Shown here: positions 1-64,000 of the stretch, in pieces
Layout of the letters: each line of letters begins with the position of its first letter
How positions within the stretch are numbered: the first letter of the stretch is position 1
From: Siderastrea radians
Taxonomy: Eukaryota > Cnidaria > Anthozoa > Scleractinia > Rhizangiidae
Direction of reading: 5' to 3'
DNA: 64,000 nucleotides
Assembly: GCA_964017195.1 (NCBI GenBank)
Contig: OZ024889.1
Span: 55,705,074 to 55,769,073, forward strand
Made by a program: the position numbers and the translations under genes
Notes under the pieces: model-generated
Database searches by the model: none
What the model was told of the DNA's origin: nothing
What the model saw: the letters and a program-made list of their open reading frames with translations, nothing else

Positions 1-1950
1 CTTTATTACAACGTCTTGAGTTTTCGAACTTTTCCACTGATTCTAATAATCTACTAGCTACAATCAAGCTTCTTTCATGCCAAAATTATAGACATGTTTG
101 GCTTTGCTGACCGTGGGAACTTTTTGCTTCTCTTCCTGTTGCTTAACACAGTGTGTGAAACACACCTACATGTTCGATAGTGACAAGTGGAAGACAACCA
201 ATAAAAGCTCGATGATAAAACTACAGATTCAAGTATAAACCCAAACAGGAATCTTTATGTAGGTAAAATCCAAGGTCAGCTCTAATTCTCAAGCATGCCT
301 ACTTTAAGTTACCGCACCTAAACTCAACAAATCCTTTCAGTAGACAGTACAGCTCAAAAACTAAGGAACTGCCCCTATGGGCTAGCTAAAACCTTGAATG
401 ACCTTAAACTGAGAACAAACTGGAAACAAGAAATACTTTTAAGCATAAACCCTTAATTGAAACTAGTAAAACCTTTCTAATAAAAATGATTCCTTTTAAA
501 CTTCCTAACAACTGATTATTCGAGTTTGCTCGCAAAAACAACAGTGGCAATGTATTCGGCCGGTATTAGAGAGTACGTGGACGTAAACTAACGATTTATT
601 GTCAGATTTAACTGTCCTTCCATGGTCCAGCTTCGCTTTTATGAGTCATTTGCTTCACTATGTGATGAATATATTGAGACTATAGCAGCGTATGTCAATG
701 TTGCTTTTAGCATTGCACGACAATAATGGATCACTGCATGGGCAAAAAAATGCATGAAATAGCTAAATAAAGAGATCGAACTGCTGTGGATTTGAGACGC
801 CAAATGGAACTCTACATCAAGACTGAATCACCTAAGCAAATTTATTTCATAATCAGCAAATACCTTTTTGTATCCTTTGGTATGATTGAGAGCGCGTTAA
901 GAGACAAGTTTTTCTTACTTTGGCCTTATTAAGGTTACAAAGGTGCTTCGTTTGACATTAAATGTCCTTACCGTGTTAGTTCAAGAACATTAAGTTGTAC
1001 CTTATACTCAATGACTTTTGATGAAATGGCCATAGTCTGTTGAGTTGGTAGGATATTTGGTCTCCATGCTAACGAGTTTGCCCAGGAATTTTATTCCATT
1101 TGAGAAAGCTGTAACAAACCTCCTCAATCTCATGTTAAAGTTACGTATGTACCTTGCTGGTCATTGGAGATATTTGGCTTTAAAATAACCCTATTTTAGG
1201 CTCTCGGGAAAATGTCGGAAACTGACCCATACTTATAGCATTTTAGGAGACGACGAAATCATAGCAAGCAATTTAAATATCACATTGTGTTACAAGTTTA
1301 GTCAATGTACAATGTGATTTAGTAGTATTTATTACCTGAGGTCGTCTGACTCCTCAAGCCAAACTTAGCTAATTAGTGTGCATAATGTTCTGTCAAATGA
1401 TAACTTTTCGGGCGAAGGGGTACGCCGGACACAAGGAAAATAAGACATTTTGACCTGTTGTTTTAATACATATATCCACCTGCTCGGAAATCAGTCCCAA
1501 AGCAAGATGATGGGCAACACATCGACAGGAAAGAACTTAGAGATTGATGAAGTAGAAGAGTCTGATCTGTTAGTAGGCCAGTTGACTAGACGATTTCCCG
1601 TGGGCATAAATGAGCATAATTTTAGCATCATGTTAAAGGGAAACTAAAGCACGCTGCCAGGACCATAAAATGCCACTTTTACTAACTGCAGCCCAAGCTC
1701 ACTATCTGATAGCACGAACGTGACTCTAACTTGTTGTTCTCGATTTACAGACTTTGTATGGGAAATTCACTTTGGTTTTCAAAATTGCTAAACGAAAGTT
1801 GTGAATGTAAAAATAAACTTGACGTGTTGCGAGCGAAAAACTCGCTTAAAACTTTTGTCTATCCGTATTTTTTTTCAAAGGATTGCAGTGTCCTTGGCAT
1901 CGTGCGTAATTTTTATTTTTTCCGTTACTGGAATGCTCGGATTACAAAAA
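1..1950. other. No recognisable gene
   Basis: AT-rich sequence with only short chance reading frames. No domain motif, splice-flanked exon or repeat array was recognised. The first 75 bases resemble 48290-48360 (shared string around 'aacttttccactgattctaat'), so a dispersed repeat may start at or before the window edge. Confidence 0.5.
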
Positions 1951-2995
1951 TGATTAAAATAGTTATTAGAATATTATGTACACGCATTTGGCCATACTTA
2001 CTACGAAAAGGATTAAAGGAACAAAGAATCGCACTTACTGGAACAAAGGTAAATATGTCTTGTAACTTATGTATCAGAGTCAAAGCGATAAGGAACGGAT
2101 TTGTGGACATTATACGGTAAATTGAGAGCACGCCTAGCCGGTAAAAATTATGGCAACCATGTTGTTTTCCAGGTTTCGCTAAATTTTCTGCTCTTTTTGT
2201 CTTATTTCGTTAAACCGTCGTGAGCACCCACAAAACAGTCGATAGCAAAGCTCCTGGCCAGTTTTTACCATATTCTGACAATACGCTTTTCAGAAATGAG
2301 GCAGGCAAATTTGGGTCACTCGCGAGCTGCTCAACCAAACTGCTCTGAAAACCATTTTGTTGGAAAAAGAAATCAATATCACACATGCTGTTTTGGAATT
2401 CTGCACGGGACGACTTGTCACATCTGCCCTTTGGGAGTCCACCTTGAGGGATAATTTGAATAAAGGATGAACTAAATTTATCCTTTTATTTAAATTATTC
2501 TACAAGGTGGACTCCCAAAGGGAAGATGTGACAAATGGTCCCGTGCAGAATTCCAAAACACATGTGTGATATTGGTTTGTTTTTTCGACAAAATGGTTTT
2601 CAGAGCAGTTTGGTCGAGCAGCTCCCGAGTGACCCGAATTTGCTTCCTTATTTCTGAAAAGCGTATTGTCAGAATACGTTAAAATCTAGTCACGAGCTTT
2701 GTTATCGACTGTTTTATGGGTGCTCACGACGGTTTTATGAAATAAGACATAAAGAGCGGAAAATTTAGCGAAACCTGGAAAACAACGTGGTTGCCATAAT
2801 TTTTACCAGCAAGGCATGCTCTCGCTTTACCGCATAATGTCGACAAAACGTTCCTTATCGCTTTGACTCTGACGCATAAGTTATAAGACATATTTACCTT
2901 TGTTCCAGTAAGTGCGATTCTTTGTTGCTTTAATCCTTTTCGTAGTAATTATGGCCAAATGCGTGTACATAATATTCTAATAACTATTTTAATCA
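1951..2995. repeat. 1 kb fold-back palindrome
   Basis: The left arm from 1951 (tgattaaaatagttattaga) is the reverse complement of the right arm ending at 2995. The arms stay collinear, with scattered mismatches, to a short AT-rich centre near 2473. Just outside the centre the two arms carry 'gggagtccacctt' and its complement. Each arm is about 500 bp. The reading frames inside (for example 1731-2120 and its antisense) are read from the arms and look non-coding. A non-autonomous fold-back transposon is the likeliest identity; no clear target-site duplication was found. Confidence 0.85.
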
Positions 2996-4265
2996 CCGTT
3001 TGTTATAAAGGTTGTGTGGAGCCGATTTATCTGAAACTTGGGCCCTAAAATCTTTGAGGTTCCAGTACCTGTTCAGAGTAATAGGAAGGAAAAACGTCTT
3101 TTTATTTTCCCGATAATACGCATTTTCTTTGAAAACCACATGAAAATTGCTGAAAATTTTTTTATATTCGTATCGATCTCAATAAAAGTACGCTTTTGAT
3201 AAACTTCAAGTATTCCTTTTTCAACGTATAAAATATCTCATCAATCGAATGCTGTTGAGCAGCTAAAAAATTGATTTGAAAACAGTTGCCCCTCACGCAA
3301 ATAAATAGTATCGGGCCACCTTAAGGACGATCGCGCTAATTGTTTCTCCGCATCCTTTTTGCGCACGCAATTTAGTTCGCGATGTTATGCCACGTCATAC
3401 ATTGAGGGCGCGCACTGTTGAAGAAATGTGGAGATATATAACGCTAGTGGGCACTTTTAAAATATCTATGAATCTCTCTTTAATGTTCGGTACCCCGTAT
3501 TTTCTTTTAATAGATCACTTTCTTTGTCGATTATCTACGTTTTGTGAAAAATTCAAGAAAATCTGTGTCGTGGAAGTCTGATTTTTTTCAACTTTTCTGT
3601 CCTCACATCATCGAATTCTACTATTATTGCAGCTGCACGGTGTTCGCAAAAGTCCGTCTTAGAGGTTGAGTTTAACTGAAATTATGACTCCGGTTCAAAT
3701 TATTTACTTGAAAGGCCCACTTAAATAAAATTTGATAGAGAAAGTGGGTCTACAGCGACTCATTTTTAATATTTTTTTTAACTAACAAGCACTGAGGCCA
3801 TGTCGAGTTACGAGGACCGATGTGTCAAAATTGGGGTAGTTTTTCACGTCGGTGACCCCCCCCCCCCAATTTTTTGGCATAGTTAACTCATTATCTGACT
3901 GTAACCAAAGTATGAAAAAAAACCTGTGTTATAGAAGTTTTCCGTGCGAACGTCCTTAACCAGTTATTTTACACCAAATATGCAATAAAACAGCACAACA
4001 CTGGGCTTAAACATAGGCCGGTTAAATTGTAGCAAAATGATAAAAAAACTTTAGGACAATACTCTTGTTGTTGACGAACATGCACATGCAAATTGTAATT
4101 CACATGTGCATGTAAATCCTAATTTACATGTTCTGTAAATTTACATTTCCATACCGTCATTTTGTAAAGTGTATTAATATTAGTTTTTTTTTTTCTTGTT
4201 TTGTTTTTTTTTTTTGTTTTTTTTTTTTTTACATGTAACGGGGAACATGTTAATTCGTTATGTGA
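2996..4265. other. Gene-free interval with homopolymer runs
   Basis: No gene was recognised. Holds an 11 bp C run near 3857, a short ACATGT-rich stretch (4077-4140) and an oligo-T tract (4188-4232). Confidence 0.5.
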
Positions 4266-6249
4266 TTATAACACACAAGATGTGGACGGAGCCCACACAG
4301 TCCGTGACCTTGTATAACAAGAAACCCGCGGAAACAAGAGCAGGCAGTGTTCTAGCAAACGAGCTTCGGTGTCAAGGCCAATCAGCGCAACAGCCAAATT
4401 TGCTGACCAAAGCGCCCCTGTCAACAGTGCACGGCAAAATCTTCTTTCTTCCACACTGAGACCTTCACCTGCGGTGTTAAAGGTGTTGGCGAAAACCATC
4501 CCTGATAACATGCTGTTGACCACAACTAGGACAACAGCGGAATGAAAATGCGAAAGAAACCGAAACCAAGAGACAAACATCATAAAGATTAGAATAGAAA
4601 CTTGCACGAAGGCAAGGATCCATGTTTTCTTGACAATCAACTTGTCTTCTATTCCACACAAAGACAAAACTCCAATGTACGGCCTTCCAATAAGGTCGCC
4701 TGCCCCGTATGCTAACACATATATCAAGAATTGATTCCTTGGAGTTATTGAGACGTTATCAAACGCTATGGTTGACACAACACTATTCAAAAGTAATTGC
4801 TTGCAAAAGATACTCACAAACAATGCGATAAATAGTACTTGTGTTTTCCATGCCAGTAATAACATGTCGTTACAGGAGAGTTTTGATTCGGCTGTGTCAC
4901 TGGAATCAGATTCAATAGGGCTGTAAGGAATTTCTTTGTGTGACGTCGGAGGAGGGCTGGGGTGAATTATGTTGCTTCGTTCCTCCATTGAAATATAGGA
5001 AATGGGAAATAGGATCCATAGCGCTGCGACCAGGAGAAGCGAATATTCTGGCGACAAACAAGCTAACATGGTCAGCCCTGTTGATAAGTAGAAAACACCA
5101 GTAAATATAATAATGGTGATATCACACAAAAACTTGAATTTATCAACTGAGTTGATGAGGTAAATTGACAACCTTAAAAAAAGATTGAAAGCTGACGTTT
5201 CGAGCTTAACCCTCTGTCAAGGAATTGTGGGTTGTGAGTGGTTACGTGAAGAGCGGTGAACTACGCTATTGATGGAAACATGGCAACGTAAACAGACAAG
5301 CTTTTTTAACGGTTTTTACGTTGTCATGTTTCTACCAATACCGTAGCTTTACAGTTCTACACATAAACCACACACAACCCACAAGTCCTTGATTCGCTCT
5401 AACGAAGGTCTTACGCTCGAAACGGCAGCTTTCAATCTTTTCACGATGGCTAATTTACCTTTTTAACTCAGTTGACAAGTCTAAATGCGTGTATTATTTT
5501 AGAGCATACTGAATAGAGGAGATTCTTATAGTATATATGATATACGAGGTCGTTGAAACATAGAGCTTTGCCGAGCGGATCAAATAAAGTTGGATATAGC
5601 TCAATGCTAGTCTCACTTTCCAGATGAAACTCTTTTAGAGAACCCCTCTGTAATGCTGTTTATCTTTTTAGTATTTTCCCAAACGAAATTCGGACTTTTT
5701 TTGTACGTATGGTCTCAAACATGAGCACTCTAAGGTGTAAAAGGTTAACTGAAAAAAGTATTGTTTACCTATGTATGACAAAGGCGCTAGGACAAATGCG
5801 ATTCCTGAGCCAAGAGCAAAGCCGTTAATAGTGCTTCCTCCATAGGAACCTGCTAAAGGAACAAACACGGTCTCTGTGCTGCCGATTCCTAATGAAACAA
5901 TGCACACTCCAATTAGCTTCACCTTGGGGTCATGCGCGAGTGAAGTTATAAGCATTCCAGTGACGGAAAACACAAAAATCACACACGATGCCACGGACAC
6001 TGCAATCCTTTGAAAAAAGTACGGATAGAGAACAGTTGTCAGACACGCCGGGCCAGCTGTAGCTAGTAAAACCAAAGATGTTGGAATCTTGGTAGCTTCT
6101 AAGGTGTCCTGACTGGCACTTATGTTAATGGTGAAGAAGAAATCTACCAGGAAGCCAACCACACCAAAAGCTAAAATTGTTCTTGTTTTCACCTTCTGCC
6201 TGTAATCACGTGTCTCGTCTTCTAAGGCGTCTTCTTCGTCTTCCATCAT
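4266..6249 (-). CDS. CLN3: CLN3 (battenin)-like membrane protein, two coding exons
   Basis: Multi-pass membrane protein of the CLN3/battenin family; family members act in lysosomal membranes. Coding exons are 6249-5769 and 5077-4266 (minus). Donor ATAG|GTAAAC and acceptor ATCAACAG|GGCTGACC join in phase to give SYIG-LTMLACLSPEY, which parallels vertebrate SYLG-LTQAGLSPQQ. The spliced length is 1293 nt, or 430 aa; human CLN3 is 438 aa. The start ATG at 6249 (MMEDEEDALEDE) gives an acidic N-terminus, as in the family, and is preceded by a possible UTR acceptor (CACAG|GTTGTC). Late motifs GMVFANTFN and SVEERRF match the family's conserved [20 protein letters not shown] region. The glycosylated lumenal loop of the vertebrate protein is absent and identity is low, so it may be a divergent paralogue. 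The open frame extending upstream of the acceptor to 5171 reads into a repeat and is not coding. Confidence 0.85.
5141..5477. mobile_element. Fold-back/MITE-like element in the CLN3-like intron
   Basis: Left arm: tatcaactgagttgatgagg...gattgaaagctgacgtttcgagc. Right arm: gctcgaaacggcagctttcaatc...aactcagttgaca. They are inverted copies with a roughly 150 bp middle that is itself partly self-complementary (acgttgccatgttt / aaacatggcaacgt). The whole element lies inside the intron 5078-5768. Family not identified; the GACGTTTCGAGC string is of a kind often seen near Penelope-like retroelements (recollection, unverified). Confidence 0.7.
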
Positions 6250-7092
6250 GACAACCTGTGAATGCGCAAACGCTGTAAGAAGGTACAAGAATCCGGTTAA
6301 CATAAATTGAAAGAGTTTAAAAGCATTTTCATCTACTGTCAACGGACAACTCGACAAGAGTGTGACAGGGGTCTAACTGAGGAACGGAATTGACTGTTGA
6401 CGGCACATAATATACATATGTAGTATTTTGACGGTAACCGCTAATTTTCCAGTGGTTTGATCCTAGAAGCTCATATGGACACAAATAATACGAAAATATG
6501 TGTCACCTGCGGGTGGTGTTTCTAACGGAGTTTGAAAACTTACAACATCCTGGCATGTCAGGGAAAACTGTTCTGGCACGTAACTGAGCACGATCTAACA
6601 TGCCAACTTGTATTTTCCATCGAGATGAATTCAGCGGAATTGGTTTGTGAGATCTAAGGTTCCTGGATCTGTTTAGCGTTAATTTTCGCCGTTTCTCATT
6701 TAAAAAAATACGATGACTTCGCTGTTACAGACATATTTACTCTTATAACAGATTTCTTCCACTGGCGGATTTCGCCGGGTATACTGCCGTCAAAAAGAAA
6801 CCAACGTCATCACTGCAGACAGAGGAAAACATGTTTATTACAACGTGAAAAGAAAGGTAAATAAATGAAAAGGTTTCTTCCCATTTTAGTCTGTGTTGCG
6901 TTTACTATTTTCAATGAGTTTAAATGATGTTTCTTTGAAGTTCACTTACCTAAAACGCTAGACTAGTAAATTAAACTTCATGATTGTCATTTTCAAAAAA
7001 AAGCTGACGTCCACTAAAAGAGTGCATATGACAATGGCTGGCCCTCATCTGTTAGTCAAAAAATATAGTAAGTAGACATTTTCCTTGTCTAT
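6250..7092. other. Upstream flank of the CLN3-like gene
   Basis: Likely holds the 5' untranslated exon and promoter of the minus-strand gene ending at 6249. The polypyrimidine-AG just upstream of the ATG suggests a 5' UTR intron. No other feature was recognised. Confidence 0.35.
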
Positions 7093-7285
7093 TTAACAAT
7101 TAGATTCCAGGTTGCCGTGCGTCTGTTCAGTAATAGATCACAGATGACTTCAAAATGTGCCAAGAACAAGAACGAGGCACACGAGCCGTTAGGCGAGTGT
7201 GTCACTGATGTTCTTACCACATTTTGACATCTTTTGTGATCTATTACCGAAAAGACGCAAGGCAACATGGAATCTATTTGTTTTA
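7093..7285. mobile_element. Short inverted-repeat element (MITE-like)
   Basis: Arms caattagattccaggttgcc...taatagatcacagatgactt and its near reverse complement (gacatcttttgtgatctatta...ggcaacatggaatctatttg) enclose about 60 bp. A partial third copy of 'gcgtctgtcgtctaatagatcat' lies at 7325-7347. No coding capacity. Confidence 0.7.
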
Positions 7286-8186
7286 TATAATAGAGACAAA
7301 AGTTGCCAATGATGACATCATCTTGCGTCTGTCGTCTAATAGATCATAGCTAAGAATCAATAAAAATGCGAATGGAATTCAATTCAGTACATTATATAAT
7401 TGCTGATACACAAAGATTGTGCGAGTTGTCTTTGGAAAGTAACATTTCGTTTTACATTTTACGATAACAGTCATATATGTCTATCATATTTATTCAAACA
7501 ATTACACTACTTGCCTAATTGGTCATAGAAAACTCGGCCTCCATAGCCGATACTAGATTTCTAAGGTATAAATATTAAATAAAGTATTAAATATCCTGGA
7601 GAAGCCACCGCTAAAGGCAACTTGCATGTCAGTTTTGTGCCCGCATAATGAAACTCAACTGGTGTTTCTCTGCATTAAGAATGAATGAACGAACGAACGA
7701 ACGAACGAACGAACGAACGAACGAACGAACGAACGAACGAACGAACGAACGAACGAACGAACGAATGAATGAATGACATTACAAGACTTCATAGACATTG
7801 TGATAGAGCTGGCTATGGTACAAGACAACCACAGGCTTAAAATTATCTGTTTGTGTTGCGGACCCCGAAGGATGTTGTGAATACAATAATCACGGCTTTT
7901 TTGAACGGATGAAAGCCAAATCAAAACGCTTAGAAAACGCTTATCACCATATCGTTGCGCTGCGATGCGTGACTGCACATGCACTCTTTTTAACTGGATT
8001 CCGTCGTATGTCAAACGTAACAAGCCCCTTGGGCCTCGCGAGTTCAAACTTGCATGGAAAACTGCATTCTTGAGAAGCCTTTGAGTAGACAACTTGTACA
8101 GATGATAGGAAGGCACAAATTTTTCATCAGATTCGAAAGTTTGTGCTGGATTTTTACGGTCGGTCCGCGGACGCAAATGAGTCAAG
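7286..8186. other. Gene-free interval with microsatellite
   Basis: Only the GAAC/ACGA microsatellite (listed separately) was recognised. The minus-strand reading frame across it encodes a repetitive RSFV peptide and is considered spurious. Confidence 0.5.
7681..7775. repeat. (GAAC)n microsatellite
   Basis: About 20 uninterrupted tandem copies of the tetranucleotide gaac/acga, with degenerate 'aatg' units at both ends. Confidence 0.95.
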
Positions 8187-8192
8187 ATCAGG
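8187..8192. repeat. Target-site duplication ATCAGG (left)
   Basis: Identical to 16728-16733. Together they bracket the inverted-repeat element 8193-16727, consistent with a 6 bp staggered insertion. Confidence 0.7.
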
Positions 8193-8245
8193 AAGTAGTA
8201 ATGTATCCCCCTCTGGGTCCCAGTTTAATGAATAAATTAATTACT

Positions 8246-8305
8246 TCCGAAGATTTGATACTATTTTCCGAAGATTTCATACTATTTTCCGAAGATAACC
8301 CTAGG
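8246..8305 (+). promoter_or_regulatory. Subterminal TTCCGAAGAT repeats
   Basis: Three copies of ttccgaagat spaced about 23 bp apart near the element terminus, mirrored at 16625-16676. More CCGAAG motifs occur at 8450-8490 and inside the element at 10355-10425. Clustered subterminal motifs often bind the mobilising protein; that role is inferred only. Confidence 0.45.
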
Positions 8306-8507
8306 TTGCCATATTGGATGTCCACCATCTAACTCTAGACGGTCATGATATTCTTTGAATGAATAAATTAATTACTTTGGAAGATTCAATACTATTTTCC
8401 CTTCCGAACCTACACGTGTGTCGAACCCTTCCGAAGAGTTTCCGATGGTATTTCGAAGATGTGCCGAAGATGTGCCGAAGTTCCGAAGAGAAGAAAAAGA
8501 AGAACTC

Positions 8508-8576
8508 ACCTGGATTCGAACCCCGAACCTCCCGCGTCTTAAGTTGCAATGCTACCAAAAGACCACATTACCGTTA
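8508..8576 (-). repeat. tRNA-like (SINE-type) block in left TIR
   Basis: On the minus strand, TGGTCTTTTGGTAGCA resembles a D-arm/A-box and GGTTCGAATCC (8512-8522 reversed) is a perfect pol III B-box, about 40 bp apart as in tRNA genes. A full cloverleaf is not evident, so a tRNA-derived SINE head or captured tRNA pseudogene is likelier than a working tRNA. Confidence 0.55.
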
Positions 8577-8811
8577 CATAGGAGAGTAAGTTAAATGGTA
8601 GTTTAGAAAGGTTTACCAAAAGGTGCAACACCAAATAGGGTAAATTTCGGTTAGATCAGTCAAGTGTGTAACACCAAATAGTGTCTTTCAATACTGATAT
8701 TTTTAAAATAGATAACGTTAAAAGCTTTAAAGGTTAAAAGTTAAAAATGACAAATCTTGTATTTTCTCGCGTCTAAATCTTAAACTACCAACTCCCAGGG
8801 TGTACTGCCCG

Positions 8812-8886
8812 GTAGTGCCGCCCGCTCGGTAGTGCCGCCCGCCCAGTAGTGCCGCCCGCTCGGTAGTGCCACCCGCCCGGTAGTGC
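8812..8886. repeat. GC-rich 19 bp tandem repeat in left TIR
   Basis: Four units of ggtagtgccgcccgcycgg in an otherwise AT-rich region, mirrored at 16037-16112. Followed by ACGCGCGT-AGCC-ACGCGCGT (8917-8936), an alternating purine-pyrimidine hairpin. Confidence 0.8.
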
Positions 8887-8984
8887 GGCCTGCCCCAGAG
8901 CCCGCTCCGCGGGTTGACGCGCGTAGCCACGCGCGTGTTGTATAGATCACGAAAAGTCGAAACAAGTCGAAAAAAAGTCCGCTG

Positions 8985-9294
8985 GAAAAAGTTGACATTT
9001 AAAAATAAACAAGTTGGAAAAAGTTGACATTTAAAAATAAACAAGTTGAAAAAGTCTACATTCAAAAATAAACAATTTGGAAAAAGTTGACATTTAAAAA
9101 TAAACAAGTTGAAAAAGTCTACATTCAAAAATAAACAAGTTGGAAAAAGTTGACATTTAAAAATAAACAAGTTGAAAAAGTCTACATTCAAAAATAAACA
9201 AGTTGGAAAAAGTTGACATTTAAAAATAAACAAGTTGAAAAAGTCTACATTCAAAAATAAACAAGTTGGAAAAAGTTGACATTTAAAAATAAAC
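8985..9294. repeat. 31-32 bp tandem repeat in left TIR
   Basis: Alternating units gttggaaaaagttgacattt-aaaaataaacaa and gttgaaaaagtctacattc-aaaaataaacaa, about ten copies. The right arm (15688-15935) has about eight. The translated LFIFKCQLFP-type peptide is not considered a real protein. Confidence 0.9.
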
Positions 9295-9410
9295 GGATCT
9301 ATAAGGGATAGATTCTTGGGTAACCCGGAGACCAGTCTGCTATCACTTTCAACAAGAATACTCCATACAAAATGGAAACAAGTTCACTGCTGTTTACAAC
9401 GGTGACGATT

Positions 9411-10302
9411 TTACTTGTCATACGGTTTGAAGCACGTGTTGCATACATAACAAGTACCAAAAAATCCAGTCAAGGTGGTGACGACATCGTACTGATGTTG
9501 GTCCTTTAACAACATTAATCGTTGGTCTTTAGAGTCACTGAAGGTTTTGACGGTATAGTTATGATCAGCATCAATAATCACAATTTGATAGTCCGACAAT
9601 GCGGTCTGAAATTGTTGAAGTTCTTTGTCACCGCATTCCCCCTCAAGTGCTCCGGCTTTTCTATGAAGACTTCGTGCTAACCATGTTTGAATTGGACGAC
9701 CTTTGCGGATGGCTTCCCAATCTCGCGGTTTTTCTATTCGAGCTTTCGCTGTGATCAGAGCCCTGGCACAAGCAAGTCCATCTTGTTCCTTGATGCGAAC
9801 AATAGATTGTTTTTTGACGCGAAGCACAGCCGGTCTGTGATGTTTGGGTTTAACACGTTTACCACTACGAACCTGACACGATCCCTGTGACCCCATACTG
9901 ACTCTGTGAAATTCTCCTAAAATCTGTGTTTTTTATGTCAGATCTTTGAACCAATCAGCATATCGATCGGAGGTCATTGTTGTTGTCTTTGCCCGAACAT
10001 GTCCTGGGCACATGCGTGATAGTCACATGAAATGTGTCTTGCGGTTCAAAGGCTTGATTAGCATATAACAATTGTTCCAGACGATTGAACATTCGATCAA
10101 TTTGTGTTTGACCAGCTCTCCATTTCCCCACGGTCATGTTCCATTTGTAGTAGACTTGTACATATTGATTGCTTTGAATGGTAAAATAAAGCCTGTCTTT
10201 ATTATCCCAGGTTGGGTCTATGGCACGTTGAATTGCTCTTTCAAATGCTTGTACTAATTCTTGCACTAAATGTTGTATACTTGCCCACTTTTTGTGGTTC
10301 AT
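9411..10302 (-). pseudogene. Broken N-terminal copy of the PolB gene
   Basis: The minus frame 9896-9411 (LVRK..; ALITAKARIEKPRDWE, GFFGTCYVCNTCF) aligns with residues 1-140 of the intact polymerase at 11398 (ALITARAKIEKSKDWE, GFFGTKYFCNTC). It then stops at CFKPYDK. The frame 10302-9955 (MNHKKWASIQHL...; DRLYFTIQSNQ) looks like the domain that precedes this in related polymerases. The two pieces are in different frames with stops between them. This is a degenerate 5' gene fragment. Its distal end lies inside the left TIR, so its last 130 bp also occurs, in sense orientation, at 15225-15355. Confidence 0.75.
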
Positions 10303-10725
10303 AGGCGTGACATTTTTATCCTGAGAGTGTCAAGATTTTTCGTAGGGACCGATAATATCCGAAGATGTCCGACGATTTCCGAAGACGTTCGAAGATTTCC
10401 AAAGACGTTCCGAAGACGTTCCGATTTATGGCCAGTTAACCGATGCTTTGATCATTTAAACGAGTATTACGATGTCTCCAGTGGCTTTCCCTACTAAAAT
10501 CCGAGATTTCGCGAAAGAACGATCATTATTTTCTCGCATTTGTACGAGTTTATTTAAATACTTTATAATTTTTTTTTTCAAAATGAGTCGGTTAAGGCTG
10601 TAAAGGCTCAGCTGTCGAGATGTTGTCTGGCAGTGAGTGAGGTTAGTTGAGTTGGTATAGTTTGTCGGGTTGTGTCGAGGTGTTACTAAAACATAACAAG
10701 GGTTATTAGACATGACTTGTCAACA
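10303..10725. other. Element interior with CCGAAGA motif cluster
   Basis: Non-coding. 10355-10425 holds six variants of ccgaaga(y)(g/t)t, the same motif as the TIR subterminal repeats. Confidence 0.5.
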
Positions 10726-11245
10726 ACACAACACCGCAACGCAACGCAACGCAACGCAACGCAACAAACAATAGACAACCGAACGCAACGCAACAACCGA
10801 ACACAACGCAACGACACACAACATCACAAAACAAAACGCAACGCAACACAACAACGACAAAAAATACCAACAGAGCACAACGCAACGCAACGCAACGCAA
10901 CACAACACAAGACAACACAGCCGGTAAAAAGGCAAAACAACGCAAGCAATACCATCCCAAACACAAGGCAAGAACAACACAAAGCAAGGCGAAGCAACAA
11001 CAAAAGACAAGAAAGAAAACGCAACACAACAGGGAAAACACAACGCAACGAAAGAGAACTAAAAACGACATCAAAACAAAACAGATACAATGCATGACAA
11101 CAGCACAACGCAACGCAACACAACACAACCGGTCCACACAACACACAGCAGATTGCAACACAACGCAACGCAACGCAATGCAACACAACCGGACGACACA
11201 ACACACAGCTAATCGCAACACAGCACAACGCAACACAACCGGCAC
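10726..11245 (+). repeat. CAACG/CAACA pentamer-rich array
   Basis: Imperfect minisatellite of acgca/acaca pentamers. All plus-strand frames of a pure CAACG repeat lack stops, so the polymerase frame stays open from the ATG at 11398 back into this array. The cysteine-rich (LRCVALRC) minus-strand frames across it are artefacts of the repeat. Confidence 0.9.
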
Positions 11246-11397
11246 AACATGACAAAACTCCAGACAGATATGAAATAGACGGTCGAGCTGGTCGATCGAC
11301 CAAAAACTCCACGGAAAAATTTGGTCAAAAAACGCTGCAGGTATACAAAGGACGCGGACATAAAATAAAAAACCGTCCGGGACACCAAGCTACAGCC

Positions 11398-14300
11398 ATG
11401 TTGAGACAGAAGAAAGATTCTGTGATCCAGATCAAAAACCAAGACGAGTTGTGTTGCTCCAGAGCCCTTATCACAGCCAGAGCCAAAATAGAAAAATCAA
11501 AAGATTGGGAACCCATCCGCAAGGGTCGTCAGATTCAAACATGGTTAGCACGAAGTCTTCATAGAAAAGCCGGAGTACCTGAGGGGGCTTGCGGCTATGA
11601 TGAGTTAGAACAATTTCAGACGTATCTGACTGGATATGAAATTGTGGTCGTCGATGCAGATCGTCGCTACAGCTGCAAAAGCTTCAAACCCCAAAGCGGT
11701 TTACCTAAATTAAGTCTATTATATTCAGATGGGCATTATGACGTCATCACGACGCTTCAGGGATTTTTTGGAACAAAGTATTTCTGCAACACCTGCCTGC
11801 AGGGTTATGACAACCTTGGTAAACATACCTGCAAACAAAACAAAAAGTTTTGCTACGCCTGCCGACAGCAAAATTGTTCTGATCATCAAGAGGCTCAAAA
11901 AACTAAACGACGTGCTCACCTCCGGTGCTCTGCTTGCAACCGCAAGTTTTTTGGAGAAAACTGCCTCCAAAACCACCTTACTATGGATCGTCGAGGACGA
12001 GAGAACAGTGAACATCCTGTATGTCGCGCTGTGCGTCGGTGTGGCTATTGTCAAAAACAGGAAAACACCGAGAAAGATATAGCACGTCACCAGTGTGGTT
12101 ACGCACGATGCCCCTCTTGCAAGGACTATGTTAACATTGACGAACACAAGTGTTTCATCCAAGTCTCGAAAAAGAGAAAAGCGGCTTCAGCCGATCGTCC
12201 AACCAAACGTCAGCGAAAAGAAGAAAACGAAGAAGAAAATGATGAATCCATGGATGAAGAAGACGATGATGAAACAGAGAGCATCATGGTCTTTTTCGAC
12301 ATCGAAGCCATGATGCTCCCTGGGGGTCATGAGCCAAACCTTTTGGTGGCCGAAACTGACCAGACCGAGGAACCAATCATCTTTCGTGGCAAAAACTGTG
12401 TGGCTGAGTTTCTTATTTGGTTAGAAGAATTAACAGAGGAGGACACGCAAAATGTAACCGTCGTAGCCCATAATTTCCAGGGTTACGACGGTTATTTCGT
12501 GGTGGAGCAGTACTATCGCACCAATCAGATTATAGAACAGCTTCGCAACGGAGCCAAATTGTTGCAAGTTCAACATGATCGAATCAGATTTATTGATTCA
12601 CTCAACTTTTTCGCCATGAAGTTGGATAATTTTCCAAAAACATTTGGCATTCAGCAACTCAAAAAAGGGTACTTTCCTCATGTATTCAATGTGCCTGCAA
12701 ACCAAAACTATGTCGGAGAGCTTCCATCGCAGGACTATTATATGCCAGAGGTTATGGGAGTCAGGGAACTTGAAGAATTTCAACAATGGCATCAAGAGCA
12801 AAGGGATCGTGGCTTTGTCTTTGACTTTCAAAAGGAACTGGTGGACTATTGCGTCAGCGACGTAAAACTGTTAAAGGCTGGCTGCCTTACCTTCAAAAAC
12901 CTGTTTGAAGAAATTGCTGGATTTAATCCATTCAGCAAAATTACCATTGCCTCGGCAGCGAATGAGGATCTTCGTCGAAATCGGTTGCAGGAAAACACGA
13001 TCGCTAGCGAACCCCTCTACGGGTGGAAAAAGAATGTAAACCAGAGCAATGCAGCGCTTCAATGGCTCGCCTGGGAGAACTATCAGCTCCGTCAACAAGT
13101 AGACCCTCAGATGTTTCTACCTCCCCGAGACTTTATTCAGCATAGTGGGAACGCAGGGGAATACAAGATCCCCGGCACCCGGTACCACGTTGACGGGTAC
13201 TGCCGAGAAAACAATACGGTGTATGAGTTTTTGGGGTGCTTTTACCACGGTTGTAAGAACTGTTTCCCCGTTCGCCACGAAAAACACAGGAGGTTGTTGG
13301 ATCGTACGTTTAGTGAAGTGCACGACTGTACATACCTGCGACTCCAAACCATACAAAACCATGGCTACGCTGTTAAAATCATGTGGGAATGTGAATGGGA
13401 GAAAATAAAAAAAGAAGATCCTGACATTCAAACCTACATTGGTACCCTGGAGATCGTGGACCCGCTGAACCCCCGGGACGCGTTCTTCGGGGGCCGCACA
13501 AACGCTGCAAAGCTGTTTTATCATACGGCAGAAGGAGAAAAGATTCATTATATAGACTACACAAGTCTATATCCTTTCGTCAATAAAACGTCGCGTTATT
13601 CTGTCGGACACCCGGAGTTTATCTATCAGCCGGAGGGAACTGACGTGTCACAGTACTTTGGACTCATAAAATCCAAGATCACAGCTCCTTACGGGATGAT
13701 CCATCCCGTATTGCCATCCCGCGAGGGGGAAAAGCTTACCTTTCCCCTTTGCAAAACATGCGCTCAACAAGAAATGAAAAAACCTATGCTTGAACGGTCA
13801 GCGGTCTGCCGACACACGGAAGAAGAAAGAAGTATGGTAGGTACTTGGTGTACCCCCGAAGTTCAAAAAGCTGTGGAGTTAGGATACCGTGTACAAAAAA
13901 TATATGAGGTGTGGCACTTCCCAGAGAGCCAAGAAGGTCTTTTCCAAGATTATGTCAACACATGGCTTAAAATTAAACAGGAGGCCTCTGGTTGGCCCGG
14001 AGGTTGTGAGACTGAGGAGCAAAAGCAAGCCTACATCCGTGAGTATGAAGCACATGAGGGCATCAAGCTCCACTACAGCAAAATCAAGTTAAACTCAGGC
14101 TTACGCTCACTGGCAAAAATGATGCTAAATGCCATGTGGGGTAAGTTTGGGCAACAGCTAAACAAAACGCAACTTAAAGTGTTTCAAGATCCTATGGAAC
14201 TTCACCGCTTCCTAAACAGCGACGCGATCGACGTCAAAAAGGTCACCGTTCAACCCAATGACCTGATCGAGGTTTTCTACATCCACACAAAAGAAGATAT

Positions 14301-14862
14301 TCCGGTTTCCCCTAACTTGAATGTATTTGTGGCCGCGTTCACGACGTGTTGGGCGCGGCTGCGCCTGTACGAGGCACTAGATCTTCTTCAAAACCGCGTC
14401 CTGTATTACGACACCGATTCGGTGCTGTCTATTGAAGATACAGAGGATCCGACACAACCACAACCGCAGTTGGGACGCTATCTCGGTGATTTCACCTCGG
14501 AACTTAAACCTGGAGACTTTATTACTGAATTTGTGTCTGGAGGACCAAAAAATTATGGGTACCAGACCCATCGCGGCAAAACGGAATGCAAAGTAAAAGG
14601 TTTCAGCCTCAAGAATGAAGGACTGGAGCAACTTAATTACAATTTGTTGAGAAACGATGTGATCAAAGAAATACAGCGCCCCAAAAGCAACCTAACCGCC
14701 AGGGAATATCAAGTGGCGAAAACTTTTCAAGTGGTGAGGGACTCCAAAAACTACAAACTGTATACTCACCCTGAGTATAAATGCTATAAACTGGTCTTCG
14801 ACAAACGTGTCGTGGATTCGACTACGTTCAACACTTATCCTTACGGATATTTCAAAGGATGA
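11398..14862 (+). CDS. Protein-primed-type family B DNA polymerase, 1154 aa
   Basis: Likely copies the element's DNA. Order: basic N-terminus; cysteine/histidine zinc-binding region at about 125-260 (FCNTC, CYACRQQNC, CSAC, CGYC, CPSC pairs); lysine-rich then acidic linker at about 260-297 with a possible nuclear signal (KKRKA, KRQRK); 3'-5' exonuclease motifs FFDIEA (about 299), HNFQGYDG (about 357) and YCVSDVKLL (about 483); a VSR-like nuclease insertion (YHVDGY, EFLGCFYHGC, about 595-615); polymerase motif A DYTSLYP (about 719), motif B KMMLNAMWGKFG (about 906) and motif C YYDTDS (about 1002). All catalytic residues are visible and no stop interrupts the frame. The frame is also open upstream of the chosen ATG (GRGHKIKNRPGHQATA just before it), so the true start may be earlier. 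The N-terminal domain kept in the antisense fragment at 9955-10302 is absent and seems replaced by the CAACG array. Confidence 0.9.
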   Translation: MLRQKKDSVIQIKNQDELCCSRALITARAKIEKSKDWEPIRKGRQIQTWLARSLHRKAGVPEGACGYDELEQFQTYLTGYEIVVVDADRRYSCKSFKPQSGLPKLSLLYSDGHYDVITTLQGFFGTKYFCNTCLQGYDNLGKHTCKQNKKFCYACRQQNCSDHQEAQKTKRRAHLRCSACNRKFFGENCLQNHLTMDRRGRENSEHPVCRAVRRCGYCQKQENTEKDIARHQCGYARCPSCKDYVNIDEHKCFIQVSKKRKAASADRPTKRQRKEENEEENDESMDEEDDDETESIMVFFDIEAMMLPGGHEPNLLVAETDQTEEPIIFRGKNCVAEFLIWLEELTEEDTQNVTVVAHNFQGYDGYFVVEQYYRTNQIIEQLRNGAKLLQVQHDRIRFIDSLNFFAMKLDNFPKTFGIQQLKKGYFPHVFNVPANQNYVGELPSQDYYMPEVMGVRELEEFQQWHQEQRDRGFVFDFQKELVDYCVSDVKLLKAGCLTFKNLFEEIAGFNPFSKITIASAANEDLRRNRLQENTIASEPLYGWKKNVNQSNAALQWLAWENYQLRQQVDPQMFLPPRDFIQHSGNAGEYKIPGTRYHVDGYCRENNTVYEFLGCFYHGCKNCFPVRHEKHRRLLDRTFSEVHDCTYLRLQTIQNHGYAVKIMWECEWEKIKKEDPDIQTYIGTLEIVDPLNPRDAFFGGRTNAAKLFYHTAEGEKIHYIDYTSLYPFVNKTSRYSVGHPEFIYQPEGTDVSQYFGLIKSKITAPYGMIHPVLPSREGEKLTFPLCKTCAQQEMKKPMLERSAVCRHTEEERSMVGTWCTPEVQKAVELGYRVQKIYEVWHFPESQEGLFQDYVNTWLKIKQEASGWPGGCETEEQKQAYIREYEAHEGIKLHYSKIKLNSGLRSLAKMMLNAMWGKFGQQLNKTQLKVFQDPMELHRFLNSDAIDVKKVTVQPNDLIEVFYIHTKEDIPVSPNLNVFVAAFTTCWARLRLYEALDLLQNRVLYYDTDSVLSIEDTEDPTQPQPQLGRYLGDFTSELKPGDFITEFVSGGPKNYGYQTHRGKTECKVKGFSLKNEGLEQLNYNLLRNDVIKEIQRPKSNLTAREYQVAKTFQVVRDSKNYKLYTHPEYKCYKLVFDKRVVDSTTFNTYPYGYFKG

Positions 14863-14887
14863 ACTGAGTACTTAGTTCTTGTCAACC

Positions 14888-15212
14888 TTTTGTGTAAATA
14901 GTTTTTCTTGTTGACCTACAATGCTAGGTTTCAAAGTAGGTTTTTGTGTAAATAGTTTTTTCTTGTTAACCTGCAATGCTAGGTTTCAGAGTAGGTTTTT
15001 GTGTAAATAGTTTTTTCTTGTTAACCTGCAATGCTAGGTTTCAGAGTAGGTTTTTGTGTAAATAGTTTTTTCTTGTTAACCTGCAATGCTAGGTTTCAAA
15101 CAAGGTTTTTGATAGATACTTAGTGCTGTAAATAGGTTTTCATGTTGGCCTTCGTTTGCTAGGTTTCAAACAAGGTTTTTGATAGAGTTTCTGTAATGTT
15201 GTAAATAGGTTA
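14888..15212 (+). repeat. 55 bp tandem repeat downstream of PolB
   Basis: Unit tttgtgtaaatagttttttc...aatgctaggtttcagagtagg with starts at 14892, 14946, 15001 and 15056 (54-55 bp period), then two diverged copies to 15212. 'gtaaataggtttttgagtaagt' at 15451-15475 is a further remnant inside the right TIR. Confidence 0.9.
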
Positions 15213-16036
15213 TGTGGCCTTTTATTCAGTGACTCTAAAGACCAACGATTAATGTTGTTAAAGGACCAACATCAGTACGATGTCGTCACCACCTTGACTG
15301 GATTTTTTGGTACTAGTTATGTATGCAACACGTGCTTCAAACCGTATGACAAGTAAAATCGTCACCGTTGTAAACAGCAGTGAACTTGTTTCCATTTTAT
15401 ATGGAGTATTCTTGTTAAAAGTGATAGCAGACTCTGTTTAATTTTGGGATAATTGTAAATAGGTTTTTGAGTAAGTTTTTTCACAACATATTTACTGTAA
15501 GATTACAAATTGTTTGTAATAAACTCGGTTGGACGATACAATACTGTGCGAACGAATTTGCATACGAGGTCCCAGAGGGAATAACACGTTTTCCGAGAAA
15601 TCAGGGTTCCAGGCGCGAGGGGTTCCTAGAATCTATCTATCAAGCGTACTGGTCTCCGGGTTACCCAAGAATCTATCCCTTATAGATCCGTTTATTTTTA
15701 AATGTCAACTTTTTCCAACTTGTTTATTTTTGAATGTAGACTTTTTCAACTTGTTTATTTTTAAATGTCAACTTTTTCCAACTTGTTTATTTTTGAATGT
15801 AGACTTTTTCAACCTGCTTATTTTTAAGTGTCAACTTTTTCCAACTTGTTTATTTTTGAATGTAGACTTTTTCAACTTGTTTATTTTTAAATGTCAACTT
15901 TTTCCAACTTGTTTATTTTTAAATGTCAACTTTTTCCAGCGGACTTTTTTTCGACTTGTTTCGACTTTTCGTGATCCATACAACACGCGCGTGGCTACGC
16001 GCGTCAACCCGCGGAGCGGGCTCTGGGGCAGGCCGC

Positions 16037-16112
16037 ACTACCGGGCGGGTGGCACTACCGAGCGGGCGGCACTACCTGGCGGGCGGCACTACCGAGCGGG
16101 CGGCACTACCGG
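16037..16112. repeat. GC-rich 19 bp tandem repeat in right TIR
   Basis: Inverted counterpart of 8812-8886: ccgggcgggtggcactaccgagcgggcggcactacc pattern, four units. Confidence 0.8.
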
Positions 16113-16349
16113 GCAGTACACCCTGGGAGTTGGTAGTTTAAGATTTAGACGCGAGAAAATACAAGATTTGTCATTTTTAACTTTTATCCTTTAAAGCTTT
16201 TAACGTTATCTATTTTAAAAATATCAGTATTGAAAGACACTATTTGGTGTTACACACTTGACTGATCTAACCGAAATTTACCCTATTTGGTGTTGCACCT
16301 TTTGGTGAACCTATCTAAACTACCATTTAACTTACTCTTCTATCTAACG

Positions 16350-16414
16350 GTGATGTGGTCTTTTGGTAGCATTGCAACTTAAGACGCGGGAGGTTCGAGG
16401 TTCGAATCCAGGTG
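16350..16414 (+). repeat. tRNA-like (SINE-type) block in right TIR
   Basis: Plus-strand copy of the block at 8508-8576: TGGTCTTTTGGTAGCA, then the B-box GGTTCGAATCC at 16399-16409. Differs from the left copy by a few bases. Confidence 0.55.
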
Positions 16415-16727
16415 ATTTCTTCTTTTTCTTATCTTCGGAACTTCGGCACATCTTCGGCACATCTTCGGAATACTATCGGAAACTCTTCGGAAGGGTTCGA
16501 CACACGTGTAGGTTCGGAAGGGAAAATAGTATTGAATCTTCCAAAGTAATTAATTTATTCATTCAAAGAATATCATGACCGTCTAGAGTTAGATGGTGGA
16601 CATCCAATATGGCAACCTAGGGTTATCTTCGGAAAATAGTATCAAATCTTCGGAAAATAGTATCAAATCTTCGGAAGTAATTAATTTATTCATTAAACTG
16701 GGACCCAGAGGGGAATACATTACTATT

Positions 16728-16733
16728 ATCAGG
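16728..16733. repeat. Target-site duplication ATCAGG (right)
   Basis: Identical to 8187-8192. Confidence 0.7.
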
Positions 16734-16858
16734 TCAAATCAAACTACAAAGCTTGTTCCTTCGAAAACCGGGATTCTTTTGCCAAAGGCATGAGGTTAAG
16801 TGTATTAATTTTGGCGAAATCCCAAGCCGGTCGGTAATTTGAGGTTCTGGAAATTGCA

Positions 16859-16860
16859 AG

Positions 16861-16898
<38 letters not shown>
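16859..16898. repeat. (CT)n microsatellite
   Basis: About 19 tandem CT dinucleotides, followed by a short TA run. Confidence 0.95.
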
Positions 16899-16899
<1 letters not shown>

Positions 16900-17124
16900 A
16901 GATATATATAGAGTAGGTCAAACTTCAAGTTTCTAAAACCGCCTCCCAGAGCTTTAACTTGACAAACCAAGCCGCTTTAAATTGACAAACCAAGCCAATA
17001 ATAACAAATGATAACAAACAGTATCACAGTGTTCATGTTTCTAACCGTCCAAAAAAGCCGTAAATATCGTATTCACGGAATCCTTTGTTCACAACCCAAG
17101 CGGCCATTAATCCCTTGCGAAATA

Positions 17125-17495
17125 ACTCTGAGAATTCCTAGGAATTCCTAAGAATATCCTAAGAATTCCTAGGACAAAATTCTTAGGAATTCCTGGGAAT
17201 TCCTAGGAATTCCTAAGAATCTGAGGTGTGAATTTTCACGGTAAATTTGGACTTGGAATTCCCAAGAATTCTTAGGAATTCCAAGCTTAAATGGTGCTGT
17301 CTTGAAATTCCTAGGAATTCCTAGGAATTCCAACTAAAAGAAAATCAAAGACAGAATTCCCAGTTACTTTCAGAAATTCCTAGGAATTCCAAGGAATGTT
17401 AAAGAATAACTGGGAATTTTTGGGAATGTGTGAGAAAAAATAGGAATATGGTCAGGAATTTGTGGGAATAAATGGGAATTTCTTAAATAAGTTGG
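17125..17495. repeat. AGGAATTCCT self-complementary array
   Basis: More than 20 variants of the palindromic decamer aggaattcct / ctaggaattcc in irregular spacing. They decay rightward into ggaat-type half motifs (17395-17490). The unit is its own reverse complement, so orientation cannot be assigned. A second array lies at 25800-26125. Confidence 0.85.
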
Positions 17496-18042
17496 GGAAA
17501 CATTAGAAACTTGACCCAAAATGGTAACAAAAAAAACAGCTGTTGGACACGATGCAATATCCCTCAATTTAAAGGCCAGTTGCTGATATTTAAAGTAGAC
17601 AAATCGAGGGTCTGGTTTTTTAACCAGGCTTGGACCGGGGCAAAACCCTAGTTTTCCCGGGCTCTTGGTACAAGGGCACATTCAGTTTACCTCAGAATGT
17701 CTGTTTTCAACATATCTTCAACAGGAGTTAAATGATAAAATTAGTTCAATATCATTTTGTACCTTATATTTTTGTTTATGAGGCAAAATTGGAAATACAA
17801 TTCAACAATCAAGTACCGCCTTCACTGATTTTACATATAGGTCTTATCTGTTTTGGCTGCCTTTAGTTCACTTGCTGTTAGCAGTCTTCTGAGTTCGGTC
17901 CTCTGACGGCCTTATACATGTGGTCCTAGGAAAAAAAAATCGAAATTTTATATAAATTCTAGACCTGTCATACACTCAACATTATTTATAAGTTGCAGCG
18001 TTAATTTTCAATAAAATATAAGGTACATATGTACATGTACAG

Positions 18043-18199
18043 GTTGTGGTTCAAATTTTTCTTTGGTTTAAAAATTTTCAAACCAGTATAATTTTTATTT
18101 CCCTTTGTCTCAGATTCATTACCAAAATCTAAGGCAAAGGAAAATAAAAATTAATCTGGTTTGAAAAGTTTCAAACTAAAGAAAAATTTGAACCACAAC
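18043..18199. mobile_element. 157 bp inverted-repeat element
   Basis: gttgtggttcaaatttttct...ttttcaaaccag at the left is the reverse complement of ctggtttgaaaagtttcaaa...tttgaaccacaac at the right, with about 60 bp between. MITE-like; no coding capacity. Confidence 0.75.
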
Positions 18200-20641
18200 A
18201 TTTACAATTACAGTTCAAGTAGTAAACAAATTAAAGTAAACAATCAAGTAGTGTGTTCCAAAGATGTGGAGGCCTAAGTGGCACAATAAGAATGATATCT
18301 GAAGCTAAGCTCTCACTTGAGTGACATTCACATTGCTTTAGCATTACAGTGATAGACCATTTCAAATCCTTAAAACCACTAACCAGAGAAGAATTTTCTG
18401 ATACACCATAAAAGAACACTGTAAGTTAGTGAATACATGGTGATGGCTTTCACATGTTCATGTATGGTTTCTCAAAATTCTCAAACTAATAATTATGTTC
18501 TAATTGAATGAGTGGGAAGGTAAGACAAGAAAATGTTTGGCTTAAGGCTTAATGTTTGGCGTATCGACCAAATGTAGGAGGTCTGTGTGCCATGCCTGAG
18601 AGCCAAATACATGGTATTTTACCATCCACCTGGACCTATGAGTGTAGATGTAGGTGTTGAAATGGAATGAGACCCCCAGAAAAGCTGAATCTGAGGTGTT
18701 CCCGTTTACCAATCAGGAGCTCTAACCACTTTTATTGTACAGAATGAAGCTTACATGAGTCTAGAAGGAGCTATATTGTAGGTCATTGCTTACAAGGTCA
18801 CCATACAGTCAGGATGCCCTCAACACTGCCCTTTCTAGCAAAATGCAGGACACGATGTAGTATGAACCTAGTAAGATTATCTACCTCACTACCAGTTTCC
18901 TTGCAGCTTAATTTATTTAGTAAAATGTATCATGTAGTTCAGCTGGAGTGCAGAAGGTCAGGGGTTTGATTTAAGTCAAGGGATTATTTACTATAAATGT
19001 TCTGCTTGCTATACGCAACATCTTGAGCACATTTTTAAGATTTTTGTATGTTTCACCCTGGTTACTCCACCATCTTAAAAAATATAATCATTTTTGGTTA
19101 ATGCATGACCAATCTCTGTTAGTAGTTATTTACAATATTTAGCACATGGTGTTTGTTTCAGTAACTGTTCAATATTGTAGTCACAATGTACATGTACACG
19201 TAGTCCACTATAATCTACATGAAGTATTCATGTCTTAATAATTCAAGCAGTTATCACCAAGGAGATATTGCCTTGATATGACATGAATCCATGGAAAAGT
19301 TCAACAACTCCAAACTCTGTGTACGTACATGTAATTCTGTCATAATCCCTGAAGAAAAGCCTGCGACCCAAAGGCTAATTACATGTTACACGTACTACCG
19401 GTATGTTTAAAGAAAACAGATCTAAGCAATACAAATTGAAGTGTTACAATGAGGATTCTAATGTATACGTTTGAGTAACTTACCTGATCAAGTGTGATGC
19501 ATTTCTTTGCCATGTACAATGTGAATCAACAAACTGTTTTGCTGTAGAACTGGGAGTACATAGAATGTGTACATATGTAGACCCTGAAGAAAAATATTCT
19601 GATTAATAAAACTTTGGCTCATAAACAATAAATTTATTTACCATGCACTAATATTAAGCTAAGGTGAACGTAAACCATACTCTAATTCTATCTACACCAC
19701 AGTACATGTAGTACAGTACTTTGCAGATCCTAGGAGATTGTTGAAGGAGCAATGTAGATGTATATGCATGCAGAGGTACAGTTTTAACTGAAATTTAAGT
19801 TCTAGTATGTAACTAACAGTGTCAGCCATCTAGCCCAGTTGATTGTGTTACAGACTTTTCAATAATTTTGCAATCAAATCAAGAATTAAGGTCATTCCCC
19901 CGAAATAAAATTTAACATATGATTTTTGTCAAACTTTCACTAGTTGTTATCTATCGTGCAATGTTTTGAAATATAAAATAAAAAGAATAGGTCCCCATGT
20001 CCGTTCACGAGATATCATCGTCTCAAGTTACCCCATAATTCCATGCAATTTTTCCTGACAAACACATGTGTACACTGTATTTGATCAGTCTGTTTATGCT
20101 ACTTTCCATAGGAACAGGAAGCACATAATTAAAGCAAATCTTGAAACAATCTACTAGATGTGAAATACCGATAACAAGGAACAATTTACTAGATGTTTTA
20201 TGGCAGATGCTCGAAGCATCAGACGAAATTGACTTCAAACCTTCCTCATGTGCGTGTTCTCGAGGTCGTGATTTCATCTCCATGAGTAATGTGTTTCTAG
20301 CAATAACCTTTTTTTTTAACATGTTTTTTTTTCTAACTCTTTGAACAAAAAGAGGATGAATGGTAGGTCAAAAATAAGTGGAAAAAAAGATAGGTCACCA
20401 TGCTTGTTTAAGAGTAAATGACCTTTCTTTTCCCTGGTGAGCTTAGCCTCATAGGAAATCCATTACTCCCTAGACATGCGCACGCTTTGAGCGTGCGCCA
20501 ATGATGCCACAAATCGTGCGCATTAAGGATGCGCAATGCAATACAGGGCAATGACCTTAAAAAAATTAGTGTGATACAAAAGATGTTCAGTAAGTTTAAT
20601 TAATATTTGGTTCATGCCAGTCGTGCAAAGAACTTACTAGA

Positions 20642-21849
20642 ATCTAGCCTGCGAGCAGGCTCACTTAGTGTGCTATTCGTGCAAGTATGTTGGCGGTGGA
20701 AGTTGGCAAGCAAAGCGGGCCAGCGAGAATGGTGCGAGGAAAAGTGAGCCTGCAGAAAAGCCACTGAATTTGGAATTCTCCGCATTCGTCCATGAACGCA
20801 GCATTCTGATTGGTTTGAAATGACACATGATAACAGACTTTATTATTGTGACAAATAACAAGCAAAGTGGTGTTACTGGTTGTCACCTTTCTCAGTTTCT
20901 TAGACTGCGAGCAGTCTCTTTCTTATTCTAATTTTAGTGAGAAGGAAAATAGAACAACTGTTCACAGTCTGTCAGTTTTTCAATCGATTCAATTTCTTAA
21001 CGTGACTCAGCTGGTTGCGTCTGGTTAGCGATTGCAGTTTTGTGTAATTTTTTGGAATATCAGCCACACTGGTTTTAGTGCATGGTGGTTTTCAAGCCTA
21101 TCTTCTTGGGATCTCTGTAATGACAGGAAATGTAACATCTTTTTTTGACCATGCAATGGGCATTATCTTGCAGTCATTGTTACACTGAGTTCGGTTATTT
21201 GTCATTGTGGGAAGATGGTATCGCTTGTTCCTGGTTACAGATGTTTGCAGCGCATAATGTAAGGGTGATTAGTCTTCTGAGGTAGCAGTTCGATACTCTT
21301 TGTTATTGCAAGTTTCATATCCCTGGAGTTTGATATTTTTAACTTCTACAGTGTATACTGATTTCGAATAGAACACATTTTTAAAATGTACACTTTCAAA
21401 AAAGTCCTTTGTCCCATTTTATATGTTGCAGGACTTCGTCGCTCCACCGCTTCGCAGCCTAAAAAGCTTGCTCCACTCACTTTACGGCTTTCGTGCTCTG
21501 AAACTCGTGAGGTCGACTTGTGGCAAGTCTAATTTGAACGCGGCAAAAATTGTCAACTGTGTTTATAATTTTCTTTTACACTATTCTGGCACACTCATAA
21601 AGAACTCGATCCTCTCGAGTGTGAAAAACTGCTGTGACATTTGTTTAAATTTTGCTTCGCTTGCTGATTGGTTAGATAATTGATACTTGACAGTTAAGAC
21701 TTGTCACCTCACAGGGGCGGAATTCAACGGCTTTCGTGCAGGCTCACTTTTCCTCGCCCCATTCTTCTCGCTAGCTCGCTTTGCTCACCGACTTCTGCTG
21801 CCAAGATACTCGCACGAATAGCACACTAAGTGTGCCTGCTCGCAGGCTA
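20642..21849. mobile_element. 1.2 kb non-autonomous DNA transposon
   Basis: Terminal inverted repeats of roughly 200 bp begin with tagcctgcgagcaggc (itself a hairpin) and continue through acttagtgtgctattcgtgc and aaaagtgagcctgca. ACTAGA occurs immediately outside both ends (20636-20641 and 21850-21855), a candidate 6 bp target-site duplication. The interior has only short frames. A related hairpin, agactgcgagcagtct (20903-20918), lies just inside the left TIR. Confidence 0.75.
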
Positions 21850-23951
21850 ACTAGAGTCAGTTCAACACACTTTAAACAGGGCATGAAATTGCGCCTAATA
21901 CAGTTGCCAATGTGCCTAAACTTTCTGCATTGTCAACCAAATCCTAAAAATTAGTTGCCAAATTGGTAACAAGAATTCTTCATCACACCCTACCCAAAGA
22001 CCATGTGAATTTTTCAGTTATAAAATGGGGTTGGAAGGCCTGCACGACTCCTACAATGTACTTCACCTCTTTGTCCACTGCACTTTATATACATGTGTGT
22101 ATCTCAGTCTTTCGACCAATGCTGCTTCTTGCATTTTTGTAGTCGGTTTAGTTTGGAGGATTTTCAAATGGTGACTGAATTGAGCATTACAACTCAAAAT
22201 AATGTCGCATTTCCAAGACTTTGATCTTGAGGTCACATCAATCTTTCTCAGATCACTATATGATGGAGTTCAGTTAAATATGACCTCGGATTGTCTGTTA
22301 AGCGACATATAAGGTACGTTGAATTTACCTCATTTAAGAACTCGATAGGTTTTTCAGCCTCTCATATTTGAATTTGTCACAGACAATTATTAAAGAATCT
22401 AAATTACTATAATCTGCAACATGATGAGTTTCTTTCCTGACGTTTGTAATGCCTAGTCCGGCTTACTATTGTGTTTAATTCTGTCACAGGATGTTGTGTT
22501 TCGCATCACGGAGTGTGATCCAAGGACCCCTTTCGTCAAGAAATTGAAGTTTTAACATTTTTAAAGCTACATGTATGCAACATGTAATAGATGGCTGAAC
22601 TCTGCTTCAATCAAACATGTGTCTTTAACCCTCTTGACAATATGAGTTTCACGTTTTGGGGCTTTATATGCCCACATGATAAATTATTGCTGAGTACATG
22701 TATCTAGGCACACACTGGACATTCACAAATGCTTGGAACAAACCCATGAATCTGGTAACCACTTTAAAATTGTTGATTGCAATGAAAATCTTCCATATGC
22801 AAACCCCTCAAAAAGGAAACTTTTAGAAATGCACAAAATTCCACCTTAAGCCACTGGAGCATTGTCAAATGCAAATGGGAAAGACCTGAAGTTGCTATTA
22901 TTCTAGGTCTCATTCTAATTTTATGAATTCATGTTGTTACATATCAGTATCTTTGATTTAAAATATCAATAATATATTTAAATCACACAAAACGTTTAAG
23001 AACTCACTCCTTCTAACTTGGCAAATGTATGTTCATTTCAAGTTCAATCGCCTTTGACTGGTCATTGAAGAACAATTTACAGATGTAGGCTTTTAATGCA
23101 TTCAATTTAATGTGCTCACATATCTGAGAGAAACTGAATTGTTGCTTAGCGTGTAGGCAACATGAAATTACCTTCAACTAAACTTATTGTGAAAAGCGTT
23201 AGTCACTCTACTAACACATGGTTTTGAATTCGTGACTACTTTTAACCAGTGAGAATTAACACTGTCCACCCTGGGGGCAATTTTACTGAACAGCGGCCCT
23301 TTTGATTTCTGTTCCTTGAAGAATTGCACGCTTTACACACTGTATTAAGGCTTGTTACACTCATTTGGCAGAATGTCGCAAAGAAGGGAACTAATTTGTT
23401 TAAGCCCTCGATAGAGAATAAAATGTAAGTTACTCACCTTGAAATCGGTTAGTCCGTTTACAACCATCTTGAATCGAACAATTATCCACCATCTTTACTA
23501 TCAACTTCCACTGAAGCAATTTGGGTTGAGCCTCACTTATCGTAAGCGAAAGTAGTCCAAAAGAATCGTGTAATAAACCATTTTCGCGTATGATAAACTT
23601 GCAACTCTTGGCACCTTGATCAACGTAATTTGAAAATGGCCGCCTCACCGGTAAGACAGCCATGCGACCGGGCCGCTTTCAAGAGGTCATGTGTCTTACA
23701 ACCGCACGCTTGAAAATTGCAGGCGCGCGTAAACAGTGACCAGTGATTCTTTCCTGGAGTGTTCGGTATTTGGTGGCTATCGCCGTGTCGTTTATGTACG
23801 CCAGAAAGGAAAACATGGATAGTTTTTTTATTCCAGTGGTTGAAGAGTTGTAGTATTCGATGCAGAGCTACCTTCTCTTCATAAAGGTACAGTATTAATC
23901 TTTAATTTCTTGAACAGATTCTAAACTATGTCTTATGCAGTTGGACGCCAT

Positions 23952-24145
23952 TGGGCCATTCCATTTCATGTATGCACCCCCACTAAAAAAGGGAGATGTT
24001 TTTGAGAGATCAAAGGAACCGACATAGCTACTCCTTCATAAATGACTTTTGAAACCCCCTCCCTTCCCTTTAGGATTTCCCTGTACCTCAATGGGAGTGG
24101 GGGGGGGGGGGGGGGGGGAGTTGCAGACATCACATGGAATGGCCC
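23952..24145. mobile_element. 194 bp MITE-like element with poly-G core
   Basis: Ends tgggccattccatttcatgt...gcaccccc and its inverted counterpart gggggag...acatcacatggaatggccca. The internal G tract (about 22 G) pairs with the left C run. Confidence 0.75.
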
Positions 24146-25799
24146 ATTTTGTGTCGACAGAAAAGCCGAGTATGGCACCCACACATAAACATCCTGTGAA
24201 AAAAAGGAGCTTCATTTGAAACATATTCAAATTTTAATAATGAGTTAGACTTTTAGAGGAATATAGAATATAATTCGGAGATATCGACTTTTCTTGCCAT
24301 TGAATAGGTTGAAAAAAAGAATTATTTGTATGCTCGAGTTTATACAGCTTTATATCATCAAGGAGCACTCTCGTTCTGCAACCAGTTCAGAAACGATCTT
24401 TACAACAGCTCGCTTTGTATACAGTGCAGCAGCACAAACACTAATATTAATCAAACTGTTACTCAGTCAAAAGATTGGGTACAGCTGACCCTGTGGTCGA
24501 CAAGCAAAAAATTAAGAATATCTGACCCCATTTGCATGTCATTGAATAAGAATGGTCTCTTTTGTTCATATTCAAAACATTGATGCACTTGTAAATAAGT
24601 GGCTGGGGGTTCTTAAATCCCTTCCTCGACATTACCTACTGTTGTATTCATTTTCTTTACTAACATGAAATCCACAAGAAAGTGAAGTTATTAGAGTGAA
24701 ATAATCACAAGTCCTGTCATCAATTACGTGATACGCTCTTAAAAGTCGTTGTTGTGTAATTGTCTCCTAATAATAATATGTACTTATTGACTGAGTGGGA
24801 GGGCTGGATGGGAAAGTATTTGGCTCTAGCGCATGGAATACGGGCAGAGTAGTTCCATGCGCCATGACCAAGATCCAAATATTTTGCCGTCCGGCCTGAC
24901 CTAACTTACAGCGTAGTCAAGAAGTATTTTATCATACCACCATTTTAAGGCTGAATTTGATTAGAAAGTTACGGAAAGGTCTTGATAAATACTAAATGAA
25001 GGAAGACTTGTGTGCACACTATAGTAATCAGGTGACAATGTGTGCGGAGCTGGACAGCTCTTCTGGACCAGCTCACACCAACCTACATGTATCTGCCCCT
25101 ACACACATCATCTCCTGAGTATGTTTTCAATATAATTGCATGAGTGAGGTCGTACGGTGGTATGATAGTAGTATTTATTTGAAGGCATCATTTCATGACT
25201 TCTCGTTTACTTTTATTTTATTCTTTATTTTCAGAGGTAAATTTCAACTGGCAAAGGAAGAGGACATTGTGGAAAAAAGTGTTCTTTCTCAAAGGGAACT
25301 CTGCAAATCCATGCCTAGTACACTGCCTAACTTCAGTGGAGTGTGGTTGAAGCTGTGTCATGAACAATATTTTTTTTAAGATACTTTATAGTTACTTGTG
25401 TCATGGACAATTTTTAAGGATATACTTTTTTTGTAAACAGAAAATAGTAGCATAATAAGATGCTTTTGCTGCTTTGGTACATGTATGTATTCATCCTTTA
25501 TTCAGTTGGTGTCCTCAATTCAACAAGCGAACTAACACATAATTTACACAAGGAATTTATTTATTTATTAATTTTTGAGTCATGTATGTACCTTTCAATT
25601 TTGTTTGCCTGACCTGTCCTCAAAGGTTCAGGAATACCTCAATGTTTAGAAAACAAGTTAAGACTTGTTTGACTGTGTGATACATTAAATGTCCTTTTTA
25701 TAACTTCCTGGAAGTTCCAAAGACATTTTACTGAAATATCCTCAACTTGAAGTCTGTCAAGTATTTAAGTCAGGGACTTAAAGTTGCTATTCCAAGTAA

Positions 25800-26125
25800 A
25801 TTGCCAATATTTCTCATATTTAATTTAGTCATTCCTATTTATTCTCATAAATTCCCAACCATTTTTATTAGCCCAAGCCATTTAATTTAGCCATTCCCAT
25901 ATATTCTCAGACATTCCCAAGCCCTTTCATTATCAGTTTTGGTATTATTGGGAATTCCTAGGAATTTCTAATAATTCCAAGTACAGTTTTAACACATTGC
26001 CATATATTCCCAGAAATTCCAAGCTTTTATGTTTTTCCTAATTTGCATGTCTTGGAATCGTTTGGAATTCCTAGGAATTCTTAAGAATTCCTAGGAATTC
26101 CATCTTTTCTGGGAATTCAGTTTAA
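25800..26125. repeat. Second AGGAATTCCT array
   Basis: Half motifs (attcc, ttccca) from 25840, rising to full ggaattcctaggaattc units at 25948-26100. The order of decay is the reverse of 17125-17495. Confidence 0.8.
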
Positions 26126-28154
26126 ATCTAGCACAGGTCTGCAACACAAACAGAGGATGGTAAGCCTGTGAGACAACTGGAAGCGTAGCTACATTATCAC
26201 TGGCCTGTTCGCGCATGCAGAAGCACTTTTCGATGCAATTTCAGCTATTATAGTTTGCAGCTTGATTACTCACACGATTCTTGTGGTAAAACAACGATCG
26301 CAGAGCCGACTACTATTTATTTAAATTTCAGCTTCAATCAGCGACTTGGTGTCATGATATGTTCCTCGTTCCCTTTTCTTCCCAATAGTGTTATATTCGC
26401 TGATCTCGCGTTTTGACTGACACCATTAAGCGTCGTCATTCAGTGTTTTCTTATGATCGGCGAGTACTGAGAACCTAAAACCTTAACAAATATTCGGACC
26501 TCTACCATAACGAATTAAACACAAGCGTAGCAATTTCCCCTCGGTACATGCGTGGGTCAGATTGCAGTGCTAAGTTTGGTTTGCTCCTTAGTAATCATAA
26601 GCGAAATGGAAAATCGAATTTTTGATCGCAAAAACAAAAGCCAACAACTTAAAGGAACGCAACCCTAGTTGTTCGCAGCCTATTTAAATATTCTGAGCTC
26701 CTATCTTTAGCAGAGCGTTGAAATTTAACAATTGTGTACTAAAGAGCAGAGAACTGACTGATCCATGGCAGGTACATTATTTTCAGTTGATTTTGGGCTC
26801 CTTGATATGGCTCAGATCCAGGTAGTGGGAAATCGATTCAATGTTTCAAATGAATATCCGGGTATTTCCTTTAAATATAAACTTGTGATAACACACTCAG
26901 GATAAAGGAGTGCGCGTTTAGTTGAAGGAAATCAAGGAATTTGAGCGATACCGTGTACTTTCCGGCGAAGCTGCATTTTAAGAGAAAATATAATAAAGAG
27001 TGATAGTGGAAAGAAAGCAAAAATTGGCTACGTAGGGCGCGGTGCAAAGAAGTAGACTAAACTGTATTAAAAAGCTACACGCATGGTTTGTCCTCCCGTT
27101 GCGCTTTGGTCAGCCGGTTATTCAGTTGCAGGTATGATCCAAGTGTCCATATTGTTAGTATTATTATAAAAGACTTTAGTAAAGTTACCTTTGCACTTGA
27201 ACTTTCCAGAAACTTCCCTTTGATGAATTGTAGATCTGCGATGTTATCAATGCGAAGTGGACAAATCAACTAATTTCCCCGCTTGCACGATTTTCATTTC
27301 AGATTTAAATGATAATGACAGGAGGAGAAACAATCAACGGGTTTGATTTATAGTCTGTCTAACTGTTAGGAGTTAATTGTTGGAGTAAGGCACCGATTTT
27401 CTTCCAAAAGCCTTTATTAGAGACGATTTAGAGGATGCATTAAAACAAACCAGTCATTTTAGCAATGGATTCTCCGCTCACCCTATCGGATAGATATCGC
27501 TACAGGCAATTTCCATGTTTTGAGCTTCCATAAATTTAAATAAACTGGCTATAACCTTTCAATTGATACGCTCCGTTAACCGCAAGAGGTATTTATTTTG
27601 TTATTCCTCGCAAACCGTTCTAATAGTCTGCAGTCTTGATTGATAGTACACATGTATGTGATCAAAGTATTGAAAAAACAACCAATGCATAAAGCAGAAA
27701 AGTGATTTTTGACTTTCTATGTCGCCGCTCAGGTCCATTTTTTTTTTAATTTTCCAGAGTCTTTTGGCGAAATTTCTTCTTAAGTGCTTATTGATCTTGA
27801 AACGTCGTGATACGTAAAGGTACATGGAGGCAGAGTAAATACCTCCGCGGACCACGTTAACGCCCTTGTAAACAACAAAAGAACTTGTCATTGATTCTCA
27901 TAAGTGGGAAAGGTATAAGAGTAAAATTGCTAACAAATGTTCTTTGTTTTTTACTGATGCCATCCTTACGATAACAAGTAGTTACATAGCTACATAGTTT
28001 ATGTAGAGTAGAAAACGCTGAGGTAAATTGAGTGTCTTGGACTCGCTTGAGTAACTCAAACTGGCCGTTAGATCTAAAATTGTGGGGATAATTTAAGCAA
28101 TAAGCCTTAAAATGAATTTATTTCGTTATGCTCCGTTAATCCTGCACGCAAACG

Positions 28155-28162
28155 ACTCTTCC
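28155..28162. repeat. Target-site duplication ACTCTTCC (left)
   Basis: Identical to 39189-39196. Brackets the 11 kb element. Confidence 0.85.
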
Positions 28163-30653
28163 GGTATATACTCCATGGGAGAATGCCATGGATGCATTGG
28201 CCTTATAGGCAATACACCCCTGTATACTTCCAATACCCTTTTATACCACCCGTTTACCCTTGAATACCCCTATATACCCTTGTATACCCCTGTTTACCCT
28301 TGAATACCCCTGTATACCTTTGTCTACTCTTGTTTACCCCTGAATACCCTTATATACCCCTGATTACCCTTGTATACCCCTGAATACCCTTATATACCCC
28401 TGTTACATACCCCTGTTATATACCCCTGTTTACCCTTGACTACCCCTGTTTACCCTTGAATACTCCTGTCAGTACCTTTGACTACTCCTGTTTACCCCTG
28501 AATACCCTTATATACCCCTGTTTACCCTTGTATACCCCTGAATACCCTTATATACCCCTGATTACCCTTATATACCTCTGTTTACCCTTGTATACCCCTG
28601 TTTACCCTTGACTACCCCTGTTTACCCTTGAATACCCCTGTTTACCCTTGAATACCCTTGACTACCCCTGTTTACCCTTGACTACCCCTGTTTACCCTTG
28701 ACTACCCCTGTTTACCCTTGAATACCCTTGTATACCCCTGTTTACCCTTGACTACCCCTGTTTACCCTTGAATACCCCTGTTTACCCTTGAATACCCCTG
28801 TTTACCCTTGAATACCCGTGTATACCTTTGACTACTCCTGTTTACCCTTGAATACCCTTATATACCCCTGAATACCCTTATATAACCCTGTTTACCCTTG
28901 TATACCCCTGTTTACCCTTGACTACCCCTGTCTACCCTTGAATACCCCTGTTTACCCTTGAATACCCCTGTATACCTTTGACTACTCCTGTTTACCTTGA
29001 ATACCCTTATATACCCCTGAATACCCTTATATACCCCTGTTTACCCTTGTATACCCCTGTTTACCCTTGAATACCCCTGTTTACCCTTGAATACCCCTGT
29101 ATACCTTTGACTACTCCTGTTTACCCTTGAATACCCCTGTTTACCCTTGAATACCCCTGTATACCTTTGACTACTCCTGTTTACCCTTGAATACCCTTAT
29201 ATACCCCTGAATACCCTTATATACCCCTGTTTACCCTTGTATACCTCTGTTTACCCTTGACTACGCCTGTTTACCCTTGAATACCCCTGTTTACCCTTGA
29301 ATACCCCTGTATACCTTTGACTACTCCTGTTTACCCTTGAATACCCTTATATACCCCTGTTTACCCTTGTATACCCCTGTTTACCCTTGTATACCCCTGT
29401 TTATCCTTGAATACCCCTGTTTACCCTTGTATACCCCTGTTTACCCTTGAATACCATTGTATACCCTTGACTACCCCTGTTTACCCTTGTATACCCCTGT
29501 GTACCCTTGTATACCCCTGTTTACCCTTGAATACCCTTGTATATCCTTGAATACCCCTGTTTACCCTTGAATACCCTTGTATACCCCTGTTTACCCTTGT
29601 ATACCCGTGTTTACCCTTGAATACCCCTGTTTACCCTTGTATACCCCTGTTTACCCTTGAATACCATTGTATACCCTTGACTACCCCTGTTTACCCTTGT
29701 ATACTTTTGTGTACCCTTGTATACCCCTGTTTACCCTTGAATACCCTTGTATACCCTTGAATACCCCTGTTTACCCTTGAATACCCTTGTATACCCCTGT
29801 TTACCCTTGTATACCCCTGTTTACCCTTGTATACCCTTGTTTACCCTTGTATACCCCTGTTTACCCTTGAATACCCTTGTATACCCTTGACTACCCCTGT
29901 TTAACCTTGAATACCCTTGTATACCCTTGACTACCCCTGTTTACCCTTGAATACCCTTGTATACCCTTGAATACCCCTGTTTACCTTTGAATACCCCTGT
30001 ATACCCTTGACTACTCCTGTTTACCCTTGAATACCCTTGTATACCCCTGTTTACCCTTGTATACCCCTGTTTACTCTTGAATACCCTTATATACCCCTAT
30101 TTACCCTTGTATACCCCTGTATCCCCTTGACTACCCCTGTTTACCCTTGAATACCCCTGCATCCCCTTGACTACCCCTGTTTATCCTTGAATACCCCTGC
30201 ATACCCTTGAGTACTCCTGTTCACTCTTGAAAACCTTTATATACCCCTGTTTACCTTTCTATACCCCTGTTTATCCTTGTATACCCCTGTTTACCCTTGA
30301 ATACCCTTATATACCCCTGTTTACCCTTGTATACCCCTGTTTACTCTTGTATACCCCTCTTTACCCTTGAATACCCCTGTATACCCTTGAATACCCTTGT
30401 ATACCCTTGACTACTCCTGTTTACCCCTGTTTACGCTTGTATACCCCTGTTTACCCTTGTATACCCCTGTTTACCCTTGTATACCCCTGTTCACCCTTGA
30501 ATACCCTCGTATACCCTTGAATACCCCTGTTTACCCTTGAATACCCTTATATACCCCTGTTTACCCTTGTATACCCCTGTTTACCCTTGTATACCCCTGT
30601 TTACCCTTGTATACCCCTGTTTACCCTTATATACCCCTGTTTACCCTTGTATA
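28163..30653 (+). repeat. Left TIR: TACCCYTGNN decanucleotide satellite
   Basis: After a unique 95 bp outer end, about 240 tandem copies of a 10-mer: tacccctgtt, tacccttgaa, tacccttgta, tacccttgac and tacccttata variants alternate. It stops abruptly at 30653. TACCC and TTG are nearly invariant while the last two bases vary, giving 20-40 bp higher-order patterns. Confidence 0.95.
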
Positions 30654-31860
30654 TGAATTACGAGAGCTTGACCCAGTTGACAGAAGAGAAATTTATGCGT
30701 CTCTTAATACACAACAACAACATGTAGCTTTATTTGTAGTACTGCAAAAGCACAAAACATAACTACGAATCTAAATCAGCTGCATCAGGGCTAATTGTAA
30801 GCGATTTCTTACGTAAATCAAAACCTTAATTTTTTACTATAGGTCATCAGACTGTAAGAAATTTATGTGATGGATAATTGTTTGAAACTTGGTAAATGCA
30901 ACTCTATTTTACCATAAAACTTACTCCTAAGAGTTGAGTAACCCTCACAACAGAAAAGATAGTGGGTCTAATCTTCGTTTTCGTTACATTTACAAGTATA
31001 AATATGAATATATGAAATAGTCACATATTTGAACTGCGGATAAAGATAGAATTATGTGAAGATCATCGCAGTGAAAGAGAAGAAACCTGAAAAAATTCAG
31101 GCTTGAACGGGAATCGAACCCCATGACCTCTGCACTCTTCTATGAAGATTGAGGAGCCTGACGTGACTCTCTAGGAAGACAAACGAAAACTGGAAAATTT
31201 CACCTGAAAACCAGTGAAGTTAATCCAGTCGATTGGCGCAAAAAAAATGATAGGCTTTGTTTAACTATATTCTTGGCGGAAAGTCAAGACAGTATGTTAA
31301 CTACTCGTGAACACTAATCACTTAAGCCTGCAAAAATTTTAATTACAAAACTAACAAAGCTTTCGTTAAGGTGGCTATATTCCGCGACGACTATATACTT
31401 GAAATTGTTGAAACTCACTAATTTAGCACGAGAGTGGTCGTTCCGAAATAGGCAACCGTATTCACTATGAAAGGTGACAAACATGGCACAGAACATCAAA
31501 AAAACACCTTCAATGCAATCAATTGCTAAATTTAGTTGTCGCTAGTAGTAGTGACCTTTACGTATTACCAAGGACTACAAATCAGTTTCCATGAGATAGG
31601 TTTCTACAGTTGAATGTCATAATTAGTATGGGATTATCCCAAGCCAACTGGTTTGATACGTAAATAAAGTTTCTTACTTACTTTACTTACTTATATAATA
31701 GCCCGGCTGCACCTTCAAAGAAATAAATTGCTAAATTGAGTTGGTAATAGTGACCTTTACATATTACCAAGGAGTACATGTTAGTTTGTTAGACCTCAAG
31801 TGATCTTCCGTGATACAGGTTTTTACAGTTCAATGTCATAAAATGGCCTGTATTCCGAAA
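30654..31860. other. Element interior, non-coding left part
   Basis: No gene seen. Contains a B-box-like tRNA-derived fragment (31085-31160), a CTTA microsatellite (31671-31695) and a diverged direct duplication (31525-31625 versus 31730-31845, sharing 'agtgacctttac.tattaccaagga'). Confidence 0.5.
31085..31160 (-). repeat. Possible tRNA-derived SINE fragment
   Basis: The minus strand carries GGTTCGATTCC (31110-31120 reversed), an exact pol III B-box, followed by a short hairpin CCTGAATTTTTTCAGG. No convincing A-box was seen. Confidence 0.35.
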
Positions 31861-31861
31861 T

Positions 31862-32653
31862 TTAGCCTTTAATTTCTTCTTGTCGCTTCTTTAGGTAACT
31901 TAATTTTCCGGTGATTTGTCCACGTGACTTAAAAGATGCTGTTATTTTTAATAATTTTGCTGCGTTGCTTTGAACCACAAAGTTGTATAACTGGTGTACA
32001 TTTTCCTGGCTGGGTAGCACACTAGTTGCGTACAGGAACGATTCTGTCATGTGGAGTATGCACGTTTCAAGCCGAGTCCAGCCCTCAGTTACCTCGGGCA
32101 TATTACTTTCGTTGACGTAATGAGTTCCTCTGCGTCGCTTCAAGGAAGGTGGACTTGAAAATATCTTCTTTCTTTTCATTTTTGGTACTTCCTCTATTTT
32201 GTCGGTGTTTCTGGCCCCAAAGGTGTTTCCGCAGTTGTAGCATTTGCAGCTCTTACAACACTTTGCTTCCTTCACATAACAAGGGCATCTGGACATTTTT
32301 TTGCCCTCCACATCAACACAGGACACGAATGATGGGTCTTTGGTTTTGCGTTCTTCTCCACATCTGCACCAACGTTTGTCTTCCGCTTTCTGCAGTCCAA
32401 TTTTATTGTTGCCGCAGTGACGGCATTTGCATGTTTTCATGCATGGCTCTCCTTTTCTTACACAGGGACACCTAGAAGCTTTCCCTTCCTCATCTTTGCA
32501 GGAAAACTGGTCCCTGGACTTAACGTTGCTGCCGCAGCTGCAACCTTTTCTTCCTGGTGTGGTAATCACACATTCTGTTTCATCGTCATCCAGAAAAAAA
32601 GTTAATCCATTATTACTGCGTTGTTCTTGGCCACTACCGTAGCATGTGTGGAA
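31862..32653 (-). CDS. CXC (tesmin/TSO1-like) cysteine-rich domain exon
   Basis: Likely the C-terminal exon of the element's transposase polyprotein, with a DNA- or zinc-binding role. Two copies of a CXC repeat are visible: CSCG..CK..SRCPC..C..CKCRHCGN and CRCG..C..SRCPCYVKEAKCCKSCKCYNCGN, then KMKRKK and a tail of about 90 aa. The frame is open from 32653; a possible acceptor (GGTAG|TGG, exon start 32633) follows the intron that begins at 32992. CXC domains occur in TSO1/tesmin proteins and in several DDE transposase families. The first in-frame residues LDDDETECVITTPG read as coding, so the start is not the GTG seen later. Confidence 0.75.
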   Translation of the reverse strand, partial: FHTCYGSGQEQRSNNGLTFFLDDDETECVITTPGRKGCSCGSNVKSRDQFSCKDEEGKASRCPCVRKGEPCMKTCKCRHCGNNKIGLQKAEDKRWCRCGEERKTKDPSFVSCVDVEGKKMSRCPCYVKEAKCCKSCKCYNCGNTFGARNTDKIEEVPKMKRKKIFSSPPSLKRRRGTHYVNESNMPEVTEGWTRLETCILHMTESFLYATSVLPSQENVHQLYNFVVQSNAAKLLKITASFKSRGQITGKLSYLKKRQEEIKG

Positions 32654-32879
32654 TTACGGGTGTTGCGCATTAATGAGAGAAACGTATTTTACACCTTGAA
32701 ATAACTGGTATTTTTGTTTGTTCTTCTAGGTGTGAAACATGTCTGAGGTACAGCTTAAAAACGCATTTTCTATATGTAATATGCAAGAGAAGACCGAGGG
32801 ACGTTCCATATAGAAAAAGGATAAGTAAAAGAAGGTCCCAAAAAGTTTCTTCAGACACAAATACATCGACATAAATTGC

Positions 32880-33000
32880 ACTGACCTGTTAACACTGTGG
32901 TAGCGTCATAATGTCACTGTCATAATGTCACTGTTAACACAATGTCATAATGTCACTGTTAACACAAATACATCGACATAAATTGTACTGACCTGTTAAC
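32880..33000. repeat. 107 bp tandem duplication over a splice donor
   Basis: acaaatacatcgacataaattg(c/t)actgacctgttaacactgtgg occurs at about 32858-32900 and 32965-33007 (period 107). On the minus strand each copy carries AACAG|GTCAGT, so the OTU exon has two identical candidate 5' splice sites. Confidence 0.75.
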
Positions 33001-33482
33001 ACTGTGGTAGCGTCATACTGTCCAGCACCATAATAATGGTAGGCTACATAAATGCATCTTGTCGTTTGTGTATCATCAGGTAGAAATGGCACATAAGGGT
33101 AGTTCTCCTTTGACGTCACAACCATGATAGGGAGCTTTAGGATATGTGCTAAAACTTTCATCACTACATCGCCGAGTGACCTGTCAAATACTCCATTTTG
33201 CCTAAATTCTCTGGCTGTCGTAGCAAGCGAGTCCTGGTCTTGATTGGGAACAAATGCTAGGAATTCATCGTTTTCTTTCAAAATTTCGTCTGCAAAAAGA
33301 TTGCGCAGTGTCTTGATGTCTTCCTCTTCATTTTTCAGAAGACCAAGCGTTGAAAGATGCTGCCACACCTCTTTGTCCTTACTTGTATAGGTGCTTCTTA
33401 ACATTCTTGCTACGCTGCGAAATGCGCAGTCACCGTCCTTAGCTGTACCGTCGATCTTCAGTTTAAATCCAGCCAGGAGCAC
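32993..33482 (-). CDS. OTU-like cysteine protease domain exon
   Basis: The frame MLLAGFKLKIDGTAKDGDCAFRSVARM contains the OTU catalytic signature DGDCAFRS (Asp and nucleophile Cys present). At the C-terminal end the family's GPGHYDA-type catalytic His motif reads GAGQYDAT, so the catalytic His is replaced by Gln (codon CAG). The coding exon probably ends at 32993 (AACAG|GTCAGT); reading continues to a stop at 32934 if unspliced. It overlaps the transposase frame by 25 bp in another frame. In related proteins the two would be continuous, so a frameshift near 33500 is likely. OTU proteases cleave ubiquitin-like chains; here the domain belongs to a transposon protein and its activity is doubtful. 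Confidence 0.75.
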
Positions 33483-35521
33483 GTTCTGTGTTCCTGTATT
33501 ACGGGATTGCTTTCGTCATTATCGATGTCGTTATCATATAAAATATGATGCACATTTAAACTGTTAGGTTTGTCTGCAATAAGCAAAAGATCATCAGGGT
33601 GAAATGATCTATTAACATTGTCTTTTGATAGACTTGTCATTATCTGCATAGCCGAAATTGCGGCGTTGAGTACAGATTCTGCTACAGTTTCAGAGCAAAC
33701 ATCTTCCATGGACTCTGCAATCAGCAAATAGTGTAGGCCGTTATCGGTTGCGGTGTGCGCTGTCGTTCCGTTGTCGCATACATTTTCCACAGTATTGGGA
33801 GAGGCTTCTGTTTTAAATGCCGACCAACTCGAACTTAAGTCATTATTGGTAGGGAAAGGATTTCTTTTTGCAGGCTTGACGCATTTTATTTTAGAGTTAC
33901 ACTGGTGCTGCAAACAAGGAGAAGCTTTGCTGCTATAACTGTAAAAAAGCATCGTTAGTAGTGCAACAGCTAATTCCACTGTGATTCTTGTCGCCCCTGT
34001 TAAAAGTGATCTATTTAACAGTCGATGTAACTGTTCGTTCCGTTCAGTTCCAAATCCGGGTGGTATCCCGGAAAGGCATCCTTTTTTAATGTGCACGCGG
34101 ATGTTTTCAATTTGTTTAAATGTGGCCTCTGTTAAACACGAAGAAGGAACATTTCTCCACCTTTCAATTAGGCGATCTAGGTTGGCTTCAATTTCAAGTG
34201 GATTCGGAGTAACCTTCAGCCGAGTTTCCCCAAGATCGGTGCTCTGTCTGAATATTAATCCAAATTCCTTTCCAAATTGGTGTCTAAGAAGGGACTGACC
34301 AGTTTCCAATGTTCTTAGTACGCGCTGGCATGCGTGAAAAATGTCCAATTTAATTTGAGCGTTGGGGAAAACAGATTGATACTTGTTTCTGTTCTTACAA
34401 CAGTCGTCGATAGCTATCATAGATATTGAATCTTTTTGTCTACTCACTCTCTCCTTTAATCTGAACAGAAGATCGTCGATTTCGTGGAATGCTGTCGACT
34501 TTGTCAACCTCCAATCCAGAATTTGACCGTTGTCGTTTAAAATGATGAACAAGTTGTTAAACTTCGTAAGAAATTTCTGTTCTTCTCCCTCGGTAACAAC
34601 TCCTATATTTTTACTTATTTTGAACGTGTGGTCGCATGATATAGATGGTGTGGTCGCATGATATAGATGTTGCTGAAATCCCTAACATTTCACTAGCGTA
34701 GAACCTTTGTACAACTTGAAATCGTCCAAAAGTATCCTCGTCAGTTGATCATTGCTAGGAAATGCAAACAAGTCGTTTGAGTAGAAGTCTTCAAAATCAA
34801 ACACTTCACCTTCCGCTAGTCCATCTCTTACGGCAGCGTTGAAAATTTCTCCAAGTCTTGTGTGGTGTTCATGATTGAGAGCTCCAATTCCTTCACTGAT
34901 TTTCAAAAAGTTCACACCCTGTGTGATCGAGTTCTTTATGTACAAAATAAGCCGTTTAGAGCATCCACTTCTTTGGTATAACTTCACGGGAAATACCTCT
35001 CTCACTGTTTCGGGTAGTCCATTTAGTAGATCAGGAGAAGCTGCAAAAAGCTTATGCGTATTTCTTCCTTGCGCACACAGGTAAATTCTCTGCACAAGAA
35101 TAATATTTCCAAAAAGATCATAAATTAGCCTCGGTCGCTTTTCTTTGTTTCCGTTAAGATTTTTTGTCCATTGCCAGGGTCTCAAAACCACATCAGTGTG
35201 AATAGGACATTTCATAGTGCAGACAGCATACTGTTCCTGAGGACTCCATAGTAACACTTTGGGTAGTAAAAAGCCTCCTTGTGTTTTGCCTGCCACTGAA
35301 GCTGGAGGATGGACGATATCATAGAACTGCGCGCTTGCGGGATCTTTGTCAAACATATCGGTCAATTTCTGTATGTACTTCGCGACTTCCTTGGCATTAT
35401 TTAAGTTGCATCCACTGCTCAGCCGCGACCCTAGCGCCAGTAGGGCAAACAATACTAAAATGCTCTGTTTGAATCCCGTAACGAAGCGTTTTCTTCTTAC
35501 TTTTACATTGCTCAAACTCAA
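33458..35521 (-). pseudogene. DDE-type transposase with one in-frame TAG
   Basis: Two long frames (35521-34682 and 34552-33458) are in the same phase and separated by only one TAG (34682-34684). The N-terminal part carries Cys pairs (VCTMKCPIHTD, YLCAQG), like the zinc-containing DUF6729-type region of some transposases. The core holds a first Asp in SISCDHTFKISKNIG, a second in DDCCKNRNKYQ/KLDIFHACQRV, and a likely catalytic Glu in GFGTERNEQLHRLLN. The stop lies in a roughly 30 nt out-of-frame stretch between an apparent 1 nt deletion (near 34703) and a 22 bp tandem duplication (34626-34669). The two lesions cancel in frame, so only the TAG remains. Superfamily uncertain. Confidence 0.75.
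34626..34669. repeat. 22 bp tandem duplication in the transposase
   Basis: gtgtggtcgcatgatatagatg occurs twice in direct succession (34626-34647 and 34648-34669). On the minus strand it covers the first-Asp motif region. Confidence 0.9.
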
Positions 35522-36229
35522 ATTCTTTTGTTGTCAAAAACGGGTCGAGACGCTTTGGGAATCTTTACGGGACAGCTCTGCTTTGTAAATCCCGAGTATG
35601 GTGGTGTTCACGAATCTCCTACGAGTGCGACCTTGCAATAGACTGCAAAAATTTGGCTCTTCTGGTAGCAGTTTTTCCAGATATTTTGAAAACCTTTCTC
35701 TAGTCCGACGGAAGCTATTTGTGCTTTTCAGCGTGAAGCCCTTACTGCGACTGATTTGTAAAAGATAAAGGTCTATTCACAACAGTAAAAGGGCGAGAGA
35801 GAATACCTCTGGTACCCAGGGTACCAGAAACCACAACATACCATAAAACCTCGGAAAAACCGCAACGTTGTGCAAAATTCACAACTGCGTTTACAAATAC
35901 CAGGCAAATATCAAACCGTTAAAACAAAATGCCAAAAAAACCGGCCCTGAGAAAAGCCTTAAAATGCCTCATAATAGTTCTGGATGTAGCGTATTCAAGA
36001 ATTGCCAAACCAACATGTCTAAGAATACCGAATTCTTTTTAGACACTAATTATACAGAAATGTCGGAATGCCATATATGTCATGATCACCTCAGTTTTCG
36101 CAACGCGTTCCAATTCTTACCGTATTATCTTTTGGGCGTGTTTCCCGTCAGCCGCTGAAAAATAAAAACTGCCTTGCAAACGCCACATCAAACGTTGAAA
36201 AAATGTGCACTTGTTTGCTCACGTATGTG
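35522..36229. other. Element interior, non-coding right part
   Basis: Upstream of the transposase frame; may hold its promoter and 5' exon. A short frame (35868-36158, plus) has no recognisable motif. Confidence 0.4.
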
Positions 36230-39188
36230 TTTTCATAAGAATATGAAAGTATACAGTGGTCTGAGTGCTATACAGAGCTCTCAAAGTATACAACGGCTAT
36301 TCGGGGATATAACAGGGTACATAGTGCTATTCAAGAATATACGGGGGTATTCATTGGTATAAAAAAGGTATTCGAGAGTATACGGTGGTATATAGGGGTA
36401 TTTAAGGGTATACAAGGTTATGCAAGGGTATACAAGGGTACTCAAGGATATTCAAGGGTATACAAGGGTAATACAAGGAGTATTCAAGGGTATACAGGGG
36501 TATTCAAGGGTATAAAAGAGTATTCCACAGTATACAAAGGTATACAGGGGTATTCAACAATATTCAAGGGTAAACAGGGAGATACACGGGTATACAAGGG
36601 TAATCAAGGGTATAAGGGGGTATTCAAGGGTATTCATGGGTATACTAGGGTACTCTATGGTATATTATACAGAAGTATTCAAGGATTATCAAGAGTATAA
36701 AGTAGTATACAGGGGTATTCCTAAGAATACAAGGGTATTCAAGTGTATACAATTGTATTCAGTAGTATACAAGTGTAAACAAGGGTAATCAAGGGTATTC
36801 AAGGGTATACAAGGGTATACAGTGGTATTCAAGGGTATACAAGGGTAGCCAGGGGTATTCAAGGGTGTACGAGGGTATTCAGGGGTATCCAAGGGTGTAC
36901 GAGGGTATTTAGGGGTATACGAGGGTATTCAGGTGTATTTAAGGGTGTGCTAGTATTCAATGGTATACAAGGGTATACAAGGGTATTTAGGGGTATTTAA
37001 GGGTATACAAGGGTAAACAGGGGTATACAAGGGTATTCAAGGGTAAACAGGGGTAGTCAAGGGTATACATAGGTATCCAAGGTCGTGCAGGAGTAGTCAA
37101 GGGTATTAAAGGGTATTCAAGGGTATACAAGAGTATACCGGGGTATTCAAGGGCATACGAGGGTAATCATGGGTAGTCAAGGGTATTCAAGGATATTCAA
37201 GAGTATACAGGGGTATGCAGGGATAAAGAGGGGTATTCAAGGTAATAAAAGGGTATTCAAGGGTATACAGGGGTAGTCAAGGGTTACAAAGATATTCAAG
37301 AGTATACAGGGGTATTCAAGGGTACATAAGGGTATTCAAGTGTATTCAAGAGTATACTGTGGTTTACAGGGTACTCAAGGGTATACAAGGGTATTCAACG
37401 GTATATAGGGGAAGTCAAGGGGATACAGGGGTATACAAGGGTAAACAGGGGTATGTAAGGGTAAACAGGGGTATACAAGGGTATTCAAGGGTAAACAGGG
37501 GTATATAGGGGTATTCAAGGGTACACAGTGGTAGTCAAGGGTATACAGGGGTATTCAAGGGTAAACAAGGATTTACAAGGGTAAACAGGGGCAGTCAAGG
37601 GTATACAGGGGTATTCAAGGGTAAACAGGGGTATACAAGGGTAAACAGGGGTAGTCAAGAGTAAACAGGGGTATACAAGGGTAAACAGGGGTATGCAAGG
37701 GTATTCAAGGGTAAACAGGGGTATTCAAGGGTAAACAGGGGTATGCAAGGGTAAACAGGGGTATATAAGGGTATTCAGGGGTATATAAGGGTATTCAAGG
37801 GTAAACAGGAGTAGTCAAAGGTATACAGGGGTATTCAAGGGTAAACAGGGGTATACAAGGGTATTCAAGGGTAAACAGGGGTAGTCAAGGGTATACAGGG
37901 GTATTCAAGGATAAACAAGGGTTTTCAAGGGTAAACAGGGGTAGTCAAGGGTATACAGGGGTATTCAAGGGTAAACAGGGGTAGTCAAGGGTAAACAGGG
38001 GTATACAAGGGTAAACAGGGGTATACAAGGGTATTCAAGGGTAAACAGGGGTATTCAAGGGTAAACAGGGGTAGTCAAGGGTAAACAGGGGTATGCAAGG
38101 GTAAACAGGGGTATATAAGGGTATTCAATAGTAAACAGGAGTAGTCAAAGGTATACAGGGGTATTCAAGGGTAAACAGGGGTATACAAGGGTAAACAGGG
38201 GTATACAAGGGTAAACAGGGGTATACAAGGGTAAACAGGGGTATATAAGGGTATTCAAGGGTAAACAGGGGTAAGTCAAGGGTATACAGGGGTATTCAAG
38301 GGTAAACAGGGGTATTCAAGGGTAAACAGGGGTATGTAAGGGTATTCAAGGGTAAACAGGGGTATACAAGGGTAAACAGGGGTATACAAGGGTATTCAAG
38401 GGTAAACAGGGGTAGTCAAGGGTATACAGGGGTATTCAAGGGTAAACAGGGGTATTCAAGGGTAAACAGGGGTATTCAAGGGTAAACAGGGATAGTCAAG
38501 GGTAAACAGGGGTAGTCAAGGGTAAACAGGGGTAGTCAAGGGTAAACAGGGGTATACAAGGGTAAACAGGGGTATATAAGGGTATTCAGGGGTATACAGG
38601 GGTAAACAGGGGTATATAAGGGTATTCAAGGGTAAACAGGAGTAGTCAAGGGTATACAGGGGTATTCAAGGGTAAAAAGGGGTATACAAGGGTATTCAAG
38701 GGTATACAGGGGTATTCAAGGGTAAACAGGGGTATTCAAGGGTAAACAGGGGTAGTCAAGGGTAAACAGGGGTATACAAGGGTAAACAGGGGTATTCAAG
38801 GGTAAACAGGGGTAGCCAAGGGTAAACAGGGATATACAAGGGTAAACAGGGGTGTATAAGGGTATTCAGGAGTAAACAGGAGTAGTCAAAGAGGTATACA
38901 GGGGTATTCAAGGGTAAACAGGGGTATACAAGGGTAAACAGGGGTATATAAGGGTATTCAGGGGTATACAAGGGTAAACAGGGGTATATAAGGGTATTCA
39001 AGGGTAAACAGGAGTAGTCAAAGGTATACAGGGGTATTCAAGGGTAAACAGGGGTATACAAGGGTATTCAAGGGTATACAGGGGTATTCAAGGGTAAACG
39101 GGTGGTATAAAAGGGTATTGGAAGTATACAGGGGTGTATTGCCTATATGGCCAATGCATCCATGGCATTCTCCCATGGAGTATATACC
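36230..39188 (-). repeat. Right TIR: inverted decanucleotide satellite
   Basis: Reverse-orientation array of the same 10-mer (NNCARGGGTA), about 290 copies. The inner kilobase (36230-37000) is strongly degenerate and grades into unique DNA. From about 37400 outward it is homogeneous (gtattcaagggtaaacaggg). It ends in the unique 95 bp shared with the left terminus. Confidence 0.95.
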
Positions 39189-39196
39189 ACTCTTCC
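39189..39196. repeat. Target-site duplication ACTCTTCC (right)
   Basis: Identical to 28155-28162. Confidence 0.85.
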
Positions 39197-40414
39197 CCTT
39201 TCTTCCCTGCGTAAGCAAGGTCCCGTATGCACGCCACCATTTAAATAAATTGTCTGCAACCTGGACAATCGAAAGCGCTCAGAGAAACAATATATACTAA
39301 CAAAGCAGAAAAGTAAACTGACCAATGAAGAACCACTTCTTCAGGTTCAGCCATTGTGACTTACTGTTTAATCACTCACGCGATTCTTATATATAATATG
39401 AAACAAGTATACTTTAACTAATAAAGATCCCGAGGCAGCTACTTTGTTATGTAAATTTCAGATTCATTACGATTTGGAGTCACGCTGTGTCTCAGTTTAA
39501 TTTAAAGTTTTCCCCTCAGGAGATATAAATGAGCCTTAAAAACAGAGCTGTCTTTTTCGTTGCAAAGTCGTCAGATCGTTGAAAACTGGTGGCAGTATAC
39601 TTCAATGGTAAATTAAATTGACATTTCTTTTACCTCACTGTCTCTTTTAGTTTATATCGGGTCATGCCGGCTTACACTAGGATACATTTTGTGCATTTTT
39701 GTCATAGTTCTGAAAAAAAATGGAGCAAAATTGGCTAAGTCAAGTGCAACCTCGCTTTCTGGGCGAACAGCCACAAAATCTTCAAGAAAGCCGTTGTCCT
39801 TATGATTGGTTGGATTTGCATGTGCGATGGTTTTGTTTTGTTTTTGTTTTTGTTTTTTTCTCAGAAAAATAACCGTAAAAACATGTGCAACCACGTCTAG
39901 TAAAACTGAAAAAAATTTGGTCGAACAGACCAAAATTCAAACGTGCTGTTTTCCCGCCTTGAAGCTGGAAAAAATTTGAAACCTTCCGGGAAGGACAACA
40001 GCAACACATGACAATGATGGGCCAATTTGTTGGAGCTATGACGCAGTTCTTGAATAAGATCTCCGAGAAATAACTGACTGAGATTACTAGATTGTACCAG
40101 TGAAGTATTCAGTGATGACTCAGTTTAATCAGCACGGTCAGTTTTAACTGCGTAGGTTTAATGTGTCAGTGTCAGGCATTTGTTTGGTTCTAAAGGGAAA
40201 TGCTTGATTTGTTACAGTTTCCTTTAAAATTTCCATTATTTTGAAAGCAAGGAGTCGCAAGTTTTAACCTAAAGAACAATGTTTTCTATGAAAATGATTA
40301 AAACACATTGCGTGAACATTAGATACTAATTCAAGATGAATTATAATCTGCATGTTCGCTGATAAAGCCAAAGACATTGACCAAACGATTTATGTGTATT
40401 GCAGTTTTATTCGT
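39197..40414. other. Gene-free interval
   Basis: No gene, exon or repeat array recognised. A TTTTTG-rich stretch lies at 39834-39860. Confidence 0.5.
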
Positions 40415-41640
40415 TTAAAACTCTGTAGTTTTCACTGCCAACAGAAACGGGATACATGAGATTAAATATTTATGAATGTAATATACATGACGTTTGAAAA
40501 ATAAAACTAGAAGAGATTCCTTTAGGATGTCTCTGATTTCTTCTCCATCCCATAAAACATGTTCGTTGTTGATACGTTCGCTGCAGTTGACATCAGGATT
40601 TCCATCGTCATCCCAATTGCCTCCCATTTTAATGAAAAAGTTGTGCAATACAGCACAAGCAATAGGGCTCTTGACAGATAACTTTAAGTCACTATCAAGA
40701 GGCTTTTGTAGTATTCGTCACCGTAATTTTAGGCACCCAAACGCGCACTTTATGTTATCTCTTGCACTAGATAGCTCATGGTTGAAATTTATTTCGCTCA
40801 TGTCTCTCGTAGCCTCTGAAAATGGCTTTTGCAGCCAAGGAGATATCGGGTAAGCACTATCGCCTAATAAATATGGACCAATTTCGTGGCCATTCACATC
40901 AATGACGGGGCCAGTGCGAATGTTTCCTTGCTCAGCTCTCTGATACAAAGTACTGTTGCGTAATATGCGAGCGTCATGCATACTTCCCGGATAGCCATCG
41001 GAGCTACTTCCTGGATTGCAAAGTCATGTTGCTGATATCTGCTAAAGTAATCGACTGCACTTTCACGAGGGGCATTTATATGTACGTGGTTCCATCGACT
41101 GCTCCAACAATGTTTGCCAGTTGCGATAGGTGTCTAAATGTCTCTATACAAGCTGCTGTTTCTCCCTCTGTTTCTGGAAAATGTATATATTCGTCTTTCA
41201 ATTCAAATAAAGTCCCAAAGACGTCTAAAACAGGTTCAATTACAGTAGCTTTACCGACGTTAAATAGAGGTCCAATGCTGACATATGAATTGCCGTGCGC
41301 TAGCCGATAAATTACTAAAGCTAAAACCTTTTCTGGTGGTATACAGTTCCCTAAAGAGCGTGTTTTGTCAGGTTATCCATGGCCCCATGGATACCTAAAA
41401 GAGTCTGAAAGGTGTTCTTATCCATTCTCAGCTGGTGGCGAAAGTAATCTTCTGAAATTATTTTGTCGTGGAAATGTATTTGAGCTGGTGGCGAAAGTAG
41501 GTGGCGACTCAGCTGGCCACTCAGCTGGTGGCGAAAGTAATCTTCTGAAATTATTTTGTCGTGGAAATGTATTTGAAACCATGACTCTGCGGGACGCGGT
41601 AATGTCCATAACCATGAAAGATTTCGCAAACGAAGTCTGT
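40415..41640 (-). pseudogene. PIF/Harbinger transposase pseudogene
   Basis: Minus-strand pieces align in order with DDE_Tnp_4 (Harbinger) nucleases: DYFRHQLRMDKNTFQTLLG; then PPEKVLALVIYRLAHGNSYV; the first-Asp region IVGAVDGT; NAPRESAVDYF; YPGSMHDARILRNS; the second-Asp region LLGDSAYP; SSARDNIKCAFGCLK; and ACAVLHNFFIKMGG. Lesions: a frameshift near 41075, loss of part of the domain near 41000 with a frame change, a TGA at 40718-40720 (probably Trp in the ancestor), and a roughly 90 bp duplication at 41430-41580. The element is dead. Confidence 0.85.
41430..41580. repeat. Direct duplication inside the Harbinger pseudogene
   Basis: cagctggtggcgaaagtaat...gtcgtggaaatgtatttga is present at about 41430-41485 and 41520-41575 with an 'agctgg' rich junction between. 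Duplicates the HDKIISEDYFRHQL coding region. Confidence 0.85.
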
Positions 41641-41974
41641 TGCTGAACTAAAATCTGCGTCTTCTGAAAACAGCACCTACACGAAGAAAAGCCTGCTGAT
41701 AGTGCAACATCATCATCAAAAGCGCGATTGAGTTTTGTTGAGCCTGAATTTGAAAATTAAACAAAAACCCCAAAGCGTGAAACGAAAAAAAAATTATATG
41801 ATTTCGGTCCATGTTTTTAAGTAAGCCTCGCCCTCTGGTGTGGTAAAAAACAACTCTCTGCGTGGGTTTTTGGATTGACCTAATGCAATTCATTAGGCCG
41901 TTTTCAAAAATTGGAACATCCTAAATTTTTGTCAAAATTTTAGCGCCAAAAAACAGGAAAACAAAATTTAAATT

Positions 41975-41997
41975 GGTCTAGTGCAACCCGGCCCTTA
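41975..41997. mobile_element. Candidate Harbinger right terminus
   Basis: ggtctagtgcaacccggccc followed by TTA. GGGCCGGGTTGCAC with a 3 bp TTA/TAA target site is typical of Harbinger ends. It lies about 350 bp upstream of the transposase pseudogene on its 5' side. A matching left end was not found. Confidence 0.45.
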
Positions 41998-43179
41998 GAG
42001 TACGCCAATCCGGCGAGACCATCTGAAACCTATCAGGATCAAAAACTAGTTGAGCGATGACCGCTAAAGGACAAAGACGCAGGGCTAACAACTATTTTAT
42101 CTGCCAAAAGTACTCTAGTCTCTTTTAGAAAAGCTGGTTACAATTGCGCCTTTTTTTAAAATACAAAATAGACTAGACAATGGCTTAAACGAAGCCTTTG
42201 ATAGCAACTATCTATATTAAATTTCAGCATAGCCCTTATTGTGAAGCAGAGTTGTTTTTCGCCATTCTATATATAGCGGCATATATTCAGGCGCGATTAA
42301 TAGCTTCATGTATAACAACAACGACGAGATAATTCCTGTTTGAGGGTGTAGGAAATTGCCATATAGCAAGGGGTTGAGAGGTATTTATATTCCCATTTGT
42401 GATATCAAGAAAAATAAAAAACAACAAGAGAAATAAAGATTAAGACTTTACCTCATTGTGTAAGTATTGCAAAAAAATCTCTTTCTGTCCAAGATTATAT
42501 TTAACCTACAAGACAACATACATCAAACCTATTTCTTTCATCGTACCATTAGAACAGTTTGTTTCAAAAGCTTTAATCTTACAACAATAAATCTTTTGAG
42601 TTGAATATTAATTTATTAATTGACGCCTTTAATTATCCGGCGGGGACCACGCTCCTATAAGATTTTTCTTGAATTTTTCCAAGACGATTTTCATCAACAC
42701 CTGTTGTTTTCAGTAGCTGTACGCATATTCCTTGGACACATTTTGACCCAATTTTGGTGCGAAGCGGTTGCCATGTTTACAAGGATGACGTCATAAGTAG
42801 CAGGTGGAAGAGCCATTTTTAAATAAAAATGTGTGTTTTTGACCTTTCCTTGGTGAAAAAAGCACATTAAAAAACTGTTCACAAAAAGTAGCAAAAGCGT
42901 TTAATTTAACACATTTTAACTGTTTAGCATGAAAATGTTCAATTTTCCCTTTCCTTGACAATTACTTATCTTGAATGACGTCACAGGCCCCCAGCACCAC
43001 AACAATTCATAATGTATACTTCATCTTGTACAGCACTTCCTATCAAGCTTCCTATCAAAGGCAAAATCTTTTCGAAATATTCAACACAGCAAAAATCAAG
43101 GGAGGAGTTCCATTAACGCCCCGCCCTCCCCTCCCCTTGTACCACGGTGGGAGTGTGACTTGGATGGTACGTCCTAGAG
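41998..43179. other. Non-coding, with oldest duplicon flank
   Basis: 42330-42540 (tttgagggtgtaggaaattgccat ... aagattatatttaacct) is a diverged copy of 44785-44985 and 46495-46680. It is the flank of a lost or decayed third repeat of the GPCR duplicon. No gene otherwise. Confidence 0.6.
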
Positions 43180-44109
43180 TTAATTCTGATTCTGTTTTGT
43201 AACAAGAGAAATCATCGCTTTACGGATCTCCTCGCTTCTCCAACAGTAAATTATTGGATTATAAAGTGAATTTAGCATGAAAGTAGAAAAGACAATAGGT
43301 CTCACAATACGTCGAGTTTTAAGTGGTAAATCGTTTGAAAATAATGAAGTGAATAACGCACCTGGTAAATAAGACAAAAACAGAAAACCTATAATAATGC
43401 TGGTCGTTTTCCATGCTTTTTTTTCCGCCAAGAAATTTGCAGCGGCTTCTCCTGAAATCTGCTCCGTTTTGATTTGCTTTTCGTGACGTCGAGTGACTAA
43501 ATAAACTGTGACATGGCAGTAAATAATTACTAACAGGCTAAAAATGATTAAAAATGGAAGAACTAAAAGTGGCAGCAAATTTGTCACTTTGAAAAGGGCG
43601 TAAGCTCCTGCTACAAACCAGCAAAATGCAACAGCCAAAGCCAACCGAGCCTTCGTAACAATATCGCTGTACCGCAAAGCATGTTTGAGCCCAATAAAAC
43701 GTTCAATACTAATTAACACCAAATGGAAAATAGTAGCTAAGATAGAAACAAAAAGTAACGGTTTGGAGATGTTGGCATCGATATTGCAATAAGTAGTCAT
43801 CGATCCTCCAGCTAAAGCGAAGATCTCTACTGCTATAGACGTCGGTTGGAGAACAGTTCCTACAAACAGATCAGTTCCTGCCAAGCAAGCCAGTAGTATT
43901 CTATACTTGCTCTGCAAACTCCGTTTTGTTTTCACTGCTACTATCACCAACAGGTTCATCACAACGATAACAGGACAGCTTAACACGCTGAGAATTATGG
44001 ATGCCAGGGTAGCAGAGTAGTTTTCTAAGCGGTAATCCTCGTCTTGGAATCGCTCACAGTATAAGTAATCGCTTGGAATTTCGCCCGTGGAATTCGTTTG
44101 GTTCACCAT
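43180..44109 (-). CDS. Rhodopsin-class GPCR, single exon, 309 aa
   Basis: Seven-transmembrane receptor at the plasma membrane; ligand unknown. Motifs: N-linked sites near the N-terminus (NQT, NST); TM1 asparagine in MNLLVIVAV; TM2 Asp in LAGTDLFVG (80); Cys108 at the TM3 start; ERF at 136-138 in place of DRY; FLFLSYLPG in TM6; NPIIY at 284-288 in TM7; and a short basic tail. The second extracellular loop is very short and lacks the usual partner cysteine. That feature is shared by melanocortin-type receptors; the resemblance to cnidarian 'melanocortin/adenosine-like' orphans is inference. The start ATG at 44109 gives a normal N-terminus. It is the intact member of a local tandem duplication. 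Confidence 0.9.
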   Translation of the reverse strand: MVNQTNSTGEIPSDYLYCERFQDEDYRLENYSATLASIILSVLSCPVIVVMNLLVIVAVKTKRSLQSKYRILLACLAGTDLFVGTVLQPTSIAVEIFALAGGSMTTYCNIDANISKPLLFVSILATIFHLVLISIERFIGLKHALRYSDIVTKARLALAVAFCWFVAGAYALFKVTNLLPLLVLPFLIIFSLLVIIYCHVTVYLVTRRHEKQIKTEQISGEAAANFLAEKKAWKTTSIIIGFLFLSYLPGALFTSLFSNDLPLKTRRIVRPIVFSTFMLNSLYNPIIYCWRSEEIRKAMISLVTKQNQN

Positions 44110-44439
44110 CGTTTCCTTTCATCGATAAAGGAGATCTTTTAGTCGGCTGTTCCGCAATCCTAAACTTTCCCTAGCTGAAGATCGTTTGCAATTAACCTGG
44201 CGAGAAGGTTGAGCGATATTTAACTGGTGGAAGAAATTAACACACTAATACAACGACAAAGACACCGACGCTTAACAAGACCTACAAAGATCAAAATAAC
44301 ACCGAAAAAGAATAATAATTTAAAATAAATCTCGCGACTTGGCTGAAGGCTTTTTTTTCTGTTGACTTATTAAGAAAACACGCCAAACCGGACAAAAAAT
44401 AATGTGATGGTTAACGTCAAAGTTGCAAATTCCATCCCA

Positions 44440-45000
44440 AGTTTAGGTAGATGACTGCAGTTCTCAAAATGCGACTGACTGTTTCGTAGATATCATTTTC
44501 ATTGAAATTAGAAGTGGCGGCTTTCATTAATGAAGGATAATGTTTTCCAATCAGCAAGAATTAATCTATTTAATATATGCGCAGCACGCAACTGGAAACT
44601 GAACTCACACCTTCATGCATCTATATTTTAATGATTAATGTAGTAGTTTAAAGATAGTTTTTAAGACCAATTATCCAAATTTAACGTCTGCATAAGGGTT
44701 TACGAAGCAAAGATGTTCATCGTCATTGTACAGTTGCAATGTGACAATCGGCAGCGTCATTTGTAACAACACTGGCGAAATTATTCATGTTTGAGGGTGT
44801 GAGAAATTGCCACACGGCAAAGACTTAAGGGATCAAATGTTTAATCCTTTTTACATTTCAAGTAAAAACAAAAATAAAGCTATAAACTACAATTTAATAT
44901 GCAATTACTGCAAAAATAATTATAATAAACGGAAAAAACTAATTACTCTTTCACTATCAAGATAATATTTAATCTATAGTCATGCATCAAACACACTTTT
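44440..45000. repeat. Duplicon flank, copy A
   Basis: gtggcggctttcattaatgaaggataatg ... gcgcagcacgcaactggaaactgaactc ... ttgagggtgtgagaaattgccacacggcaa is repeated at 46190-46680 in the same orientation, each 5' of a GPCR copy. Confidence 0.85.
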
Positions 45001-45124
45001 GCGGCCTCAAGGAAATACAGTATATACCATACCATCAGATAATCTTGCTGTTTTTTATCAGTCTTTTACAAAATCTTCAATATTTAAGTTTAATGTTGAC
45101 AAATTGGCCACTTTATTTTTAAGA

Positions 45125-45740
45125 ACTGGTTTAATTCTGATCCTGTTTTGTAACAACAGCAATCATTGCTTAACGGATCTCCTTACCTCCAAAACAGTAA
45201 ATTATTGGCGATAAAAAGTTAATTGAGCGCGAAACCAGAAAGTCAATAGGACGCACAATAAGTCGAGTTTGAAATAGTACGTCACTTAAAAAACCGAAGC
45301 AAAAACGCACCCATTGTAACAACGCTGGTCGTATTCTATTTCTTTTCCTCCAAGAAATCAGTTGATGCGGAAACTCCTGAAAGCTGTTCCGTTTTATTTT
45401 TTTTTTCGTGAAATCGAGTGACTAAATAAACTGGGATATGACAGAAAACAATTGCTAACAGACTAGAAAAAAACCGAAGCAAAAACGCACCCATTGTAAC
45501 AACGCTGGTCGTATTCTATTTCTTTTCCTCCAAGAAATCAGTTGATGCGGAAACTCCTGAAAGCTGTTCCGTTTTATTTTTTTTTTTTCGTGAAATCGAG
45601 TGACTAAATAAACTGGGATATGACAGAAAACAATTGCTAACAGACTAGAAATTATTTAAAACGAAATAACGAGATTTAAGAGGGGCACAAAATTTTCACT
45701 TTGGACAGAGCTTAGCTTCCTCTAGAAACAACTCGATAAA
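45125..45740 (-). pseudogene. Decayed GPCR copy
   Basis: Nucleotide similarity to the 3' half of the gene at 43180: tgttttgtaacaacagcaatcattgcttaacggatctcc versus tgttttgtaacaagagaaatcatcgctttacggatctcc, and onward to the loop after TM5. The frame is broken and a 180 bp internal duplication is present (45288-45648). Confidence 0.85.
45288..45648. repeat. 180 bp tandem duplication in GPCR pseudogene
   Basis: aaaaccgaagcaaaaacgca ... caattgctaacagactagaa appears twice almost identically (copies begin near 45288 and 45468). The high identity means a recent event compared with the pseudogene's age. Confidence 0.95.
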
Positions 45741-45845
45741 CAAGTGTCACTCGTAGTACAAATATCACCCCTTAATTGCAATCGCACTCAAATGATAACC
45801 TCCTGACTAATACTACATTATATCTACCGAGGCTGAACAAGAAGT

Positions 45846-46085
45846 GAAAATGCTGATTGGCGGGGATTTAATTTGGTAATGACGTCAGCGATCTTGACGC
45901 AAAGACGATAAAACGCACGAAGGCGACGTAAACAACGAAGCTAAAATTTCAGAATTGAAATGGAAAATGCTCATTGGAGGGGATTTAATTTGGTAATGAC
46001 GTCTTCAATCTTCAAGCAAAGGCTGGACAAAACAAACACAGACTGCGACGTAAACCACGAAGCTAAATTTTCAGAATTCAAATTC
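45846..46085. repeat. 117 bp tandem duplication
   Basis: gaaaatgctgattggcgggg... (45846) and gaaaatgctcattggagggg... (45963) are diverged direct repeats containing 'ggtaatgacgtc', a CRE-like TGACGTC in both. Confidence 0.85.
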
Positions 46086-46189
46086 CCTACGCCAAACCTG
46101 CCGTCAAAAGCAAAACCGTTAAAAGTAACTTATACTAAAAATCGAAGATATGACGTTAGGAAGAGAATAAGAGTAAAATAGGAAGTGAT

Positions 46190-46680
46190 TTTTACAGTTT
46201 CGTAGATATAATTATCTCATTGAATAGAGGTGGCGGCTTTCATTAATAAAGGATAACGTTTTCCAATCAGCAGGAATTAATCTATTTAATAATAGGCGCA
46301 GCACGCAACTGGAAACTGAACTCGCACCTCCATGCATCTATATTTTAATGATCAATGTAGCAGTTTTAAGGTAGGTTTTAAGAGCAATTATCCAAATTTA
46401 ATGTCCGCATAACGCTTACGAAGCAAAGATGTTCATCGTCATTGTACAGTTGCAATGTGCCAATCGGTAGCGCCATTTGTAACAACGTTGGCGAAATTAT
46501 TCATTTTTGAGCGTGTGAGAAGTTGCCACACGGCAAGGAGTTAAGGGATTAAATGCTTACTTCTTTTTTAAATCTCAAGTAAAAAACATACAGAAATAAA
46601 GCTATAAGCTACAATTTAATCTGCAATTACTGCAAAAATATTCATAATAATTTCATAATAAAGGGAAAAAAACAAACAAA
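46190..46680. repeat. Duplicon flank, copy B
   Basis: Counterpart of 44440-45000; sits 5' of the decayed GPCR copy. Confidence 0.85.
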
Positions 46681-49600
46681 CTCAATGTACATTTGGAATG
46701 ATTGAATTGCTTTTAAATTGATTTGCTCGCATTTCGAAGAAGTTTTTGTCGGGCTCGAGCTCGCGATGAAAATTGCAAATGCAAACTAACGGCGATTTCA
46801 GTGCAACTTCAGTGCGATTTGTGGCCACGAGAGATATCGCAGAGGTCTCGAACATATTCGAAATTTAATGCAACTTGGGGGGCGACTGATTTAGGGGAAA
46901 GTGCAGCAAATAACATTCCCGAGTTGTAGGGCTGTCGCTTTGAAATCGCCGCTAGTTTATACTTGCCACAATAGGTACATTGAAGAGCACGAAAAAATTG
47001 CAGCAAAAATTGCACGTGTAAACCAGCCTTTATGTCAAACTAACGAAAAATTATCCAAAATCGGCCAAAATTTCCTCATAGCTGATAACGTAAATTAGAG
47101 TACTCCCATCCCTAAAAATCAAAATCTGTCGCTGACCTCTAAACGGCAAAGAAGAGGGGGCTCACAAACATTTTACCTGTCATTTGTAAATACAAAACAT
47201 GACCAAAAGTACTAGAATCCAGGTGGTGACTCAGCAACTTAAAACTGCGCGAATTTTTGTTTTTGTTTTTGTTTTTGTTTTTTTTTTAATCGTCATTTTA
47301 TATAGAGGCAACAGGCGCCGATCTGTATGGTAATTTATAACAACACAATAATGGGATACTTCTTGTTTAACGCTTCAGGAAGGAATTAAGGGAAGAAAAA
47401 CAATCAGTTATTTTGTCGATACCATAAGACGACTTGAAGGTAATCTGTGACGATCAAGAGAGCATATCCCCTCTTGGTAACGATACATTTTCCGGTGACC
47501 ACTCTGACAGTGGATTTTTTTCTAAGCTGACTTGCTCGATTATTGCAGAAAGAAGCTTGTAACTGGCTTCTCGGTAGTCGGAATCTAGCTAACTGGGACT
47601 CGTCGAGCAGTAAGAACAAATTATTCAGACTTCAAATCAGCATTTATGCTATCCACTGAGACAATATTCATCTTGTAGGCGAGATGTACATCTGCATGCT
47701 TGGTGTAACTTCTGATGCAACCCAAGATGTAGACAAATTACAGCGTACAAGATGTCTGCCTGCTTGAATACCTACAAGGTACAATTACTAACTGAAGTTT
47801 TTTTCTTGCTTGAAAAAGTGCGGTGGTACCGGCAATAGCACGTGTTGTAAACAGTAAGGTTACTCAAAATAATAAAAATTCTCATAACTCTACAACATCA
47901 GCGAAAAGACAGTTGTTCTGAGACCCTAAAACGATAATCACTTATTAATGTCACAATTTCGACTAGATAAGAAACAACCTTAAAAATATATATATACATA
48001 TATATTATTTTTACTCTCTCTGGAGACAGCTAGCCAATTAAAAATTCTCATAACTTTAATACATCAACGAAAAGACAAATGTTCTGAGACCCTAAAACGA
48101 CTTGAAGATAATAACTGATTAATGACACGACACTAAAAACAAATATATATTGATCTTATTCTTACTGTAGATCCTGCTATAGCTTGATTTGTTCTCTTCA
48201 TTTGTACTAATTAATGCTTATGTTGAGCACTCGCTTGACAAAAGGCGAAAGGACCGAGACTCTGTTCAAAGGATAAGCTTCTTTAATGCAACAACTTTAA
48301 ACTTCTCCAACTTTTCCACTGATTCTAATCAACTAACGACAACAATGAAGTTTCCTTTTTATTCTGTGCTCTAAACATTTTTGCCACCCTAACTTAAGGA
48401 TAAAGATAAAGGTGAAAGAATTCAAAAGAAGAACGGATGAGACCAAGGAAACATTTGGCAAAGGGAAGTCAGATTAAGCTCAGCCAATCCAGTACGAGAA
48501 AACGTGAATGTTTGCGAAGAAATTGTCCTGGAACTCAAAGTTCAAGGAGGTCTTGGCCAAGCTTACAGGAAATGGCAACCCTGTCTACAGCACACCCTTA
48601 GTTACGTAGACAAACAGGAAAACTCTAAGGAGGTAAGGCATTACCTAGATCAACAATTTCACTACCAAAAATATTTCAAGGTTAGAAAAACAGCTAAATC
48701 AATAACCTAAATTAGCTTCACAACACTTATAACACATTCTTTGTAACGAAAATTCACGTTGCTCAGGTAAATTCTAAACAACAAGCATCATGCTCGTTAA
48801 CCCCTCTCTGTTTCACTTTCAAGTCACAGCTCATTCCATGTAAAAGACATAATCGTACTGAAAAAAAAAGAGAAAAGAAAAAAAGAAACAGACTAAGTAT
48901 GATAAAATAAGGTTTTATTCACCTTGCCTCAGCTATTGTCAAAGCCATTAAGTTGGTCCGATTCATAAAAGTTAACTCATTAGGAGACCGCATTGTTATA
49001 ATTCTTTTGTTTGTTTGTTTGTTTGTTTGTTTGTCTGTTTGTTTTGTTCCTGAGCACCATCGAACCAACTTTTTCAAGGAAAATTAGGGGAAACCACTGT
49101 GATTAACTACAGACCCATTCAACAGAAATCAAATGGAATCAACTTGTATCACTGTCATAACAACTTAAGCTACATTATGCACAACAGTTATTATATTCCA
49201 CGTGATTCGTTTTCCCTTGTTCTTTGGGGTAGATATATAGAATATCCCCGCAAATTATCAACTGTCTGAATAGCTGGTAGCTGCTCTGGCTGCGACGTAC
49301 ATAAAATATCACTTCCGGCGAATGTTACCTGTTATATCTTACATATACACCTGATTGATAAAACGTTGTCGGGTGCAAAGTATAAACCATGAACGATGCA
49401 ACACAATGGAATTCTGGGAAGACAGCATTGATAAGCTTGCTACTTAGTTTCATATATTGATAAGACGTTTTTGAAGTAGATTTGGGTATACTGTGTTAAT
49501 ATTATCTCCACGGTGCCTGAAAATAGAAGCAAGTTTTCCCGCTATCCAGAAAACCATTGGGTGGTTAATCGTTCATAGCATATGCTTTTCATACGACAAC

Positions 49601-49693
49601 GTTTTTGACCTATGTTGAAAACATAGGGTCTTAGCCAGACTGCAGTTTGTCGCTTTCTATGTTTGTTTGTTTCTATTTATGTATGTATTTTTG
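46681..49693. other. Gene-free interval with a tandem duplication
   Basis: 47874-48130 holds two diverged copies (period about 166) of aaaaattctcataactc ... tctgagaccctaaaacga. Simple repeats: TTTTTG run at 47259-47290 and TTTG run at 49008-49040. No gene recognised. Confidence 0.5.
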
Positions 49694-49828
49694 ATCCGGG
49701 GGGGAGTCCCGTGTGAGACGGGCGGGAATGCCCGTCGGAAAATTTGAATTAAAGCTATACTGAAACAGACGGTGAACGCGAGACGACGAGCATCCATGCA
49801 CCTTTCACATGGGAGTGCCCCCCCGGGG
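49694..49828. mobile_element. 135 bp MITE-like element
   Basis: ccgggggggagtcccgtgtg at the left and cacatgggagtgcccccccggg at the right are inverted repeats. The interior includes the hairpin gacgggcgggaatgcccgtc. Confidence 0.75.
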
Positions 49829-52428
49829 AATTTATGTGGCACTATGTGGCACCAATCAGATTGAGGCTACTAAGCTAAGAGTACAGTCTACCAATGAAAA
49901 AGCTGGTTAGAATCCGCTTACTGAAGCTGAAGGTCAGACAAGGTTAAGCTTACCGGCCATGTTGAATGTACATATGGGGACGGAAAGGGTCAGCGCAAAT
50001 GTGCTTTTCTCCTTTTTTCTCTCGAGTATTATATTTTCAGTAAACGCCTGGTGTGGTGGAATTGATGGTAATTTCCAGAAGCTATTGTAAGGGCAGGTAA
50101 AATTGAACTTTGTCGTGGCCAACGGTGGAACGTGACAAAAGCACGATCTCGTTCCAAAAATAGACCTGTTGACGAGAAACTGTAATTTATTTTGTTCTTT
50201 TGTGATTTGTGTTATGAAACAGCTGTTTTGGTTATGTATCTTTGAGCAAGAGGCTGGTTGAAAAGATTGTTTCTGTGCTTGATATGGTTAATTTTGACTG
50301 TACTTTGCAAGGTTTTTGAAACAGCTTTGTTTGGTAATTTGAAATTTATATGGCAATTTGCATAAATTAATTTGTTCATTCAAGCGTGTCTGTAGGTTTT
50401 TCAACCTGTTTTCTCTTCCTATAATACGGTTAAGTTTCAGTTTACGATGTTGTGTCCATGATTTATATCAGTCATATCCACAGATTTTCCAGCCAACGTA
50501 GAAATGATTTCTTTCTTGGTTTTATCATATACGGGATCATATGGTTTTTGAAATTTATAGTGACTTGTTTAAGATAGCAATTTGCATAAATTAGTTTGTT
50601 CATTCAAGCGTGTCTGTAGGTTTTTCAACCTGTTTTCTCTTCCCATAATTTGGTTAAGTTTTAGTTTACGATGTTTCGTCCATGATTTATATCAGTCATA
50701 TCCACAGATTTTCCAGCCGACACAGAAATGATTTCTTTCTTGGTTTTATCGTATACAGGAACATATGGAAAGAAAATTTGTTTGAAAAACGACCCTTGTC
50801 CTCTTTTGGTCTTCACTTTTCATAAACAAGTTTGTGCAACTGGGAGTGCGAATGGCTGACGTCTTCTCAAATTATTATCTAATACATTTGTTTCTTTCAC
50901 CTCTTGTCTTGACCTAGATTTATATCATTTAGTACTATGCAGACAATTATTAGTTGACCTTAACTGAGGTTTCAGTTTTAGATGTAATTTGAAACTTTTA
51001 TGGAGTTGTTTTGTTCTAGTGTCAGTTTGACTTTTTTTTTAGCCTGTAGCCTACTAGCCCGATGGTTGCTCTATCTCCAATTTTGGTCCGACTGGGTTTT
51101 TAGCAGGATTTTGTCTTGCATTCTAAGAGTGTTGCTGAGTAAACAAAAAAGCTGTTTTCGAAACAGTTACTTTCCAGCAGCGCTCAGTGTGCTAGAGTGG
51201 AGGGGGATGTATTGACAAGAATGATCGCGTGTGTTGTTTTGTCCTCAGAGTATGTCTTAAAAATCGCAAATAAGCTAGGATGAGACTTGTCATTTTTTCA
51301 ACATAGGTCAAGCGCGCAATGCGTGCCTATGTTTTCAATTAGGTGTATACTAGCGAAACAGCCTAGCTTAACTAAGTTACTATAATCACATTCATACGAT
51401 GACGTTTGCTAAAAAAGCACTAATTCATAGTGGAAACATAAAGAACGATTTAATAAGTCTCGTTTCTAGGAAAAGGATAGAGGGATTTTTTATTAGAATC
51501 ATTCCTCGTTAAAAGATCCTGTATACTTTTTCTTATTTCTTCGAGTAATAATAGCGATTCAAACATTTTCTTCTCTTTTCGCAACTGCAGAAGTTGCGTT
51601 AATAACTGCGAGGATCTTCTTTACATTTATTTTCTTCTCTGCCGAATGCGCGTTTACACTGTTAGAAGAAGGACAACCGGATAAAAATGGTAACCAGATA
51701 AACATTACATATTTTTCATATTTTTCTGCCCTTTTTCTCTATTAGTCTGCATGCCAAGGATACAATCAAAACACCATCTCACTGATCAAGTGAATAACAG
51801 TTTTTGTTTACGATTCTTGTCGGTCAACCATTGGCAGGTGGAATACATAATTTAGGCTCCTTGTGGATTTATGTCCTCTTCACCACTGGTAACGCCTTCA
51901 GTGTGTAAAACACATATCCCCTCGTTACATTATATCAAAGCATTGATAACTAATTTAGCTTTCAACTAATACCATTTGAAATAAATTTCTTTGATATAAT
52001 GTTGCGCATTTTTAAAGAAGAACGAGACTCAGACCCCGCCCCACAACTTTCCCGTTTTCATGTAATCAATGCCGCTGATAGATAAAGATTGTATACCAGT
52101 GGAGAGCTAAAACAAAGGAAAATAAAAAGATGGCCAAGCCACCGGACAAGTCATTTTATGATTATTTAAGCCTTAAATCTCTGTCTCCGTTTAACTGCTT
52201 TCTCTAGCTTGCTTACTCTGATATTCAACGTCCATAAGCCACTTGGAGTGTAGCAGTGTTGTCAGCGTATTTTATGAAAACACTATAAACACTGAAACAG
52301 CAAACCAGTCAAGTTCGGCCGAAGAATTTCGATCAATTGTTTCAATTCAAAACGGTTATTTACGTAGCTTTAACTGGATTTATTATTATCCCTTACGGGC
52401 CACAAATTCATTTATAAAGTACTCCTAC
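49829..52428. other. Gene-free interval
   Basis: No coding exon recognised, although the 3' exons (membrane anchor, tail) of the minus-strand Ig gene could lie here. Contains a 224 bp tandem duplication listed separately. Confidence 0.4.
50353..50770. repeat. 224 bp tandem duplication
   Basis: gcaatttgcataaatta(a/g)tttgtt ... tttcttggttttatc(a/g)tatac(g/a)gga begins at 50353 and again at 50577, with about 5% differences. Confidence 0.95.
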
Positions 52429-52606
52429 CTTTGGCCATTAACCATTAGAATGAAGCGCTGGTAGTTCTCGTTAACATTGTCTGCGCAGTTGGAGGGCAGG
52501 CAGCAGTAGTAAAATCCACTGTCAGTGTACTGCAGATGGTATACTGTCAGCACAGAAGGGGCGTAAGTTCCGCGGCGATGAATGTGATAGTTTCCATTTG
52601 ATTCAT
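52429..52606 (-). CDS. Ig domain exon (third Ig, C-terminal half)
   Basis: GACAG|AT acceptor and AAAG|GTAGGAG donor. Encodes ESNGNYHIHRRGTYAPSVL...LQYTDSGFYYCCL, with the Ig signature D-S-G-F-Y-Y-C. Joins the exon at 53412-53564 in phase. Confidence 0.75.
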
Positions 52607-53123
52607 CTGTCAAAACAAATAAATAACTCCTAGTATCTTTTGTTTTCAGGGCTGCATTCGGAAGTTAGCGACAGCAAGATGTGGGAGACTGACATGTAAC
52701 CACCGGCGTTTGAGATTTGACGTGCGACATTAGCCGTTCCTTTACCAAAGCATGACAGGTACCAGTCACCGCTTCCTTTTCATGCGGCTTTTTTTCTTTC
52801 ACAGCTCGTTTTGGTCCTTTTACCCCAGTGATCGTTCAATGATGTCTGATGTCTTCAAGACCTGTCTCCAATAAAATCATTTCGTCGCGACCCCGTTAAC
52901 TTCTTTGACACTTTTTTGACCTCCCGTGTTAATCGCACGTATTTTAAAGGTATTTTCTGCACTCACAACCTTCTTTAGGAAAGTTAACGCATTTTGCTTG
53001 TTTACTCATATTTATTAATTTCGGGACAGCGAGACGGCAAACACTCGATTATATTGCCGTTCTTTGAACGAACGTATTTAAAACAAAAATTCCGGATCGA
53101 AGCATCGGAATAGCGGTTTTGGT

Positions 53124-53124
53124 G

Positions 53125-53161
<37 letters not shown>

Positions 53162-53215
53162 ATCGATCAATCAATCAATCAATCAATCAATCGATCAATC
53201 GATCAATCAATAAAC
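53124..53215. repeat. (AATC)n microsatellite
   Basis: About 22 units of tcaa/tcga tetranucleotide within an intron of the Ig gene. Confidence 0.95.
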
Positions 53216-53411
53216 GATAAAGTTGGCGAGATTGAAGAGCCCCATTGTGGAATGTCAACTTGCTTCATTTATTTTTTAATTCATCGTGTGCTAAACGATG
53301 ACTAACTAGAGTCGCAAGTTATGTCAATCTCTTTAAGTTGTTTCAACCAAAGAACCCAATATCAGCAATTCTCTATTTTTGTATTAAAAAGATAATGTCC
53401 ACCAAACTTAC

Positions 53412-53564
53412 TAATGCAAGATTGTACGGTGTTTTCGCTTTCCTTCTGAACTTTCCACTCCACCTGTAGAGGATACCCTCTTGCAGCACACTCAAAGGAA
53501 ACATTGTCTCCCTTGAACTTATTGAATTCCAGATTCTCTTTTGGTTTATCAAGCCATGGAGCAA
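53412..53564 (-). CDS. Ig domain exon (third Ig, N-terminal half)
   Basis: TGTTAAG|TTGCTCC acceptor, ATTA|GTAAGT donor. Encodes APWLDKPKENLEFNKFKGDN, then VSFECAARGYPLQVEWKVQK: first Ig Cys and core Trp in the usual V-x-W spacing. Confidence 0.75.
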
Positions 53565-54243
53565 CTTAACAAAAAGAAGCAAAGGTAATAATAAAATAGT
53601 GTTAGATGTATTCAGTTAAGCATTTTTAAGAACTGATATTTTCTAAATGGCTGCCATGTTTCTCCATAAGACTGCAAGATCTTAAGGCATTTTCAGTTGT
53701 TGTCTTCAATATACCATTCACAAGAACTACAGTATACTGGCCCTCTGGATAAGGAGTTGCATGAAAGTCTTAAACAGCAAACTTTTTCGGCTTTCAACAC
53801 TCAACAAGAGAAAAACAAATAGCGAAGGCAGGAGTTTATATTAGCTGGTAATAGATTACCAGACAAAAATATATAAGAAATCCTGATTTCTGTTAAAGGA
53901 AAGCAAAAGTAGTCCCATGGGGAGAGAAGTCTACTTTGCGCAATGCGTGGACATCAATTTCGATCTGGACAAAATTATACCTAAACCTAATAGACACTTT
54001 CAGCGAGTTCAGGTGCTGTGTAGAGAACATAACGCATGTAGCACCAATCAAATCTGGTAAACGTCTTGCACCACCTGAACAGAAACATGATCTGATTATG
54101 TCAAGCACAATGAACCTACATGACTTTTTGAAACAATATTCTGACTCGATGTCTGCTCTTGGAATATCAGATGCTTACAAATGTGTCCGATAAGACAATA
54201 TATTATAAGAACAGTACTTCGGAATGAAACATAAAAGTAGTTA

Positions 54244-54926
54244 CAGCGAACCCGCTTTAATATGGACACTCGCTTATTACGGACACTTCTTTATCTCTCG
54301 ACGGAAAGCTCTTTTATTTTCTCTTGCATTAGCCTGCTTTATTATATAGCCTGCAATGCAGTCGTAATTTGGGGGCGCGAGCGAACGCTATAGCCGCCAT
54401 CTTTGATTTTAAAAGCAGCCGAAGATTGGGGACAGTAGAAAGTGCATACACACAACGAACATTTTTCTCTGACCCAAGGTACACGCTCCCACGTAAAGTG
54501 ATTCCCCCTTTTAGACAATAGTTATTCGTGTACCTTATACTTTCGGTAATCTGGCTAAACTGCAAACTGAAAATTTCTGTTCAAAGTTTTAAGTGGTGTA
54601 CGTTATGCCATGCACGTTGGAAAGAAAAGGACAACAATTTGAGTTCGAGACACTTTAACCAGCCGGCCAAGCGTGAGCCCTCCTGAATTTAACCTAAAGT
54701 TTTAGGCATGTGAGGGTCAAACGAGAACAAAAGCCAGAGATATGAGTTTTTATTTTTTCTGCTGCTCGTAGATTGACTGTGCCTTGGTATTTTTGTATTA
54801 AAAGAGCATTTGTCCGTCACGTCTCTTCTGTCGAATTCCTAGTGCCGCTTAATACGGATAACCAGGTATCGCGCGAATAGTTTTTGGTCGTGTCCTTTGG
54901 TGTCCGTATCAACAGGAGTTACATTG
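54244..54926. mobile_element. Tigger/pogo-like non-autonomous element
   Basis: The left end cagcgaacccgctttaatat-ggacac and right end gtgtccgtatcaacaggagttacattg are imperfect inverted repeats, flanked by TA on both sides (54242-54243, 54927-54928). This is the Tc1/mariner-superfamily pattern. The element ends about 15 bp from the 5' splice site of the adjoining Ig exon. Confidence 0.6.
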
Positions 54927-54941
54927 TATATGCAAACTTAC

Positions 54942-55250
54942 TCCTAATCACAGTGGTATCAAACAAGTTATGTTTTCGGACACTACGTAGCAGCACTTCG
55001 AGAAGACCCGTGTATTCTCCTCCATCCCTGACACCAACGTTTTTGAGAACCAGAGGCCCCAGGGAATCCTAAGGACCGTTAAGGTCTGGATTTCGCACAA
55101 CTTGCAGTAATACACCAGCTTTATACCAAGAAACCCTTTTCAACGATGTAACAGGTCCAATGCCTTCAATCACGTTACATACAATTGTGGCGTCATCACC
55201 ATGTTGTAGGATGCTGATCTTAGGGACAGATACCTTAGGAATTTCGTCCT
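54942..55250 (-). pseudogene. Ig domain exon (second Ig) with stop and lost Cys
   Basis: TTTTCAG|AGGACG acceptor and GGA|GTAAGT donor. Encodes DEIPKVSVPKISILQHGDD, ATIVCNVIEG, RVSWYKAG, and later LVLKNVGVRDGGEYTGLLEV. The D-G-G-E-Y-T-G segment should read D-x-G-x-Y-x-C: the second Ig cysteine is Gly. An in-frame TAG follows NPDLNGP. No alternative splice in the exon obviously removes the stop. Confidence 0.65.
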
Positions 55251-55917
55251 CTGAAAATGGACAAAAAAAAGCACATGTCTCTAATTTGAAGATGCATTAA
55301 GAGTACTAAATTACAACTGGTTAGCATCCGTTGGTCAGTTTTGCGCAAACTGCTAGATTTAAACGGCGTACACAAAAAGTTGTTTTCACTAGTGTCATCC
55401 CCAATAACAGGCATTTCGACAGCCCGACAGGAACACCCAACGAGAAAAAATTACCCAAATACTTTTTCTTACATTGTTTCAGAGCTTTTTAAAGGCATAT
55501 TTGTGTGAGCTGCTCAGGATGGCTCTTCGAAAATGCTAGCTGACCTTATTTTGTACTCTTAAAAGTCCGAGGTGATGTTTTGTCAAAGAAATCTTTTTCT
55601 TCACTGCAATGAAATCCAAGTATCTTAGGCGATTTTAGACCTTCCGACATTTCCCAAGACGAACCGTTGGGTGCCCCTGGCTCGAGCTGGCGTCACTTTT
55701 AGAGTACACGAAAAAAAAGGGGGGGTTATCATTGAATGGTTTAATTTTGGACTCTGATAAATGAACTGAACATGTTCAGCCAGTATTTTGGAGTTTTCTG
55801 GCGTTGGCTGCAAATACTTGAAAGAGTAAATGTTTCGATATTTTTCCTCTTAGGATTGGACGTGGTTTATATGTAAAACAATGGAGCTACGTTGTTGGTG
55901 GAAACAAGAATAAATTA

Positions 55918-56170
55918 CTTCGATGAAAAGCGTTCGTTGATTTGGTGGGGATCCAGCTGAACAGTGCCGGTTTGAAAGATGAACTTTTGCTCCAAATGGC
56001 TTAATGGCTTTTTGTGCTTTTTGTGTTTCCCTGATATAGGGAAAGGCCGCAGGCTGTTGTGTTGGCTGGAATGCTCGGGAGATAAATTGTCGAACAACTG
56101 GTTTGGATGCCTCATTATCGTTTCTTTCAGGTGTTTGCGAAAGCCAAGTCTCTCCACTAATTCAAACACG
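55918..56170 (-). pseudogene. Penelope-like/GIY-YIG endonuclease C-terminal remnant
   Basis: The minus frame ends LSHLEQKFIFQTGTV-QLDPHQINERFS, like the final segment of GIY-YIG nucleases in Penelope-like retroelements (E-x-x-x-I-x-x-x-x-T-x-x-P-x-G-x-N). Short, truncated and within an intron of the Ig gene. Resemblance from memory only. Confidence 0.4.
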
Positions 56171-56747
56171 ACGAAAATATTAGTAACCTAATTAGAACTT
56201 TGCTCAGAAATCTGACGATCAGCCAGGTACTAACACTTGTCCTTTCATTCACAACGCAGACATTATAACAGGAGACTTGACATCAACATATGGCGTCGGT
56301 ATGAATTATGGATGATTTCCGGACAGCCACCTCGTTAGCTAGCTCAAATGTTTTGAGTTCTTCCAAAACGTCAGGAAAGAACCAAAAGACTCGAAAATAA
56401 ACAATATCAAATAGAAAACTCTAAAATGATCGAATTAATTATTGGCCAAATTAATCCACTAGTGATAGACGCAAATGTAGGGAGTGATTAACTTGAATCA
56501 AAGTTATTACAGCACCCGCTTTCAAAACATGTTCAGCGTATCGCATGGGCAATTGTACGTGCTTGCAAGACGACTAATGCTCGTGGGGATTTGCACCAAT
56601 AACTAACAACATAATTTTGAAAGATGTAAGTTCATAGCACAAAAAACACACACACATACACAGACTTGAATGGATTCTGATCCCTCTTTTAAGGGCAAAT
56701 CGAGGTGTCAAGCTCTAAAGTAAAATTAAGAGCTTAACCCTAGATAC

Positions 56748-56913
56748 TTTCTTCTAATGACATTGACACTGAAGCCATGTTTCCTCTCCACAGAGTCATT
56801 AACTGCAAAAGCGTGGCACTCGTACCTTCCCAGCAGACCCCATTGGCTATCATCATCAAGCGTAACATTTCGAATGTGCATGGTGACGAAGATTTTCGCT
56901 GCTTTCTTGGCAT
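56748..56913 (-). CDS. Ig domain exon (first Ig, C-terminal half)
   Basis: TTCTACAG|ATGCC acceptor. Encodes DAKKAAKIFVTMHIRNVTLD, then QWGLLGRYECHAFAVND: the G-R-Y-E-C second Ig cysteine. The donor is uncertain (AA|GTATCT); its phase does not fit the next known exon, so a small exon may be missing or the donor differs. Confidence 0.65.
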
Positions 56914-57656
56914 CTGTAGAAGTGTATTAAGTGTTAGCTAAGTGCTAGCTAAGAATCTTTAAGGACTGGTGGTTTGCCCAAGACAAAAGCAACAAACAAC
57001 CTAGGTAGATCTACGAATAAGTTCTGAAGTGTTCTTTTTAACCGATGACGTCTCCGTTGCCGGGTGTTGTCAGAGCTAAAAGACCGTGGCCGATCGGGGG
57101 CACAGACGTCTCCTATTAAAATAGGAGACGGCTGCACGCAGGCTAAGCCGATTCCTGATAGCTGGTGGCTCATTTGATGATGGATGTATCACTTCTGTGA
57201 AGTCCGGGGGATACTCTGTGAGATTTTGGATGGGGGTGTGCCCCCAGGATATCCTATCAGCAGCACATACCCAGATAGTGACCTCCCGTCACGTGTTTGC
57301 ATTCGATCTTGAATGCGTTGTTTGGTGGTCTTCGTGTTTGTGACGTATCCTTCTGTTTGTATACTTTAATAAAACATCGAAAATAAAAGAAGGAAAGCAG
57401 AAACTATGCAGAGCAAAATTGCAACAAAAGAGGCCAGGAGCAAATCAGACTACTCTAGGATAATAGGAAAAAGATGATACAAAATAAGAGCGTTACAGAA
57501 AACGTACGTACATTTGATGACAATATTGCACTTTTAACAAGCAGATCATAGTACCAATATCAAGAAGGTCTTTGTGTATAATAGGAAAACTTAGGTGGTT
57601 GCACTGAAAGCCAATATATTCAAACACTAATTAAATACGGGAAATGTGACACATGG

Positions 57657-57681
57657 CCCACGTCATGTGACATGACGTGGG
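57657..57681. promoter_or_regulatory. Perfect palindrome with CRE-like half-sites
   Basis: CCCACGTCATG-TGA-CATGACGTGGG: 11 bp arms, 3 bp loop, in an intron of the Ig gene. Both arms hold an ACGTCA/TGACGT (CREB/ATF-type) core overlapping a CACGT E-box-like core. Function is inferred only. Confidence 0.5.
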
Positions 57682-58337
57682 TCTTGCGAACGGTCTAAAA
57701 CCCTTCCAAGTCTACCGTTCGAAGAACTTTGCCCTAATCTCCAAATAAAATGATTATGTCTGCTAAATTTTCGACGCAATTTGTTTTTAAGACTCCTGAG
57801 TTTTAGTTCTTGGCCTCTGAAATATTGGTTTTAGTTTTTTTTTTAATTCCTGTTTAACGGTGACTGAATTGGGATTAACGAAGAGTTTAATTTACTTCTC
57901 TAGAAATGCCATCTGTTGGGGGAAATTTCAGCTGAAGATGGCGTCGTAATGACCCGCTATCATGAACTGTATAATCACGCAGTCACGCTGCTCGTTAGCA
58001 GGACGGTTTACTTCAAGTTGGGGAGGGATAAATTCATGTTGACAACCAAGGTCATTAGGGCAGAGCACAGGGCATCACAAAAAGGATTAAACAATACGTG
58101 GCATAAAAACGTGATCCTTTCTGCACGCATTGTGTGCCTCTGTTTTTTTAAGAATGGATCGTCAGTGAAGTGGAGAGCCGCTAAGAGCAATCAAGATGTG
58201 GAATTTTCCTTGCTATCAAAGGTATGGTCAGGAAATAACCTTGATGTCACGCTATATGGTAAACGTACTACAGTAGCATGTGAACTTCACACCTATCGTT
58301 CAACTGCTTTGATTTTTCATTTTTCAAAGGCAAATAC

Positions 58338-58568
58338 CCACCTGGCCTTCTCCTGTGACAATCATCTCTGTTCGGTTTGTGAAATACAAGTTGTCATTAG
58401 CTGTTGTTTCTGTGTACGTAGCAAACTGGTCTTTCCTCATAAACAGAATTTTCTCAGGAGTTTTCTCTCCTGATGAATCAAAAGCAGCACAGGTAAGCTC
58501 GGCTGAAGTGAACTCAATTGGATAGATGTTTTCAGGTAAAGGCTCAACGATATCAAAATTGTCGATAG
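58338..58568 (-). CDS. Ig domain exon (first Ig, N-terminal half)
   Basis: CTTTCAG|CTATCG acceptor. Encodes IDNFDIVEPLPENIYPIEFT, then SAELTCAAFDSSGEK with the first Ig Cys, KILFMRKDQ, and ends in TGEGQ. The donor GTGG|GTATTT keeps phase with the exon at 56913 (giving GQVDAKKAA); CAG|GTGGGT would not. Confidence 0.7.
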
Positions 58569-58692
58569 CTGAAAGGACAAAACGAAGTACAAATAAATTG
58601 CAGGACCTAAAGCCTGTACAGCGTTAACACAACGTGCATGAACAGTTTGTCCTAATGCAAGGCATTCTTTTTTTTTAATTAGAACTGATAAC

Positions 58693-58855
58693 CCAGATTT
58701 TGATAGGAAGCGCATTGAGTGCGGACAGTGTTCTGACATGTATTGATCTGCACTGATGATTTGACACTTTTCCATATCAAACACTTTTTTTGGAAAGCCA
58801 ATAGAGACAGTTTTGCAGTCTCCTACGGATCCTTTTTTTCTCCACGACATGAAGT
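58693..58855 (-). CDS. Probable second exon of the Ig gene
   Basis: GATGTAG|ACTTCATG acceptor, phase-matched to the signal-peptide exon (G+AC gives Asp). Encodes DFMSWRKKGSVGDCKTVSIG, then VFDMEKCQIISADQYMSEHC: a Cys-containing extracellular segment of no recognised family. The donor is uncertain (candidate GG|GTTATC is out of phase with the next exon), so the right boundary is approximate. Confidence 0.45.
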
Positions 58856-58859
58856 CTAC

Positions 58860-61800
58860 ATCCCGTCAGAAAGCTAAAAATTTTAACATGTTATCGATTG
58901 AAAAGAAATTTAAAGGCGGAACCTCTAGCTAACTCCAGACTACTTGGTGTAAAAACGTATTTTTAAAGCTTTTTGGAATATCTGAGCACTTGAAGCTTTT
59001 GCATAACATCAAACTCCACAAATAAATTAGGGTAAGCGTCAAGAGGCGCAATGCTGCATTTAGTACCCTGGCCATCTTTCAAAATACTTCACCTCTGCGC
59101 CGATTTCAGAAAGCTTTTAACGAAATAAGATCCGTCTTTTAATTTCCTTTATGGGAATCAAACCGACTGACGATGACAGGGCTACGTTTATTGCGCTAGT
59201 AAATAGATAAAGCGCAACGGTGAAACTGGTTCTCTGTATAATAACATTCCAAAGAAAAAAAGCCCCTGCAGATAAATTTGCTGCAATGTTTGATTCTTCC
59301 CGTTTTTATCGACTTCTAACAAATCTAAAAAGATTTTGCGGTGTGGACCAGTTGGTCAGGCACTCGGCAGTTTCTCTAACTAATAAAGCGAAGAGTAGAG
59401 ATGAACAAAAACGGCCTCTTTCTAATGAATATGTCCGAAACCTCATTTTATTTATTTATATTTATATTTTTTATTTCTTCATTTGTTTATTTATTTATCA
59501 TTTTTTTAACAAGAGCAAAGATGTTTTTGTTGATCTCCGACGACCACAATGAACTTTTTAACACTCGTCACGCTAAATCAGGTAGACACACGTGCCTTAC
59601 CACTGAACATGATAATATTATGTACAGTATTTTTACACCTCCTTCTGGAAAGAATTTACATCAAATATCATGACTGATAAGAATAAGTAAAATACTGTCA
59701 CAAATTCAAATATCTCGTTAAAAGTTATTTAAAAATGAGAGATCAATATACACTGCGTACATAGCGCTAAACTCGGCGAAGAACTTTAAAACCTGAAATG
59801 GAAAGCTTAATAATAATAATCTTAGTCTTAAAGAGAAATCTTAATAGCAGAGCCTGCGGGCAAAGCCCGCCAGCGGAGCTCCATTGCCAAGCAAATTTGG
59901 TAACCTATCGATCCCAGAAAATTTGGTTGTGACGTAGTAGTCACGTGACCGTCCTTACGTACGTACGTACGTCCGTCCGTCCGCACAGACTCTGCGGCAG
60001 GGGGAGGGGAGTTCCAAGACAACCCGACGGAGGGGGAAAGAGAATGTCATCTTTTCTTGGCGGGAAATCGCGCGGTGCCTTTGGGCAACCGGCGTTTTTC
60101 TTGGCGGGAAATGGCATGACCATCGTCGCTTTAAATGGAAAGAAAAAGTTCAAAAGAGTACTGGTAGAAGGCGAAAAGTTCAAGTTACAAAAAGCTGCCT
60201 TCAAAGGACTTCATCGCTTTGTTTTCTTCACTGCGGAGAGCTTGCCCTGTTCTGAAACATAACTGAGTAAGTGAAGTTTTTAAAGGGACTAAGGACATGA
60301 TTTTGAGTATTACGGTCAAACAAATTACGTTTTGAAATAAGAATTTAATTTATGTCATTAGAAATGTGTCATTTACTTTTGACTTTAAAAAAAATATTAG
60401 AAAACGCGCCCAGATTTGTGAGGGATGTAGTCTTAAATATTTTGCCATGCTCAGCCGATTTCACTCGCATGGACCGATCCACGATTTTGGAAGTGTAACG
60501 CGAATTGCATTTAAGTATAAACATACGGGTCTTCGAATAAACTTTTTTCAAAAATGATTTCTCTGTCCATTATTTTGTGTTTGTTTTTTTCATAACAGTA
60601 GGTCTAAGCACAACTAGCTGCACAAACATCACTTCAGTGAGATAACGACGAATAACTGCTTTCAATTTTGATTTTCGGGTACATCTCTTTGTGCAATTAT
60701 CGATTTTCTTGTCCTAGAAGTTTTCAATAGTAATAACCTTTTAAGCGAAGCAGTTGTCGGTTTAAAGCTATTTTATCCCAAAAGCTTCCGAAAACAGTTT
60801 TGAGCGTTCCTCAAAGCGGGTAACTTATATATAGGCTTACTTCGCATCCGCAAAATTTATACCGGCATAATTTAAAGCGTGTTTGGTGTTTGTTTGTTTT
60901 GAATCTTGATGGTCTCTACTGAGTTAGAGAACGAAATATAACAGTTATTTAAAAAACTATAAGCGAAGCAGTTGTCGGTTTAAACCTATTACATCCGAAA
61001 AGTTTCCAAAAACAATTCTGCACATTTCCAAAAGCGCTCAGGCAAAACTTATGCCATAGAGTTAAGCATGTTTGGTGTTTGTTTGTTTTCAATCTCGATG
61101 GTCTCAATTTAGAGAAGGAAATATAAGGGTTACTTAAGCAACTATAAGTGAAGCAGTTTTGAGTTTAAAGCTATTTTATCCGGTAAGTAATGAGTGTTCT
61201 TTAAAGCGCTCGAATTTTTTCTCTCTGCTATAAAAGCCTACGCGGCATTTCTTCGATACGTTTATTACAAGTGCTTCGAAGCTCCCAAAATTCTTTCTTT
61301 CGGCTAATCCCAGTAAAATGCCGGTGAAATGCCTGTATAAATTTTTGACCAGACTAGTAGTGGCAGTTCATGTTATTTGTTAACATCCCAACGCGATAAA
61401 GATGACCCATTTAAATTTTGTTGCTTTAAATGAGCGCCGTTTGAAGTTCATTCAAGCGAACAGCCAATAATCCGAGGAGATTTGACAAGCCTTGACAGTT
61501 AACTGACAGGATATGGAAACATTGCAAACACCAAGCAAGACGGCTCGTGAGTAAAATATTTGTTCAGTTTGATCAAGCTGTGCTCAGCCTGTAGAATGAC
61601 CTTTCGAGCTTGGTTTTACAGAACAGATCCCCAAAGTATTGGAAGACAATTCGGAACATGCACTTTCGGGCTTTTTGAGAAACACTTCTTGGAAGCAAAC
61701 GAGCCAAAAAAAGCCCCGAAATATATTTCAGACCGAAAAGTTTCAGGACTATTTTTGAGAAACGAACACCAATTTATTCCTTGGCGGCTCCGCTTTTAGG

Positions 61801-61998
61801 CTTTGCTAAATCTACATATTAATAATCACAACCTAGATGTGCAAATCCAGCTCTCCTTGTTACGCTCTGTTATAAGCAATGCACGGCCTATCGACAGCTC
61901 GTCACGTTTGCTTTAATAGCTAAAATCTTTCGCTGCCGATCACTAGTCTTACTTAAGCAGATAATAAATATCAATCGAATCAACTTAACCATACTTAC
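58860..61998. other. First intron of the Ig gene; no other gene seen
   Basis: Contains an ACGT/CCGT run (59957-59985), a hairpin gcgggcaaagcccgc (59856-59870) and a tandem repeat at 60743-61215. The plus-strand frame 59945-60262 has a basic, glycine-rich sequence without a recognisable domain. Confidence 0.45.
60743..61215. repeat. About 200 bp tandem repeat, 2.3 copies
   Basis: aagcgaagcagttgtcggtttaaa starts at 60743 and 60961, with a diverged third start at 61145. Units share gtttggtgtttgtttgtttt and tctcgatggtctc. The first two copies are 218 bp apart, the next 184 bp. Confidence 0.85.
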
Positions 61999-62062
61999 CT
62001 TGAACATTTTCTGTTAGGTATATCATCAAAATCAAAATCAATTTTCTATTGATGTGGGCCAT
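61999..62062 (-). CDS. Signal-peptide exon of the Ig gene
   Basis: The ATG at 62062 (AAGATGG context) encodes MAHINRKLILILMIYLTENVQ: a basic start, a 9-10 residue hydrophobic core and a polar end, typical of a secretion signal. The donor CAAG|GTAAGTATGG is a near-perfect consensus in phase 1. In-frame ATGs upstream (MTKNKTSK...) are possible but would lengthen the basic region. Confidence 0.65.
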
Positions 62063-64000
62063 CTTAGACGTCTTATTCTTTGTCATTAACTGAACCTCTT
62101 TAAACATATTGAAAGCACCTCCACGCTGGAGCATTTTTATATCCTCCAGACATGTACCGTGACCGGGGTCATTTGATAAGTGATAGATGTCACTGGACAA
62201 CAGACATGATCACGTACGAATAGAGTCTATATATTAAAGTGCGTTTGTCTCTTTCAAAGCATGAAATAAAAGTTTTTATCTCAAACACCGTATAAGATAG
62301 ACCAAGATTTCTAAAAGTCCAGTGCTCAAAATATATTCAAATTTGTATGTCAAACAATAAACCGAAACAAAATTAGCCAAAACGCATAAATTAGTTGCCA
62401 AGGTCATTGGCAAATCAGTCAACCGTTGACCAAATTAAAAGGAAACCAGAGCTCTGGCGACGTGACTGAGTACGCCATGATGACGTAGTCCACGGAATCA
62501 GAATGTGTCGTTGACGTCAGTCTATATGGAAGGAGCCAAGCTACAAACGAAACTCATGTCGCAATGAAGTTTGACCTGTTTGGACCCTCTTAAACGAGCA
62601 ACGAGTATAAGCAACTGAATCGGCACAGTGACAAAACAAACACCACAAAACAGCAACTATCGATGCGTCTCTTTCTTTCTTTTTTGAACATGTTGATGCC
62701 AGAAATTTGTGTAACTTGCCAATAATTGTGGGGTTCGTATAAGTCATTCTAAATACCTACACCTATGTCCTACGGATGTTTTGAAAAGCGGAAAAATTGA
62801 ACATTCCACAGATACGTGTGAAGCAATTATGCGACTTAAACCCGTTTAATATAGCGACAGTGGCATTTCGATACGATTTAAGGGTGACATTAGATAACAA
62901 GTAGTCTAGGAGCCAGTTCCGAAAAATGGTCGAATCGTTGCACCCCCTTGCTATATTTGTCTGAATAGAAAAAACGTACAGCAAAGCATCTGTGGAATAC
63001 AGAATGAGATGTTTTACTGATGGCCCAGCGGGATATCCCTTGGATTTTGGGCATTCTCTACAGGTACCATTTTGCCCCAGTGCGCTAAATTATGCAAAAT
63101 TGAATACTGCCTGAAAGAGTTTCAAATTATTGTAGAGTGTAGGATATCTGGCCAAAATGAAAGAAAAGACACGCTTGGAATTGAACACGTTTAGCAGCTG
63201 TATCCATAGGAATTGTTGCTAGGAGACGTGATTAATTCAGCATGGGAGTTATATCGACTAGCTATGCTCCATATCGAAAGTTTTGAGGGAAAAATTTTGT
63301 CTAGAGTTCTGAAGCATGATTCTATCAAGTTAAATGCTTTTATATGCTAGTCTGCTGTACAAAGGTGCTCTTTGTAACTGTAATTAACCTTTGAAAATGT
63401 AATTAACAATACTGTAATTAACAATACTAAATCAAAACTGCAACAACACGAACGTAACCGGAACGTAACAAAACAGAAGCTCAGAGTGCATCTTCGCAGT
63501 TTCCTGTGAGAGTGCTTAATATTAAGGAAACAGGGAAAACTAGAGGAGGGCTTATATCCGGGGGGGCTTATGACCGGATATATTTTTTGTTTACAGGTAG
63601 ATGGGCTTATAGCCGGGGGGGCTTGTAAGCGGGTGGGCTTATAAGCGACAGTTTAGGGTATTTGTTTTGAGCATGTGCATTTAAATAAGTGGCATTGAAG
63701 CATTCCAAGTGGACAAAAGGTAAACTGTATTTTTAGAGATGGTTGGCCATGGTCTCATGCAAATACTTATGCCAGTCTGACTTTCAGACTGGTCTCATGT
63801 AAACAAAATTGTACCAGTCTGAGTTTACACCGCTTTAATGAAATCAGGGTCTTACTGCCCCTGGGTATCTGAGGATGTTGTTAAACATTCTTAAGAGCTG
63901 CTCAACTTTAGTCTGAGGGGGTGTTTGCGTGACACCAGTCCATTGTATGCTTTTTATTCTGATACAAGTTCACCCCAGTTCCCTCTTGCTTCTCTGTATT
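62063..64000. other. Upstream flank; no gene recognised
   Basis: May hold the Ig gene promoter. Short frames have no motif. The GGGCTTATA repeat (63548-63648) is the only structured feature seen. Confidence 0.45.
63548..63648. repeat. GGGCTTATANCCGGGG short repeat
   Basis: Five variants of gggcttat(a/g)(a/t)(c/g)cggggg in 100 bp, two of them adjacent. Probably the end of a dispersed repeat. Confidence 0.7.

Follow-up and report, generated by a model that had tools for sequence, protein, structure and literature searches.

Satellite arrays form the arms of a probable Mutator-like transposon in the coral Siderastrea radians

The window analysed here, a 64-kb stretch of the Siderastrea radians genome, contains an element of 11,026 bp (28163-39188, flanked on both sides by ACTCTTCC), which is very probably a recently transposed DDE DNA transposon with ends of the foldback type, from the Mutator-like/IS256 clan. 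Its long inverted repeats consist mostly of tandem repeats that follow a short unique tip, and multiple copies with inverted tips and distinct target duplications exist in the genome. The element takes an already known design to an extreme; as far as we have seen, its novelty lies in how large the arrays are for an element with coding sequence, in its gene set and in sister families that carry different satellites.

Results

Architecture of the window copy

The original prediction had placed 8 bp direct repeats immediately outside the inverted ends. Indeed, ACTCTTCC occurs on the plus strand at only two sites in the whole window, 28155 and 39189, where it abuts the inverted tips. The length of 8 bp lies within the range of about 8-10 bp given for MULE target duplications in the available text of PMC5225508, and fits MULE/IS256 elements. 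The first bases of the tip, GGTATATACTCCATGGGAGA, are present once per strand (28163-28182 and 39169-39188). The inverted ends, thought to be perfect over 95 bp, differ at one position, base 41, over their first 109 bp. The features are as follows.

28155-28162: 8 bp target site duplication, left, ACTCTTCC
28163-28233, plus strand: left unique tip (71 bp) of the terminal inverted repeat, 5' start GGTATATACTCCATGGGAGA
28234-30653 (2,420 bp), plus strand: left satellite arm, on the 3' side of the genes, about 126 copies of a 20 bp dimer of 10 bp units
30654-31861: spacer between left array and CXC frame
31862-32653, minus strand: open frame with MSL2-type CXC domain (263 aa)
32934-33515, minus strand: open frame with OTU-like cysteine protease domain (193 aa)
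33458-34681, minus strand: DDE transposase open frame (407 aa), RNase H-like fold, putative triad D17, D92/D93, E216
34626-34669: 22 bp tandem duplication near the start of the transposase frame
34682-35533, minus strand: DUF6729-like open frame (283 aa), in the frame of the transposase with one stop codon between
35534-35776, minus strand: short upstream open frame (80 aa) with matches in C5a, C11a and, over part of it, C13b
36387-39118 (2,732 bp), minus strand: right satellite arm, on the 5' side of the genes, about 138 copies of the left arm's 20 bp dimer in mirror orientation
39119-39188, minus strand: right unique tip, inverted match to the left tip
39189-39196: 8 bp target site duplication, right, ACTCTTCC

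The two mirror arrays had been described as about 2.5 and 2.9 kb of a 10 bp satellite. Their presence and orientation stand, while their lengths had to be corrected to 2,420 and 2,732 bp and two 10 bp units form a 20 bp dimer, which fits best as the period and whose copies match each other at 77-79%. Together the arrays make up 47% of the element, in agreement with the estimate of about one half. As judged by eye, degenerate repeat prolongs the right array inward to about 36240.

Genes and transposase fold

All frames lie on the minus strand, as had been noted for the transposase, OTU and CXC coding sequences. The OTU (E 3.5e-8) and MSL2-CXC (E 1.9e-6) matches both exceed the Pfam cut-off; those to DUF6729 and to ISL3/MULE-like DDE transposases stay below it. 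Because all Pfam matches of the transposase are below the curated cut-offs, its assignment to the clan rests mainly on the fold. The best solved structural match of the transposase model (pLDDT 71.5) is ISCth4 (PDB 6xgx, 6xg8), at 15% identity. In the model, the elements follow an RNase H-like order and a helix carries E216. Of the 114 homologues found, 29 were aligned with the window frame. D113 never varies in this alignment, and conservation is 90% or more at D17, D92, D93 and E216; from this pattern and the model, D17, D92/93 and E216 are the putative catalytic triad. ISCth4 is to our knowledge a bacterial insertion sequence without OTU or CXC genes and without array ends, and its transposase is one we take to belong to the IS256 family. 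IS256 is related to MULEs according to the available part of PMC5225508. Three of the 114 homologues carry a species name, namely the corals Oculina patagonica and Pocillopora, which makes a stony coral the probable host. Membership in the Phantom subclass of MULEs is not supported: at a threshold of E 0.1, Pfam gave no match to the N-terminal FLYWCH finger either in the window copy's five frames or in 30 homologue rows, several of which are fragments.

Further copies in the genome

We searched the host assembly (805 Mb, 439 contigs) for the unique ends. The exact 20 bp tip was found at 42 sites. When 3 or fewer mismatches were allowed, the 28 bp tip was found at 75 sites, 18 of which are the exact tip of a second family (family B, see below); reversed-pattern controls yielded 0 sites in both searches. 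Of the 75 tips, 63 were examined: 50 form 25 inverted pairs, the window copy included, and 13 are unpaired; the pairs C8c and C14c were examined over the outer 10 kb on each side. The flanking 8 bp are identical in 18 pairs, agree at 7/8 positions in 4 and at 2/8 in 3. Thus 22 of 25 true pairs have a duplication of at least 7/8, compared to 0 of 600 cross-pairings between flanks of different copies, and the expectation of further copies with inverted ends and different 8 bp duplications is borne out.

Eighteen of the pairs have family A tips, i.e. those of the window copy, and seven have family B tips. Among the former, 15 contain 10 bp arrays; the remaining three are tiny array-free elements (C10a, 86 bp; C13m, 111 bp; C5m, 111 bp) with duplications of 8/8, 7/8 and 8/8, respectively. 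These speak against a need for the arrays, unless they arose by later internal deletion. The 13 unpaired family A tips are followed by family A satellite in eight cases, by another repeat in one (L036) and by no array in four.

The complete gene set also recurs: two of the 22 other copies searched, C5a and C11a, hold all four protein parts at 92-100% identity. C5a resides on another contig, in opposite gene orientation and within a different duplication, and only 11 substitutions and one 20 bp repeat unit set it apart from the window copy across the whole 11 kb. Middle and arms of this near-identical copy have therefore moved jointly and recently. Other copies contain foreign middles. C1a, C5b, C7a, C4a and C3b, each with its individual duplication (7/8 in C4a), have a common middle that is 94-99% identical over shared stretches and of which C3b retains the last part only. 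In C1a it encodes a reverse transcriptase (RVT_1, E 6e-32), and frames matching this region occur in C5b, C7a and C4a. As RVT_1 lies in the common middle of separately duplicated copies, a retrotransposon segment is carried as cargo by non-autonomous copies. Another short middle is common to C1b, C4b and C13a.

Coding state and selection

In the window copy and in C5a, an in-frame stop beside the 22 bp tandem duplication splits DUF6729 from the transposase frame, and the coding region of C11a is interrupted elsewhere. No visibly uninterrupted frame is present in any copy examined; in P0001, a public relative, the DUF6729/transposase junction contains no stop. Given these split frames, the window copy, C5a and C11a may have moved in trans, with transposase supplied from elsewhere. 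Comparison of the window copy with C11a gave dN/dS values of 0.21-1.69 across five pieces, based on few changes, and thus gives no sign of selection within family A. When the window copy is compared with the family B copy C8b, synonymous sites are saturated and dN is 0.27-0.51, so the genes have been under selection since the families split.

A sister family with a different satellite

The family B tip (GGTATATACTTCATGGGTGAATGCCACG) is identical to that of family A at 25 of 28 bases, and at 32 of 38 over the longer tip. Of the seven family B pairs, five have a perfect 8 bp duplication, one has 7/8 and one has none. Their arms consist of a 9 bp satellite of the ACTTGGCTA type with higher periods of 27 and 45 bp, and the family A repeat is absent from them. 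C8b contains DUF6729, transposase, OTU and CXC parts at 45-64% identity and C1c the transposase, OTU and CXC parts at 35-54%; the search for related proteins in the other four family B copies gave no match.

A 30-mer of the family B satellite has 184 matches in the genome. The 100 matches listed fall into 7 loci, every one with a family B tip, which lies beside the array or bounds it at six. At the remaining array (C3:37.22 Mb) the tip is 5.7 kb away, with none within 1.5 kb on the other side. Two of the tips at these loci had been missed by the ungapped tip search.

At L036, the unpaired A-type tip borders a third, GGTGTTCCGG-like repeat of 10-11 bp, which extends over 134 bp and gives way to a sulfotransferase-like open frame. 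A search of a further 5 kb with three exact tip words revealed no second tip. We regard this repeat as no more than a hint.

Changes in the arms

The arms change faster than the middle. C1a and C5b differ by 0.81% in their middles and by 7.1% and 8.9% in their arms, the latter values being upper bounds, as repeat alignment presumably overestimates substitutions. Their arm lengths differ by up to about 730 bp, in 10 bp steps and in blocks of 217-421 bp. General homogenisation of both arms within an element is ruled out in five family B copies, whose opposite arms share 0-6% of their 30-mers, as opposed to 31-87% for the same side in different copies; it is variable in 14 family A copies, in which opposite arms share 2-47%. 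The left arm of C11a is closer to its own right arm than to the arm of any other copy, suggesting that one arm was overwritten by the other, and the same has perhaps happened in C14b.

Two ideas on origin or function of the arrays were tested and dismissed. The array might be amplified tip sequence, that is, secondary binding sites, an origin discussed for Galileo and Tetris. However, when the 40 bp tips of both families were locally aligned with array stretches of the window copy and C9b, they matched no better than 300 single-base shuffles of the tips (p >= 0.09 in all 16 comparisons). Formation of G-quadruplexes was considered as a function common to both families. The G4 consensus covers 65-80% of the G-rich strand in the three family A arms tested, compared to 0 in shuffles, but it covers 0 in both arms of the single family B copy tested.

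Discussion

Relation to known elements

The premise that transposon ends are normally short or unique is not supported, because foldback-type elements, many of them MULEs, have repeat arrays at their ends, as the available texts of PMC5225508, PMC3169594 and PMC4079207 describe. As for the suggestion of an undescribed family, no account of it emerged from the literature searched, which left most subscription papers outside, whereas its design is known. The closest parallels, each given here as far as the accessible text of the respective report goes, are the following. Mosquito MULEs have tips followed by subterminal tandem repeats of 9-15 bp, 8-9 bp duplications and derivatives with foreign middles (PMC5225508). 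The coral element resembles Muta1, Muta5 and other MULEs of Aedes aegypti in its duplication and in its non-autonomous copies with family ends around foreign middles; Muta1, however, has nine repeat copies in ends of 145 bp, as compared to more than 120 dimers in 2.4-2.7 kb here, and the transposases of the Aedes aegypti MULEs carry a FLYWCH or SWIM finger, with no OTU or CXC gene mentioned in that text (PMC5225508). Tm1, a Mutator/foldback element of root-knot nematodes, likewise has short tip motifs followed by tandem repeats of about 14 bp in variable number, and one Tm1 group encodes a MULE transposase (PMC3169594). Unlike the coral element, it makes 9 bp duplications and its transposase is of the Phantom type with a FLYWCH finger; it is described as inactive and senescent (PMC3169594), whereas the coral family includes a pair with 99.93% identical middles.

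Tetris, a foldback element of Drosophila virilis, provides a link between transposon ends and satellite, since the tandem repeats inside its inverted ends also form satellite-like arrays of kilobases (PMC4079207). It differs in its repeat of about 220 bp, in that no conserved coding sequence was found in it and in that free-standing satellite arrays were demonstrated (PMC4079207). Galileo of Drosophila also has long inverted ends of variable length, which contain tandem repeats in some subfamilies and gain and lose repeats independently, and it shows exchange between copies; it has a P-element transposase, 7 bp duplications and repeats of about 210 bp in at most three copies (PMC3573991). Arms of more than 100 units on a transposase-coding element, the present gene set, or a sister family that combines homologous genes and similar tips with unrelated 9 bp arrays are absent from the descriptions of Muta1, Tm1 and Tetris in the available parts of these reports.

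Assignment of the element to the KDZ (Zisupton) superfamily rather than to the MULEs appears improbable. Pfam holds a KDZ model, and no KDZ family is among the matches of 30 rows at E 0.1; the weak Pfam matches and the best fold indicate ISL3/MULE/IS256 instead. What favours KDZ is the duplication, which according to the available text is 8 bp for Zisupton and for the Dileera element Zisupton-1_PGr as well (PMC12730594).

Satellite as part of the mobile unit

That the arms belong to a single transposon, as originally predicted, follows from C5a, which is near-identical with its arms included, and from the duplications (7/8 or 8/8): among the 15 family A pairs with arrays, 13 have them outside the arrays. 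Both observations oppose the reading of the arms as host satellite that is foreign to the mobile unit and was either hit by two insertions of a transposon with short ends or captured from outside. The presence of a family B tip at all 7 loci to which the 100 listed of 184 family B satellite matches belong opposes it as well. Although the arrays at the single ends L034, L037 and L042 are short and soon end, and 5 of the 13 single ends have no family A array, this reading is largely refuted by C5a, and we give it hardly any credence.

The original prediction left it undecided whether the transposon carries or generates satellite. It carries satellite; generation is only suggested, by the sister family with its different satellite and by the third repeat at L036. 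It is conceivable, if unlikely, that the family repeatedly generates new short satellites behind conserved tips, through repair slippage after transposition or tip-primed amplification, and thus is a satellite nursery beyond a mere carrier. Consistent with this, units of 10 bp in family A and an unrelated 9 bp in family B accompany homologous genes and tips identical at 32 of 38 bases, gene divergence between the families has reached synonymous saturation, and a third repeat of 10-11 bp follows a single A-type tip. However, two satellites could have diverged from one ancestor by rapid turnover, and the third repeat is just 134 bp long, adjoins a sulfotransferase-like open frame and showed no second tip when a further 5 kb was searched with three exact tip words. 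We would also regard as rather unlikely the more specific proposal that entirely new short satellites are acquired time and again by conserved tips (units of 10 bp, of 9 bp and perhaps the third of 10-11 bp), which are amplified into long mirror arms and spread by transposition, with the array itself and not its sequence being selected.

For the transposon with satellite arms, we propose that a transposase of the encoded kind would recognise the conserved tip of about 38 bp, cut the element out and paste it elsewhere, thereby creating the 8 bp duplication. The arms would be copied along with the element, and slippage or unequal exchange would lengthen or shorten them by about 10 or 20 bp at a time, occasionally by more; occasionally one arm might be overwritten by the other arm of the element. 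The arms might be kept as a docking site for the transposase or the CXC protein, which is a guess and the least supported part of this model.

How short satellites originate and scatter is an old question. Here, sister families that have kept their genes since they split, with similar tips and different arrays, and copies of differing relative age are found in one genome, so that birth, growth and exchange of arrays can be timed against the middle of the element. If satellites do arise repeatedly behind the tips, a transposon lineage would be a nursery for satellite DNA.

Further elements, tips and arrays

Three tiny palindromic elements in the host genome carry the tips of family A, to which the main element with its 10 bp satellite arms belongs, together with 8 bp target duplications, and have no arrays.

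Tiny palindromic elements (stretch, position, size)
L014, 5001-5086, 86 bp
L028, 501-611, 111 bp
L029, 501-611, 111 bp

Behind an unpaired A-type tip at L036 (G000:C3:24547409-24548369) come 134 bp of a third repeat, with a unit of 10-11 bp, and then an open frame that resembles a sulfotransferase (Sulfotransfer_4, E 1.4e-38). This arrangement possibly reflects gene capture or, alternatively, an insertion immediately upstream of a gene of the host.

In copy C8b (L020) of family B, the sister family with 9 bp satellite arms, the array is open in frame (element positions 4889-6043, minus strand) and continues into the DUF6729/transposase frame, which lacks its N-terminal half there.

A further element-like structure, separate from the transposon at 28163-39188, occupies positions 8196-16725 of the window. 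Its inverted repeats (1.06 kb, 97% complementary) contain several short tandem arrays with units of 11, 17, 21 and 32/63 bp, and between them lies an open frame of 1254 residues that includes a DNA polymerase domain of type B (E 6e-47). The structure looks like an element of the Polinton/Maverick type.

Probable retrotransposon sequence within element copies

Reverse transcriptase frames are present in copies C3a and C14b, in which they probably represent nested retrotransposon insertions.

Reverse transcriptase frames (stretch, position, strand, match)
Copy C3a: L005, 2257-3450, minus, RVT_1 E 3e-10
Copy C14b: L026, 4842-6260, plus, RVT_1 E 1e-33

Five non-autonomous copies (L001-L002, L006, L007-L008, L012, L013) have a common middle, in which reverse transcriptase coding was found in one copy (L001) and matching frames in three others. 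A retrotransposon segment thus appears to have been spread by a DNA transposon.
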